DNA of 64,000 nt, taken from positions 59,631,769 through 59,695,768 of the forward strand of contig CM068831.1 in NCBI GenBank assembly GCA_028554795.2, read 5' to 3'. Position numbers and translations under genes: made by a program. How positions within the stretch are numbered: position 1 is the stretch's first letter; each line of letters starts with the position of its first letter. The notes under the pieces were generated by a model. That model had not been told where the DNA came from, did no database searches, and saw nothing but the letters and a program-made list of their open reading frames with translations. Below are positions 1-64,000 of the stretch, in pieces. This DNA is from Sinohyriopsis cumingii (taxonomy: Eukaryota > Mollusca > Bivalvia > Unionida > Unionidae).

Positions 1-1
1 T

Positions 2-259
2 GTGATTTACGTGACGCAGCGATATACGCAAATTCCAAAGGTGATTAGAGATAATTGTAATATTTTATCGGTATTTAATGGCGTTGATACTCACACGCTG
101 AGGAATATTCATCAAACTTGGTGCAATGGCGACATGGATATAAATAAATTCAAAAATTTCTTCAGTCACGCTCAGGCAACACCGCACGGTTTTGTCACAA
201 TTAATCTTCATGATCCACGTAGTAGATATCGTGTTGGTCTTGATCAAATTTACTCATAA
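2..259 (+). CDS. Partial Polinton packaging ATPase, C-terminal part
   Basis: This is the last 85 codons of an A32/FtsK-HerA-type DNA packaging ATPase whose 5' part lies outside the window. The reading frame is already open at base 2 (first codon GTG, Val), so no true start is present. It aligns without gaps to the C-terminal 85 residues of the complete ATPase at 36274-36948, including VTQRYTQIPKVIRDNCNIL and the end motif RYRVGLD. By eye about 14 positions differ, so it is a related but separate element. The Walker motifs would lie upstream of the window. The gene points toward the presumed element end near 480, the same arrangement as in the complete Polinton, where the ATPase stop lies just inside the terminal inverted repeat. 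Confidence 0.9.
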   Translation: MIYVTQRYTQIPKVIRDNCNILSVFNGVDTHTLRNIHQTWCNGDMDINKFKNFFSHAQATPHGFVTINLHDPRSRYRVGLDQIYS

Positions 260-480
260 AATTGCAGCCCAAATTTGCAATCACAAATAAATTTTACAAT
301 ATCCCCCCCAAAAAATGCTGCTATTTTTTTTATGCCCGAAAATGCAATTTTGGGGGAGATTTTGCGGATTATTTTTCGTAGGAGGTTTTATTTTTGAATT
401 CTGAGGCTTCTACGGAGAAATGTTTGGTGGGAGGCTTAAATTTATCTGAGCCACCTGGTCTGTACGCCTTCCCTGCTGCT
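260..480. mobile_element. Presumed terminal segment of a second Polinton
   Basis: This non-coding stretch lies between the ATPase stop and a TA/TG microsatellite. In the complete Polinton the ATPase stop lies about 266 bp from the element end; here 221 bp remain before the microsatellite. The last bases before the microsatellite read CTGCTGCT, matching the last eight bases of the complete element. The rest does not resemble that element's inverted repeat, so this would be a different Polinton family. The boundary is inferred, and no target duplication can be tested because the other end is outside the window. Confidence 0.45.

Positions 481-527
<47 letters not shown>
481..527. repeat. TA/TG microsatellite
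   Basis: A short (TA)n run passes directly into (TG)n. It abuts the inferred end of the partial Polinton. Confidence 0.95.
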
Positions 528-530
<3 letters not shown>

Positions 531-1110
531 ATAACGTTATATATTTCACATGAAGACTAGAGTAATATTTTCATCCTTCCTCTTTTTGCACATTGCTGAC
601 GACCAAGACAAGTGTGCATTTTATTTTATTTTTTTATAGAGTATATAACCATGTTACATGAGTAAACAGAGTGTCACAATCACTCTCTGCGTCCATTGTC
701 CCAAGATCTTTCAGCATAATCCAAGCAATTCAAATAATAAAAATCCAAATTCAGTCCTGAATGTAAATATCATTATTCACATCAATTGCGCTCAGCAAAG
801 TTAAACAAAACTGTGTGCAAGTTAGCCAAAATGTACTTACTACGGAATTGAGTCATTTTGAGTCACAAATCCTCATACAAACCGAATAAGCAATAGATGT
901 AAATAATTAACACAGATCAGGCCTGAATGTTAAACGCCCAGGGTTAAAAACTCCACCACCAAAAAGGCGAACACTTCATAAATGTATCCTTATTATCGTC
1001 AAAGAATGCATTCACAGCTTTGCCGCCCAATTTGGCGAGATACTCAGAGCCAATAAACCCACGTCTTGACTCAATGTGAACCTCCAAGAGTTTACTATAT
1101 AGTGCCGAGT

Positions 1111-1113
<3 letters not shown>
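528..1113. other. Non-coding host DNA
   Basis: AT-rich sequence. I see no ORF with recognisable motifs, no RNA gene and no mobile-element ends. Confidence 0.6.
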
Positions 1114-1168
<55 letters not shown>

Positions 1169-1188
1169 TAGATAGATAGATAGATAGG

Positions 1189-1223
<35 letters not shown>

Positions 1224-1224
1224 G

Positions 1225-1254
<30 letters not shown>
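1114..1254. repeat. Compound AT / GATA microsatellite
   Basis: About 53 bp of (AT)n are followed by about 90 bp of (GATA)n with a few GGTA variants. The long minus-strand ORF over it, rich in Tyr/Ile/Ser, is a product of the repeat and not a gene. Confidence 0.95.
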
Positions 1255-1256
<2 letters not shown>

Positions 1257-1322
1257 CCCTTAATCCATGTCTTCTAAATAACTTAAACATGATGCAGAAT
1301 TTCATCGAAATCCTCTCTGCTT

Positions 1323-1323
<1 letters not shown>

Positions 1324-1381
<58 letters not shown>
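1324..1381. repeat. CT microsatellite
   Basis: A nearly pure (CT)n run that directly precedes the SINE at 1391. Confidence 0.95.
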
Positions 1382-1390
1382 CCCCGACCT

Positions 1391-1689
1391 CTCCGGTGGC
1401 CTAGTGGTTAAAGCGTCCGCCGCCGATGCGGGAGGTCGTGGGTTCTGTCCCCGGCCGAGTCATACCAAGGACTTACAAAAATGGTACTAACAGCTGCCTC
1501 GCTTGGCACTCAGCATTAAGAGGTTAGTGTTAGGACTGGTCGGCCTGGTGTCATGGTAATGTTGCTGGGTGAGACATCATGCTACATATCTGTAACATGA
1601 TGCCCTAATGCTAGGCATCACTATAAACTGCCACATTGCAGACATCGCAGCGATATGACTGAATTTTTTTTTAAAGCTACGTTAAAAAT

Positions 1690-1731
<42 letters not shown>
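1391..1731 (+). mobile_element. tRNA-derived SINE (family A)
   Basis: The head reads as a tRNA-like RNA polymerase III promoter. An A-box-like TGGCCTAGTGGTTAAAG lies near 1397 and a B-box-like GGTTCTGTCCC lies at 1441. A non-tRNA body of about 250 bp follows, ending in a short A/T-rich tail and a (CT)n run at 1697-1731. A second, diverged copy lies on the minus strand at 63240-63480 and shares both boxes and the body motif TTAAGAGGTTAGTGTTAGGA. The named SINE family was not established. Confidence 0.75.
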
Positions 1732-1733
<2 letters not shown>

Positions 1734-4700
1734 ACCGTGGAGTCTTTTCGACTGTGTCATATGTCGATGTCACAAGACCTATGACTTATGCCATAATGTA
1801 ATCACTCGAAGCGACGGGAAGGTTAAACTTAGAAATGGAGATATAAACATTTGTATGGTTGTGGTTGGTAGCAATGCTAATTAAATCATCATCTTAGATG
1901 AAACTGAAATACATCTAAATGTTTGAATTACCTCTCGCTGGTTCCTCATTACCCTTAGTTTCTATTTCAAACTTGTTTCACTATGCTAGCCAGTAAGTGA
2001 AAGCCATATAGTTCAATTTTTCACGTATATTTAACCATGCTGTTTCGTATTGCTCTACTTTCTTCATTTAAACCAACTTTTTTTTGTTTAAATTGTGAGC
2101 GTATCTTATATCTGCACACAAATTATTAGCTTACTGGAACATGAAAATTTTGCAAAATCAATATAACTTAATAGTATTTAAAATAACTTGACGGGGCATA
2201 TATTATTGGAATTTAGCAGCTCAAACTATTAGTGTTAGTAAAAGCAGGCTATATGTCTACCTTGAAATGTGAAATTATTCGTCTAAAATATGCACTGGCC
2301 TTACCTGATAGATAGATGGATAGATAGATAATGTTTTGTTGGGTCGTAATCGACTCTTTGTTGTTGAAGATACGATTAGCATGATTACACTAGGTATCTG
2401 CCTTGTGCTCTTTGTCTCATTGATTTTCCTTGTCATATTTTACCGTGGTCAATTTCCAGAGCATATTAGCTACAAACTCTTTACTGAATGAAATATAAAT
2501 ATCATATGTATGTGGTTTTATTTGAGCTAGCTGAAGAATACATTTTTATCAAACTCATTTCACAGACGAAGGTGGGTTTTTTTATTTCTTAATCTTAATG
2601 CGCCTACCAAGTTAGAAATTTATCCGTGTGGCGATCACCGCCTCTACTCCCCGCCCCATCACCCAATCCACCCTGTTTCAATGGACTTGTCAGTAGCCAG
2701 TGACGAATATGAATAATTTGGCTGTTGAAGATTATCGATTACGTTTTCAGCATCAGGAGCCTCACAATTATGATCTATTGCTTCCATTACTTTTACTGTA
2801 TACAGCTGACCTGTCCATCTTGATCCACTTCCAGTCAGAGGATACATGTATAAGCAAGAGGCATGTAGGTTTCAGCCTAGTCCGATAAATCAACCCCATA
2901 AATCTGTGTGGATACTGATGGACGATGTTGTGGGTCTGGTGACACCTGTTCATTAAAATATGTAGTTCTGCTGCATGTAAGTCATTCCGGAACATTCCCG
3001 CGTACACTTTAGACACATAACGGTAATTGGTAACAGCCATATCAAGCGCGAAATTCAAAATGGCCACAGGACAGATGATTGTGCTATTCCGGGTGGATTT
3101 ACAAGTCACCAAACATATGCTCTGCTTAGGAAATATAAATTACATATCACCAAAAGAATCCTTCAGCCGACGGTAGCTGCACAGCCACGAGAAATACTGG
3201 TAAGTTATAAAATATACATCGATCTGTGCAGCCAAATTTGGTGCAGATAATTGCAGCTTTCAATGAATGCGTGATATCAGCCCCTCGCCCGAAAATCGAT
3301 ATCATCACGGGTGAAGGGCTGATTTATCGGCCTAGTTTCAGCCCTCCCTCAGGTTAACCGCCGGTGATGTCCCGCCTGCCGAGTGCTGTCGAGTACCTTG
3401 AAGTCCTACGTAATCAATGTGTTGTCTGTCTGGATAGAAAGACAACTCAGTCCTCTCAAGTTCTACATACAGCGAAAGTATTCCAGATTTATATTACCAA
3501 TATTTGTTTTTATTTCTTACACTGGACGAGCTTAATTAGATATCGTTCCTTAATCATAACTAATAATAAATGCATAAAACAGCATTTAAGGTTACAGAGT
3601 ACAGACGCCGTGGCACACATAATTGCAAAATAAATTATCCATGAAAGAACCTCTAATACTAGTCCATTTAACGGTCTTTCTTAAGTTTGGATCATATTTT
3701 TACAAATGAATTATATATCCTAGACTCGGACAGGATCCAAGCACAGGCCGCAGCTTGTAAAGCAGCATTAGTGGCAGGAAGCCTATACGGCAGCTATTTA
3801 GTCATACAGCTAATTACATTAATTGATAGTACTCGTTAAAGCTCATAAATTAACCATATCAAATTTAAGATTATTTGTGGGGAGGCAATTAAACTGAGTC
3901 GATATACGTTTACGACATGCATAATTTTATCTCAAGAACGAGATCAGTCCATTCATTACGATAGCAATGATAAATCGTGTAAAAGGATTTCGAAATGCAG
4001 TTAATAGCTATTTAAGCCATACATATGTAGAAAGAAGATTACCCATGTATATGACGAGGCTGTGCGATCAGCAAATCCTAGGGAGAAAAAAGCTTGTATC
4101 TGGTGATGCTGGTAGCGTACATGTACTCTTCTTATTAACATTCTTTATGTGGTCAGTGCCGGTCAAGTGATCACTGCCGTATCTTTCCTATCAATACATA
4201 TATAACATACATACATACATATGGAGTACCAAATAACATAAAGACAAACAGATGATTTGGACAATTACGTTTTCTTAAATAATGCGTTGTTTTGTCTCTA
4301 TGTTTTAATGGTTCCGCTACGCGATAGGCATAAAGTGGATGCACAAAGACGTAGATAAGTAATAAGTTGGATATCATCCAGTCAATCATCACTCATTTCC
4401 GGTTGTGATAATACAGTCTTTATTTTTTACTTTTGTTCTCGTTTCAGACAGATTGCAAAAATGTTTTCATAAAGAAGGAGTAATTAAACAGTTCTTGTCG
4501 TCTTCGAGTTAGACTGAATATAATTCATTAATCATGACCCTTCTTCAGCAACATGTCACATAGACACAAGTCGTTCAAGTTTTATTGTTGTAATATATGC
4601 AGGACACTAACCAATCAAGAATTTGTGACAAAAGCAACGGTAATATTTATTTATTTATTTTATCTTTTGTAGTTAAATCGAGTGCCGCATAAAAAATCTT

Positions 4701-5953
4701 CTAAAAATGCGTCCAACTAAAATGCCTACATCATCGTCTTTTTTTTTTGTTGTTGTTGTTGTTGTTGTTTTTTCGTTTTTAATTTCCGAATTCTCCGGTC
4801 TCGAGATTTCCACCAAATGATCGTTCTTCACGGACTACTGTTACCGTTTAGACAGTCGTGAGGCCGCAGATAACTCTCAACTGTTAACAAGCCGATTTTG
4901 GCTTGCAAATTTAGGTCACGTGGTACGTACCGTACCAAAGTTTGCGACGCGTACTAAAGTTCAAAAACTGAGTTATCTGGGTTAGGCCATACTCCTGACC
5001 GTGGTTTAATATCAGTGCGACACCGGTAAAATTATACCTAGACGTTTAGACTACATTGTGTACAATATTTTGTCTACAAAGTTTTTAGTTCAGAATGGGA
5101 AGATTTGCCAAAGTACCTTTCAGGACAATATCAGAAATTATTTACGTAGAGTGATGGAACACATCGCTGCTGATGTGACAAAGTCTCACTGGGCATTGCG
5201 TCACAATATACCAATGACGTCACAATGATGAACCTCTGACCTTCCAAACATTGTTTGGTTCTTTTCCCCTGGATTTAGTTTATAGTTCAATCTGCGACGA
5301 TATTTGTACTGTACGATCCAGTCGATGTGTCAATGTACTGAGGTTTAGATGACTCTGGAATAAAAACATAACTGCATCTAAAAGAGTATGACATGTAAGG
5401 AGTATGCTTTAACGCTAACAGAATAATTCGCCAGATGTTAAATTCAGAATGATAAAATTAAAGAAGGCAGAGAAGACCTATTTTTCGTAAGATTTATAAT
5501 GTATTCTTGGTATTCAGTGCAGAAATTTTGAATTCACACAACGATAAGACACCCCCTTTTCACTGTCGAGGAATGCACACGTACCCCTTGCGAAATATTT
5601 CTATTCTGTCACGCACCTGTTTTTATTGTTCATGTGTTTTCCTACATTGCATGGAAAATCTCGCAGTAAGTATTCTCAGTATGTCAGTTAATAACCAATC
5701 AAAATTCACATAACATAAGCAGAGTTAACTTGTTACTTTTTTCGTCGTTCTACGGGTGGAGGGGGAACGGTTTAAGGGGGACGGTTGGACGAATGGGATA
5801 TATGACTATTATTTATTATGCAATCGGGCGGGGGATCTCAGGTACGTTACAATGTAACATTCGTGTATATTATGACGTATGTTTACTTTCTACGGAATAA
5901 CATCATCGGCCGTGTACTATACAACCTATCGCAAATAATCCTAGAAGTTGTCC
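1732..5953. other. Non-coding host DNA
   Basis: About 4.2 kb of AT-rich sequence. It holds a short GATA run near 2310, a (TTG)n run near 4749-4768 and a hairpin-like block near 3280-3325 with CAGCCC/GGGCTG arms that could be a decayed transposon piece. Open frames are below about 115 codons, show no family motif, and I regard them as chance. Confidence 0.55.
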
Positions 5954-5974
5954 GACATAAGTAGTAAATGGGGA

Positions 5975-6300
5975 TACCCTAGCGACAATGGGAATTAGCA
6001 TTACAGAGACCCCTGGGACACTCTGGCGACAATGGAAAATTAACATGGAGAAAAATCGTGGGACACTCTGGCGACAAGGGAAATTAACATGGGAAATAGA
6101 TTTTGGGACTGTTGAGCGACAAGGGGAAATTAACATGGGAAATAAATTTTGGGACTGTTGAGCGACAAGGGGAATTGAACATGGGAATAAATCGTGGGAC
6201 TGTCTAGCGTCAAGGGGAATTTAATATATGGAAATTGAACATGGTGGGTCTGTATAGCGTCAAGGGGAATTGAACATGGTGCGATTGTCTAGGGACAATG
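5975..6300 (+). repeat. Subterminal iterons, left end
   Basis: About six imperfect direct repeats of 45-60 bp. Each carries a core like GCGACAAGGGGAAATTAACA followed by TGGGAAATAAATTTTGGGAC. The variants GCGACAATGG and GCGTCAAGGG recur. The position just inside the element end suggests transposase/integrase or replication-protein binding, but that is inference. The mirror copy is at 20135-20460. Confidence 0.85.
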
Positions 6301-6984
6301 ATGGTAGAGGGTCAAACACAACAGAGACAGAAACATACATACACTAGTACAAGCGTGAGATTTATATATAAAGCATTACCAAGACCTGAAATCTTGCTGG
6401 GGTGTTCAAAAATTTGCATAATTGTAATGATGCTATAAATAGCTATAATCAAGGAAATGCTCAACGACAAAATGGATGTGACTAAAAGTAACGTTAAAAT
6501 GACGAAATTGTCCCAGAATTTAAAGGAAAATAAACATATCCCCGAAAATTAAGTTACAATGGTTTAGACTAAAATGGATAAAATTAGTAACTACTTACAA
6601 TATCAACTTCTGTGACGATCGTGGATAAATACCTATGTATCTATAATCAGCTGAAATTCCTATGAAATCCCACTATCTATTTATAGCTCCAACTTGTGGG
6701 TTTTTCCTTTGGAAAATCCCACTATCTTTTTATAGCCTCAGCTTGAGTGACGTTCCTGTTTATGAATTCTAGTATATATGTATAGCTACAAAATGTGGAA
6801 ATCCCCAAATCGATCTTTATAGTCTCAAAATTTCCAGCGTCAGTGACGTCACTGTACTGAAAACTAGGGGATAAATGGCAACAGTGTTGCAAGTGGCTGA
6901 CCTGAATACGCGCTACTGTAGGTAGGTAGGTAGAGTGTATCTGATAGGGATAAAGTGAGTTTTATAGGGACAAACAGAGACCAA

Positions 6985-7023
6985 TACACACACACACACA
7001 CACACACAACATACGCGCGCAGA

Positions 7024-7062
<39 letters not shown>

Positions 7063-7163
7063 GGAAGAGGAAGAAACAAACCCCAAATATACTATCCACA
7101 CTCGGGAGGAAGAAAAAAAAACAACCAAATATACGATATACACAACGTACGCGAACAAACAAA

Positions 7164-7206
<43 letters not shown>

Positions 7207-7888
7207 GGAAGAGGAAAAAACAAACCCCAAATATACTATCCACACTCCGGAGGAAGAAAAAAAAACAACCAAATATACGATCTACACAACGTACGCGAAC
7301 ACACACACATACACACACACACACACACACACAGAGGGAAGAGGAAAAAACAAACCCCAAATATACTATCAACACAGAAGGGAGATAATACAAACCCCAA
7401 ATAAACTATCCACACGAACGTACGCGAACGCATACAAACCCCAAATATACTATCAACACAGAAGGGAGATAATACAAACCCCAAATAACCTATCCACACA
7501 AACGTACGCGAACGCATACAAACCCGAAATATACTATCAACACAGAAGGGAGATAATACAAACCCCAAAACAACTATCCACACAAACGTACGCGAACGCA
7601 TACAAACCCGAAATATACTATCAACACAGAAGGGAGATAATACAAACCCCAAATAAACTATCCACACAAACGTACGCGAACGCATACAAACCCCAAATAT
7701 ACTATCAACACAGAAGGAGATAATACAAACCCCAAATAAACTATCCACACAAACGTACGCGAACGCATACAAACCCAAAACATACTATCCACACAACGTC
7801 GCTAACGCATACAAACTCCAAATATGCTATCCACACTCGGGAGGAAGAAAAAAAACCAACCAAATATACGATCTACACAACGTACGCG

Positions 7889-7939
<51 letters not shown>

Positions 7940-8400
7940 GGAAGAGGAAAAAACAAACCCCAAATATACTATCAACACAGGAGGGAGATAATACAAACCC
8001 CAAATAAACTATCCACACAAACGTACGCGAACGCATACAAACCCCAAATACACTATCAACGCAGAAGGGAGATAATACAAACCCCAAATAAACTATCCAC
8101 ACAAACGTACGCGAACGCATACAAACCCCAAATACACTATCAACACAGAAGGGAGATAATACAATCCCCAAATAAACTATCCACACAAACGTACGCGAAC
8201 GCATACAAACCCCAAATATACTATCCACACAGCGTCGCTAACGCATACAAACCGCAAATATACTATCCACACTCGGGAGGAAGAAGAAGAAAAACAACCA
8301 AATATGCGATCTACACAACGTACGCGAACACACACACACACACACACACACGCACACCACAGAGGGAAGAAGAAGAAAACCATTATACACTATCCACACG
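6985..8400. repeat. CA microsatellite and 84-bp tandem repeat block (left arm)
   Basis: Alternating (CA)n runs and tandem repeats. An exact 84-bp period is visible, for example ACGTACGCGAACGCATAC recurring near 7418, 7502, 7586, 7669 and 7753, with another group at 8020-8200. Each unit contains AACCCCAAAT twice. The long ORFs here, rich in His/Thr or Cys/Val, are repeat artefacts. Confidence 0.9.
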
Positions 8401-8922
8401 CAGTGAAGAAATAACCCTTTATATATATACTATCAACAGAGAGTGAAGAAAATAACACATTATATTCCATCAACACAGAGTGAAGAAGAAAAAGTTTTTG
8501 AAAGCACCTAAGCCCTCACCTGCAATGACCAACTCTGCCAAACACCTACACCCCACCCACCCCCACTCCCAACACTACAAAACCCATTTAACCCGTTATT
8601 TTATGGCATCAGTATGTGATTTAGGAAACATCAAGACACAAAATGATGGACGAATAGACTGACTATTGTTTACGGACTTGCATGCCTAAAGAGCGTGCGT
8701 GAAGGAAAACATCCTTCCATTTCAATTCTAACTAAAACATGATCCAGAGGGATAGAGAGAGGTGAAAGAGCACAATTTCATAAAGTGTGAGTAAAAACAA
8801 AACACGCCATCCTTATTATACACTGTCAAGACCAAGAGACACTTACGTTTTCTTTCTGGTCTATTCTCTTTTAGAAGGTAGTATGAAATTTCACATCAGG
8901 GCCAACGCATCGGCTCACATTG

Positions 8923-9180
8923 TCAATTTTTCCATTTCCATGTTTTTACTGGCACAAGTTCTTCATCATCTTGAATTTCTTCTTCTTCTGAATCCCTCTT
9001 CTCTGTTTCGTCTTGTTTTTGTTTCTTCTCTTTTCTCGTAGGGCACTCTGAATTCCAGTGTCCTTTCTCCTGACAACGATATGAGGTATCTTGACTTTTG
9101 TCTCTCTTTCTTAGACGAAGCAGGTATTCTGGAGACAAATACCCATTTACCTTTGCAGATATAGCAAACTTCATTAGCAC
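8923..9180 (-). pseudogene. Degenerate zinc-knuckle/acidic-tail reading frame, left arm
   Basis: This 85-codon frame overlaps the preceding ORF in a different phase. The visible signature is C-x4-H-x4-C (CQEKGHWNSEC); the expected first cysteine two residues earlier is replaced, the local sequence being SYRC. A Lys/Glu-rich linker and an acidic run (EEEEIQDDEE) follow. The mirror copy in the right arm has a stop codon directly before the knuckle, so at least that copy is non-functional. A zinc knuckle of this type is common in Gag proteins and some DNA-transposon proteins; no specific assignment is made. Confidence 0.45.
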
Positions 9181-9319
9181 TTACACACTTTCGTATGACT
9201 CTCATCAAATCAACGACCAAAAGAGTAAGTTTTGTTGCCACTTTCGCATGTGAATTATGCTTTCGTATGACTTTTAGCAAATATTTGACCAGCAGGTCGA
9301 TCTGTGCTGACTCTTCCAT
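8966..9319 (-). pseudogene. Eroded ORF behind a TATA box, left arm (basic protein, zinc-knuckle remnant in second frame)
   Basis: I choose the Met at 9317-9319 (MEESAQIDLLVKYLLKVIRK) because a TATA box lies about 50 bp upstream on the same strand at 9370-9378. The first 55 residues look like an amphipathic helical domain and end in VCYICKGK. After that the frame becomes Arg/Lys-rich. The other frame (8923-9180) carries RCQEKGHWNSECP, a zinc knuckle that has the last three of the four CCHC ligands, followed by an acidic tail ending in LVPVKTWKWKN. This suggests one gene broken by a frame shift, with a Gag-like or nucleic-acid-binding C-terminus. The family is not recognised. Confidence 0.5.
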
Positions 9320-9369
9320 CTTCTTGATCGTTTGAGAGCGGAATGAATACTCTGACGCTAAGACACTCT

Positions 9370-9378
9370 CCTTATATA
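9370..9378 (-). promoter_or_regulatory. TATA box for the left-arm ORF
   Basis: On the minus strand it reads TATATAAGG, followed about 20-30 bases later by TTCATTC-like initiator sequence and then the ATG at 9319. The same arrangement is conserved in the right arm at 16752. Confidence 0.55.
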
Positions 9379-9460
9379 CATGGACCTGCTGCGTATGAAA
9401 CCTAGTCAAATGTAATTTTGCAATAAGATGAAACGATTTCATTGAGGAAGTAAAAAGCAA

Positions 9461-12120
9461 TGATGTACCGTATCGCCTGACACAAAACCTGAAGTTTTAG
9501 TTCAAATCCGTGTCAGCGATTTCGAAGACGACATAACTGAGCTTTAATCAATGCTCTCCAATTATGCCACAAAACCACGAGTCCTGATTCACGCCAAAAG
9601 AAATTTCGTTCGGTCCATAAAAAATAGTATCACATCTGAGAAACGCAAAAACGAACTTCCAGAAAACTGAGAACGACGGCTTACACCTACAACGTAAATG
9701 TGTGAGTTCAAGTAGTGCGTAAAACTTAGTCAAATTAAATTTTTATAGTCAAGACGAAACTATCTCTTTTCGAACAAGAAAGCAGACACCAAGCGACAAT
9801 GGCGATCCGTGTCACACAACACTTTTCAAAATGTATATTATCAGAGGTTTGTTCTAGCGATCTGCACGGTTAAATTAAATGTTGATGTATTTTGCAATAA
9901 GACGGACACAATTTCCATGGGATCGCCCATGGTACGATTGTTCGTGCATTAGTTTAATTTTTAAAAATATTTTTTTATATAAATCGCCTATAGGATAGAC
10001 CCAGTAAAGCATGGCCATTCTCGTCACTGTCTGAATAGCTACTCAAGTCAATTCGAAGCGAACGCGGTAAGAAAATAAGTATAGCCAATGAAATGGCTTA
10101 CAACGGGTGATGCATTGTTATGTTCTAGGGCTGTGTGGCATAATAATCCCTATGTTCTTGCGTTGTTACCATTACAGTGCAGACAGACTGAAATGTGAAC
10201 TTACAAGCCCTCTTTGTGTGTGTGTTGTACCATTTCCTCTTACCACATCAAAATACTGAGCGTCACAGTATTGGTTCGCGTTTTCAAGCTGACCATTTTT
10301 TTATATATCACTTAAACATTTCGACATAAACACTCACATCGGTAGAGTCAGAACAGACGTGTTACAGTATTGAGGGGCATGTTATCTTTTCTTTTTCAAA
10401 CTAATAAATTTGGGGTTTGTATGAAGTAAAGAACTGAAAGTACAGTGAAACTCAAGGATGATGACCCAATCTGTCTGTCTATTGATGCGTGTATTTACTT
10501 AAGAAGAAATATGACCTCTAAAACACAAAAAGATACGGCAAGCATGATTAGATTAAACACAACGATGTTTTCCTTCACGCCCGTGTAATTTAGAGTTTCA
10601 ATCGTCTTTGAAGACAAACTTGGTCTCCTTTTGTAGGGCTTGAAATAATAAAAAAACTGAAACATCTTAAGCACTTTGCTATAGATAATTTCATCAACAG
10701 ACCAAACAACATAAATACCGTTACAACAATAGAAAGCCTTAAATCTTCTATCAAAAAGAAATGCATGAAAAAAATTAAAGATTAACGATAACTAACCAAT
10801 GAAACCGAATTTAACAAAGGCAATGACATGTGAAGAAATGCCTCTCACTTTGGAAAGGTAGGCGAATGCACTCTGTCATGCACCGTCAACTTGAAAAAAA
10901 TTATAAACAGAGAGAAACCTGAATTCAAAATTCAGTTGTTTCTTTTTCTTCAAAATTATTTCGTTTCTTTTTTCTTTTTTTTTTGGAACAAATCTAAGCA
11001 CTAATATAGAGTGGAAAAGGGAAAATGCACATACAAGCTTTGATATTTCTGAAAAAAGGAGGGGATATTCCTAACGTTCATAACCACCTATATATGCTTG
11101 GACTTGTCTGTGACTTATCCACAAAACAAGATATACATATTTCTGGTCAAGCTGCAAGTGTGTGCGTGTTTTTGAAAATGGTAAAAATTGGATATACAAT
11201 TTTCTCGTGACACTTATAAAGTGAAGAGTCTGTGCAAGTGTCAAAAGCCAAAGTCATATAAGTTTTGTATTTTGTACGGCTTGTAAAGATTTCTACTTTA
11301 GAAAATGTGAAGTATCACAAGTTATTATCACAAACAGAAGTGGAACATAGGGGCTTGCAAGAAAGAAAATAACCCAGACAGTTGGTGTCATCAAGAGTGC
11401 TAGAGACGGTACCCGAACTTGCTTGCCTGCTTACTTGAATTAAAGTGATTTTCGCTCTAATGGAGCATGTATCACTGGCTTAATAACGCACCGCGTGATT
11501 TTTAATTACTCCCGGGGAAGGAAAGAGAGCCTCATCCCCCAGGCTTTTATGTACTCACAGACTATTTTTAAATTTAGCCACTCAGGTGTAGGACTAACTA
11601 GTCCTTAACAACCTGACTGAAAGACTTTAAACATGAGTGGGAATTGTCTCACCACACACTCATTTTTCTGTCCGAGCGTGGTAAGGGAGGAAAAAGGTGC
11701 TCAGCAAGACAGCCATGGATGTTAAGTACTCACCAAAACGCTAGCCCGTACTTATTTCAAATCAAGTCCCGTTTTTGCTAATGGACAATAAAAGGTACCA
11801 ATAATGTGTTAACCACCTGTGCAATTAGTTCAAATCTAACGAGTCTGTTAAATTTCCTACTTCCTAACATATCTGTCTAATATTAGTACTTAGTGTACAT
11901 AAAAATAGCCATACTGATCTTATTTTAAATTATTATGTCTAAGCGACATATACCAGTTTGGTCACTGTTAGGTTTAAAAAGTTAAGTTTGTTGTGGTGTT
12001 CCAATGGGTCAAGTTTGTTTCGAGAATAGTTTAGTCAAGGAGGGATACCAAGCCAAATATGGTTCCCTATTTAATAAAAAGCAATCTTTTGGAGCCCTAA
12101 AAAAAAGTCTGTTTTTTCTG
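9461..12120. other. Arm interior without recognisable genes
   Basis: About 2.7 kb, mirrored at about 14010-16669. Its longest open frames are about 60-90 codons with no motifs. The strong sequence match to the other arm is explained by the inverted duplication and does not imply coding. Confidence 0.6.
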
Positions 12121-12477
12121 TTAGAAGGTAACACGTCTCTCTTTTGCTTTCACGTTCTTTCCCGCACTCCTAGTCTCATGATTCTTGATATCAGGAAATG
12201 CGTAGCCATGATGGGCGGTAATGTAAGCAGCGGTTTCTACCAGTTGACTGAGGGGTATCCAGTGTAGGCTTGTCTGTAGAATTGGGGAAGAACTCTGACC
12301 CCTAATCCCCATTGAGAAGGTTTTTGGTTTAAAGGTGTCTAGAGATTTGTAGGCAACGTATTGTATGGCTGTAATAAACTGCCCTGCTATTTTGACGTCA
12401 TACAATGCTTGATCTAGCCCCATTTCGGTGTACTTCTCAACGAGGGTCAGCGTCCCCCTCCTCCTCAACCGCCTCAA
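12121..12477 (-). CDS. Unknown ORF near the centre, left arm
   Basis: The reading frame is conserved with the right-arm ORF at 13617-14009, with only two or three residue changes. The body begins TLTLVEKYTEMGLDQ and contains a hydrophobic stretch AGQFITAIQYVAYKSLDTF. It ends in a basic tail (KNVKAKERRVTF). No Met is obvious at the 5' side; the listed first residue is a non-ATG codon, so it may be an internal exon or the 3' part of a gene starting in the spacer. On the minus strand the spacer immediately upstream encodes, in another phase, an acidic run (SEPEEEIEAVEEEGDADPR). I do not recognise the family. Confidence 0.4.
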   Translation of the reverse strand: MRRLRRRGTLTLVEKYTEMGLDQALYDVKIAGQFITAIQYVAYKSLDTFKPKTFSMGIRGQSSSPILQTSLHWIPLSQLVETAAYITAHHGYAFPDIKNHETRSAGKNVKAKERRVTF

Positions 12478-13213
12478 TTTCCTCTTCTGGTTCTGATACT
12501 AATTCTTCAGTTGAGGTAGATAGTTTCAAATCCGCTGCTATGGTGTCTGTCGCTGTTATTGTTGTTGTGGTTGTTCTTTCAGCTGAGATTGCCTGTAGTA
12601 TCGGAGTGAGAAAAGAACGTAGTGCCTCCGATAATTACATTTGAGTTTGCCATACCGTTTGTGTAACATAATTGGACCTTTGTTTTGCCACCACTCTTTC
12701 CGGGACGGGTTGTTTGTTAGGTATAGTCGGCTGTTGACTAGCTGTTATTTGTGTTCTCGAGGTGGGTGGAGTGCTAACTGGCTAGGTCTGCATTTCTTGC
12801 TCCCGCTGCTGTTGCGTATATTTCTTCCCTCCACACCGAGTTCTGGACCTAATTCTTTAAATTTCGTTGTACCCGAACTTACATTATCCATATTATCAGC
12901 AACAAAAGAAAACAAAACGCACAGACCTAAAAGAAACACTCATTCACTTTTTACAGAACATTACTATTTTTAAAATTTTGATAAGCGACGGAAACGAACA
13001 ACTTAGAGTCACACTTTCTAACCAAGATAAAGAAATCATGTGCTGATAGACTCACTTCTGTATTTTTTCTTCTAACTGACTAGCGTATCATAGGCAATGG
13101 AATGTGATTTCTTTTCGAGAGTATGGGGTAGCCCTGAAATTTTTTTTGGGAAGTTGAAGCTATGGCGATCGCATAGGTTATAAGATGACGGCCTCCTCTG
13201 ACGACAGGCTTTC

Positions 13214-13510
13214 TCACAGGATAAGGTCTGCTTCTTTGGAAAGAGAAGAAGAACTCTTTGGTGTCGATAAAACTGTTAACAAAGCCTCTGCCAGGTTCAT
13301 GCTGCTGCTGCTGCTGTTGCTGCTCTCTCTCTGCTGTTTATGAAGTCTGTACTTCTCCGTCCATTCTTCTTTCTCCTTCTTGAATTCCTCCTTGAAGAGC
13401 TCTTCTTTCAGGTCTTCAGTGACTTTCAACATTATGATATTGTCTATCTCTTCAGGTCTCGGTATCAGACTTGTCATGACCCTATGCAAATTCACATAGG
13501 CTTCGTTCAA
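13214..13510 (-). CDS. Unknown charged coiled-coil-like ORF in the spacer
   Basis: A 98-codon frame beginning MNEAYVNLHRVMTSLIPRPE. Residues about 25-62 are Lys/Glu-rich with heptad-like spacing (EDLKEELFKEEFKKEKEEW), suggesting a coiled coil. A Ser-run linker encoded by CAG/GCT-type repeats follows, then a Leu/Ser-rich tail. Together with the downstream fragments it could be the N-terminal part of a Gag-like protein, but no family is recognised and the gene appears broken. Confidence 0.35.
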   Translation of the reverse strand: MNEAYVNLHRVMTSLIPRPEEIDNIIMLKVTEDLKEELFKEEFKKEKEEWTEKYRLHKQQRESSNSSSSSMNLAEALLTVLSTPKSSSSLSKEADLIL

Positions 13511-13572
13511 CTTGGCTTATCTTGAGCACATCTTCGTAGGAAGATGAGTCGACAATGGATGGACAGACTGGA

Positions 13573-13626
13573 GACACAACACAACACAACAATTTTGAAT
13601 TCAAAATTGTTGTGTTGTGTTGTGTC
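13573..13626. repeat. Perfect central palindrome
   Basis: A 27+27 bp perfect inverted repeat centred on GAATTC at 13597-13602, with arms AAAATTGTTGTGTTGTGTTG and complement. Symmetry continues for several more bases with one mismatch. It joins the spacer to the right arm and could mark a head-to-head junction or hairpin-resolution scar. Confidence 0.9.
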
Positions 13627-14009
13627 CCCAGTATCAGAACCAGAAGAGGAAATTGAGGCGGTTGAGGAGGAGGGAGACGCTGACCCTCGTTGAGAAGTAC
13701 ACCGAAATGGGGCTAGATCAAGTATTGTATGACGTCAACATAGCAGGGCAGTTTATTACAGCCATACAATACGTTGCCTACAAATCTCTAGACACCTTTA
13801 AACCAAAAACCTTCTCAATGGGGATTAGGGGTCAGAGTTCTTCCCCAATTCTACAGACAAGCCTACACTGGATACCCCTCAGTCAACTGGTAGAAACCGC
13901 TGCTTACATTACCGCCCATCATGGCTACGCATTTCCTGATATCAAGAATCATGAGACTAGGAGTGCGGGAAAGAACGTGAAAGCAAAAGAGAGACGTGTT
14001 ACCTTCTAA
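13617..14009 (+). CDS. Unknown ORF near the centre, right arm
   Basis: Inverted-repeat partner of the ORF at 12121-12477, with a slightly longer 5' extension read from the central palindrome (its listed start is a non-ATG codon). It keeps the same body from the TLTLVEKYTEMG region through the basic end KAKERRVTF. The very low divergence between arms reflects recent duplication or gene conversion rather than proof of selection. Function unknown. Confidence 0.4.
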   Translation: MLCPQYQNQKRKLRRLRRRETLTLVEKYTEMGLDQVLYDVNIAGQFITAIQYVAYKSLDTFKPKTFSMGIRGQSSSPILQTSLHWIPLSQLVETAAYITAHHGYAFPDIKNHETRSAGKNVKAKERRVTF

Positions 14010-16751
14010 CAGAAAAAACAGACTTTTTTTTAGGGCTCCAAAAGATTGCTTTTTATTAAATAGGGAACCATATTTGGCTTGGTATCCCTCCTTGACTAAA
14101 CTATTCTCGAAACAAACTTGACCCATTGGAACACCACAACAAACTTAACTTTTTAAACCTAACAGTGACCAAACTGGTATATGTCGCTTAGACATAATAA
14201 TTTAAAATAAGATCAGTATGGCTATTTTTATGTACACTAAGTACTAATATTAGACAGATATGTTAGGAAGTAGGAAATTTAACAGACTCGTTAGATTTGA
14301 ACTAATTGCACAGGTGGTTAACACATTATTGGTACCTTTTATTGTCCATTAGCAAAAACGGGACTTGATTTGAAATAAGTACGGGCTAGCGTTTTGGTGA
14401 GTACTTAACATCCATGGCTGTCTTGCTGAGCACCTTTTTCCTCCCTTACCACGCTCGGACAGAAAAATGAGTGTGTGGTGAGACAATTCCCACTCATGTT
14501 TAAAGTCTTTCAGTCAGGTTGTTAAGGACTAGTTAGTCCTACACCTGAGTGGCTAAATTTAAAAATAGTCTGTGAGTACATAAAAGCCTGGGGGATGAGG
14601 CTCTCTTTCTTTCCCCGGGAGTAATTAAAAATCACGCGGTGCGTTATTAAACCAGTGATACATGCTCCATTAGAGCGAAAATCACTTTAATTCAAGTAAG
14701 CAGGCAAGCAAGTTCGGGTACCGTCTCTAGCACTCTTGATGACACCAACTGTCTGGGTTATTTTCTTTCTTGCAAGCCCCTATGTTCCACTTCTGTTTGT
14801 GATAATAACTTGTGATACTTCACATTTTCTAAAGTAGAAATCTTTACAAGCCGTACAAAATACAAAACTTATATGACTTTGGCTTTTGACACTTGCACAG
14901 ACTCTTCACTTTATAAGTGTCACGAGAAAATTGTATATCCAATTTTTACCATTTTCAAAAACACGCACACACTTGCAGCTTGACCAGAAATATGTATATC
15001 TTGTTTTGTGGATAAGTCACAGACAAGTCCAAGCATATATAGGTGGTTATGAACGTTAGGAATATCCCCTCCTTTTTTCAGAAATATCAAAGCTTGTATG
15101 TGCATTTTCCCTTTTCCACTCTATATTAGTGCTTAGATTTGTTCCAAAAAAAAAAGAAAAAAGAAACGAAATAATTTTGAAGAAAAAGAAACAACTGAAT
15201 TTTGAATTCAGGTTTCTCTCTGTTTATAATTTTTTTCAAGTTGACGGTGCATGACAGAGTACATTCGCCTACCTTTCCAAAGTGAGAGGCATTTCTTCAC
15301 ATGTCATTGCCTTTGTTAAATTCGGTTTCATTGGTTAGTTATCGTTAATCTTTAATTTTTTTCATGCATTTCTTTTTGATAGAAGATTTAAGGCTTTCTA
15401 TTGTTGTAACGGTATTTATGTTGTTTGGTCTGTTGATGAAATTATCTATAGCAAAGTGCTTAAGATGTTTCAGTTTTTTTATTATTTCAAGCCCTACAAA
15501 AGGAGACCAAGTTTGTCTTCAAAGACGATTGAAACTCTAAATTACACGGGCGTGAAGGAAAACATCGTTGTGTTTAATCTAATCATGCTTGCCGTATCTT
15601 TTTGTGTTTTAGAGGTCATATTTCTTCTTAAGTAAATACACGCATCAATAGACAGACAGATTGGGTCATCATCCTTGAGTTTCACTGTACTTTCGGTTCT
15701 TTACTTCATACAAACCCCAAATTTATTAGTTTGAAAAAGAAAAGATAACATGCCCCTCAATACTGTAACACGTCTGTTCTGACTCTACCGATGTGAGTGT
15801 TTATGTCGAAATGTTTAAGTGATATATAAAAAAATGGTCAGCTTGAAAACGCGAACCAATACTGTGACGCTCAGTATTTTGATGTGGTAAGAGGAAATGG
15901 TACAACACACACACAAAGAGGGCTTGTAAGTTCACATTTCAGTCTGTCTGCACTGTAATGGTAACAACGCAAGAACATAGGGATTATTATGCCACACAGC
16001 CCTAGAACATAACAATGCATCACCCGGTGTAAGCTATTTCCTTGGCTATACTTATTTTCTTACCGCGTTCGCTTCGAATTGACTTGAGTAGCTATTCAGA
16101 CAGTGACGAGAATGGCCATGCTTTACTGGGTCTATCCTATAGGCGATTTATATAAAAAAATATTTTTAAAAATTAAACTAATGCACGAACAATCGTACCA
16201 TGGGCGATCCCATGGAAATTGTGTCCGTCTTATTGCAAAATACATCAACATTTAATTTAACCGTGCAGATCGCTAGAACAAACCTCTGATAATATACATT
16301 TTGAAAAGTGTTGTGTGACACGGATCGCCATTGTCGCTTGGTGTCTGCTTTCTTGTTCGAAAAGAGATAGTTTCGTCTTGACTATAAAAATTTAATTTGA
16401 CTAAGTTTTACGCACTACTTGAACTCACACATTTACGTTGTAGGTGTAAGCCGTCGTTCTCAGTTTTCTGGAAGTTCGTTTTTGCGTTTCTCAGATGTGA
16501 TACTATTTTTTATGGACCGAACGAAATTTCTTTTGGCGTGAATCAGGACTCGTGGTTTTGTGGCATAATTGGAGAGCATTGATTAAAGCTCAGTTATGTC
16601 GTCTTCGAAATCGCTGACACGGATTTGAACTAAAACTTCAGGTTTTGTGTCAGGCGATACGGTACATCATTGCTTTTTACTTCCTCAATGAAATCGTTTC
16701 ATCTTATTGCAAAATTACATTTGACTAGGTTTCATACGCAGCAGGTCCATG

Positions 16752-16760
16752 TATATAAGG
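16752..16760 (+). promoter_or_regulatory. TATA box for the right-arm ORF
   Basis: TATATAAGG, about 50 bases upstream of the ATG at 16811; mirror of the site at 9370-9378. Confidence 0.55.
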
Positions 16761-16810
16761 AGAGTGTCTTAGCGTCAGAGTATTCATTCCGCTCTCAAAC
16801 GATCAAGAAG

Positions 16811-17164
16811 ATGGAAGAGTCAGCACAGATCGACCTGCTGGTCAAATATTTGCTAAAAGTCATACGAAAGCATAATTCACATGCGAAAGTGGCAACAAAA
16901 CTTACTCTTTTGGTCGTTGATTTGATGAGAGTCATACGAAAGTGTGTAAGTGCTAATGAAGTTTGCTATATATGCAAAGGTAAATGGGTATTTGTCTCCA
17001 GAATACCTGCTTCGTCTAAGAAAGAGAGACAAAAGTCAAGATACCTAATATCGTTGTCAGGAGAAAGGACACTGGAATTCAGAGTGCCCTACGAGAAAAG
17101 AGAAGAAACAAAAACAAGACGAAACAGAGAAGAGGGATTCAGAAGAAGAAGAAATTCAAGATGA
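16811..17164 (+). pseudogene. Eroded ORF behind a TATA box, right arm
   Basis: Copy of the left-arm ORF at 8966-9319, starting MEESAQIDLLVKYLLK and running into an Arg/Lys-rich tail. The zinc-knuckle frame that follows in the alternative phase (about 17035-17207) has a stop directly before the knuckle in this arm, unlike the left arm. Both copies are therefore probably relics of the same gene. Family unknown. Confidence 0.45.
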
Positions 17165-17764
17165 TGAAGAACTTGTGCCAGTAAAAACATGGAAATGGAA
17201 AAACTGACAATGTGAGCCGATGCGTTGGCCCTGATGTGAAATTTCATACTACCTTCTAAAAGAGAATAGACCAGAAAGAAAACGTGTCTCTTGGTCTTGA
17301 CACTGTATAATAAGGATGGCGTGTTTTGTTTTTACTCACACTTTATGAAATTGTGCTCTTTCACCTCTCTCTATCCCTCTGGATCATGTTTTAGTTAGAA
17401 TTGAAATGGAAGGATGTTTTCCTTCACGCACGCTCTTTAGGCATGCAAGTCCGTAAACAATAGTCAATCTATTCGTCCATCATTTTGTGTCTTGATGTTT
17501 CCAAAATCACACTCTGATGCCATAAAATAACGGGTTAAATGGGTTTTGTAGTGTTAGGAGTGGGGGTGGGTGGGTGTAGGTGTTTGGCAGAGTTGGTCAT
17601 TGCAGGTGAGGGCTTAGGTGCTTTCAAAAAACTTTTTCTTCTTCACTCTGTGTTGATGGAATATAATGTGTTATTTTCTTCACTCTCTGTTGATAGTATA
17701 TATATAAAGGGTTATTTCTTCACTGCGTGTGGATAGTGTATAATGGTTTTCTTCTTCTTCCCTC

Positions 17765-17768
17765 TGTG

Positions 17769-17807
<39 letters not shown>

Positions 17808-18202
17808 CGCGTACGTTGTGTAGATCGCATATTTGGTTGTTTTTCTTCTTCTTCCTCCCGAGTGTGGATAGTATATTTGCGGTTTGTATGCGTTAGCGAC
17901 GTTGTGTGGATAGTATATTTGGGGTTTGTATGCGTTCGCGTACGTTTGTGTGGATAGTTTATTTGGGGATTGTATTATCTCCTTTCTGTGTTGATAGTGT
18001 ATTTGGGGTTTGTATGCGTTCGCGTACGTTTGTGTGGATAGTTTATTTGGGGTTTGTATTATCTCCCTTCTGTGTTGATAGTGTATTTGGGGTTTGTATG
18101 CGTTCGCGTCCGTTTGTGTGGATAGTTTATTTGGGGTTTGTATTATCTCCCTTCTGTGTTGATAGTATATTTGGGGTTTGTTTTTTCCTCTTCCCTCTGT
18201 GT

Positions 18203-18234
<32 letters not shown>

Positions 18235-18536
18235 TCGCCTACGTTGTGTAGATCGTATATTTGGTTGTTTTTTGTTCTTCCTCCCGAGTGTGGATAGTAT
18301 ATTTGCGGTTTGTATGCGTTAGCGACGTTGTGTGGATAGTGTATTTGGGGTTTGTATGCGTTCGCGTACGTTTGTGTGGATAGTTTATTTGGGGATTGTA
18401 TTATCTCCCTTCTGTGTTGATAGTGTATTTGGGGTTTGTATGCGTTCGCGTACGTTTGTGTGGATAGTTTATTTGGGGTTTGTATTATCTCCCTTCTGTG
18501 TTGATAGTATATTTGGGGTTTGTTTTTTCCTCTTCC

Positions 18537-18587
<51 letters not shown>

Positions 18588-19054
18588 CGCGTACGTTGTG
18601 TAGATCGTATGTTTGGTTGCTTTTTCTTCTTCCTCCCGAGTGTGGATAGCATATTTGGAGTTTGTATGCGTTAGCGACGTTGTGTGGATAGTATATTTTG
18701 GGTTTGTATGCGTTCGCGTACGTTTGTGTGGATAGTTTATTTGGGGTTTGTATTATCTCCTTCTGTGTTGATAGTATATTTGGGGTTTGTATGCGTTCGC
18801 GTACGTTTGTGTGGATAGTTTATTTGGGGTTTGTATTATCTCCCTTCTGTGTTGATATTATATTTCGGGTTTGTATGCGTTCGCGTACGTTTGTGTGGAT
18901 AGTTTATTTGGGGTTTGTATTATTTCCCTTCTGTGTTGATAGTATATTTGGGGTTTGTATGCGTTCGCGTACGTTTGTGTGGATAGTTTATTTGGGGTTT
19001 ATATTATCTCCCTTCTGTGTTGATAGTATATTTGGGGTTTGTTTTTTCCTCTTC

Positions 19055-19092
<38 letters not shown>

Positions 19093-19235
19093 TGTGTTCG
19101 CGTATGTTGTGTAGATCGTATATTTGGTTGTTTTTTTTTTCTTCCTCCCGAGTGTGGATATTATATTTGGGGTTTGTTTTTTCCTCTTCCCTCTGTGTGT
19201 GTGTGTGTGTGTGTGTGTGAGTCTGCGCACGTATG

Positions 19236-19272
<37 letters not shown>

Positions 19273-19361
19273 CGCGTACGTTGTGTAGATCGTATATTTG
19301 GTTGTTTTTTTTCTTCCTCCCGAGTGTGGATAGTATATATGGGGTTTGTTTTTTCCTCTTC

Positions 19362-19403
<42 letters not shown>

Positions 19404-19417
19404 TCTGCGCGCGTATG

Positions 19418-19449
<32 letters not shown>

Positions 19450-19450
19450 A
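17765..19450. repeat. GT microsatellite and 84-bp tandem repeat block (right arm)
   Basis: Inverted counterpart of the block at 6985-8400, with extra units and extra GT tracts. This accounts for most of the length difference between the arms. Confidence 0.9.
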
Positions 19451-20134
19451 TTGGTCTCTGTTTGTCCCTATAAAACTCACTTGATCCCTATCAGATACAC
19501 TCTACCTACCTACCTACAGTAGCGCGTATTCAGGTCAGCCACTTGCAACACTGTTGCCATTTATCCCCTAGTGTTCAGTACAGTGACGTCACTGACGCTG
19601 GAAATTTTGAGACTATAAAGATCGACTTGGGGATTTCCACATTTTGTAGCTATACATATATACTAGAATTCATAAACAGGAACGTCACTCAAGCTGAGGC
19701 TATAAAAAGATAGTGGGATTTTCCAAAGGAAAAACCCACAAGTTGGAGCTATAAATAGATAGTGGGATTTCATAGGAATTTCAGCTGATTATAGATACAT
19801 AGGTATTTATCCACGATCGTCACAGAAGTTGATATTGTAAGTAGTTACTAATTTTATCCATTTTAGTCTAAACCATTGTAACTTAATTTTCGGGGATATG
19901 TTTATTTTCCTTTAAATTCTGGGACAATTTCGTCATTTTAACGTTACTTTTAGTCACATCCATTTTGTCGTTGAGCATTTCCTTGATTATAGCTATTTAT
20001 AGCATCATTACAATTATGCAAATTTTTGAACACCCCAGCAAGATTTCAGGTCTTGGTAATGCTTTATATATAAATCTCACGCTTGTACTAGTGTATGTAC
20101 GTTTCTGTCTCTGTTGTGTTTGACCCTCTACCAT

Positions 20135-20460
20135 CATTGTCCCTAGACAATCCCACCATGTTCAATTCCCCTTGACGCTATACAGACCCACCATGTTCAA
20201 TTTCCATATATTAAATTCCCCTTGACGCTAGACAGTCCCACGATTTATTCCCATGTTCAATTCCCCTTGTCGCTCAACAGTCCCAAAATATATTTCCCAT
20301 GTTAATTTCCCCTTGTCGCTCAACAGTCCCAAAATCTATTTCCCATGTTAATTTCCCTTGTCGCCAGAGTGTCCCACGATTTTTCTCCATGTTAATTTTC
20401 CATTGTCGCCAGAGTGTCCCAGGGGTCTCTGTAATGCTAATTCCCATTGTCGCTAGGGTA
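20135..20460 (-). repeat. Subterminal iterons, right end
   Basis: Mirror of the left-end iterons, with cores such as CCCCTTGTCGCTCAACAGTCCC repeated in inverted orientation relative to the left end. Confidence 0.85.
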
Positions 20461-20481
20461 TCCCCATTTACTACTGACATA

Positions 20482-20668
20482 TTATATAAAGTCTCGACAG
20501 TCTGCACCAAGTCTCGTGAGAGAAAAAATCACAGTAAATATAATCTTAATTAAGTGCAATGGAGCTTTGATGTAGGAGTGGGTTTTTCTGAATTTCTCTT
20601 GAAAGTACATTACTTCCAAATTTGCGGCATTGTGTTAGTGGTATGCTTCTGCCAAGGAGAGACACCCG

Positions 20669-20706
<38 letters not shown>

Positions 20707-23635
20707 GGGACGTGGATGAAGGAAAGTGAGAGAAAAAAAGGCGAAGGGATTTAGACCATAAGGTATATTACGGCTCTTGGTCTTAAACTATGCAACAGGT
20801 AGAAAGTGAAAACAATAATTTGAATAAAATTCAATAAACGATTTATTTCCCTAGGATACAAAGTTAAAATTCAAAAGACACTAATAGTTATGTGAATTAA
20901 AGCCTAAAAAATTCTACATGTTTATCACCAGTCTTAAAGTACAGAATGTTCCGAATGAATGTCAAGTGTCTTGAATGTTCTGATGTACCAAGAGTTTGGA
21001 ATGTCCCGATACACCAAAGTGATGTAATCAAGAATGTCTTTGAATGAGTTCTCAATAATCTCAAAGTGTTGATTTAGTCCCAAAAGTCAATGAACCCTTT
21101 GTAAAAAAAAAAAATTCCTCTCAACTTATATCTGAGCACAACTATAAGTGATTACACAGACTGGTCCTAAACAAGAATGGATAATTGTTTACCAAATCCT
21201 TTATATGCATATTTCATTTGATCTATGTCGCAATGGAGTGTTATGGTAAATTCAGTAATCAAAATGGAAAATGACACCATACTTTTAACAAGTTTACCTC
21301 GAGAACCTTCTAAGCGCTTAAACAAAGTTATCCCTTGAACTCAAACGTTAGTAACTATCTTGTTTACTTCTTATAATCATGGCAAAAATCAGGAAGGCAT
21401 TAATTTCACAACTCTCAGTCAGGGACAGAAAGTAGGCATACATTATAGAAATACATACCAGGAAGGTACATTAATTACTAAGTAAAATGACTGAAGAGTC
21501 AAGACTGAGATCTTAAGAGATATACTGATCCAGTAAATAAGCTCGTCACTGTTTAGACAATATACAATCCTGGTTCATTTGTTTGATTTGGCGTTTTACG
21601 TCAAAACACCACAAGCACGTATTTTATACAGAGGCGTCTGGAGTAAAGTACTTTACCCAAAGACGCATTATGGTATCAAACTCGGGCTGATCTGATTGTA
21701 GGATTCATACATGCCTCCTATCTACAATAGTATCCTCTTAAAGCATTTACGAAGGACTATTCTACATCGCAGAGGACGCAACGGTTTATCACCTAAACAC
21801 CCCAGTCAATGGCATAGAATGTTAGTATTGTTTTAAAGTCCTCAAAGATCCGACGAATTTCACTCTATGATCATCAAGTCATAGAAATTAAAAAATGTAA
21901 TGAGGTTGGTATTGGGCATACATTTTCCACAAAGATACATTCCTTTTTTCTTTTAGTAATTTTTTGTCATGACTTATCGTAGGTTGTTAACAAAAAGATA
22001 AAGCCTAACTGGAGCGTTGCAACCGGCAGCGAGCATTTCCCGAAGGGTCTGCTCAAATGTCTGGTCGGTTTTCTGGTACTGGTGGTTCCCAAAGACTTAA
22101 ATATAATTAAGCGAGACAGTTCAGCTTGGCTTTCTGGTATTGGTGGTTCCAAAAGGCCTAGCACAATGAATCCAGGCTTGGTTGACTTTGGACAGACGTT
22201 GAGAGATAGTGTGAAACAATGTGTGCCCTGGTGTTGTTTATGTTAAATTTGCTTCGTTTGTTTTTTTTTACATAATTATTTTGTTCTATTTCAATATATG
22301 CTAAGAATAATTTCATTTTGGACTAAATCTTATTCAAGATCAATTTCATTTTCTCCCTGACCTGAATCCTTGATTTTCTTTTTTTTAAATTCTGTAAATA
22401 TTTATTACATAGCAAATTTTTCGCTATGGGTATGATTTAACTATTAGAATTTTCATCTTTGCCCGAGTCAAGGATATTGTGTTTAATATGTTCTTTATTA
22501 CAATTTAGTAATAAACGTTCTAATTATTGCTAAGATTTTATCTTGTAAACATTTGGAATCTTCCAAAATGTAATTTTCCATTAGCTAATAGTTTTTGTTT
22601 GAAAATGTCATTATTACCCAAGGTCCATTAGAGGACCATATTATTTTGTTTTTTTCTAGAAATTATTTATTTGTGCTATAAGATGTTGGGACAGAGTCAT
22701 TGTTGTGGCGATTATTTCATTTGGGCTGGAATTTTTTTATCCAAACTATGTATTCACTGGAAGTATAAAAAGTTCAACATCTAAAAATTATTCTTGTAAA
22801 GAGACATTAACTTAAAATTATAGTGAAATTCAAATAAGGATTTATTCGTGGATTCTATTCAACAAAAGACTGCTGGCACATCCCCACAACAAGGGCTACC
22901 ACAGGCACACCAACACTTCCATCATTGGGTTTATTTTGGCTTTCCATCAAAGTTTATTCAGAATATTAATCTTAGAACTTGTGTCAGAAATTCATGGATG
23001 ATTTGGGGTTTAGTTCGCAAGACCGTAAGTTCTAGTCACATTTTTCACTTGTAGTGAAATAAATCATTTATTGAATTTTACAAAGCTTGCTGTTTCGTAC
23101 TTTTTCAGTTACTTATTGTAAGATCATAGAGTCTTAATACTGGATATAATCGACTTTTACTGATATTGATAAAGAAACATTCTTTACAACTATGTCTCCA
23201 TTAACATAATGTAAAGACTAGTGAAAATGTGTCTTTTTATAGCCATACTTATACCTGCATACCCGTAGGAAATACAATGTCATAAACAAAAGAGAGACAT
23301 GCGCTTCATGAAAGTTTCGAGTTTCAAGACAAGACAAATGGTTGAATATATCATAGTCCTATACATTATGTTTTTCAATTGAAGAAAACTTGCATTCTGT
23401 TAGTAGTCAGAACTTGCAAAATCAATGCAAAATAAATGAAATTAATGACTGTAAATTAGGGATAAAATTTTAGAATGTAAATTACACAATGAACAAATTT
23501 ATTCTAAGTCATCGAACACAGTTACGGCTAATATTTAACTTTTCCTTGTACATGCCTCGTTCAACTTTTAGAGTTTATGCAATATAATTTTAACAAGCAA
23601 GGATATAATTTATCAAACAGAAATATATCAAAAAC
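20482..23635. other. Non-coding host DNA
   Basis: AT-rich. It has a (GA)n run at 20676-20703. Two diverged direct copies of a segment containing TTTCTGGTA(C/T)TGGTGGTTCC lie about 75 bp apart near 22065 and 22130. No gene is supported; the frames at 21967-22164 and 22848-23054 carry no motifs. Confidence 0.5.
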
Positions 23636-24000
23636 GACATAATAACAAAACAAGAATATAATAATAAACAAGAATATAATGGATCAAACAAGGATATAAT
23701 ACAACAACCAAGGGTATAATAGCAAAACAAGGATATTATGTAACAATGATGTAATGCAACAAACAAGGATTTAGTTTAACAAACAAGAATATAATGTACC
23801 AAACAAGGATATAACGTGACAAACAAGGATCTAATGTGACAAGAATATAATGTGACAAACAAGGATATAATAACAAACAAGGATATAATGTAACAATGAT
23901 ATATTGTAACAAATAAGGATATAATGTAACAAACACTGATGTCATTGCAAAAAATAATAATATGATTTAACAAACAATGATATGATATAACAAACAAGTA
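23636..24000. repeat. Degenerate ~21-bp minisatellite
   Basis: Irregular tandem copies of a unit like AACAAGGATATAATGTAACA. The Tyr/Ile/Ser-rich minus-strand frames (23736-24078) are translations of this repeat. Confidence 0.85.
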
Positions 24001-27000
24001 TATCAAGATACTTATAGTCTCTTTTCCTTTTGTTCTTCGAGAAGTATGTAAATAATAACTAGAAATAGTAAAATACATAGGCCTGTTTTGGGATTAACGA
24101 ATTTTCTTTTCATGAGAACATTGATAGCATAATAACAGCCTATGTTTCAGACTGGAATAATGCATGAAAAGCAGTGTGTTATAAAAACAAGCGTTGTATA
24201 AACCTTAGACAAAAACTCGAACATTTTTTATAGGCAAGGAAACATCGCACTTTTGCGTTATTTATCATTGTGTTGATATTAAGCGTCACGCGCGGCTATC
24301 TTTAAATAGCTCGGATTTCACATTGATCTCGATTCACGTTGTTTGTCACAATTATTAAAATTTAAATATTCTGAATCCATTTCAGGTCTATGAGAATTCA
24401 CACTTTATATTAATATGTCATTGATATTAGCAGATCAAATTAGCTTTCTTTATTTCTCAGATCCAAATTATATAAAGAGTTTATAGTGATGTTTTCAAAA
24501 TTTCTTGTCTTAGTTCGTATTTAACGTAAAGATGTATTTACAAATCTCTTCCGTGCCTACTTGCAACAGAAATAGCTGTAGATGTATAAATAATGGTTTA
24601 ATTATATGCAGTCAGTAAATTTTCCCGAACGTGATGACAGTTGTACCAGTAAAAGAAGAATAATTAATTAAACGTGTATATGTATAAAGCACCTGTACGT
24701 TATTAGTTTGTACAGAGCCTGCGTGTCGAACAATTATAATACTTGATCACTTTATTAATATAAGAATTATAAAAATAAAACTTCATTGTTAACGACACGA
24801 AACAATAATCGCAGCGGGGCAACAAGTACGAAATGAAATGATCAAGCGAACCGTGCTACTCGCGAAATATAAAATGCGTGTTTTGTTGCTAATAAAACTA
24901 ATGGAATCGCCGCAGTAACCACGGTTGGCCGGGTTGCCTAGAATGGCAACTACAGCAACTATCATAGAAACGCCAACTGGAATTCTTTTCTGGAATATAT
25001 CTCGACATCAACGGTGTCGGTGCCGTTAAATAATTTCGATCCGATTACATTCACAAATACCTATCTATTTTGAACTTTTCACGGCAGCACAAAGTAGTCT
25101 CATTTCGATTAATAAATTCTATTTGATGAATATCGAGAATAAAAAAACTATCATGACCGAGCTCAAGATTGTGTTGTTGGACATTGCAAACTACCTTCTA
25201 CTGCGCGCACAGATACGAAACAGATGCATTAGAGACCTAAAACAGGTAGTGGATTTACGAGCAGTAAAATTCGAATAACTGTTTACCAGTATGTATTGAT
25301 CAGCTTTCCATTGCATTGGCCTGACCGTAGCACATATCACAGTAGCGGGCATCCACTAGGGTGGGGTGGCTTACCACTTTTTTGTATACATTTAGTCAAA
25401 TTATACATTCGTGTGTAATTCGAGGGTAAAATCATGGGGTGTTGAAGGATCTAATCTATCAGCTTCCAAAATATTAAAAACCCATTGAAACATTATTGTA
25501 AATCAAAATAACAATAAAGGAGCTTTACATTTCTCAATTAAAGATCAAAACTGAGCGATTCCATTGGTCTAAAGTTAAGACTAACATTAAAAAGATCTAT
25601 AATGTGTAAGAAGCTAGAATTATTACTTTGATAAGCACCTGAAATAGGATCCAGTGGCAGCAAACTGTTGCCTTTAAGTATTGTATATGAAATACAGATA
25701 ACGGCCTATTTTGCCATCTTGTGCATGAACATGAACTTGAAGGTAGAATGGGGACTATGATGAACGAACTATCTATAAGTTCAATGGGAACTGTTTACTC
25801 GTGATTCCATGTAACCTTGATATATACGAATTGTTACGGAGTGACCTAGATATAAGAATGTATATAATTACCTCGAGATAAGAATTATGGGGTTCTCGTG
25901 CTTTTAACTAGACATCGATAAATCTACTGCTAAGAAAAGTATATAATACGATTACAGAATTAAAGATATGATTCTTGAAAGTTAGGACATATTTTAAATA
26001 TTTGATAAGCAACTGGCACGAGGTAAGTTCGTGGTATGAAATATCGGAACACGATCGTCTCGAATATTTGTCCGTAAGCACTAACCATTAAGCTGTCTTC
26101 AAGCCCTTGTCAATGACATATCTGTGAAATGCTCACACTTTCAAAGAGCTGTCTTCCAGCTTTTATCAGTATATACTCACGTGTAAGTCAGATCCAATTA
26201 CCAACAATATTGACTCTGATTTGTAGTCTCATATTGGGCCGGCAGATCATGGTTTTTGTTGTTCTTCTACAGGTTATTTCTAACGAACTAAGACGGAAAA
26301 TTTGGGTCTATGTGGTTTGCAGCTTTATTACATAGCCACTAAATCTTTCATTACTGATCTGGAGTGTGATACAAATGTTCAGACTGTGATTCCGTATCGC
26401 ATACACAGTTTGTAACTACTTTTAAAACTTTACATATTTAATAATAGTAAACTTAAAATTTATCCGGAGGGATTTACTGCTATATATTTTAAACTATTCA
26501 AAAGTGCCAACACACGTGTATAATTTTAAGAAATGAAGTAATATTTGGTGAAGATGGATGCTTTTGCTACCTGAGATAATGAGACAGTACCGTAAATAGC
26601 CAAAAGCCGTTTATGTGTATTTAAGGCTACCTAGGAGGAGAAACTAGAGTTAGTTGAAAAGGACTACACTAGTTTGGACAGAATGTTTGACAATGAGCTT
26701 TCAAATGAAGCTGGTGTGCAAAGGGACATCAAACAAGAAAGAGAGAGACAGATAGACAGAAAGCGAGCAAGTACATTGCCGCAGAAATCTTGTATAGAGT
26801 TTTTTTAAAATCCAGACAACGTAAGAAAGACTCAGAGAATGATGTCAAGATTCAGGGCATGGTTAGAAATGCCCCACGTTTAGACAAAACTTTTCCCTAT
26901 ATTTAATTCCCAAGAGACATTCCACAATGTAAATCATCTAAAGTGCCAAACTTAGCTAACATCCATTTCGGCTTCAGAGTTTCAAAAACATGTTCAGCGG

Positions 27001-27114
27001 AAATTATATTAAGTGGATGGATTTTCAATTTGTATATTAAAATTACCGAGGCATCAGGTTTTGTTTTTTAAATTTGAGGATAAAACTGACAAGCAGTTGC
27101 GAAATAAAAAAGAC
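24001..27114. other. Non-coding host DNA
   Basis: About 3.1 kb of AT-rich sequence. I see no mobile-element ends, RNA gene or convincing ORF. Confidence 0.5.
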
Positions 27115-27545
27115 GTACCACAGAAAGCAGCAGCTGTTTTGATTGTGAAAACAGTTACAATAATTGTATCCTGATATAATGTTGTTTGTCTGTTTTGATT
27201 GTGAAAACAGTTATAATTATTGCATCTTGTTATAATGTTATCTGTGAACAAATTTACAATAATTGTTTCTTGTTATAATGTTGTTTGTGAACAAATTTGC
27301 AATAATTGCGTCTTGTTATAATGTTGTTTGTGAACACATTTACAATAATTGCGTCTTGTTATAATAATGTTGTTTATGAACAAAATTTACAATAATTGCG
27401 TCTTGTTATAATGCTGTTTGTGAGCAGATTTACAATAATTGCGTCTTGTTATAACATTCTTTGTGAACAAATTGACAATAATTGCATCTATTTATAATGT
27501 TGTTTGTGACCAAATTTATAATAATTGCATCTTGTTACAATGTTG
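27115..27545. repeat. ~43-bp minisatellite
   Basis: About ten tandem copies of a unit containing AACAAATTTACAATAATTGC followed by TCTTGTTATAATGTTGTTTGTG, with small indels between copies. Confidence 0.9.
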
Positions 27546-28138
27546 TTGAGACCTTTATATCACCGAGGAGCATGAACGGGTCTGAATGTTTACATTTTCA
27601 ATTCTTGCGAATGTTCAGCTAGAAAAGAAAGAGAAGAAAACTGAACAAACTCGCAATGTTTTTTTGGAAATTTCTTGGTAAAATATATCCCAATAAATAT
27701 AAAAAATCTAGTCCGCGTTGTAGAAACAAAAATCGAATTTTTTATTTCTTAGCAAACATATGCAAAAATTATGTCTTTAAGTTCAATGACTCAATAAATT
27801 ATTATATTAAATGAAAACATAAATATAGAGAGTTTGAATGTGCTGTAAACGAATGAGCTTCCGGTATGAAATTGATTGCTTTAATTACTGTTAGTCTGTT
27901 ACACTGGCCCTAAAATTTATTTGGACGTAGAGTGTCGATTCAAAAAGTAGAGTGTAAGAAAAGGGGTCAATTACTGGCCCCAAACCGATGTCAGATTTGA
28001 GAAGAAAAGCAAAACAATAATCAACTTGTCTGTAATTGCAGATTAAATCCATTCATAGGCCCCATACAACATTTTTTAAAATTGAAAGATGAAAAGTGAA
28101 TCCATATCTGCAATGTGGACAGACCGTGATAAAGCTGC
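27546..28138. other. Non-coding host DNA
   Basis: AT-rich; nothing recognisable. Confidence 0.5.
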
Positions 28139-28141
28139 ACT

Positions 28142-28215
<74 letters not shown>
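28139..28215. repeat. AT microsatellite
   Basis: (TA)n run that directly precedes the SINE at 28216. Confidence 0.95.
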
Positions 28216-28218
<3 letters not shown>

Positions 28219-28463
28219 GCCCCGAGTGGCCGAGTGGTCTAAAGCGCTCTCCGTTACGGATCAATGCCATCTCACCTCTGCCTGCGTAGGTTCGAGTCTC
28301 GGATTCGGCCAATGTGGGTATGTGAGAAAGCTTACCAGTAGCTTCTCGAGGGTCGGTGGTTCATTCCGGAGATTTCCTGGGTTCTTCCTCCACCATTAAT
28401 ACTGGCCGCCATGTATAGCCTATCTTGTGCTGAAAAATGGCGTTAAACCCTACAACAACAACA

Positions 28464-28474
<11 letters not shown>
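28216..28474 (+). mobile_element. tRNA-derived SINE (family B), copy 1
   Basis: The head begins GGGGCCCCGAGTGGCCGAGT, with an A box GTGGTCTAAAGCGC and a B box GGTTCGAGTCTC. A body of about 170 bp follows, then the tail GGCGTTAAACCC and a (TAC/AAC)n simple repeat. A second full copy is at 32607-32853 and a decayed 5'-degenerate copy at 57890-58125. AT microsatellites lie on both sides. The tRNA-like head resembles a class II (Leu/Ser-type) tRNA. Confidence 0.85.

Positions 28475-28549
<75 letters not shown>
28475..28549. repeat. AT microsatellite
   Basis: (AT)n run that continues directly from the AAC tail of the SINE. Confidence 0.95.
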
Positions 28550-28550
<1 letters not shown>

Positions 28551-29635
28551 GTCATAAAATACAAAATGCCTTCTTCATTTTTCTAAATGTATGCATTAAA
28601 AGAATGAAAAGAGTGTGTGGATTAATAGAGGATATGTAATACATACAAAACTACATAAGTGGCTTTTTTTGTGTTCCTAGTCGAAGAAAGAAGTCGTTTG
28701 ATATGGCGTAGGAACATAACTTTTCGGCCTAACGGCTTCGACATCAATACGCCTTATCAAACTGGTTCTTTCCGCCCACACGGAACTAACCTATATAGTT
28801 TTGCCTATGGATTGATTTATTTGATACATAGGCAACTAACCATTGATTACACGAAAGAAAATGACACAAATTGCTTAAACTCGTTAAATTAATCGGGATG
28901 CATTGGATTTTATAATAATTAACTTGAATGAATGTATCTAACAACTTTAATTCTTTACATAACAAAATTGATATTTACGGTAAATGTGTGCTTTATTTCA
29001 GCTGATATTAGTCGTGTTTAGAAAAAGACTAATGACTTTTGATGCATTAACGTTGATGGCGTGCATTGTATTTTGATATTGTGACTAAGTCATTCGGTAA
29101 TTTTTTTCGAACCATTTCGCTGCAAGCTTTAAAAATAATCGACCAGGAAAATTATGTTTTCTCCAATCTACCGCTGGTTACGTAACAGCTACTTATTGAT
29201 CCTCAGTACTAACTTGCTGTTTACGCCAAATCATTCAAGAAAACACTTAGTTAAGCTTGCAGTCAATCAATCTATCAATCAATATCTAAACATTGTGCAC
29301 ATCAATTAGAAAAACTAATTTAATTATTTATTGTGCGATATGCATTTTTATGGGAATTTCAATGTTCAGTGTTCATGCACTTTTCAGCACTTGACAGTTT
29401 GTAATCTTTCATTGCAGTTTTTATTGATAGACATAATAACAACATATGAAATCATAAAATAATGCCTCATGTTGCTTCTGAAAGGGAAACGTGACTTAAA
29501 CCCTTAGAAATATAGGAATAGCCCCAACTCGTTTTCATAGTTCTTTACCTTTGACCCTGCCTATTATATCCATTCCTTGAAAACTTAATCTGATCATGAT
29601 GTAAAAGCATTATGCAATTAAGGTTGACGTTTGCT
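28550..29635. other. Non-coding host DNA
   Basis: AT-rich; nothing recognisable beyond short chance frames. Confidence 0.5.
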
Positions 29636-29853
29636 TTGTAAAGTCTGTTCAGTGATAATTATAAGTATATATAACATTTACAACATGTACAGTGATAAGT
29701 ACATGTATATGCACAAATTTGCAACATGTAAAGCAATAATTTAATTTAAATGTATACATTTGCAATATGTACAGTCATAATTAAATGTTTATGTATGCAA
29801 TATGTAATGTGATAAATACATTTAAATGTACACATTTTCAGCATAGAGAGTGA
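29636..29853. repeat. ~55-bp minisatellite, left part
   Basis: Diverged copies of a unit containing ACATGTACAGTGATAATTA and TGTACACATTTGCA. The array resumes at 32355-32473, so the pair of 1.25-kb units between appears inserted into it. Confidence 0.75.
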
Positions 29854-31111
29854 TAATTATAGGTTACTGCATTTGTATGGGAAAATAGGAACGAGTTTTC
29901 GGAATGAATACTGCACGAACTTGTGAGTGCAGTATATCCTTCCGACAAAACGAGTTCATATTTTCCCATACAAATGCAGTAACCTTTTTATTATATGCTC
30001 ATTTTTTTATTCTACCTAAGGTTTAGTTATATAAACAAACTACACTACAAGAAACAACGTAAATGACTTAATGCAGTATTCCAAATTAAATACACAAGCG
30101 CAGATTTGACATTACAAAATGACATCATTATTAATGCGCACATAACTCCACCCTGATAAATTTGAACTTAGTCGCGCGGTCGACATAACTTTCGAAGGAA
30201 AATGGCGTGTCTAGTTAAAATTGAAATTTGCAGTTATATTGTGAATGAATGCGCATTGCAACGACTTTTCCATTTGATCTGGAGTGAATATATTTTGGTA
30301 TTTTGTTCGATTCGACGAAGGTCTGTGCTTTTGGACTGGTTTCATCTGTGCAAATTATACATGAAATACATCGGATTGAAGTGGCGCGGGAGAAGCGTGT
30401 TTACGTCTGCAAATGTGTTTCTGTTTCTGTCATTGAATGTTTGAAATGATAACGTGGGAAAATATGAAGTCTTTCAATTGCAATTTTCATAAAGACGCTA
30501 TGGAATTTAATGTGTATTTCATTTTGAGTGCAGTAAGGAGGATGCAATTGCACTTATCATCGAAATTACAGCACACTTTCAAAATGTGTCATCCAGATTT
30601 AAAACCTATGACATGGCTCATGTAATTCGGATTTGCAGAATTAAGAAAAAACATTTTGAGGAAATTCAGGGTGTAAAACTGTAAGTATATTTTATGTTGC
30701 CATTCTTATCACCAGATAAAGAATACAGTATATTCCTTGTCACTTATATGTTATTTGTAAGGACATAATGGTCCGTCTTTTATATAATGTAGCTAGCCTA
30801 AATTCGTAACATTGTATCAACGCGGAATGTGCCAAAACAGCTGCTTTTTTTTTGTTTTTGCAGTCCACGAAACATGTTTTAGTTCATTCAGAAACAAATT
30901 TAAATAACCACAACGTAAAGAGCCTCTTACGCGAGTGTATATGATGTGTTTTCAAATCTAAAGTGCAGGCGTCTGCGTCATTGTTTACAATAGAAAGTAG
31001 TTCCTTTATTCACGTGAATGCTATATGTGTATTGTCGCGCGCGTTCAGTATCTGGGAATACTGAACGATTTCAACAATGTAAAGTTCACGGGGAAAAAAT
31101 GAGCATATAAT
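29854..31111. mobile_element. 1.25-kb repeat unit with hairpin head and inverted ends, copy 1
   Basis: Near the start, GGTTACTGCATTTGTATGGG (29862) pairs with its reverse complement at about 29965-29985, giving a hairpin of about 25-bp stems. TTATTATATGCTCATTTTTT at about 29987 is inverted at the far end (AAAAAATGAGCATATAATAA, about 31095). The unit is followed head-to-tail by a second copy. It contains a short frame (30202-30444) starting MACLVKIEICSYIVNE that is shared with copy 2 but diverges at its end, so coding is doubtful. It may be a MITE or other non-autonomous element. Confidence 0.7.
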
Positions 31112-32354
31112 AATTATAGATTACTGCATTTGTATGGGAAAATAGGAACGAGTTTTCGGAATGAATACTGCACGAACTTGTGAGTGCAGTATATCCTTCC
31201 GACAAAACAAGTTCATATTTTCCCATACAAATGCGGTAATCTTTTTATTATATGCTCATTTTTTTATTCTACCTAAGGTTTAATTATATAAACAAAATAC
31301 ACTTCAAGAAACAACGTAAATGAATGAATGCCGTATTCCAAACTAAATACACAAGCGCAGATTTGACATTACAAAATGACATCATTATTAATGCGCACAT
31401 AGCTCCGCCCAGATAAATTTGAACTTAGTCGCGCGGTCGACATAACTTTCGAAGGAAAATGGCGTGTCTAGTTAAAATTGAAATTTGCAGTTATATTGTG
31501 AATGAATGGGCATTGCAACGACTTTTCCATTTGATCTGGAGTGAATATATTTTGGTATTTTGTGTCGATTCGACGAAAGTTTGTGATTTTGGACTGGATT
31601 CGTCTGTGCAAATTATACATGAAATACATCGGATTGAAGTGGCGCGGGAGAAGCGTGTTTACGTCTGCAAATGTATTTCTGTTTCTGTCATTGAATGTTT
31701 GAAATGATAACGTGGGAAAAATATGAAGTCTTTCAAACGCAGTTTTCAAAAAGACGCTATGGAATTTAATGTGTATTTCAATTTGAGTGCAGTAAGGAGG
31801 ATGCAACTGCACTTATCATCGAAATTACAGCACACTTTCGAAATGTCTAATCCAGATTGAAAACCTATGACATGGCTCATGTAATTCGGATTTGCAGAAT
31901 TAAGAAAAAACATTTTGAGGAAATTCAGGATGTAAAACTGTAAGTATATTTTATTTTGCTATTCTTATCACCAGCTAAAGAAAACAGTATATGCCTTGTT
32001 ATTTGTAAGGACCTCATCCGTCATTTATATAAGGTAGCTAGCCTAAATCCGTAACATTGTATCAACGCAAAATGTCAAGACAGCTGGGGTTTTCTGCAGT
32101 CAACGAAACATGTTTTAGTTCATTCATAAACAAATTTAAACAACCACAACATAAAGAGCCTCTTACGCGAGTGTACATGATTTGTTTACAAATCAAAAGT
32201 GCTGGCGTCTGAGTCCATTGTTTATTTACAAAAGAAAGTAGTTCCTTTATTCACGTGAATGCTATATGTGTATTGTCGCGCGCGTTCAGTATCGGGGAAT
32301 ATTGAACGATTCTGTCAATGTAAAGTTAACGGGGAAAAAAATGAGCATATAATA
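31112..32354. mobile_element. 1.25-kb repeat unit, copy 2 (tandem)
   Basis: Direct repeat of 29854-31111 with scattered substitutions and small indels. It has the same hairpin head (31120 region) and the same inverted end sequence at about 32335-32354. The head-to-tail junction is seamless: one unit's end sequence runs directly into the next unit's AATTATAG start. Confidence 0.75.
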
Positions 32355-32470
32355 AGTACATTTATTTGCACACATTTGAAACATTTACATTGATAATCAT
32401 ATGTACATGTACACATTTGCAACATTACAGTGATAATTAAATGTATATGTACACATTTGCCACATGTACA

Positions 32471-32473
<3 letters not shown>
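32355..32473. repeat. ~55-bp minisatellite, right part
   Basis: Continuation of the array at 29636-29853, with copies such as ACATGTACACATTTGCAACA and TTACAGTGATAATTAAATGT. Confidence 0.7.

Positions 32474-32551
<78 letters not shown>
32474..32551. repeat. AT microsatellite
   Basis: (TA)n run. Confidence 0.95.
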
Positions 32552-32554
<3 letters not shown>

Positions 32555-32606
32555 TATGCATTGTAACATTGTGCTGTTTATTTTTATTGTAACAGTGGTT
32601 CTTGGA

Positions 32607-32853
32607 GGGGCCCCGAGTGGCCGAGTGGTCTAAAGCGCTCTCCGTTACGGATCACTGCCATCTTACCTCTGTCTGCGTGGGGTGGAGTCTCGGATTCGGC
32701 TAATGTGGGTATGTGAGAAAGCTTGCCAGTAGTTTCTCGTGGGTCGGTGGTTCTTTCAGGGGTTTTCCCGGGTTCTTCCTACACCATTAATACTGGCCGC
32801 CATGTATAGCCTATCGTGTGCTGAAAAATGGCGTTAAACCCTACAACAACAAC
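32607..32853 (+). mobile_element. tRNA-derived SINE (family B), copy 2
   Basis: Close match to the SINE at 28216 over its full length, with the same GGGGCCCCGAGTGGCCGAGT head and GGCGTTAAACCC tail. A 9-bp direct repeat GGTTCTTGG at 32597-32605 and 32857-32865 flanks it and is a plausible target-site duplication. This indicates a retrotransposed insertion rather than part of a larger repeat. The B box is altered (GGTGGAGTCTC), so the copy may be transcriptionally weak. Confidence 0.88.
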
Positions 32854-33371
32854 CTTGGTTCTTGGCCTTTCAGCCTCAATAGATTAAAGTGCGTATCCTA
32901 CTTCACCATTGTGAACTAAACAATATACATAACATTTAAAAAGCCAAGTTAAGCGCAGTTTAAAAAGTGCTGAAGACATTTATTCAGAACATGTGAGTTA
33001 GCGTTGAGGTTTGGTGAATACGAATATTCTCACATTCCTATCTCTGTGTGATCGTCTTTCGAGTGTGAACACCGGTGCAGGATGGCTCTCTCATTCTCCA
33101 CACGTGATATTTATTTTGACTCTTGAACTATTTTGACCGTCTGTTGCGAGCATAGTGTACACCAATTATCAAGCACCTTCTGATTTCCATTGTCACTTGA
33201 ACATTCTTTCACAATAATCACAAAAAAAACATTAATTGCAACATATGCACGCACCAAAGCTAGCAGTAGCTGACCCGAAAATTTCCAGCAAACAGGCATT
33301 TTAAGGCAAGGACATTTTAAATGAATGTTTTGTGGTTTAAAATTACACCAGTATTCACAACACATACAGAC

Positions 33372-33424
<53 letters not shown>

Positions 33425-34044
33425 TATGGTTCAAGTTTCATTAAAATATATTCAGTAGTTTCAAAATTATCCTCCCGAAAACGTGCAAAATCACATGAAT
33501 AAATTTTCCCATGCCTTGCTGTGAACTTAACCCAGTGGCACGGGGTCTGTACATGGTACCACACCTTCTAGTCAAGATATATAGTCGGAAGAGTTTTATG
33601 AAATCTCTTCAGCTGTCACAAAGTTATGGGCTGGACAAGCAAATGTTAATTGAAGAATGGACAGAAAAATTACATAGAACATGGTACATCTGCTTCATGC
33701 ATAAGCATTCATCCTAATGTCTTAAACAACTTCATAGCTACAGCCTGGTTACAGAAATTGAATGTATTTAGTATAGAAGCATGAAAGTGGTATATGAAAC
33801 ACCGTCAGATTTTCATGGATATATGTATATGCAATTTCATCTATCTGAATATGGACTTTTAGTTCAAGACTTGCCCATAAATATATGCATATTGGCCAGC
33901 GACCAAAACGTAGCGGCTAGGAATAAGAAAGTCACAAAACGTCAAGATATAAAATTGTACAATGTTTTGAAATACTACTTATAATGGTTTAAGCTCTAGT
34001 TATCACAAGAAAGGAACTTAGAGATGACTGTGACCTTTACTTTG
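32854..34044. other. Non-coding host DNA with GATA run
   Basis: It contains a (GATA)n microsatellite at 33371-33424. The frames across it are repeat translations or chance. Confidence 0.55.
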
Positions 34045-34270
34045 TAGATAATATCTTGATAGCGATACAGGACACCCTATTGTAGATAGCATCTTGATGG
34101 CGATACAGGACACCCCATTGTAGATAGTATCTTGATGACGATACAGGACACCCCATTGTAGATAGTATCTTGATGGCGATACAGGACACCCCATTGTAGA
34201 TAGTATCTTGATGGCGATACAGGACACCCCATTGTAGATAGTATCTTGATGGCAATACAGGACACCCCAT
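34045..34270. repeat. 38-bp minisatellite
   Basis: Six well-conserved tandem copies of a unit containing TATCTTGATGGCGATACAGG and ACACCCCATTGTAGATAG. Because 38 is not a multiple of three, all three minus-strand frames stay open across it; none is likely coding. Confidence 0.95.
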
Positions 34271-34900
34271 CCGAAATACTGAATTTTCATTACATAAACA
34301 GCTTCTAAACTACAACGCAACCATTAAAAATAATACTGACATTTTCAAACTGGATCATGGAAGTTTGGTATATGACATGAAGTTAGGTCATGATGCGTGA
34401 ATATAATTTTTTCATCTCCCTGTCCTTGAGAATTTGTGAGCTAGAGATTAGACAGAAAAATAAATGATATTAATATATTAGCAAAATCTTGAAGAAAGTA
34501 CCATGATACATTCCGAAGTTTTAATTTAAGCATATTTTTGAAACTATCGTCATTGACTGTAGAGTTACAGTAGTGATATAAAAATGACAAAACTTGACAC
34601 GTGACATTGATCTTGCTGGTAGGACCATGTTATTGATGCACATGATCGGTACATGATATACCCTTATGATAGGGCTTTCCAGGGAAACATTGTATTCCAC
34701 GATCTTTACGGACAGAATTTTAATGACAGATTTTTGTTAACAAAGTAAAGTGAGCATATCAGTTTATGAAATCAGATTGTTGCCGTAGATTTTTTTAAAT
34801 TAAAAAGTCTTTTGTACACACTATGGATATAGTTACCTATCGTCGGGCTGATTGTTTTAACAACGAGATCATCACTGATGACCCTTACCATTCAACAGGA

Positions 34901-34931
<31 letters not shown>

Positions 34932-36000
34932 AGAGTGGAAAAGTTACAAAATCATAAAGTATTAATGGGGTTGTGTAGAAGAGAATTATTACTATGGGAT
35001 GGATTCATTCCGATAACTCTACAGGATGAAAACTTGAATATTACACAGCAATAATATATATCAATATACAATACAAGTAAGAAAGTAACATGTTTTGTCA
35101 TAGATTTAGAAAGTAAAACTACTGGATAAGTCAACATCCAGGTTGATCGAACTGTAGTTTACCCGACTGTACGTTTATGTTTTCATAACAAGTTTGGTTT
35201 AAATTTGAAACCGGTGCTATGCACGAATAAAGGGGTGGGTGTATCGTCATGAGCTAGAAATAGGACAAACACGCTTCAAACTGTTAAACCTAATCCATTT
35301 TGCTAGTAATCACAAATATTACACCTTAGGTTTCTTTAGCAATACTGACGCTATAATTACATGTTGCATCTGTTTTTAAGCAACCTATGTGATGTACTTC
35401 ACTGATAATCTTAATAATTGGGTAAAAGTTTTCGTTACATCTTTTTGAATACTCGTATACAAGAGTTCAACCTTTTCATTTGTTAAATTTGTTATAGAAG
35501 CATTAAAATTAGACGATGCAAAGCTTTGGACGCAGCTGACACTTATTTTAATGAAGTGAGCTTTTCTAGATATCCGAAAAGGACAATGAAAAATATATCC
35601 TTATTTATAGAGTGTCCGTTCAATTTGAAACGCCGATAAGTTGACAGTATTATAAACCCCCTAGCAACAATCAAGTTAGAAATTAAAAATTGTGGAATGA
35701 AATGAAAAAGCTTTGTACGTTATTTGTACCAATGATACGTTTCGTTTTTAACTTCGGGAAGGGGGGGGGGTAAAACAAACGTGAGTGCGAATACTACATA
35801 TATGTAAATTTATATTAACTTTATAGATGTAACTAACGATATTTGTATGATTTAGGTGTATTCAAATTAATTAGGTTGCTCAACATGTTTGCATATAGAA
35901 GGAACTGATGTAGGAAAACTAATCTTACCATTCAAGATAAAATAACGTTTGTGTTTTGTTCAGTCCATGGAATTTCACGATTCATTTAACTGAAAACTTA
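34271..36000. other. Non-coding host DNA left of the Polinton
   Basis: AT-rich, with a (CT)n run at 34902-34931 and a G-run at 35761. No gene recognised. Confidence 0.5.
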
Positions 36001-36007
36001 AAAGCAG

Positions 36008-36264
36008 CATCAGAGAGACTGAGCCCACCAACTATTCGTTCCAACAGAATTCTCTATCGAGAACACTCTTGATAGAGGATCTTATTTCACAAAATAAACC
36101 CTCTATTCAGAAAACTATGATAAATAAGCCTTCTCTGCTGACTAGAAGAGTTATTTCATGAAAAATAACTCACTATAAAAATACTTCTTGACGAAGGGGG
36201 TGGTCGACGAAACACTTGGGGGCTCAGTCTCTCTGCTGCTAGCGATGTAAATATTTTTAATCCT
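36008..36264 (+). repeat. Left terminal inverted repeat of the Polinton
   Basis: It matches the reverse complement of 52542-52799 nearly perfectly. The outermost bases differ slightly (CATCAGAGAG here, AGCAGCAGAGAG on the other end). The repeat is itself a fold-back: CAGAGAGACTGAGCCC at 36011 is inverted at 36219-36234. Between lie several small hairpins, for example 36052-36077, 36082-36097, 36148-36171 and 36184-36196. Confidence 0.95.
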
Positions 36265-36273
36265 TCAGGATTT

Positions 36274-36948
36274 CTAACTAAAAATTGTATCCAACCCAAC
36301 TCGATACCGTGTCCGAGGATCATGTAAATTTATTGTTACAAATCCGTGTGGTTTTGCCTGAGCACGACTAAAGAAATTTCTAAATTTATGTATGTTCATG
36401 TCACCGCTGCGCCAAGTTCGATGAATATTTTGTAACGTGTGTGCGTCAACTCCGTTAAATACCGCGAGAATGTTACAGTTATCTCTGATCACTTTCGGAA
36501 TTTGTGTATACCGTTGAGTTACATAAATCACATCGGTGTTTTTGTGCCTGCCGCGGGAAAATATCCTGGCAGGGTTTGATTGTTTGTCCAGCATGATATC
36601 ATCGTACACGACTAAATTATTAATACCCCCATCAATATCATCGATACTCGGTGCTTCATTGATATCAGTTATAAAATCAATAACATCTTCTTCACTTATC
36701 GATTTTGCACTTTCGTTAAAATCTTTTAACACCTGATAACACCGCTGATCGTCCACTGATGGGGCTATCAAATATAATTTATCCCACTTCATCCACTTCA
36801 TTATTAAATTAAGTAACAACTGCGTCTTACCCGACCCAGATGGGCCTATAATAATCATTCGAATTGAATTTGGTAGCACTGAGTTATGTTTGATTGGCTC
36901 TCGTCGCTTTGACGCAGAAAAGTCAGTGATCTCCATTAGATATATCAT
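36274..36948 (-). CDS. Packaging ATPase (A32/FtsK-HerA type)
   Basis: A 224-residue P-loop ATPase of the genome-packaging family shared by Polintons, virophages, poxviruses and other large DNA viruses. It is expected to pump DNA into the capsid. Walker A GPSGSGKT is at residues 35-42; Walker B with catalytic acidic residues (LVVYDD) is at 112-117. VTQRYTQ near residue 142 fits the sensor/Gln region. The start could also be the internal Met at codon 5. The stop lies 10 bp inside the left inverted repeat. The frame is intact with no stops or shifts. The fragment at 2-259 is a paralogue from another element. Confidence 0.95.
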   Translation of the reverse strand: MIYLMEITDFSASKRREPIKHNSVLPNSIRMIIIGPSGSGKTQLLLNLIMKWMKWDKLYLIAPSVDDQRCYQVLKDFNESAKSISEEDVIDFITDINEAPSIDDIDGGINNLVVYDDIMLDKQSNPARIFSRGRHKNTDVIYVTQRYTQIPKVIRDNCNILAVFNGVDAHTLQNIHRTWRSGDMNIHKFRNFFSRAQAKPHGFVTINLHDPRTRYRVGLDTIFS

Positions 36949-36957
36949 AAAAATAAT

Positions 36958-37107
36958 ATGAATTTATATTGTGTGAAATGCCGAGCGCATACCCCAACTA
37001 CGGATATGACAACAATTACAACAAAAAATAATCGACAAGCGCTTACAGGAAAGTGTGAACGATGTGGCACAAAAAAGTTTAGATTTATTAAAAAAAAAAG
37101 GAGGTGA
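36958..37107 (+). CDS. Small zinc-ribbon protein
   Basis: A 49-residue ORF starting MNLYCVKCRAHTPTTD. It has two Cys pairs, CVKC (residues 5-8) and CERC (33-36), forming a classic zinc ribbon with a basic tail (FRFIKKKRR). It resembles the small YCVKC-type ribbon proteins (DUF5679-like) found in phages and large DNA viruses; this is family recollection, not a search result. It starts 10 bp from the divergently read ATPase, so the two share a short divergent promoter region. Its 3' end overlaps the phospholipase frame in a different phase, and an A10 run at 37090-37099 lies just before its stop. Confidence 0.8.
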   Translation: MNLYCVKCRAHTPTTDMTTITTKNNRQALTGKCERCGTKKFRFIKKKRR

Positions 37108-37456
37108 TATCGCAGCCAAGTTAGCCAAGTTACCAGGAACACCGTGGGCTAAATACCCAGGAGAAAAACATCTTCCAGGATATAATTACTGCGGTCCTGG
37201 AACCCGACTTGATATCAGACTTGATGCTCAGGATCAACCAAAACCAGGTGAGTATCCGATAAATGCTATTGATAAGGCGTGTCATGCTCATGATGTAGCT
37301 TACCGAAGCAAGGATTTGCAACAGCGCCATCTCGCTGACGTGAAATTAATTCATGCGTTGGATGCCATCACTGATAAATCTTTCAAGGAGAGGTTAGCAT
37401 CCTGGTTAATAAAATCCGCAATGAAATCTAAGCTTGTATTAGGCGCTGGTAATTAA
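37055..37456 (+). CDS. Phospholipase A2 domain protein (parvovirus VP1u-like)
   Basis: This frame carries the phospholipase A2 signature. YCGPG (residues 45-49, numbered from the GTG at 37055) is the calcium loop, and HD (79-80) with Tyr 83 in KACHAHDVAYRSK is the catalytic HDxxY motif. The enzyme would hydrolyse the sn-2 bond of phospholipids. In parvoviruses this domain sits in VP1 and breaches the endosomal membrane; PLA2 domains have also been reported in adintovirus-like elements. A role in membrane penetration here is inference. No ATG exists: the frame opens after a TGA at 37007-37009. Expression would need a non-AUG start, splicing, or a shift from the overlapping zinc-ribbon frame at the A10 run. 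The integrase starts 5 bp downstream. Confidence 0.85.
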   Translation: MNDVAQKSLDLLKKKGGDIAAKLAKLPGTPWAKYPGEKHLPGYNYCGPGTRLDIRLDAQDQPKPGEYPINAIDKACHAHDVAYRSKDLQQRHLADVKLIHALDAITDKSFKERLASWLIKSAMKSKLVLGAGN

Positions 37457-37461
37457 TTATA

Positions 37462-38427
37462 ATGGAGTCGATTTATTATTCCCCAAGAGGATACTGGAGA
37501 GGTAACGCGGCAATTAGTAAACTTGCCAGTGCAGCAAAAGTTACAAAAGTTACTGCTAAAAATTGGTTATCCCGACAGGCAATATGGCAAATTTATCTAC
37601 CGCGTCCTAAACAAATTCACTTTGCGCATTTCGATGTTAGTGTACCAAATGAGGTTCATCAGGCTGATATATTATTTCTGCCACATGACACTATCCGAAG
37701 ACGCATATACAAGTACGCGTTAACTGTAGTTGATGTTGCGAGTAGATACAAAGATGCTGAACCGTTAACGACTAAAACAGCATCTGAGGTTGCTTCTGCG
37801 TTTAAACGAATTTATCAACGTGGTCTACGTTGGCCAAATTTATTACTAGTTGATCCTGGCAAATAATTTCAGGGTGCAGTATCATCTTTGATGAAACAAC
37901 ATAACGTCACCATCAGACGAGGACATACTCAAATTCATCGCGATCAGGCAATTGTTGAGCGATTCAATCGAACACTTGCTGAGCGGTTATTTGGATATCA
38001 ATACGCGAAGGAATTTATTCAGGATACGAGATCGCGCGAAAGGGTTGCAAGATTACCAAGCGTGATAGCTGCACTAAATAATGAAATAACTCGAACAACC
38101 AACATGAAACCTGCCATCGCGATCACGAAAACACAAGGTGTTTTTCAAAAACATATACCCGTACGACGTGATTCTTTAGCACAGCCAAAACTGGGTAATG
38201 TCACTGTAAGATATTTATATGAGCCCGGTGAACTTGAAGGTGGTAAAAAAAGAGCAACTGATCCTATTTGGAGTGTTACCACACACAAGATAACCACCGT
38301 GACAAGATCCAGTGGTAGACCAGCAATCTACAGGTTGGATTCAACTGCTCCTCAACGTGGATTCACACGTGAGCAATTACAGGTAATTCCCGAGGACACA
38401 CAATTACCGCCAAAATCACTGAAGTGA
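37462..38427 (+). pseudogene. Retroviral-type (DDE) integrase with one in-frame stop
   Basis: This Polinton integrase joins element ends to host DNA. An N-terminal helical part is followed by the rve core. Asp69 (HQADI) and Asp131 (LLVDPG) are the first two catalytic residues. Glu166 (in QAIVERFNRTLAERLF) is the third, with 34 residues between it and Asp131, the usual retroviral-integrase spacing. The C-terminal part (about 240-320) matches Polinton integrases in containing ATDPIWSV and GFTREQLQV. A TAA at 37864-37866, four codons after Asp131, truncates the protein before the catalytic Glu. The frame downstream is otherwise open to 38427. As sequenced the product would be inactive. Integrase for this copy might be supplied in trans by relatives such as the element at the window start. 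Confidence 0.92.
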
Positions 38428-38662
38428 TTTCAATGACTTCACTAGCGCTGGCGCCTCTACGTCGATTGCACTCAAGACAGGTCAACATGATATTATCACG
38501 TGTATGACCGCGATTGTTATCTTTTCTGTCTACGGTAAATTGTCTTGAATTTTTATTCGAATACTGCCATAGCATTATAAAATTACAAGTCGCGCAGTGA
38601 TTATTCTGCTGTTGTTTCAACGCGTTGATAAATTCAACATCAAGATCACAAGATTTTGTCAC
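38363..38662 (-). pseudogene. HNH-type domain, probably the displaced C-terminus of the PolB/helicase gene
   Basis: The frame encodes an HNH/zinc-type fold. CATC (residues 23-26, from the GTG at 38662) and CLEC (62-65) are the metal-binding pairs; VDRKDNNRGHTRDN (44-57) is the catalytic ββα core with Asp45, His53 and Asn57. No ATG is present. Upstream the frame hits a stop within about 12 codons, right across an A8 run at 38681-38688. It overlaps the 3' end of the helicase by 17 bp in the +1 phase. The simplest reading is that it was the C-terminal domain of that protein and is now separated by one extra A. A separate nicking endonuclease made from a non-AUG start cannot be excluded. Confidence 0.7.
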
Positions 38663-41600
38663 TCTGTTTGTAACCGACGATTTTTTTTCTTATTACATCA
38701 TCATCGCTGTTGGTTTCATTACTAATTTTATCAGCGTTTGCTTCATCCAAGACAATTCTTCGCAGTTGAGATATTCTTCTGACTCTGGACACCGCTAGGT
38801 AGACTAAGTTCGACCATTCGATTCGATCATCAACAATCCAGACAGTTGTATCAGAGATAGTCAGTCCTTGAGATGAATGAATGGTCATTGAGTATCCTGG
38901 CGTCCACGGAGATTTATTCATTTTTAGTGCATCTTTGACAGCATCGATGTCAACTAACACAATATCATTCAGTACTAAATTCTGTTTCTCTGTTTTTCCA
39001 GGGATATCAACATCTATATTTTGTAACCGCGTATCAGCTGGTCTATAACATAACGGCGTTGGCAGCACTGGAAACTTTTCTTGTTGTAATTGAAATAACT
39101 GCTGTTGAAGTGTGTCTCTGACTATCTTTCTACTTGCTACTATCAAATAGTCTGGTTTCCATACGCGTAAAAAGTCGCTCATCGAAGTTTCAGGAATCAT
39201 CTCGTGCATAATTTCACATTGAATTTTATTCGATTGTAATCTGATTAATGATTTAAATTCTTTCAACGTTGCATCAAGTGCTCGGTAATCATCAGACACT
39301 TCTTCGTAATAATCAACAAAATCTTTTAACCAATCATGCGGAGATGCGCCGACAAACGGAGGTGGTTGACCGTGATCGCCGCACATAACGACTGCAGTAT
39401 TTTTCGTTAGCAGCCAATCAAGAAATGTTTTTAATGTATCTAACGGCACATTACATATCTCATCCCAAATTATTTTCTCGGGAATATATTTTGTTCCCAT
39501 TCGATCTGACGTCCACACACCGCCGCTATATTTGAAAAAGTTGTGATAAGTACAAGAATTGACTCCTCGCTGTTTCATCTCCCTGGCAAGCCTGTGTGTA
39601 GGTGTTAGCACAATCATATCCGATTTTCCAAATAATTCAATCGCTCCAGTTGTTTTACCAGACCTACCCGGCCCGTTTAAATAAACGGTTTTGTGTCTGG
39701 TGATTGGATCATACACAGATGGCGCGGAAGATATTTCTGACATTTCTGATTTACAATAATCATCCTTAATTGCAACATCGGCGGATTCACAATATTCGTG
39801 TAACATCTCCGCTTTTATTCTCCACGAACCCCATTCATCTCCGCCGCAGAATTTCATTATAACGGTCAGTGATTCTGAATATTTTTAATCGATATAAAAT
39901 GAATCCGTGGCAACTCTGACTGCGGTATCAGGAAATCGATTTATCATTGATAGTAAATTTATAGAAACATAAGCCAGCATTGAAGATCTTAGATGTGTGT
40001 ACTGAGATGATTCTCCATCGATATAACTTACAATTGTGCCCAACTTTTTTCCGTCGGACAAGAACACATCCTCCCGATTACAAAATATATTTCTCGCAAC
40101 AGCGTCAGCAATTATAAAATCCAATTCAGCATCATCGATAATCAACCGCGAGTGATGCATTTTATGATCAAATGCTGCACCCTGAGTAAATTTACCGATT
40201 ATTCTTCGTCCAAGATCTTTTGCTGCTTTTTCACTATTGCTGAGTTTGATCTTGAGAACTTTAGGAGCCTTACTGACAATGACATCCATCAGAGTATTTG
40301 GACTCTCTCGTGCATACTCGCCGATAACTTCATCTACACTGATACGCTCCGGTGTTGGCAACCAAACTGAGGTCTGCGGTCAATATGATATGATTGCTTC
40401 ACTGACAGTCAACGATACCAGTATTCGGCTGTCAAGCATATATCGCAATAACACTATTGGTACCCAGCGCTTTTCACTGAAATGTCTGCCAAACCAAACA
40501 TAACAGCACGGATTAAGTCCCGCGGCGAATTCAAACGAAGTCACACGAGCAAATCGCGTCAGGTCAGCGTCGGGTAAAACGCCGTTTACGGCGACTCGTG
40601 TCATCGAGTTCGTGGGATGTCCAAATCGTTTAAAGTATTCGCTGCACTCGCCGTTCCCGAGAAAGCTTCCTGGGTAGCCAGCAATCATATCCACGGAAAT
40701 CATATCCCGGTGGTCATACCGGGTATTCCACAGCCCGGCATGCCCGTACTCGACACAGCTTAATTGTATATCCGAAAGAAACTGACTTCGGGTTGGTCTC
40801 CACGAATTTCTTTCTCTGGCGGCGTGAGCGGCAACACTTGGAACTGTAAAACAATTAACCAATAACTGCTTAATGTTGTCTTCGGTTTTCGCATATTTCT
40901 CTGCGAGTTTTTTCATTTGTTGTTGCAACGACTCCGTCCGGTATAATTCCCCGTTGGGTTTTACAAATTGATCATACTCGGAATCTTCGGAACTCCTAAA
41001 TAACCACACTGACACAGGGTCGGTTTTACTCAGCGTGTAAATAGCATCAAATATATTTCCGGAATAAAGTTTGACAACACGATCTCGTGGAAATATTGTA
41101 ACCGCATCAGTCCAGGCATGAGAGTTATGATCAATAATTTCAATCGGTGATCCTGACTTTTTATAATGCTTCGAATTATATAATATTTCCCCGGTTAGTG
41201 TTTTTACTGTTATTGAACATTTTAATTTACTTGATAGCACAGCAACATCATTTATTGATGCCCCAGTATCCTTAACCGATTTAGCCCAGGCTGTTATTTT
41301 TTCACGTCGCAGATCGGTTAAACCGTTTCCTCGTTTTGCGTTTTTAAAATGTTCCATTACTCGCTCGGCTACACAATTCAGCGTAGTCATTGATGACGTC
41401 CGCATCGGGGTAAGTTTATCAATTTTTGGTTTTTTTACCAGATAGATTCCATAAACGACTGCGGTTACAGGATACGCTCGAGCGTAATATGGTTTATCAA
41501 TCGCGGTCAGCATTCCTGGTTTACAACCATTACTTAACAGAATGGTCTTTCCGTTAGCAAGAACAGGGTTGAGTTTGTCACGGATAATCCATTCATCAGA

Positions 41601-41921
41601 ATCTGTTTGCACAATAAATTTTATTCTGAAAAAATATTTCTGTTTACGTTGACGAAAATCAAGGTAATCAATAATTGTTTTTGCTCGGGCATCAGTCATT
41701 GTAGCATCGATGATGACCTCATCACTGCCGAAGAGTTCGTCAATGATATTGACATCGTCAACGTCGCGGATAATTTTAAATGACGACCATACATGAGATG
41801 CGCCGTCGTCGCGAAATTCTTTTTTACCCTCGTTGATAATATTAAACAGATCAGCTAGATACCGTCGTCGTAGATCGAATCTCCCGGCGCCAACTGCAGA
41901 TAATCTTGAAAACTCTTCCAT
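38646..41921 (-). pseudogene. PolB DNA polymerase joined to SF1 helicase, two in-frame stops
   Basis: One 1,091-codon frame interrupted by TGA (40380-40382) and TAA (39885-39887). The first 513 codons hold the N-terminal region and polymerase motif A (VDMIAGYPGSF, near residue 410). The middle part carries motif B-like sequence (HLRSSMLAYVSINLLS) and motif C (ATDS, about 671-674). WGSWRIKAE just after the second stop fits the polymerase thumb. The last part is an SF1 helicase: Walker A GPGRSGKT (750-757), motif II WDE (about 820-822), motif III CGDHGQPPPF (848-857), and motifs V/VI TIHSSQG and YLAVSRV. It would replicate the linear element from protein-primed ends. Absence of stops over all other codons and conserved motifs on both sides show the breaks are recent or sequencing errors. 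Confidence 0.9.
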
Positions 41922-41965
41922 ATTATATTTAAGACAAATCTTTAAATAAGAAATATCATATATAA

Positions 41966-42184
41966 ATGAATAAGTGCAAGTGGTTAAAAGCTGGATCCGT
42001 AACAGTCTGTGGTAAGTCCTGCAGAAAGGAATTCTGCGGTGAACACATACAGAGCATCAAACGAGGAAGCACAGGACCCATACCATGCCTGCGATGTGGC
42101 ATTGGTGTCAGGAGTAAAACACAATTATGTGCGGGATGCGGGGGAAACGATACTACAATAAAAAAAATAACGGAGACGCGCTAA
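41966..42184 (+). CDS. Small cysteine-rich zinc-binding protein
   Basis: A 72-residue ORF that starts divergently from PolB, 44 bp away. Candidate metal ligands are Cys4, Cys15, Cys19, Cys24 and His27 in the first half, and two CxxC pairs, Cys41/44 and Cys55/58, forming a zinc-ribbon-like second half. It is basic and ends KKITETR. It has the look of a small transcription- or nucleic-acid-binding factor; no family is named with confidence. ATATATAAATG immediately before and including the start codon may act as promoter. Confidence 0.7.
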   Translation: MNKCKWLKAGSVTVCGKSCRKEFCGEHIQSIKRGSTGPIPCLRCGIGVRSKTQLCAGCGGNDTTIKKITETR

Positions 42185-42254
42185 AATCCGAGAGTGATTA
42201 TATAACTAGGTTTTCAAACAAATTATAAATTAGACATATACATTATATATACAA

Positions 42255-42773
42255 ATGAGCCAAGAATTTGTTCGACATCCAACCATTAAAAATTATGAAG
42301 CATCACGTGAGGGAATAGTGAGACACTGTAGGTTGAAAAGACCAGTTGGTGTCGTTAATAATACTGGTTATCTCCAATTTAGTGTTTCTGGGGGTAAAAG
42401 CTATTATAATCACAGGTTTGTGTTCGAGTGTTTCCGAGGAGAGATCAAAAAAGATCTTGTAATTGATCACATTGATGGAGATAAACTTAATAACTCTGTC
42501 CAAAATTTACAAGCCATTACTCAGAGCGAGAATTCTGCACGAGGTGGCACTGGTAAATTTAAGAGTGTTACAAGAAGAGCTGTCATCTCTCTCAACAAAA
42601 ATACTAATAAAGAAAATATATTTCGCTTAATGTACTCAGCCGCGAAGTATTTTTGTATTGAACCGCGTTCGGTTCAACGTGTTGCAGAAAATAATATCAA
42701 ATCAACGTTTTCAAGTAAGTTTGATAGCTGGATCATATTTTCTTATGGAGATAACTCTGCAGTGACTGCGTGA
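42255..42773 (+). CDS. HNH_3 homing-endonuclease-like protein
   Basis: A 172-residue protein. The N-terminal part (about 8-35) resembles a NUMOD4-type region. The HNH_3 core is YNHRFVFE (catalytic His53), DHIDGDKLNN (71-80) and Asn84 in NLQAITQSENS. The C-terminal AAKYFCIEPRSVQRVAENN is a NUMOD1-like helix-turn-helix DNA-binding segment. Such free-standing enzymes cut DNA site-specifically and are common passengers of phages and large DNA viruses. Here it might be a selfish gene within the Polinton or assist recombination; both are inference. The frame is intact from an ATG preceded by an AT-rich leader (TATATACAAATG). Confidence 0.85.
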   Translation: MSQEFVRHPTIKNYEASREGIVRHCRLKRPVGVVNNTGYLQFSVSGGKSYYNHRFVFECFRGEIKKDLVIDHIDGDKLNNSVQNLQAITQSENSARGGTGKFKSVTRRAVISLNKNTNKENIFRLMYSAAKYFCIEPRSVQRVAENNIKSTFSSKFDSWIIFSYGDNSAVTA

Positions 42774-43545
42774 AAATCCTTCGATTTTTGAAGTCAATTA
42801 TTTCCCCTTGTCACCTACACAGGTAACAGCAGACGATTTTCTGCACAAGGAAGTAAATAACTTCCCTTGACGCTATCAAGGTGACAGCGCAAGAATGATT
42901 TTATCCCTGACAAACTCGTATTTATCTTTTTTTTCACAGATAAAATCTTTATTTTATTACACTTGTTCGGGTTTATGATTCGTCCGTATTTTTCACACGA
43001 TCATATTTAAGAAAATACGTTTTAAACAAATCACGCTGAGCTATTTCTGAACTTCTGGGTATCAGTCGGTTTATATACGATATCGTCCTAATACTATATT
43101 GGGGTTTCGAAACCCAACGAAGTTGCACAACTTTCTCCGTATCGCCCCGTTCAGGGGTGACCTTTTACCCCAAAACGGGATTGATTTCGGGGGGTGGGTG
43201 TGCAACTTGTTGGACGTAGAATATAACCCCGCATCTATATGTTTTTACCGTCCTAGGATAAGTTATAATTAAGTTATGTTTGTACCGTCCTAGTGATTGT
43301 AAATACAATTGCTGTAAAAATAAACAATAAGCTCTACGGTCAAAATACGGCTAAAAGAACCGATCACGAGGATGCCGAGAAGCTATAAGAAAAGCTCTGT
43401 AAGACTGAGATAAAAAAACATCACCTTGACAAAATCAAGGAAGTAAATAATCTCAAGTCTGAAAGGACCTCGTGGAGACCCATAAGCCAATCAGCGGCTA
43501 CTGTTTATTTTTTTTTATTTTAAATATATAAAAATATATATAAAT
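42774..43545. other. Polinton intergenic region rich in palindromes
   Basis: About 770 bp without a gene. It contains two copies of the GGAAGTAAATAA palindromic element (42845-42870 and 43423-43459) and a related site at 42789-42812. It also holds the palindrome TTGGGGTTTCGAAACCCAA near 43098, inverted repeats AAGTTGCACA (about 43120) and TGTGCAACTT (about 43199), and two direct copies of ACCGTCCTAG (about 43247 and 43285). It may hold control or terminator sites. Confidence 0.7.
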
Positions 43546-43926
43546 ATGAATCGAGAAAATATCAATAATGTGATTGACGCTATTAAAATATTAGAAAAAC
43601 AAGGATTTAATATATTACTAAATCCTGAAACTATTCTGTCTGATTTTGAATCATTATATGAAGCTAAATGTGCAGGGCGTTATATTCTTCCTGCTCAATA
43701 TCGATTCATAAAGATGATCCAAAATGATCTGTATAAATCGCTGGCCAGCGTAGCGGCGACACAAATAAATGAATTTGTTCCACTGTCTCGTGCAATCGAA
43801 AAGATCAGGCTGGCACTGGCAGCCGAGTATGAAACAAAGAAGATAATAAATAATCGGGTCAGAAAATTAAAGCATTGTATGTCCGCTGACTTTGTCACTG
43901 ACGAGGAAGTAAATACCTCACCTTGA
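43546..43926 (+). CDS. Hypothetical Polinton protein
   Basis: A 126-residue intact ORF starting MNRENINNVIDAIKILEKQG, mostly helical and charged in appearance, with no recognised motif. TATATAAAT lies directly upstream of the ATG, similar to two other plus-strand ORFs in this element. Its last codons overlap another copy of the GGAAGTAAAT palindromic element (43900-43930), so that element may act in the 3' end of the transcript. Could be a small regulatory or core protein; function unknown. Confidence 0.6.
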   Translation: MNRENINNVIDAIKILEKQGFNILLNPETILSDFESLYEAKCAGRYILPAQYRFIKMIQNDLYKSLASVAATQINEFVPLSRAIEKIRLALAAEYETKKIINNRVRKLKHCMSADFVTDEEVNTSP

Positions 43927-44029
43927 TTGCATTTTACTTGGAAATCGAGTACCTGGAAGTGAATTCGAAAGTAAAAAAAAATAATATTTTTTTTTTACTG
44001 TCCAAATTGTGCAATTGTCCGATTTCGTT

Positions 44030-44560
44030 GGTTTTTACTAGCTGATACCCTATCAGGATTAGCAACGTGGATTGTTTTGTTGATTTTTACTAGCAATTAC
44101 CCTATCAAATCTGCGACGCTGGACTGTTTTGTTAATTTTTACTAGCAAATACCCTATCAAATCCGTGACTTTGGTCTGTTTTGTTAATTTTTACTAGCAA
44201 ATACCCTATCAAATCCGTGACTTTGGTCTGTTTTGTTAATTTTTACTAGCAAATACCCTATCAAATCTGCGACTTCGGACTGTTGCAGAAAAATACTATA
44301 AGAAAAAATAAAATCCCGCAGTGAAGTAATTATTATATGAAATTTGTACAACCTGCACGATTTGAATTGATTTTTACTAGCAAATACCCTATCAAATCCG
44401 TGACTTTGGTCTGTTTTGTTAATTTTTACTAGCAAATACCCTATCAAATCCGCGACTTTGGACTGTTTTGTTGATTTTCATAGCAAAATACCCCATCAAA
44501 TCCACGACTTTGGACTGTTTTGTTGATTTTCATAGCAAAATACCCCTATGAAATCAATGA
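44030..44560. repeat. 52-bp tandem repeats inside the Polinton
   Basis: Nine copies with a regular 52-bp period. TAGC of the core TACTAGCAAATACCCTATCA starts at 44039, 44091, 44143, 44195, 44247, then after a 131-bp interval at 44378, 44430, 44481 and 44533. They lie between the convergent plus-strand and minus-strand gene blocks, where they may act as terminator, enhancer or replication-associated repeats. The minus-strand frame 44184-44447 is a repeat translation. Confidence 0.95.
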
Positions 44561-44681
44561 AATTGTCAGTGGTGAAAAAATCATATATAAAGTAACAATT
44601 CTTTAGAATTTTCAAATATTTTTACTGCACAAAAAAATAAAATTATCGTCCGATTTCTGTGATTTTTTCCCCCGTTGACTT

Positions 44682-44984
44682 TCACTGCAGTATCTTATCA
44701 AGATGATCCCGTGAAATGCACGAGTGAGCATAATTCATGATTTGGTCTGGAAAACATGTGATCGTTATGATATGATTTTCTTGTAGTTGTTTCAACTGCG
44801 ATTCTGTCAGTAAAAAATTATCATTGCCGTATTTATCAATAACTATTTTAACTTTACCCGATTTCATCATTGATGAAATCGACGACGCTCCGCTGAATAA
44901 CTTTTTGATAGATTCTTCAAGTGTTTGTTTGTCATGTATGGAACATTTCACGTGCTGATACATGTTATATTTTTTTTTTATCAT
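44682..44984 (-). CDS. Hypothetical small Polinton protein
   Basis: A 100-residue intact ORF, start MIKKKYNMYQHVKCSIHDKQ. The second half (GKVKIVIDKYGNDNFLLTESQLKQLQE) looks like a β-rich segment followed by a helix, a pattern I associate with small conserved ORFs of Polintons, but no function is known. Its ATG overlaps the stop of the acidic protein upstream (ATGA overlap), implying co-expression. It is the last gene of the minus-strand structural block. Confidence 0.65.
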   Translation of the reverse strand: MIKKKYNMYQHVKCSIHDKQTLEESIKKLFSGASSISSMMKSGKVKIVIDKYGNDNFLLTESQLKQLQENHIITITCFPDQIMNYAHSCISRDHLDKILQ

Positions 44985-45220
44985 TTAACATAATTTATTG
45001 TGACAGTGCTGTCATTGATGGTGATGTTACCAACAGTGCCATCATCGTCGTCATTGTCACTGTCAGTAAAATCACTGTCAGAGAGATTTTCATCCTCATC
45101 ACTAACAATAAAATCACTGTTAGAGAGATTTTTATCATCATCACTGTCAATAAAATCACTGTCAGAGACATCTTCATCATCATCATCGTACTTCCGGAAA
45201 TTCGAAGATTTTTTGGACAT
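44981..45220 (-). CDS. Acidic Asp/Ser repeat protein
   Basis: A 79-residue protein with three near-direct repeats of SDSDFI(D/V)SD(D/E)D. It is strongly acidic (DDDDEDVSDSDF) with a short basic start (MSKKSSNFRKY). Intrinsically disordered; could be a phosphorylated adaptor or DNA-mimic-like protein, but function is unknown. The repeats are encoded by about 45-bp direct DNA repeats. The stop overlaps the next gene by four bases. Confidence 0.6.
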   Translation of the reverse strand: MSKKSSNFRKYDDDDEDVSDSDFIDSDDDKNLSNSDFIVSDEDENLSDSDFTDSDNDDDDGTVGNITINDSTVTINYVK

Positions 45221-45289
45221 TATTATGATATGATATTATTAATTGGAAGTCTACGATTTGAAAATCGTTTTTAGGACTTGAAAATCGTT

Positions 45290-46726
45290 TCACGATTTCA
45301 CCAGCAAATTAATACTAATAGTTGCATTTCTCAGGTCCAAAAGTCTACCCTGTTGGTCAGTGACTTTAAAATTTATTCTTGACAGCCACGGGTTATGACA
45401 CCGCAGAAATACTGGATTGATTGGCTCTTGTACAATCAAAAACCCAGGTGGTTCCTTAAGAGTAAATGAATATAGTATAAACCCTTGCTGTGCTTGATTT
45501 GATGATGTTGTGTCTGTGCTGTAACTGCCATCGATGACATCACATACAAGATTGACCGCGACGACATCAGTGATATTTACGATTCCCGGAGAAATATGTC
45601 TGCCATCGCTCGCTGTGGAATTGTCATGTCTGAGGATAACGGGTTCTGGTAGTGTTTGCTTGTATACGGCAAGGATATCCTCGAAGGATTGATCGATGAG
45701 ATCAGAGAGAGATTTTTTCATCTCAGGTACGGCATAACCAGGAAATTTAAAATTTGGTAATTCAGCTTCTGTTATTTTATAATTCCCTAGAAATCTTGTT
45801 TTATTTACACTGTTAATTACTGCTTGGATTAATTTATTGTTAAAATATTCCATATCATCAATTATATTATTTATAATCTCTGTATGTTTGATAATCTTAT
45901 CACGTGGGCTGGATATATCAGAAAATTGATCTTGAAAAGCTTGTCTTAGATTTTTTAGTTCTTGTTCATACAACGTATACATTGCAGGAAAATATGCGTT
46001 ATAGTCATCAACATCTAGTAATTTATAATGTATTACTACATTATCAGGTGAACCCTGGTAAATTCTTCTTGGTTCAAAAGTCCATCTAAGAGCTGAATCG
46101 TTATATTTGTCAATACGATCTGGTTTTCTAAGCACTGATAAGTAAACGATGTAGGGTAGTTTATAAGGTAGTTCATCATATTCATGATACGATTTATTAG
46201 TTGTTACGTAATCAGATTTTTTAGGTTCTGGTGGACGTGTTTTATATGTTTTCAGTGGTTTTGTTTCTGGCCATCCTAACACTGTTCGGATTGAACTGTT
46301 ATAGATATCTACCGCGTAACCCGGTGTTGAGATTTCGATGGCCGTGGACAGCGTTGGCTCGTGGGCGGTTATTGATATTTTTGCTTCCTTGGTGGTGATA
46401 CGCTTTATTTGACGCTGTATTTCTTTGTTGATTTCTTCGATCTGATAACTCCATGTAGGATGTGTGATAGTATCCCAATCTGGAACCCCATCGGGGTTAT
46501 CCCGATACGAAAACACAAACGAATTATTTGGCTGCAGTCCGCCGAACGGTGCCGATCTGATATTGGGCCAGCTATGGTATACTCGCAGTTGTGCCAACAC
46601 GATTTCTTTTACTGGAATTGCAGTTGGAAAATTAATATTAAACTCTGGTTGCGTCGAAGATATTGTTATCATTGATGTTTTTACCGGAGCTGTATTTGCG
46701 GCTACCTCTTGAAGTATCTCCGTCAT
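45290..46726 (-). CDS. Candidate penton / minor capsid protein
   Basis: A 478-residue intact ORF. The N-terminal half (FNINFPTAIPVKEIVLAQLR, then NSFVFSY and SYQIEEINKEI) and the C-terminal 110 residues (VNLVCDVIDGSY, FILYSFTLKEPPGF, TDQQGRLLDLRNATISI) form β-rich segments. They resemble a conserved structural protein present in many animal Polintons. I assign it as the probable penton or minor capsid protein from this resemblance and its position among capsid genes; the assignment is inference. A charged helical insert lies at about 255-330. It starts inside the 3' end of the upstream membrane-protein frame. Confidence 0.65.
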   Translation of the reverse strand: MTEILQEVAANTAPVKTSMITISSTQPEFNINFPTAIPVKEIVLAQLRVYHSWPNIRSAPFGGLQPNNSFVFSYRDNPDGVPDWDTITHPTWSYQIEEINKEIQRQIKRITTKEAKISITAHEPTLSTAIEISTPGYAVDIYNSSIRTVLGWPETKPLKTYKTRPPEPKKSDYVTTNKSYHEYDELPYKLPYIVYLSVLRKPDRIDKYNDSALRWTFEPRRIYQGSPDNVVIHYKLLDVDDYNAYFPAMYTLYEQELKNLRQAFQDQFSDISSPRDKIIKHTEIINNIIDDMEYFNNKLIQAVINSVNKTRFLGNYKITEAELPNFKFPGYAVPEMKKSLSDLIDQSFEDILAVYKQTLPEPVILRHDNSTASDGRHISPGIVNITDVVAVNLVCDVIDGSYSTDTTSSNQAQQGFILYSFTLKEPPGFLIVQEPINPVFLRCHNPWLSRINFKVTDQQGRLLDLRNATISINLLVKS

Positions 46727-47223
46727 TATTTATCTTCATCGTTTTCAAATTAAAGTTCTTTGTGTTTTCGTAATCGTTGTATGCGCTGGACATCAGTGTG
46801 AATTCGGAATCTGATATTGTTGTATCGTCAAGGCTGGATGATATCAACGAGGACAATTTCGAGTAGGTGCGTGTGGCCGCGTTGTTTAACTTTTCATATT
46901 CGTGTAATTTTGTTAGCGCGCACGAGGATATTTTTTTTTGCAATTATATTAGCAACTCCTGCAATCGTCGTTGATGCTGAAATTGTGATTGTAATCGCGA
47001 TTGCGATCGTTACCGGAGTTAACGCAGACAATAACACACCCGTTGATGCAACTACCGCGGATACCGAATACACTATTGTGTCTAATACAGTTACACGCCG
47101 TTTGTATTTTTTTATCTTTGTTGCCCATTTGTCAATAGTGTTTTTTAGCGTTGACTGCCATTCGCGTACCTGATCATATCTATATTGCTGAGCATCTAAT
47201 GTTGTCGTTGATCCTGATTTCAT
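46638..47223 (-). pseudogene. Two-helix membrane protein with frame break at an A9 run
   Basis: The first frame (46894-47223, ATG start) has an amphipathic N-terminus and two hydrophobic helices at about 47-67 and 69-94 (VTIAIAITITISASTTIAG). The second frame (46638-46943) lacks an ATG and continues with a helical segment, KLSSLISSSLDDTTISDSEF, resembling the C-terminus of the membrane proteins I recall from other Polintons. The two frames overlap across an A9 run (46931-46939 on the plus strand) and differ by +1. I read them as one gene of about 180 residues with one extra A. The product is probably an inner virion or fusion/penetration membrane protein, function unproven. Its tail overlaps the penton start by 89 bp. 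Confidence 0.6.
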
Positions 47224-47232
47224 TTTATTATT

Positions 47233-48354
47233 TTACGCGGTAACCAATTGACGCGTTTCAGCTACAAATTCCAAACACCACCAGTAAGATGTTGCGGTTA
47301 ATTTCCTGTCTGCGGCTTCCAGTATAAATGTTTCTTCGGTTTCCTTGTTTAATATGATAGTCACAACCCCGGAATATTTGTCAGTGGATTGTCTCCAGGG
47401 ATATGTTGTGAAGATCTCAAACTTAGCGGCACTGAATACAGACAGTCTATACACACCAGTGGCTGTTGCTGTATATTTGATAGTATTATTCGGTCGGGAC
47501 CATGTTGCGAATCCCGATGATACCGTGTATACGATGTTGGTGATATGCCCGGGAGTAACTCCAGTGGGGACTTTAATCAGACTGGTTTTGTTAACGATCT
47601 CAGGAATTCCCGCTACGATGTTTTGCTGTGTTTGTTTGATCGTGTTAATGTTATTTTCTGTTATCTGGATTTGATCTGAAAAACTTTTTTCTGTTCTGAA
47701 TACACCTAACCGCGTATTAATCTTGTTGATATCGTTGGCGTTATTAGTAAGATTAGGTATGATTTCAGAAAGTTTCATGTCGATGACTGGAGGAACCCCA
47801 AAGAACTTATCAATGGACTCATCAGCTTTTGCGAAATTTCTTAGAAGTCTTGTAAACGCGCCTACGTGAACATCATACTCTGCCCGCAACGTGGTTAGTT
47901 TACTGTCAATGGCGCTAGTGCTTGTGTCTACATATTGTTTGTTTGCTGCGTCTTCGTTCGAGGTTGGATCTCTTAAAACGGTTATTTTGTTACCGTTCAT
48001 GCTGAGTTCACCTGTCATTGTATCACCGGTCTTCGCTACACGTTCCCCTGCGGCTTTTCGTGCATCATCTCGAAGCGCCGCGATTGATATCAGCGAATCT
48101 CTGATTCTGCCGCTGTCAGTGAATACAACGATGTTGTCCGTGGTAGCTCCAATAACCCTGCGAATTATGTCATTCCACTTAATGTTACTGGTTTTTAGCT
48201 TGCCATGTCGATCTTTAAAAATTACAACCTCATCTGGGTCTATTCCGGTTAACGTTAAAAGATTATCAATTTCATCTTTGGTCGCATACTTTGATAAATC
48301 GATATCTTTTTTTTCCTCCGCTGTTCTGCTTGATCTTCCGTAAATATCAACCAT
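47233..48354 (-). CDS. Fibre-like attachment protein
   Basis: A 373-residue intact ORF. Residues 110-143 carry a phage tail-fibre-type motif (GDTMTGELSMNGNKI then DAANKQYVD), a signature of trimeric fibre shafts. A helical, likely coiled-coil region follows (about 145-250, with repeated NNINTIKQTQQN-like heptads), then a β-rich C-terminal head (about 265-373) containing TATATGVYRLSVFSAAKFEI, reminiscent of C1q/TNF-like heads. By analogy it would bind the host cell, but that is inference. It starts 8 bp inside the protease gene end and is followed closely by the membrane protein. Confidence 0.75.
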   Translation of the reverse strand: MVDIYGRSSRTAEEKKDIDLSKYATKDEIDNLLTLTGIDPDEVVIFKDRHGKLKTSNIKWNDIIRRVIGATTDNIVVFTDSGRIRDSLISIAALRDDARKAAGERVAKTGDTMTGELSMNGNKITVLRDPTSNEDAANKQYVDTSTSAIDSKLTTLRAEYDVHVGAFTRLLRNFAKADESIDKFFGVPPVIDMKLSEIIPNLTNNANDINKINTRLGVFRTEKSFSDQIQITENNINTIKQTQQNIVAGIPEIVNKTSLIKVPTGVTPGHITNIVYTVSSGFATWSRPNNTIKYTATATGVYRLSVFSAAKFEIFTTYPWRQSTDKYSGVVTIILNKETEETFILEAADRKLTATSYWWCLEFVAETRQLVTA

Positions 48355-48820
48355 TATTAGTTACAGGATTATTTAAATTTGCAGTATATTCATGTACGAC
48401 TTTGTGAGGAGGAATTTTTGGGTTCTTTGTTATCGCATCAAGAACGTTTAAAACCTCCTGACCACAAATGGGCGGATCAGTCAGTGTTTGTGTTGGTAAC
48501 GTTGACTGCCACAGGAGACTTCGTCTTCCAGGAGTATTTTGTATTTTATTTGTGTACCTGAGAAATTCAACTGGCGGTGCTAAACCGTACGAATCAAAAT
48601 AGACAATTCCACGTGGATCGATCGCGTAAGCAACCCAGTGAGTTCCTGGACCGTTTTTGTTGGCGAGATTAATAATACCGGTTTCTTGATTATTCGGTCG
48701 TGCTGGTAATTGATCCCGCATAAAGACGCCTCTGAAGTTCTTTATGCGCAATTGTTTAACAGCATCAAGCAAATCAAAATTGCTCGCTGAAAGCGTTTTT
48801 AAAACCGTTTTGGATACCAT
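48347..48820 (-). CDS. Adenain-like cysteine protease
   Basis: A 157-residue protease of the adenovirus maturation-protease (C5/Ulp1-like) family, used by Polintons to process capsid precursors. The catalytic triad is visible: His61 in GTHWVAY, Asp76 in VYFDSYG and Cys119 in PPICGQE, with Gln105 a candidate oxyanion residue. The N-terminal GVFMRDQLP and the acidic-to-Asp order fit the family. The frame is intact and ATG-started; its start overlaps the end of the pVI-like gene by 22 bp, and its end overlaps the fibre-like gene by 8 bp. Confidence 0.93.
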   Translation of the reverse strand: MVSKTVLKTLSASNFDLLDAVKQLRIKNFRGVFMRDQLPARPNNQETGIINLANKNGPGTHWVAYAIDPRGIVYFDSYGLAPPVEFLRYTNKIQNTPGRRSLLWQSTLPTQTLTDPPICGQEVLNVLDAITKNPKIPPHKVVHEYTANLNNPVTNNG

Positions 48821-49437
48821 GAGGCTGGGGTTCCTGGAAGTCTGAGACCGTTGCCTGTTTTTTTTTTTCTATATCCTCGTCCAGTAAACGCTCTACTTGC
48901 ACTAGCCACAAGTGGTCCCAAAATATCTCTTCTACCAAGAGCAGTTTTTACAAGCGCTGGTGCAAACGCCTTGATAGCTTTTAATTGTTCACTTGGCTGT
49001 GATGAAGTTAGTCCAGTCATTGCTGATATCATCGCAGGATTAAATTGTCCTCCTCGTTTGTTATACCCTTGTCCGACTGCTTTTGTAAGTGCCATTCCTG
49101 CTGTGGTTCCAACTGCTCCAAGTGCTGCGGCTTTTGCTGCTGCTCCAAGTGCTCCTGGTATCGCAGCAGCTAATATTGGAATGAGTGGAAATATTCCACC
49201 GGACTTAACCATATCACGGACAGCTGTGGCAGTAAAATCAAGTTTGATTCCTTTTCCTGATGTTCTGGCTTTGTTGATTTGATTAAGCTGTGTTTGAGTG
49301 ACCGATAACTTATTTTGACCACCACTAAGTTGTCCATGTTTAAGGGTTATTGACGTTCCTGACGCTGATGCTTGCTTTGCTTTTAGTTTGTTGATCTGAC
49401 CAGGGGTCAGAGCGACGTTAACGTGATGATATGACAT
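48799..49437 (-). CDS. pVI-like / minor virion protein
   Basis: A 212-residue basic protein beginning MSYHHVNVALTPGQINKLKA. It has a Gly-rich Gln/Lys N-terminal region with repeat-like segments (ITLKHGQLSGGQNKLSVTQTQ) and a long hydrophobic, Gly/Ala-rich helix at about 81-117 (GIFPLIPILAAAIPGALGAA). The tail is basic and ends LPGTPASWYPKRF. The start and hydrophobic block resemble a protein family found next to capsid genes in Polintons that is compared with adenovirus pVI/pX. It may bind the inner capsid or disturb membranes; this is inference. Likely a substrate of the adjacent protease. Frame intact. Confidence 0.7.
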   Translation of the reverse strand: MSYHHVNVALTPGQINKLKAKQASASGTSITLKHGQLSGGQNKLSVTQTQLNQINKARTSGKGIKLDFTATAVRDMVKSGGIFPLIPILAAAIPGALGAAAKAAALGAVGTTAGMALTKAVGQGYNKRGGQFNPAMISAMTGLTSSQPSEQLKAIKAFAPALVKTALGRRDILGPLVASASRAFTGRGYRKKKTGNGLRLPGTPASWYPKRF

Positions 49438-49482
49438 TTTATTTAATACGATATTGATCTAACTGTGTTACTTTCAGCAATG

Positions 49483-50925
49483 TTACATATTTTCCACCGG
49501 GGCATCGATGACTCTCATTCGTCCACCAACACCTTCAAGTAGCATTGCTTTATCGGAGAGTATGACCGCGACAGCTCTAAAACCACCAGGAATTGCAGGT
49601 GGACCAACAACTGCAGCGGGGAAATCACCCACGTTGGCCTTGAAGTGTATATCAACGACCGATTGTTTGGTTAAATCAAGATGTTCCAGCGAAAAGTAAT
49701 AAATCGGATACAGTGTTGTAAAATCCAACTGTGATATCTGCAAGCCGGTATCAATATTTTGATCACGTCCCATAAATGTCATCAGACGATGATACGCACG
49801 TGCGACTTGATTGTTTTCAAAATCTATCAATATGTCTTCGGATGGTTCTTGATGTCCGTTTATTCGCAGCGAAACTTCAGAGACATTAAGTTTGTCAAAT
49901 ATCATATGACTCTGCGCTTGTGAATTTACTCTCGCATTAGCCTGGAGTGCAACGAAGATATGTCGTGGTGCTGACACTCCTTGCTGTGATGCTATGTGCC
50001 ACGTGAATTGCCCGGCACGGGCGCCCTGAATGGAATCTGTGGATGTTGTTAACCATGATATCAGTGATTTGCCACCTGTGTCCATGAAAGAGAGTAGCCA
50101 TTGCTCTTCAACTAACGATGGGGACATTACTGGCATCCACAACGCAAGATTGAATAATGTTACTTTACCGTTATCAACACCAGCATCATCGTCTCGCCAG
50201 ATAGCGTCGTTATCATCACCTTTTCGGTGAAGTACAAGTGTATGCTTGGCTCCAAAAATAACCTTTCTGACATTTCTGCAAAATCCAAAGATGTGAGACA
50301 GCGGAATTGCACATGAAAATTTTCTACGATTACCCGATAACATTGATTTACGTGTAGCAAAACCAAGATTGTAATCTGGACTATGCCTTAATATTGGAAA
50401 TGCAGCACCTGGTCTAGCCGCAAATCCAGCTGGTTGTGGGTCTACAGCAGTGTTTTGTGCTGTTTGTACCGGAATAGAAGGTCTGTGTTCAGGATGATCA
50501 GTATTATCCTTAACGAACATCATAGTCGGACCAGCTGATCTAGTGTAATCATCTGAGTATCGTGCCAATCCCACGATTGTTGTAGCAACGTCAACATTAT
50601 CCTGAATTATCTCAATTTCCTTTCCATCGATGTTGTATGAAGCACTTTTGAATAGCGCCATGATGTCATTGTTAACAAAACCAACTCGGATATTAATGTC
50701 GTATGGTGTATTAGCGACAACATCTGTTACAAGTTCCGCCGTGACTTCAAGGAATGCTTCAGAGGGTAAGAAATATCTACTTGTATCATGCACTTGTAAT
50801 TCAATTCGCCCGCGTTGATTGGGTGTTCTTGCCTCATAAGAATCATACTGATAATCGCGCACAGACTCATCTTTGAATACTGGTGCATCAATATTGAACG
50901 CTGGATCAGATACACGTTTGAAATT
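49483..50925 (-). CDS. Major capsid protein (double jelly-roll), start codon missing
   Basis: About 480 residues in one open frame. It matches the Polinton hexon-like double jelly-roll capsid protein, with features such as RDYQYDSYEARTP near the N-terminus, FSCAIPLSHIFGFCRNVRKV in the middle and PIYYFSLEHLDL late. It would form the icosahedral shell. No ATG precedes the conserved N-terminus: the frame opens after a TAA at 50926-50928 and the first Met is deep inside the first jelly-roll. The annotated boundary is the open-frame limit; the GTG at 50862 is only a possible start. The missing start could reflect a mutation, splicing or non-AUG initiation. The upstream core-like gene ends 10 bp before the open frame. 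Confidence 0.88.
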   Translation of the reverse strand, partial: NFKRVSDPAFNIDAPVFKDESVRDYQYDSYEARTPNQRGRIELQVHDTSRYFLPSEAFLEVTAELVTDVVANTPYDINIRVGFVNNDIMALFKSASYNIDGKEIEIIQDNVDVATTIVGLARYSDDYTRSAGPTMMFVKDNTDHPEHRPSIPVQTAQNTAVDPQPAGFAARPGAAFPILRHSPDYNLGFATRKSMLSGNRRKFSCAIPLSHIFGFCRNVRKVIFGAKHTLVLHRKGDDNDAIWRDDDAGVDNGKVTLFNLALWMPVMSPSLVEEQWLLSFMDTGGKSLISWLTTSTDSIQGARAGQFTWHIASQQGVSAPRHIFVALQANARVNSQAQSHMIFDKLNVSEVSLRINGHQEPSEDILIDFENNQVARAYHRLMTFMGRDQNIDTGLQISQLDFTTLYPIYYFSLEHLDLTKQSVVDIHFKANVGDFPAAVVGPPAIPGGFRAVAVILSDKAMLLEGVGGRMRVIDAPVENM

Positions 50926-50934
50926 TTATATAAA

Positions 50935-51378
50935 TTATCGTCGTCTAAAACGAAGACCACTTCCTGATATGAACGAGGTATTTATTTGTTCAGGTTCTTG
51001 GTTTACAAGAGATACGAGTTTTTGATTTGCGGCATGATTTATTACTTTACTGACATCCGCGGGCATAATTTCGGTGCTCGGTAATTTTACTGGTGGTGGT
51101 TTAACAACTTTCGGTCTGCGTATTAACCGTACCAATCTATCCTTGACTGCTGTAAATGCTTTCCCGGCAAGATTACCAACAGCTCCAAGGGCTTTATCCT
51201 TAACAACATCAATAGCCTTCATCGACAATTGTTTTGCAATCGGTAACGCCTTAGGGGCTATTCTTCTAAATAAACCCGTAGCAATATCACCGAGACCATC
51301 TCCGTAGGTTGCTCGATAGACCGGTAATCGTGAATTCACTACTCTGACTGGAATGGGTTGAGCATTGTGTATAATCAT
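50935..51378 (-). CDS. Basic core-like / minor virion protein
   Basis: A 147-residue basic protein. It has a segment YGDGLGDIATGLFRRIAPKA at about 24-43, then an amphipathic Ala/Gly/Lys helix (SMKAIDVVKDKALGAVGNLA) and an Arg/Lys-rich middle (DRLVRLIRRPKVVKPP). It ends in GSGLRFRRR. Glycine-rich GDGLGDI starts followed by amphipathic helices are a recurring pattern in small Polinton proteins next to the capsid gene. A role in genome binding or capsid lining is inference. Frame intact, ATG start. Confidence 0.6.
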   Translation of the reverse strand: MIIHNAQPIPVRVVNSRLPVYRATYGDGLGDIATGLFRRIAPKALPIAKQLSMKAIDVVKDKALGAVGNLAGKAFTAVKDRLVRLIRRPKVVKPPPVKLPSTEIMPADVSKVINHAANQKLVSLVNQEPEQINTSFISGSGLRFRRR

Positions 51379-51420
51379 TTTATTTAATTGTTGTTTCTCT
51401 AACTAAAATTACTGTGACCT

Positions 51421-52502
51421 TCAGTCGCTGTAGTAACCGTCTGCGAGTTCATTAATAAGTTCCCGATAGATGCTGATATCCATGATACCACGTTGAAATA
51501 GTCGCTGACAGATATCAGCTGCTTCATTTATAATTTCCGGAGAGTTATTTCCAGCACGCGCTCCTCCGATGAGAACTTCTAGCCGTGATACATCATTGAT
51601 GATATTATCAGGGCAGGCAATAAAACCACTTCCTAAACCTTTTCCTGATGTTGATTTGGGTTCAAGCAACCCAAGTTCTTCATATATATCTTTTTCTTCT
51701 GGAACCCCTTCTTCTAGAGCAGAGTAAGATGACGCTGGTTTCTCTTTTTTAGGTCTTCCACGTCGTTTAGGTTCCTGTTGTTGTTCAGGTGGTGGTTGAT
51801 ATTTCTGTCTTGTAACTTTCTTTCGCTCTTCCTTCGCTTGTATTTTCGCGATTTTTTCCTCTTCTTTTCTTTTTCTGTTCGTTCTCTCAGTTCTTTATTA
51901 AACCCAATTACTCCTGTTTTTATAAAATTATAGGTATCATCAGTTGGAGATATTCGGGAGATACCTCGATTTATTTTATACACATAATCCCTCCACTCAG
52001 TTTGAGACATTCCCTTAGCAGCACCTGGGTTTAAAAATTCATGTCTGCGATGATAATTTTCGACGATCCAAACAGAAAACTGTTTAAGTTCCTCTACGTT
52101 ACTCAATGGAATATTTCTTATTTCTTTGATACCACGTTCGGTAAATTTGTTTATAAATGCTTCTTTGACAGTTGCAAGTGGACCTACTGCACCCGGAGCA
52201 GCTGCGGTTGCTACTTGTTGTTCTTTAAGTTCTTCTATCGCTTGAAGTAAACCCCGCTGTGGGGTTCCACCCTCTCTTGCAACATCCTCGGGAGTTCTTC
52301 CTGCGATTGCGGTTAAAACCTTTCCAGTGACTGCAGTGACAGGTTTGAATAATTCCTCTGTGGACTCTGCGAAACCTTCTCGGGATTGCTGTCTTGCTTG
52401 CAATTTTTCTCTGACACTATCACGAACAGGAAGAAATTTTTTGATTGCTTCGAGTCGTTCTCGAGCTAGTCTAGTTGTACGAGCTTCTCCAATGTTGGCC
52501 AT
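51421..52502 (-). pseudogene. First structural-block gene, frame break near A6 run
   Basis: The ATG at 52502 opens a 262-codon helical, charged protein (MANIGEARTTRLARERLEAI) with an aromatic motif YHRRHEFLNPGAAKGMSQTE (about 145-170). Near the A6 run (51852-51857 on plus) the second frame takes over in the -1 direction and stays open to 51421. That part contains a Gln/Pro-rich stretch, an AT-hook-like RRGRPKK and a helical C-terminus (GKGLGSGF to LADGYYSD). Both parts resemble consecutive regions of one conserved Polinton protein, so I read one broken gene. It starts 40 bp from the right inverted repeat. Possibly a DNA-binding virion or scaffolding protein; function unknown. Confidence 0.6.
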
Positions 52503-52541
52503 TATTGTTAACTTAAATTTTTAATTCACAACAGAAATTCT

Positions 52542-52799
52542 AGGATTAAAAATATTTACATCGCTAGCAGCAGAGAGACTGAGCCCCCAAGTGTTTCGTC
52601 GACGACCCCTTCGTCAAGAAGTATTTTTATAGTGAGTTATTTTTCATGAAATAACTCTTCTAGTCAGCAGAGAAGGCTTATTTATCATAGTTTTCTGAAT
52701 AGAAGGTTTATTTTGTAAAATAAGATCCTCTATCAAGAGTGTTCTCGATAGAGAATTCTGTTGGAACGAATAGTTGGTGGGCTCAGTCTCTCTGCTGCT
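52542..52799 (-). repeat. Right terminal inverted repeat of the Polinton
   Basis: Reverse complement of the left repeat, with the same internal fold-back and hairpins. It ends 5'-...GTCTCTCTGCTGCT and is followed by the AAAGCAG duplication. The first structural gene starts about 40 bp inside it. Confidence 0.95.
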
Positions 52800-52806
52800 A
52801 AAGCAG

Positions 52807-53104
52807 TTGAAAAGTTTGCCTCCGCTTCTGATTATATTTATATACATTAGCCCTAAAGTTTCAAACATGAGCGGATCCAAACATATCCGAACATTCCAAA
52901 TCTGCTACCAAAGGACTCAGCTAATGTCGCCAAATACAGTCTGTCCCGATCAAACCCAAATGTCATGTGCTTTCTAGCAGCAGTATGTATGTATGTATGT
53001 ATGTACGTATGTAAGCATTCTTTGTTTTGTGGACAATATTAGTTTTTCCTAGAGACGTAGTTTTCAGCTTCATTTCTCTTTCTCAATTTTGTCACAATAA
53101 TTCT
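52807..53104. other. Host DNA with TGTA run
   Basis: (TATG)n run at 52985-53010; no gene recognised. Confidence 0.5.
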
Positions 53105-53655
53105 GTCTACGGCATGAAAAGCCAACACAGTGTCAAAGGCTGAAAATCCAGCATAGTGTGAAAGCATGAAAATCCAGCAGAGTGTGAAAGCATGAAAATC
53201 CAGCATAGTATAAAAGCATGAAAATCCAGCATAGTGTGAAAGCATGAAAATCCAGCATAGTGTGAAAGCATAAAAATCCAGCATAGTGTCTAATCATGAC
53301 AATACAGCATAGTGTCTAATCATGACAATACATCATAGCATCTAATCATGACAATACATCATAAGGTCTAATCATGACAATACATCATAATGTATAATCA
53401 TGACAACACATCATAATGTCTAATCATGACAATACATCATAGTGTCTAATCATGACAATACATCATAGTGTCTAATCATGACAATACATCATAATGTCTA
53501 ATCATGACAATACATCATAGTGTCTAATCATGACAATACATCATAGTGTTTAATCATGACAATACATGATAATGTCTAATCATGACAATACATCATAGTG
53601 TCTAATCATGACAATACATCATAGTGTCTAATCATGACAGTACATCATAATGTTA
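53105..53655. repeat. 26-bp minisatellite, two variants
   Basis: At 53105-53285 the unit is like AAAATCCAGCATAGTGTGAA + AGCATG. From about 53286 it changes to GTCTAATCATGACAATACAT + CATAGT, about 14 copies, keeping the same 26-bp period. Confidence 0.95.
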
Positions 53656-56600
53656 AAGCATATGAATGCTTAATCCTGAAAACATTTTTAATTTAGTGAC
53701 TCATTTTACGTCTGCATTTTAGGGAACGCTCGTGTTAACCAACTAGCAGCCCTTATCTCACTCCGCAGTCTTCATTGGGAGCACAATATCATTGCCGCAA
53801 ATCTTGAAGTTCTGAATAACAATTGGTCAGACCAGATTCTATTCAGCAAAACCATGATTCACCATATCATCTAGAAATGTTATCTTCCCAAAAATCCTAA
53901 TGACTTAAGATTGCATGAAACTTCTCCCAATATACTTCACGGTACGACAGCAATATAAATCCGGACATTAAGATTGAAAAACTTCTGCCTCAGTGGTCAC
54001 ATCATCGTCCACGATTCGCTTAAGTATTACAGTGGATCTCTCAATTTAATGCATGTCTTTAAAAACCTTACTCTACTTTACGATAAAGCTGGATAGCTGG
54101 AAGAATTGACAGCAATACAAAGGTCTCACAGATTCATATTCTAAAAAGGTACTAAACGTCCGATTACGATTCAACTTCCTTTCTCCCGAGAAATTACTCA
54201 GACGGACACAAACGTCACCTATTATGATTTTAATTGCTGGTACATTACATCATCTTAATATCTTATAAATGAAATATTGAAGGTAATAAATTAGATGGAC
54301 AGAGTTTAATCATATCCCGAATAACCAATATAATATAATAGATTTGAAGAACATTGTTCTCTTGCTTTCCTCGACTATCATCGTGCATAAATATATCGAA
54401 AGCTATCAAACCATCCTCTAGAAACATCACTCAGGATTCAGTTTCTGTTTTTCATCATTGCAATTAGTTATATATGGATGAGTTGTTCTTCCCAGATGAT
54501 TGTCCCTTTGACAAGAGATTATGAGTATCTAGCAAACTAACTCTGTTACGGTGGGACGAACAAAAGGTGGGTTTTTGAACACCGAGAATCCGCGATATCC
54601 ATAGGAATTTGATTTTTGTCGAACATAATGAGCCTAGTTACTAATTTTATAGAATATACTCCCAGCAATATATAATACTATAAAGAATTTGAACATAATT
54701 TTTGCAACGTTAATACTTGTAAATTACAATGTGTCAGTAGGACAAGAACGCTCTAACACATAAAAATCAATTTCTGAATCATGGTAAATAACTCTCTAAT
54801 TGAAAGAAATACAAACGTTCGTTCATGTATCAGGAAGCTGAATAAGACATATTACACTTACGCAGATGATAAATGCCTGAGCAGCCGGTTACCGCCCATT
54901 TTCTTAACACCGGCCCAGGTTTGATGGCGACCTAGCTGCCACTAACAGGCAGCGAGAAAGGAATCTAGGGATACCGCTCTATCTGCTTATGAAGACAATC
55001 TGAAACGGCAACGTTCACAACCTCACCGTCTGTAACACTATTAACTCCCTCTACCAGTAAGTCAGGATGCCAATAAAATGAAAAGAAACTAAAATAGGTC
55101 CAGCAATTTCAATGACTCTTCTTCTGCTAAATTTAGATTACATGCCAATCGATGGTTTTGCTATTTGGAATTTTGTAACATAAAAAATAATATAGATGTT
55201 AAGCTTGTTTTCAAAGTTCGCAGATTTCCAACATTGCAAAATCTCCAGTCATATGAATCAAACTCATATTTTTGCATTCAACCAATGATATATTTATCCA
55301 TAGAAATACAGTCAGGAACACAGTCCAATAAAAGTAAAACATTAATTGCTTCATTCTTTATGAGCGGTGTATGAGACCCTAATGATGGTTAGCCGTTATT
55401 CTTGCTGCTGTTGTTTGCAGCTGAAAATCAATCGTGGTATATTTATTGAAAACTATGATGTCTATAGTTTAAATACTACCGTCTCTTTTGCCAACCTGAT
55501 TCGTACCTTCCCTCTATATATAGAATATACAGTTATCTTACGCAATCACATTCATGTCATCTCTAGTGCCTTCTGAATTCACGTCTTCTCTTGATACATA
55601 AGAGACACGGATCTTGCTTAATTTATTTCGTATCAGCGGAATCCATGACTGACTAAGTGTGTTGTATTAAGTGTGTTATATATATAACTATATCACTGGC
55701 TATATTATACAGTGCTATCTTGCTCTCTCTTAGTTTGTTACGTACAACTTCAGTATCCAGTTAAGTTATTTTTATTTCCTAAAGTCAATACTATTCTAAG
55801 ATTTTTCATATTGTATTTCTTTTAGAGCAATTACATGTGATACGAACAACAACCTTGGTCAAAGGTCATCTGTAGAAATATAGGAATAATACCCATTCCG
55901 ATTATTGTCATCAGGAATGACAGCGCTTCAACGTGTAATTTTCGAAGGGTCGTTCATTTCCAAAATAGAATGAAAAATAACAGAGGTGCAGACGATACAG
56001 ACGAAGGATCTCACAGTATTTTTTAGGAAAACTATCGTCTGTTTCCATCTTAGCCGTTAGTATAAAATGTAAAGGGTTTTAATGCTTAGAGTGTGTGTTC
56101 GCAATTTATCTTGGTCTGCACGTCTTGCCTTAGTGTAAAGTCTCTTGTGTATCAATTCTTTTTCGATTCCGACACATAAATATATAAGGAGTTACATAAA
56201 AAATGAGAGTAAACAGTCTTGCTAGAGAAACACCAATGCTGCTTCTACGGCATAGTCAAGAAAGTATATGACCCGCATTGATCTGGTCGCGGTTTAAGCA
56301 TGCTAACCACTGAACCTCGAACTTTATCCGCTATTTGGTGTCGTACAGCAATAGCGGTTAAATGTATCACTCCGATCCTTCATGGACTATTCATCACTAA
56401 GGCAACTTACAAGAAAGCACATCATTTTCCTTCGAATGATTACACGGATTATTATTACCAAGAAATTCTCATAATATTTTCTCCAGCTCAATCATCTAGC
56501 AATAATGTCACATGACACTTGTACAAATGATTGCTGCTTGCTAAATGATCGGTTAGTTTCATTCCCCACACCGTGATGGCTAAGAGCATTGGTCTCAGAA

Positions 56601-57889
56601 CGGGAATAGTAGGCACAGATCGAGTACGTCAAAAGATTAAATAAGTGAGCCAAACAAAGTTATGAAAATTATACAAGCAAAATTATAGAGAATATGGAAC
56701 AACTATCATGTCTGAAAGCACAACCATACCAAGTACGCAACTGCAGCAAGATCTACACGAAAGAGATTCGTTGACTGCGATTTTGTTGGTAATGCGATGT
56801 TAGTAAAAATCAGAAAAAATTAAATTTGCGGACTTTCATTTCTGTCTCAGGCATCTCTCAGCGTAAAGATGTAAAATGTTAGATCCACAACACAGAGAGG
56901 AACAGAGTTGATCTCGTTAGTACCAGTAAAGGTCAGGTGTACTAAATGTGCACACAGTGTGTGGTAGGTATAATTAGCAAAGTGGAGAGTACTACAAACT
57001 GTAGAGTAGAACAAATCACCTGCGTGACTCTCCGCATCTCTGGTGGATATTTTCTTTTTATAAAATAACCTATTCCTTTTTATTTATTTATTTGTTTTTA
57101 TTTTGCCGGGTAGTTTTTTCTTGAAATGTTTTACCGCTTTTCGTATTACCAGTAATTGTTTAAATGTTCTATTGTTCCTTGTTTGTTTTCTCTTAAGGCG
57201 TTGCAGTGATATTTGTAACAAATTAATGAAGTTAAGAATGCAGTCTTTATATATAAATAGATCTCTGTTTGTTGCTTTCATCCAGATTAACTGATTTTAA
57301 AGTATTCCACTAGTTTTGCCTTTTTTACTTATTCTAATGTGTATGGTTTCCTAATGAATTTTCGGTTGGTATTTGTACCATATTATTAAAGTAAAGAATG
57401 TACACCTCAAAGGGGAACAATAATGTCTGTATTGTTGAGGACGTCTTTTCTTCTTGAATTAACTATTGTACTAGATCTGTTTGCTGATAGATAGCTGGTG
57501 GCATACATTTTAAAATAACAAAAAGTCTGACAATAAAACAAGAAAACCTGTGGACAAGATTTATATAACACTAAATTACAAAAGACGATATCGCTTTGAC
57601 TGTCTTTCCAAAAAAGCCGTTACGAGAGCGTAGTTGTTGATAAGAATGTTAGTCTATATTTTTATTTTGAAGGCTTTATCTTCCTTTTATTTTAAATTTT
57701 AATTTTACATTATTAGAACTTACCTTTTGATATGCACCATATAGCCAGCAGTGGGTTTACATGCCGTTAAATCCTATGTATACATATATCGCACGTAGTA
57801 CGAAAGTTAATTTCTCTTGCCAGCATTCCCATGATAACCTGCGGTTATATATCATCGATCGATTGCAACATGTGGAACGGGGAACACCA
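53656..57889. other. Non-coding host DNA
   Basis: About 4.2 kb of AT-rich sequence with only short frames (60-71 codons) that show no motifs or splice-linked continuity I can defend. Confidence 0.5.
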
Positions 57890-58125
57890 GACACCATGTG
57901 AGCGCTACAAACTGTTCACCTTTCCTGATCAATGCCATCTCACCTCTGTCTGCGTGGGTTCGAGTCTCAACCTGGGCCAATGTGAGTGTGTGAGAAAGTT
58001 TCCCATAAGTTTCCCATAGGTCGGTGGTTCTTACTGGATATTTCCTGGTTCTTCCTCCACCGGGCTGCCATGTACAGCATATCAGGTGTTGAAAATTGTC
58101 ATTAAACCCCTCAAAATAACAAGAG
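57890..58125 (+). mobile_element. tRNA-derived SINE (family B), decayed copy
   Basis: From GATCAATGCCATCTCACCTC through GTTCGAGTCTC, CTTCCTCCACC and ATTAAACCCCTC it follows the SINE at 28216. The first 40 bp (A-box side) are degenerate and the tail lacks the AAC repeat. Confidence 0.75.
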
Positions 58126-60018
58126 GCAGTTCTGGTTGCGAGCGTGCAGAAAGCATAAACCCTTCACTGCAAATGCTTGTATTGGAAGTGCTTTCGAAGT
58201 GCACATGTGTGGTTCGATCAGTGAAACGGAACATATTTAGTATCCAGACCGATATTCGGATCTTCGGGGCAATTTTAGGAGTACAGCAGAAATATAATAA
58301 TATTGTTATTATAAATACGGTCTAAATACGGCTCAGATAGTGCATCCGATGTTTGTATTTCAGGCTTCATTGCAAAGACTGCATGGTTAACAATGCTTCT
58401 TAGTGAATAAATCTCACTAAAAATAACCACAGAGATGTCTAAGTAATGGGTCTGCTTTTGGATAATTAAGACAAAAAATACAAGTTGATCCACTACGATT
58501 TTAAGCGTGATAAAAACATTATTGATTAAGATGACTGCTCACATCCTTATGTAATGCTAAATTTTGAAAAAATATGAAAATGTAACCACTATAATGTATT
58601 CCTAAGAGTAGTTTTACTGCTTGTGAACCTCGACACTGTGTGGTACTGGTAATTGTGTTATACAACATTTGTCTTTTTCTGTATGACATACTGAGTTTGT
58701 ACGTTTTACATCTTTTGGTTTTAATTCTACATATCATTATGAGAATCTACTGTAAAATGCTTGTTCTTTCATGAAACTCAAAGTTTCATATTCATTTTTC
58801 ATTTTATTTGCGCAATTTGTTTACCACATGACATAAAAATAAGAACAAAACTTGCACAATCTATTTTAAGGTAGTTGTCAAGCGTTTCTCCATTTGGATA
58901 GATTAGATTTGTAAATAAAAATATGTTTCAAGCAATTTCTCACTGGTTATCTTGGCTGTTTAAACTAGACATTCTACAGCTTATGTATTTTTAAAAACAT
59001 TTAATTAACTTTGTTTTCGGTGCATGATTTTGTTTTGGGTGCATGATTTATGAATGTAATTTGGGTTTAGAGTACACAGATTTGCCTAACTTCAGATGTG
59101 CACTGTCAATAAACAACTAGCTCCGTTTGGACATTTTCACTTCCACTACCTCAAATGTAAATTGTAAAAGAAACGAGCGAGTAACTTTTTTAGTTTTTAG
59201 GTATTTTGTAATCCATTCATTGCACGTTAAAAACCTAGTATTATCGGGTCTGGCAAAATTCGTTTTCCCTATGTTAATACCTGCTAAACATAGTGCATTT
59301 GATACTGATTCAAGCTGATTTTACGACTACATTAGATCAGCCTTTTTCGTTAGCTGTGTCCTTACATAATAGACGATTTTAACAAGTACAGTATGTAGAT
59401 GTATGCAAACATTCTCTCCATTGTGCATGTTGCAAATGTAGACAACATCACCTTACACTTGTCACTCTCTTAGAAGTACGTAATATTTGTAGAGCGACTC
59501 CCTTTAAAATATGATATATGATTATGAAAAAGCATATAGATAACGTACTTTAATCATGTAATTTCAAAATGTTATTGTTTTGCTCTGTCGGAAAAGATGC
59601 CAAAAAATGGGCATTTATATATTAAATCTGGTCTAATGTAGTAAAAGGTAGATAATCATTTAGTAAGGCAGTGGCGTGGTATGGAATAGATGTATGCAAT
59701 TAGAGATTTAGCTAAATCTAAGGACGGGAACCCACTCATGTTAAAATACATTCTTATTAATTTGTTAAACTCTTTCCAAAATATAACATACACTCATAGA
59801 TATGCCCTAACGTTTAATATTTATTTTCCTTTTTTGAAACTTGACACTGCTTTAGAGTACACATGGATCACAGTGTATAGAAAAAGAACAGTAAGATGAG
59901 ACAGATTTGACTTAGTAAAATATAACACATATTCTTCCTGATAAAAAATGTAGCACCTTTGTGAATCTAATTCTCTATTGTTACAGTGTCAAGTAGAGAA
60001 GGTGTAGAACTATGGTGT
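58126..60018. other. Non-coding host DNA
   Basis: AT-rich. It may include the 3' untranslated region of the minus-strand gene at 60019, but no clear polyadenylation signal was identified. Confidence 0.45.
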
Positions 60019-60953
60019 TTAATGAACTGCAAAGAACATTGAAAATTTTCCCTCAATTTGTGTAAAGGCCACAAGCAGGTCTCGCTGATCCATGTTACCT
60101 TGATTTTTACTCTTCTGGTATGTTATGGCCGATCTAGGAATTCCCACTATCTGTCCATTGATCACTGTGTTTTGAGGAGTAGGAATCATCCATATTACCT
60201 TATCCACAATCTTAGATGTGTCGTAGGCAACCAAGAAATTTAAAGTTGACAAATCGCTGACGCCAATAGAGGCAATAAATTCTCGAAAATCGGGAGTACT
60301 ATCCAAAACTCCAATACCGAATAAAAGGATATCTGAGGATGTATCGTTTCGCCGAGCCACCATTAACTTAGAGGTGATTGTAACCGCTACAGCATTCAAA
60401 GCCTCGGTGATGTTTATAGTTTTAGTCATTTTTCCGTTTGCCGGATTAAAACCGTATATTACCCCACTAGATTCCGCTGCCCACAAATAACCCTTACTTG
60501 CACCGGGCTTTAGGTCGTTCCTGGAATTCCCCGTATGTCCATGGATGCTCAATTTTTCCGACCTGTCGTCATTTGCTTCATATTTTGCAATGGACGAAAT
60601 GGCCATAAACTTCTTAAATACTAAATCTGCACTATTTCCTGTATCTTTGATGCCCCAAAAGGTTCCTGTACTTTGACCTTCCTTTCTACCTGAAGTAGAT
60701 TCCACAGGCGGAAGAAGACTTACAAAGACTGTCCCCGTTTGATAATCGTAGAGAAGACTGTAGTCCATCACTTCGTCTTTCAATGTACTTTTTTGGCGGT
60801 CCCCCTCCTCTGATTTGGGACTAAATGTCAACCTTTGGTCCGTCTCGCTCAGGTTCACGAGGTTAAAATACCAGGCTACGGTCAAACGATCCGCCATTCT
60901 ATGGTACATGTCTATGGCATAGAGGCGTCTCATTTCTAAAATGGAAGACTGTA
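60019..60953 (-). CDS. Terminal exon of a host gene, β-propeller-like protein
   Basis: A 310-codon open frame whose 5' end is preceded on the minus strand by a pyrimidine-rich tract ending TTTTTTTTTACAG, a good splice acceptor, with the exon beginning TCTTCCATTTTAG. The codons upstream (MKFFYFFIFF) are therefore intronic. The protein contains LYAIDMYHRMADRL, DYQTGTVFVSLLPP, TGTFWGIKD and SKGYLWAAESSGVIYGFNP. These repeated Trp/Tyr-Gly strands suggest β-propeller blades, possibly secreted. I do not recognise the family. Upstream exons should lie at higher coordinates but cannot be identified with confidence; the stop is followed directly by AT-rich sequence. Absence of stops over 930 bp in this AT-rich region supports real coding. 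Confidence 0.7.
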
Positions 60954-62024
60954 AAAAAAATATAAAAAAATAAAAGAATTTCAAATCAATGTAATAAAAC
61001 TCTCACTGAAATACAACGTTTGATAAACTGTCCTTTCTAAGCTTAAAACATTTCTAACAATCTTACATAAAAATTCGCTCACGACGTTATCACATTAGGC
61101 TATGAATATGGCTGCATCAAATAATCAACATAGAAATATACGCGCTATCGATCACCTGCCTCTGTTTTAATGCTTGTAACCATTCCGAAGCAAACATACA
61201 GGTCTGCGTCTTGTATATTCATGTCTGGACTGAATTATTTTTTTATATTTTGAATCTCTGAAAAAGCAAAAATTACAAGCGGAATCACAACAGGTCGTTT
61301 CCTACTAGCTTATCTTGATCAGTGTAGTTTTTCAGTTTGAAGAAATTAGCGGCGACCTAAATTATCCGCACTGACCACCCGTCTGTTTACGTTCCGCAGT
61401 GTAACTTTATTGAAAATCTTTGCGATTTCATCAACTTTAGTACGAATGTTAATGTTTGGAATTTTTGTTTTCTGCCTTCGGTATCTGTAGCGGTGCTACT
61501 GGTGGTGGTGTTGTGAGGTTGTACCTTCTTACAAGGTGTCCGCTTTATTTGGCTATCGTTATCTAGAGGGCGATCGCCTTTGGTATTGTTGACCGGATCG
61601 AGTAATTATTAAAATAAGGAGTGAAACTTTTAGATGGAATAAATAGAGAGCTGATCAGATATATAGAACAGAATGACACGAGCCCCGTACATGGAAAAAC
61701 AAAAGTTTAATCAATTACATAAACAACAGTGATAATACATTACATTACACTTCTTTTTGAAATAAATCTTTCACCGAATTTCAAACACATATATTTATCT
61801 AAATAGCCGATCTGTTTAAATGATAGAATTGGTTCATCATATAATTGAGTGAACGATCGAGTCATTGCCATGTACAACTTCATAACCTGTTTATTCCGGT
61901 CCACTCCATTTTCACTATGGTGGTTCCTCTAGGTCCTTTCGCTTTTTCCCTTTTCCATCCTCTCTACTGTCTCGCCTCGTTTCGGCCCTCAGACTTTGTG
62001 TGGGTAGGTGGACACGTAAGTACG
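60954..62024. other. Intron or upstream region of the minus-strand gene
   Basis: AT-rich with no clear second exon; nothing else recognisable. Confidence 0.4.
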
Positions 62025-62157
62025 TATATACGTAGATACTTGGATAAGAAGGTACGTGGATACGTCAGTGGATACTTCACTGGATACGTCCGTGGATACT
62101 TCAGTGGATACGTCCGTGGATAAGTCAGTGGATACGTCAGTAGATACGTCCGTGGAG
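62025..62157. repeat. 12-bp minisatellite
   Basis: Tandem copies of a 12-bp unit such as GGATACGTCAGT and GGATACGTCCGT, about ten copies. Frames here translate to Tyr/Val/Arg or Thr/Tyr/Pro repeats and are not genes. Confidence 0.9.
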
Positions 62158-63239
62158 CTATTTTCCCTTTCAAAATAAACAGAGAAGCAACCTAAATCTT
62201 CTGTTAGTTGTCCTACTGGGAAAAGATCATTATACCCCTATCGTTATGTCAGATATCGTTCTATCGGAATTCAAACAGATACCAAAGGCTATCTGGTCAA
62301 GCTAAACATGACAGACCATAAACAAACCTAGTTTCATAAGATTAATGTACTTCCTAATGGCTGTTCCCTCCTGACTCACATTAACATCACAAGAGACATA
62401 ACAGTTCCGTTCTCGTCTCAATTACACAAATGAATGAATGAAATTCATTATATGCCTTAACTACGGTATTTTCTGCGAATACACACATTCAAGTCTTTAG
62501 TATACATGAAATCATCTAGGATCTGTGAATTCAAACGGATTTTCGTACCTAATATCAACTAAAGTAATGCGTGAAATTCTTAGATTCCTATAATAATCAA
62601 GACGAAAAACTCAAACAATTCGTCAAACTTATATAACGAAGATCATTGTACGAATTCAGATAGATGAACTCAACACAGTTATACTCATATCGAGAATATT
62701 GGTCGACGGATTGAAACAAATAAATTCATGCAAATATAAGCAAATAAATTCAAGCAAATCATTATATTGATATCAACGAACTACATGAAATTCATGCAAA
62801 TACCTTGTGCTTTCAAGCTTTGGTCGCTTCTACCGACTTTCCAGACATCCGATCCCTTTGACCAATGTTTTACAAGAGAATTTCTTCCAAATTCAATCTC
62901 TGAGTCCCTTAAATTATTTTCTCTCTTGCAGGAAAAATGCAGACTAACTAGACCTTTTCAATGAGTGCAATTTAACCCCAAGAAATTTCGTGTGGGAACC
63001 ACGTCCATTATTTAGCGTAACCAATCAGGATTAAATATATTTGCTGACTTTTATAACTAGGCGCCAAAATTGAGGTTAGCCTGACTTATAGAATTCCAAA
63101 CAACTGATCTGGAAAAACACAGCTTATGACAGTTCCGATATGAAATCGAAGTTAACCTTCCCTTTCTAGTCGTCTAACGGTTAAGTAAACGAAGGCTTAA
63201 TTAAGAATCACTTCCTCTCCCGACAAAGACATTATAAAT
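62158..63239. other. Non-coding host DNA
   Basis: AT-rich; nothing recognisable. Confidence 0.5.
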
Positions 63240-63480
63240 CAGTAGTCTATAGTGACGTCTAGTACTAAGGCATCATACCGCACACATATAGCATCATGTC
63301 ACACAAAGTCACATTCTCCTGGCATTCGGCCGATCAGTCCTAACACTAACCTCTTAATGACGAGCGCATAGCGGACAGCTGCTAATACCATTAGTCTTTG
63401 GCTGTGACTCGGCCGGGGATCAAACTCACGACCACCCGCATCCGAGGTGGAAGCTCTAACCACTTAGGCCACCGAAGTGG
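63240..63480 (-). mobile_element. tRNA-derived SINE (family A), second copy
   Basis: The reverse strand shows an A-box-like TGGCCTAAGTGGTTAGAG (63453-63470 region) and a B-box-like AGTTTGATCCC (63415-63427), followed by CCGGCCGAGTCA and TTAAGAGGTTAGTGTTAGGA, shared with the SINE at 1391. Its body is more complete at the end furthest from the head. Confidence 0.75.
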
Positions 63481-64000
63481 TTACATTTTAATTGTACCAG
63501 AAATTGTTTGATTTCCACCAAACGTAGTTTACAGCTGTATATTGATGAGTACACAAGACATCATTGATACTAGTTATGCACCGTCTGTCTGTCTCTCTCT
63601 TTCGCTCTCTTTCACTAATTGTCCATCCCTCTGAATAAGTTTCCCAGCATATTTTGCACATCATACCGTTGGTAAATCATGTTGGATTTCAACCAAAGTT
63701 ATAATGCAGTTTTATGTTAATGAGTCCGTCTGATGCTTCGATTTCCAGTTTTCCACAACATCATTTATAAGACATTTGGTCCCTGATTGTCCGTCGTTAT
63801 TATTGTGTATTCCACAGCATTAATATTATCAAGAATTCTTGGATTTATGCCAAATTTGTAATGCAGGTTATTGTCGACGAGACTTTGAATGAACTTGAAT
63901 TTCAACGTTCCGAAACAGGACATGTGCCCATTCATTCCTGTCTTCAGGACATTTATTTCGTAGCTTTACTTTATTTGAGCATGCTGGATTTCATATAATT
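63481..64000. other. Non-coding host DNA
   Basis: AT-rich with a short (TCTG/TCTC) run near 63583; nothing recognisable. Confidence 0.5.

Follow-up and report, generated by a model that had tools for sequence, protein, structure and literature searches.

Structure of the element

The window, a stretch of 64,000 nucleotides from the bivalve Sinohyriopsis cumingii (contig CM068831.1, positions 59,631,769 to 59,695,768), contains a near-palindromic element and, at some distance, a separate Polinton-like provirus. Together with both flanking target duplications the element occupies positions 5954-20481. The features discussed below are:

5954..5959, no strand: left target-site duplication GACATA (sequence inspection)
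5960-20475: element proper, 14,516 bp
5960..12500, + strand: left arm, 6,541 bp, starting with AGTAGTAAATGG (arm alignment)
6026..6279, + strand: 45-bp subterminal tandem repeats with the core GCGACAAGGGGAA (TRF); mirror copy at 20156-20409
6954..8489, + strand: minisatellite of 44/84-bp units and AC-repeat tract (TRF, arm alignment)
8966..9442, - strand: ORF of 158 aa in the left arm; the copy at 16688-17164 (+) in the right arm encodes the identical protein
12121..12423, - strand: orphan ORF of 100 aa where the left arm nears its inner end; the copy at 13707-14009 in the right arm differs in 2 residues
12501..13629, no strand: unique spacer, 1,129 bp (arm alignment)
13573..13626, no strand: perfect 54-bp palindrome centred on GAATTC, stopping 3 bp short of the right arm
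13630..20475, - strand: right arm, 6,846 bp, finishing with CCATTTACTACT (arm alignment)
20476..20481, no strand: right target-site duplication GACATA (sequence inspection)
36006-52799: separate Polinton-like provirus, 15.5 kb from the element

The GACATA duplication matches exactly on both sides and is exactly 6 bp long, and the termini of the element read AGTAGT...ACTACT, with AG..CT outermost. The preliminary description had reported both the AG...CT termini and the duplication, and both were verified at the 5960/20475 boundaries. The motif (AGT)2//(ACT)2, given as the commonest end motif of vertebrate Mavericks and accompanied there by 6-bp duplications (PMC8097293), is matched at 6 of 6 bases at either end of the element. 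By chance, identical 6-mers would flank two fixed boundaries once in 4,096 cases, and a given 6-bp end motif would likewise occur once in 4,096. AGTAGT occurs at 12 sites and ACTACT at 8 sites in the window, over the whole of which the element is the sole pair of these motifs 0.5-40 kb apart with identical flanking 6-mers. Moreover, the left and right flanks of the element are unlike each other. With an exact duplication bracketing the whole element, its insertion as one unit, as first proposed, is upheld. Terminal hairpins such as those of the neighbouring provirus were considered and rejected: of 100 shuffled versions of the region 5960-6260, 99 folded better than the region itself (z +2.1).

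The inverted repeat accounts for 92.2% of the element ((6541+6846)/14516), and the lengths of the arms and spacer listed above bear out the initial estimates of about 92%, about 6.5 and 6.85 kb, and 1.1 kb. When the minisatellite (6954-8489) is left out, the alignment of the arms shows 25 mismatches over 5,000 sites and 3 small indels, which corresponds to 99.5% identity. The raw blastn identity is lower (95.8% across 5,537 columns) because the minisatellite differs in length between the arms; relative to the left arm, the right arm carries one 267-bp insert of repeat units and some shorter inserts. A pattern search for the subterminal repeat returned 10 matches in the window, 5 per arm, where none was expected. 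Mismatches between the arms are more frequent at outer sites (15/1,799) than at inner sites (10/3,201; Fisher p 0.019, with a boundary set post hoc). They are clustered, and a changepoint permutation gave p 0.13; the difference is weak, and a steep fall in divergence from the outside inwards was rejected. The 99.5% identity of the arms suggests that one end was copied recently, and the unlike flanks suggest that copying halted at the end of the element.

Gene content

None of the 6 scanned ORFs of the element scored above the Pfam cut-off or could be assigned to a transposase, polymerase or capsid family. The best score (20.1 bits against a cut-off of 20.8) was that of a zinc knuckle, whose frame is interrupted in the right arm; a frame overlapping the 158-aa ORF encodes a decayed CCHC zinc knuckle. 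The Polinton core genes (integrase, protein-primed polymerase, ATPase, protease and capsid) were not recognised in any of the 6 ORFs. A PHROGs scan of 3 element ORFs yielded a single match (E 0.095), and Rfam gave no match in the window at gathering score. No relatives of the 100-aa orphan ORF were found in viral_contigs or in the protein database. For the inner 136-aa frame, 3 pattern-matching stretches in viral_contigs were retrieved and none was confirmed; there were 9 candidates in the protein database, and 114 when the frame was placed in longer context, none of them at E <= 1. Neither the exact terminal 33-mer of the element nor the degenerate 23-bp subterminal repeat had a match in viral_contigs.

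The neighbouring provirus indicates that Polinton-like elements have entered this host genome. As a parent of the element it was rejected: nucleotide similarity is limited to TG repeats, tblastx gave only one 19-residue match (E 0.67), and the ends differ. The Pfam scan and this tblastx comparison agree with the earlier statement that no known transposase, polymerase or capsid gene is visible in the element. A helper role of the provirus is not evident either, judging from its outer ends, which are unlike those of the element, and from its interrupted integrase frame. A search with its capsid in viral_contigs returned 1 pattern-matching stretch, which was not confirmed, and no helper with (AGT)2-type ends was found within the window.

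The inner junction

No other non-AT perfect palindrome of the window is as long as the one of 54 bp, and no other non-AT palindrome has a stem of at least 13 and a loop of at most 4; the folding of this 54-bp palindrome has a z of -9.0. Allowing one mismatch, the stem extends to the first AGT of the right arm, so that an AGT microhomology lies at the junction of right arm and spacer, where the end of the stem is the start of the arm. The palindrome and this microhomology suggest template switching, by which one end would have been copied onto the other. Continuity of reading frames was rejected as proof of which junction is parental. The choice of the parental junction rests mainly on the palindrome, because open frames span both junctions (65 codons at the left arm/spacer junction and 136 codons at the right one).

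Comparison with known elements

The end motif, the 6-bp duplication, the presence of inverted repeats and the comparable total size liken the element to Mavericks; against this, the motif is documented in vertebrates (PMC8097293), whereas the host here is a bivalve. A 6-bp target-site duplication is given for Polintons (PMC10045372, PMC8097293), and intact vertebrate Mavericks are listed with terminal inverted repeats of 46-1,447 bp and sizes of 12.7-24.6 kb (PMC8097293). The arms of the element, in contrast, reach 6.5-6.8 kb. Since the core genes were not recognised, we do not class it as a Polinton proper; we call it a non-autonomous element whose ends are of Polinton type. Teratorn, a fusion of piggyBac and herpesvirus, differs in that it spans 41-182 kb, carries herpesvirus genes together with a piggyBac-like transposase, and has terminal inverted repeats of 18 bp.

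The Foldback and Galileo elements of Drosophila also have gene-poor copies and long inverted repeats that contain tandem repeats. One could therefore read the element as Foldback-like, or as another cut-and-paste DNA transposon whose ends resemble those of Polintons by chance, and no Polinton gene was recognised inside it. We consider this improbable. The ends of Foldback and Galileo are not known to be AGT/ACT, and complete copies carry a P-type transposase, whereas the 6 ORFs here gave no transposase family. Galileo duplications are given as 7 bp, and its repeats as reaching about 1.25 kb in D. mojavensis (PMC3573991). IS3EU and GingerRoot do make 6-bp duplications, but their termini are described as TA..TA, occasionally TG..CA in GingerRoot (PMC10045372), and Ginger1 and Ginger2 as having TG termini and 4-5-bp duplications (PMC2836005, PMC10045372), against AG..CT and 6 bp here. 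Moreover, chance ends would have to fit the Maverick motif at all 6 bases on both sides.

Origin of the near-palindrome

The explanation that we favour, with moderate confidence, is that of a non-autonomous Polinton/Maverick-type element, known from one copy, that was mobilised in trans and became palindromic by fold-back copying. From the end motif and the 6-bp duplication of this single copy we infer mobilisation in trans by a Polinton integrase. Of the two interpretations offered in the preliminary description, the non-autonomous element served by such an integrase is thus retained, given the published Maverick motif and the 6-bp duplication; a new element class is set aside, the ends belonging to a known kind.

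In the proposed course of events, synthesis folded back at GAATTC in the present spacer during the copying of an asymmetric parent element. About 33 bp would then have been copied in the reverse direction, until a second switch, through the AGT microhomology, led onto the arm at 12500, from which synthesis would have proceeded to the terminus. The other original end would thereby be lost and its place taken by a duplicate of the end just copied. Duplicated terminal triplets serve jumping-back protein-primed initiation in adenovirus (PMC4974454). The duplicated terminal trinucleotide of the element could likewise allow a protein-primed polymerase, which would come in trans as well, to use either end as an origin, and the symmetric product would remain insertable by the integrase of a Polinton. 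A parallel is found in the symmetric recombinants and inverted-duplication defective genomes of adenovirus, which are palindromic, bear the same viral end twice and arise in protein-primed replication. Those are virion or episomal DNA, whereas the element lies inserted in a chromosome between target duplications, and no viral gene was recognised in it.

Two other accounts were weighed. A Polinton-type insertion, or a deletion derivative of one, with shorter terminal repeats may have been made near-palindromic later by break repair or gene conversion, starting at the inner AGT microhomology and resolving inside the pre-existing right repeat, so that the old target duplication was retained. Growth of inverted repeats by recruitment of internal sequence has been proposed for Galileo (PMC3573991), and the somewhat greater divergence of the outer sites leans towards such extension in place and against fold-back copying. 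However, that difference is weak and its mismatches are clustered, and a single event would have to begin by microhomology and end by homology exactly within the element. We regard this course as unlikely, though it is the most serious competitor to fold-back copying. Alternatively, an ordinary element might have been assembled from two haplotypes or strands joined tail to tail; near-palindromes are difficult to sequence and assemble, and an arm divergence of 0.5% is compatible with haplotype divergence. An assembly inversion is nevertheless unlikely because the flanks differ, the exact target duplication lies at the boundaries, and both substitutions and repeat length, including the 267-bp insert, distinguish one arm from the other. 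The unique spacer, with its own palindrome at one junction, also speaks against an artefact, and we hold tail-to-tail joining to be very improbable.

Implications

A literature search over titles and abstract openings found no description of a multi-kb palindromic Polinton. In the open-licence PMC papers searched, no mention of a non-autonomous Polinton or Maverick was found, nor of 'Maverick-derived', while 'Polinton-derived' occurs once in each of 3 papers. To our knowledge, the episomal protein-primed replication of animal Polintons has been inferred from genes and not observed. If the element is the fold-back product of one Polinton-type end, it would be indirect evidence for replication as free linear DNA and for the formation of defective genomes, and it would document a non-autonomous partner of Polintons. 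More tentatively, and with considerable doubt, it may represent a class of Polinton satellites, palindromic and gene-poor, born by fold-back during protein-primed replication in the manner of adenovirus defective genomes and persisting in the germ line through the polymerase and integrase of a helper. If such a class exists, its chromosomal insertions would be a fossil of episomal Polinton replication.

Organization of the element

The near-palindrome of the preliminary description is a real feature, built of two arms and a spacer, with 92.2% of its length in inverted repeat. The interval first assigned to it, 5954–20481, covers the element but also takes in both copies of the flanking hexamer GACATA.

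Features of the near-palindromic element (window coordinates)
5960–20475: element proper, 14,516 bp
5960–12500: left arm, 6,541 bp
12501–13629: spacer, 1,129 bp
13573–13626: 54-bp perfect palindrome centred on GAATTC, ending 3 bp before the right arm
13630–20475: right arm, 6,846 bp

Comparison of the arms with the minisatellite/AC-repeat tract (6954–8489) set aside gave 25 mismatches over 5,000 aligned sites, plus 3 small indels. The right arm is the longer of the two: it holds a 267-bp insert composed of minisatellite units, and a few other, smaller differences in length occur. Nucleotide similarity between the element and the remaining window is confined to TG repeats. Elsewhere in the window, a segment of about 1.26 kb is directly repeated in tandem (29853–31113 and 31110–32355), the two copies being 92% identical.

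From rim to centre, each arm contains 45-bp subterminal repeats, about 700 bp of other sequence, the minisatellite and about 4 kb with little coding potential. A pattern search with the core of the subterminal repeats, GCGACAAGGGGAA, found 10 sites across the window, 5 per arm, where none is expected by chance. The longest stop-to-stop frame of the low-coding part (176 codons) exceeds those of all 200 dinucleotide shuffles (maximum 159). Its 158-aa ORF is retained in both arms with 2 inter-arm differences, both at third codon positions, and an identical protein; selection is not claimed because 2 changes are too few. An overlapping frame, broken by a stop in the right arm, carries a decayed CCHC zinc knuckle (20.1 bits against a Pfam cut-off of 20.8), which we infer to be an old gag remnant. 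Searches of viral contigs and a protein database found no relative of a 100-aa ORF at the inner arm end. Pfam recognised polymerase, integrase, ATPase, protease or capsid families in 0 of the 6 element ORFs scanned, and tblastx against the separate Polinton-like provirus of the window returned a single 19-residue match (E 0.67). These scans agree with the initial impression that no known transposase, polymerase or capsid gene is visible and, as far as they reach, the element is non-autonomous.

Ends and target duplication

The left end of the element, AGTAGTAAATGG, directly follows one copy of GACATA, and the right end, CCATTTACTACT, directly precedes the other. PMC8097293 describes intact vertebrate Mavericks as 12.7–24.6 kb long, with target duplications of 6 bp and inverted repeats of 46–1,447 bp (mean 402); the commonest end motif given there and the duplication length are both matched exactly by the element. 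IS3EU and GingerRoot share the 6-bp duplication, but their ends are described as TA..TA or occasionally TG..CA (PMC10045372), unlike those of the element. Duplications of 4–5 bp for Ginger1/2 (PMC10045372, PMC2836005) and 7 bp for Galileo (PMC3573991) differ from the 6 bp found here. The suggestion of a Polinton-type element mobilised in trans is thus supported by the published end motif AGTAGT...ACTACT and the 6-bp duplication, while that of a new class is not, since the ends match the Maverick motif. The element also shares a duplicated terminal triplet with adenovirus, where it serves jumping-back initiation by the protein-primed polymerase (PMC4974454). By analogy, the end motif may act as a protein-primed origin at each element end, besides being an integrase substrate.

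Origin of the palindrome

A scan of the window for palindromes (stem of at least 13, loop of at most 4, AT runs left out) returned the 54-bp one and no other; longer palindromes are pure AT runs. Its region folds better than all 200 shuffles (z -9.0). With one mismatch allowed, the stem is 33 bp and extends to ACT/AGT, the AGT being the first bases of the right arm (AGTATCAG). No comparable palindrome or AGT feature was seen at the left junction (12500/12501). Frames of 65 and 136 codons span the left and right junctions, respectively, so that reading frames give no indication of which of the two is parental.

The simplest history comprises two template switches. Copying would double back at GAATTC, proceed in reverse for about 33 bp, then switch via AGT to the other arm and continue to the terminus, leaving both outer ends as copies of a single parental end. 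On a free linear molecule, this would yield a product with two good ends, able to integrate with a target duplication. Adenovirus defective inverted-duplication genomes resemble such a product. That the copying instead took place in the chromosome, after insertion, seems to us less likely. Plain copying there would have continued into the left flank, whereas the right flank is different; in-place extension therefore needs a further step, resolution by homology within a right repeat that was already there. It draws some support from the greater divergence of the outer arm (15/1,799 sites) relative to the inner arm (10/3,201), with Fisher p 0.019 for a boundary chosen post hoc. The mismatches are clustered, however, and p rises to 0.13 in a changepoint permutation test. 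We prefer, without certainty, fold-back on a free linear molecule before insertion, and the element is probably a fold-back derivative.

The neighbouring Polinton-like provirus

Features of the provirus (window coordinates)
about 36006–52799: Polinton-like provirus, inverted repeats of about 270 bp, 97% identity
36012–36234 and 52572–52793: inverted-repeat-bounded stretches in its termini

The provirus encodes, above Pfam cut-offs, a pox A32-like ATPase, a PLA2-like domain, a helicase-type AAA domain, a double-jelly-roll capsid and an HNH nuclease (ORF 42234–42770; PF13392, E 1.6e-14) and, below them, an integrase core in an interrupted frame and an adenovirus-type (adenain-like) protease. Neither of the two frames tested there (40383–42056 and 39888–40379) matched a polymerase in Pfam. 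Of 8,000 candidates scored as relatives of the capsid, 21 reach E <= 1e-5; 3 of these bear an organism name, and they come from two freshwater mussels and Hydra. An aquatic invertebrate host, perhaps a bivalve, would be a reasonable guess. A further ORF of the provirus, 47236–48360, is similar to phage tail fibres: it matched phrog_2710 at E 6.3e-08, and T7 tail fibre in Pfam at a score under the cut-off.

AGAGAG...CTCTCT, the other Maverick end motif, sits 6 bp inside the repeat borders. The terminal repeats (36006–36275 and 52533–52799) are each bounded by their own inverted repeat, AGAGAGACTGAG...CTCAGTCTCTCT, and the left one folds as a branched hairpin (z -7.3). This hairpin recalls parvovirus termini, and the provirus also has the PLA2-like ORF. 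A 7-bp direct repeat, AAAGCAG (36001–36007 and 52800–52806), overlaps the left repeat by 2 bases. It may represent the target duplication, whose length is uncertain, since these borders show no clean duplication of 6 bp.

The provirus and the element have no sequence in common. The provirus shows the past presence of Polinton-like elements in this genome but is not an evident helper of the element. A single insertion with a clean target duplication suggests that the element may be mobile. We file it as a gene-poor giant palindrome with Maverick-type ends.
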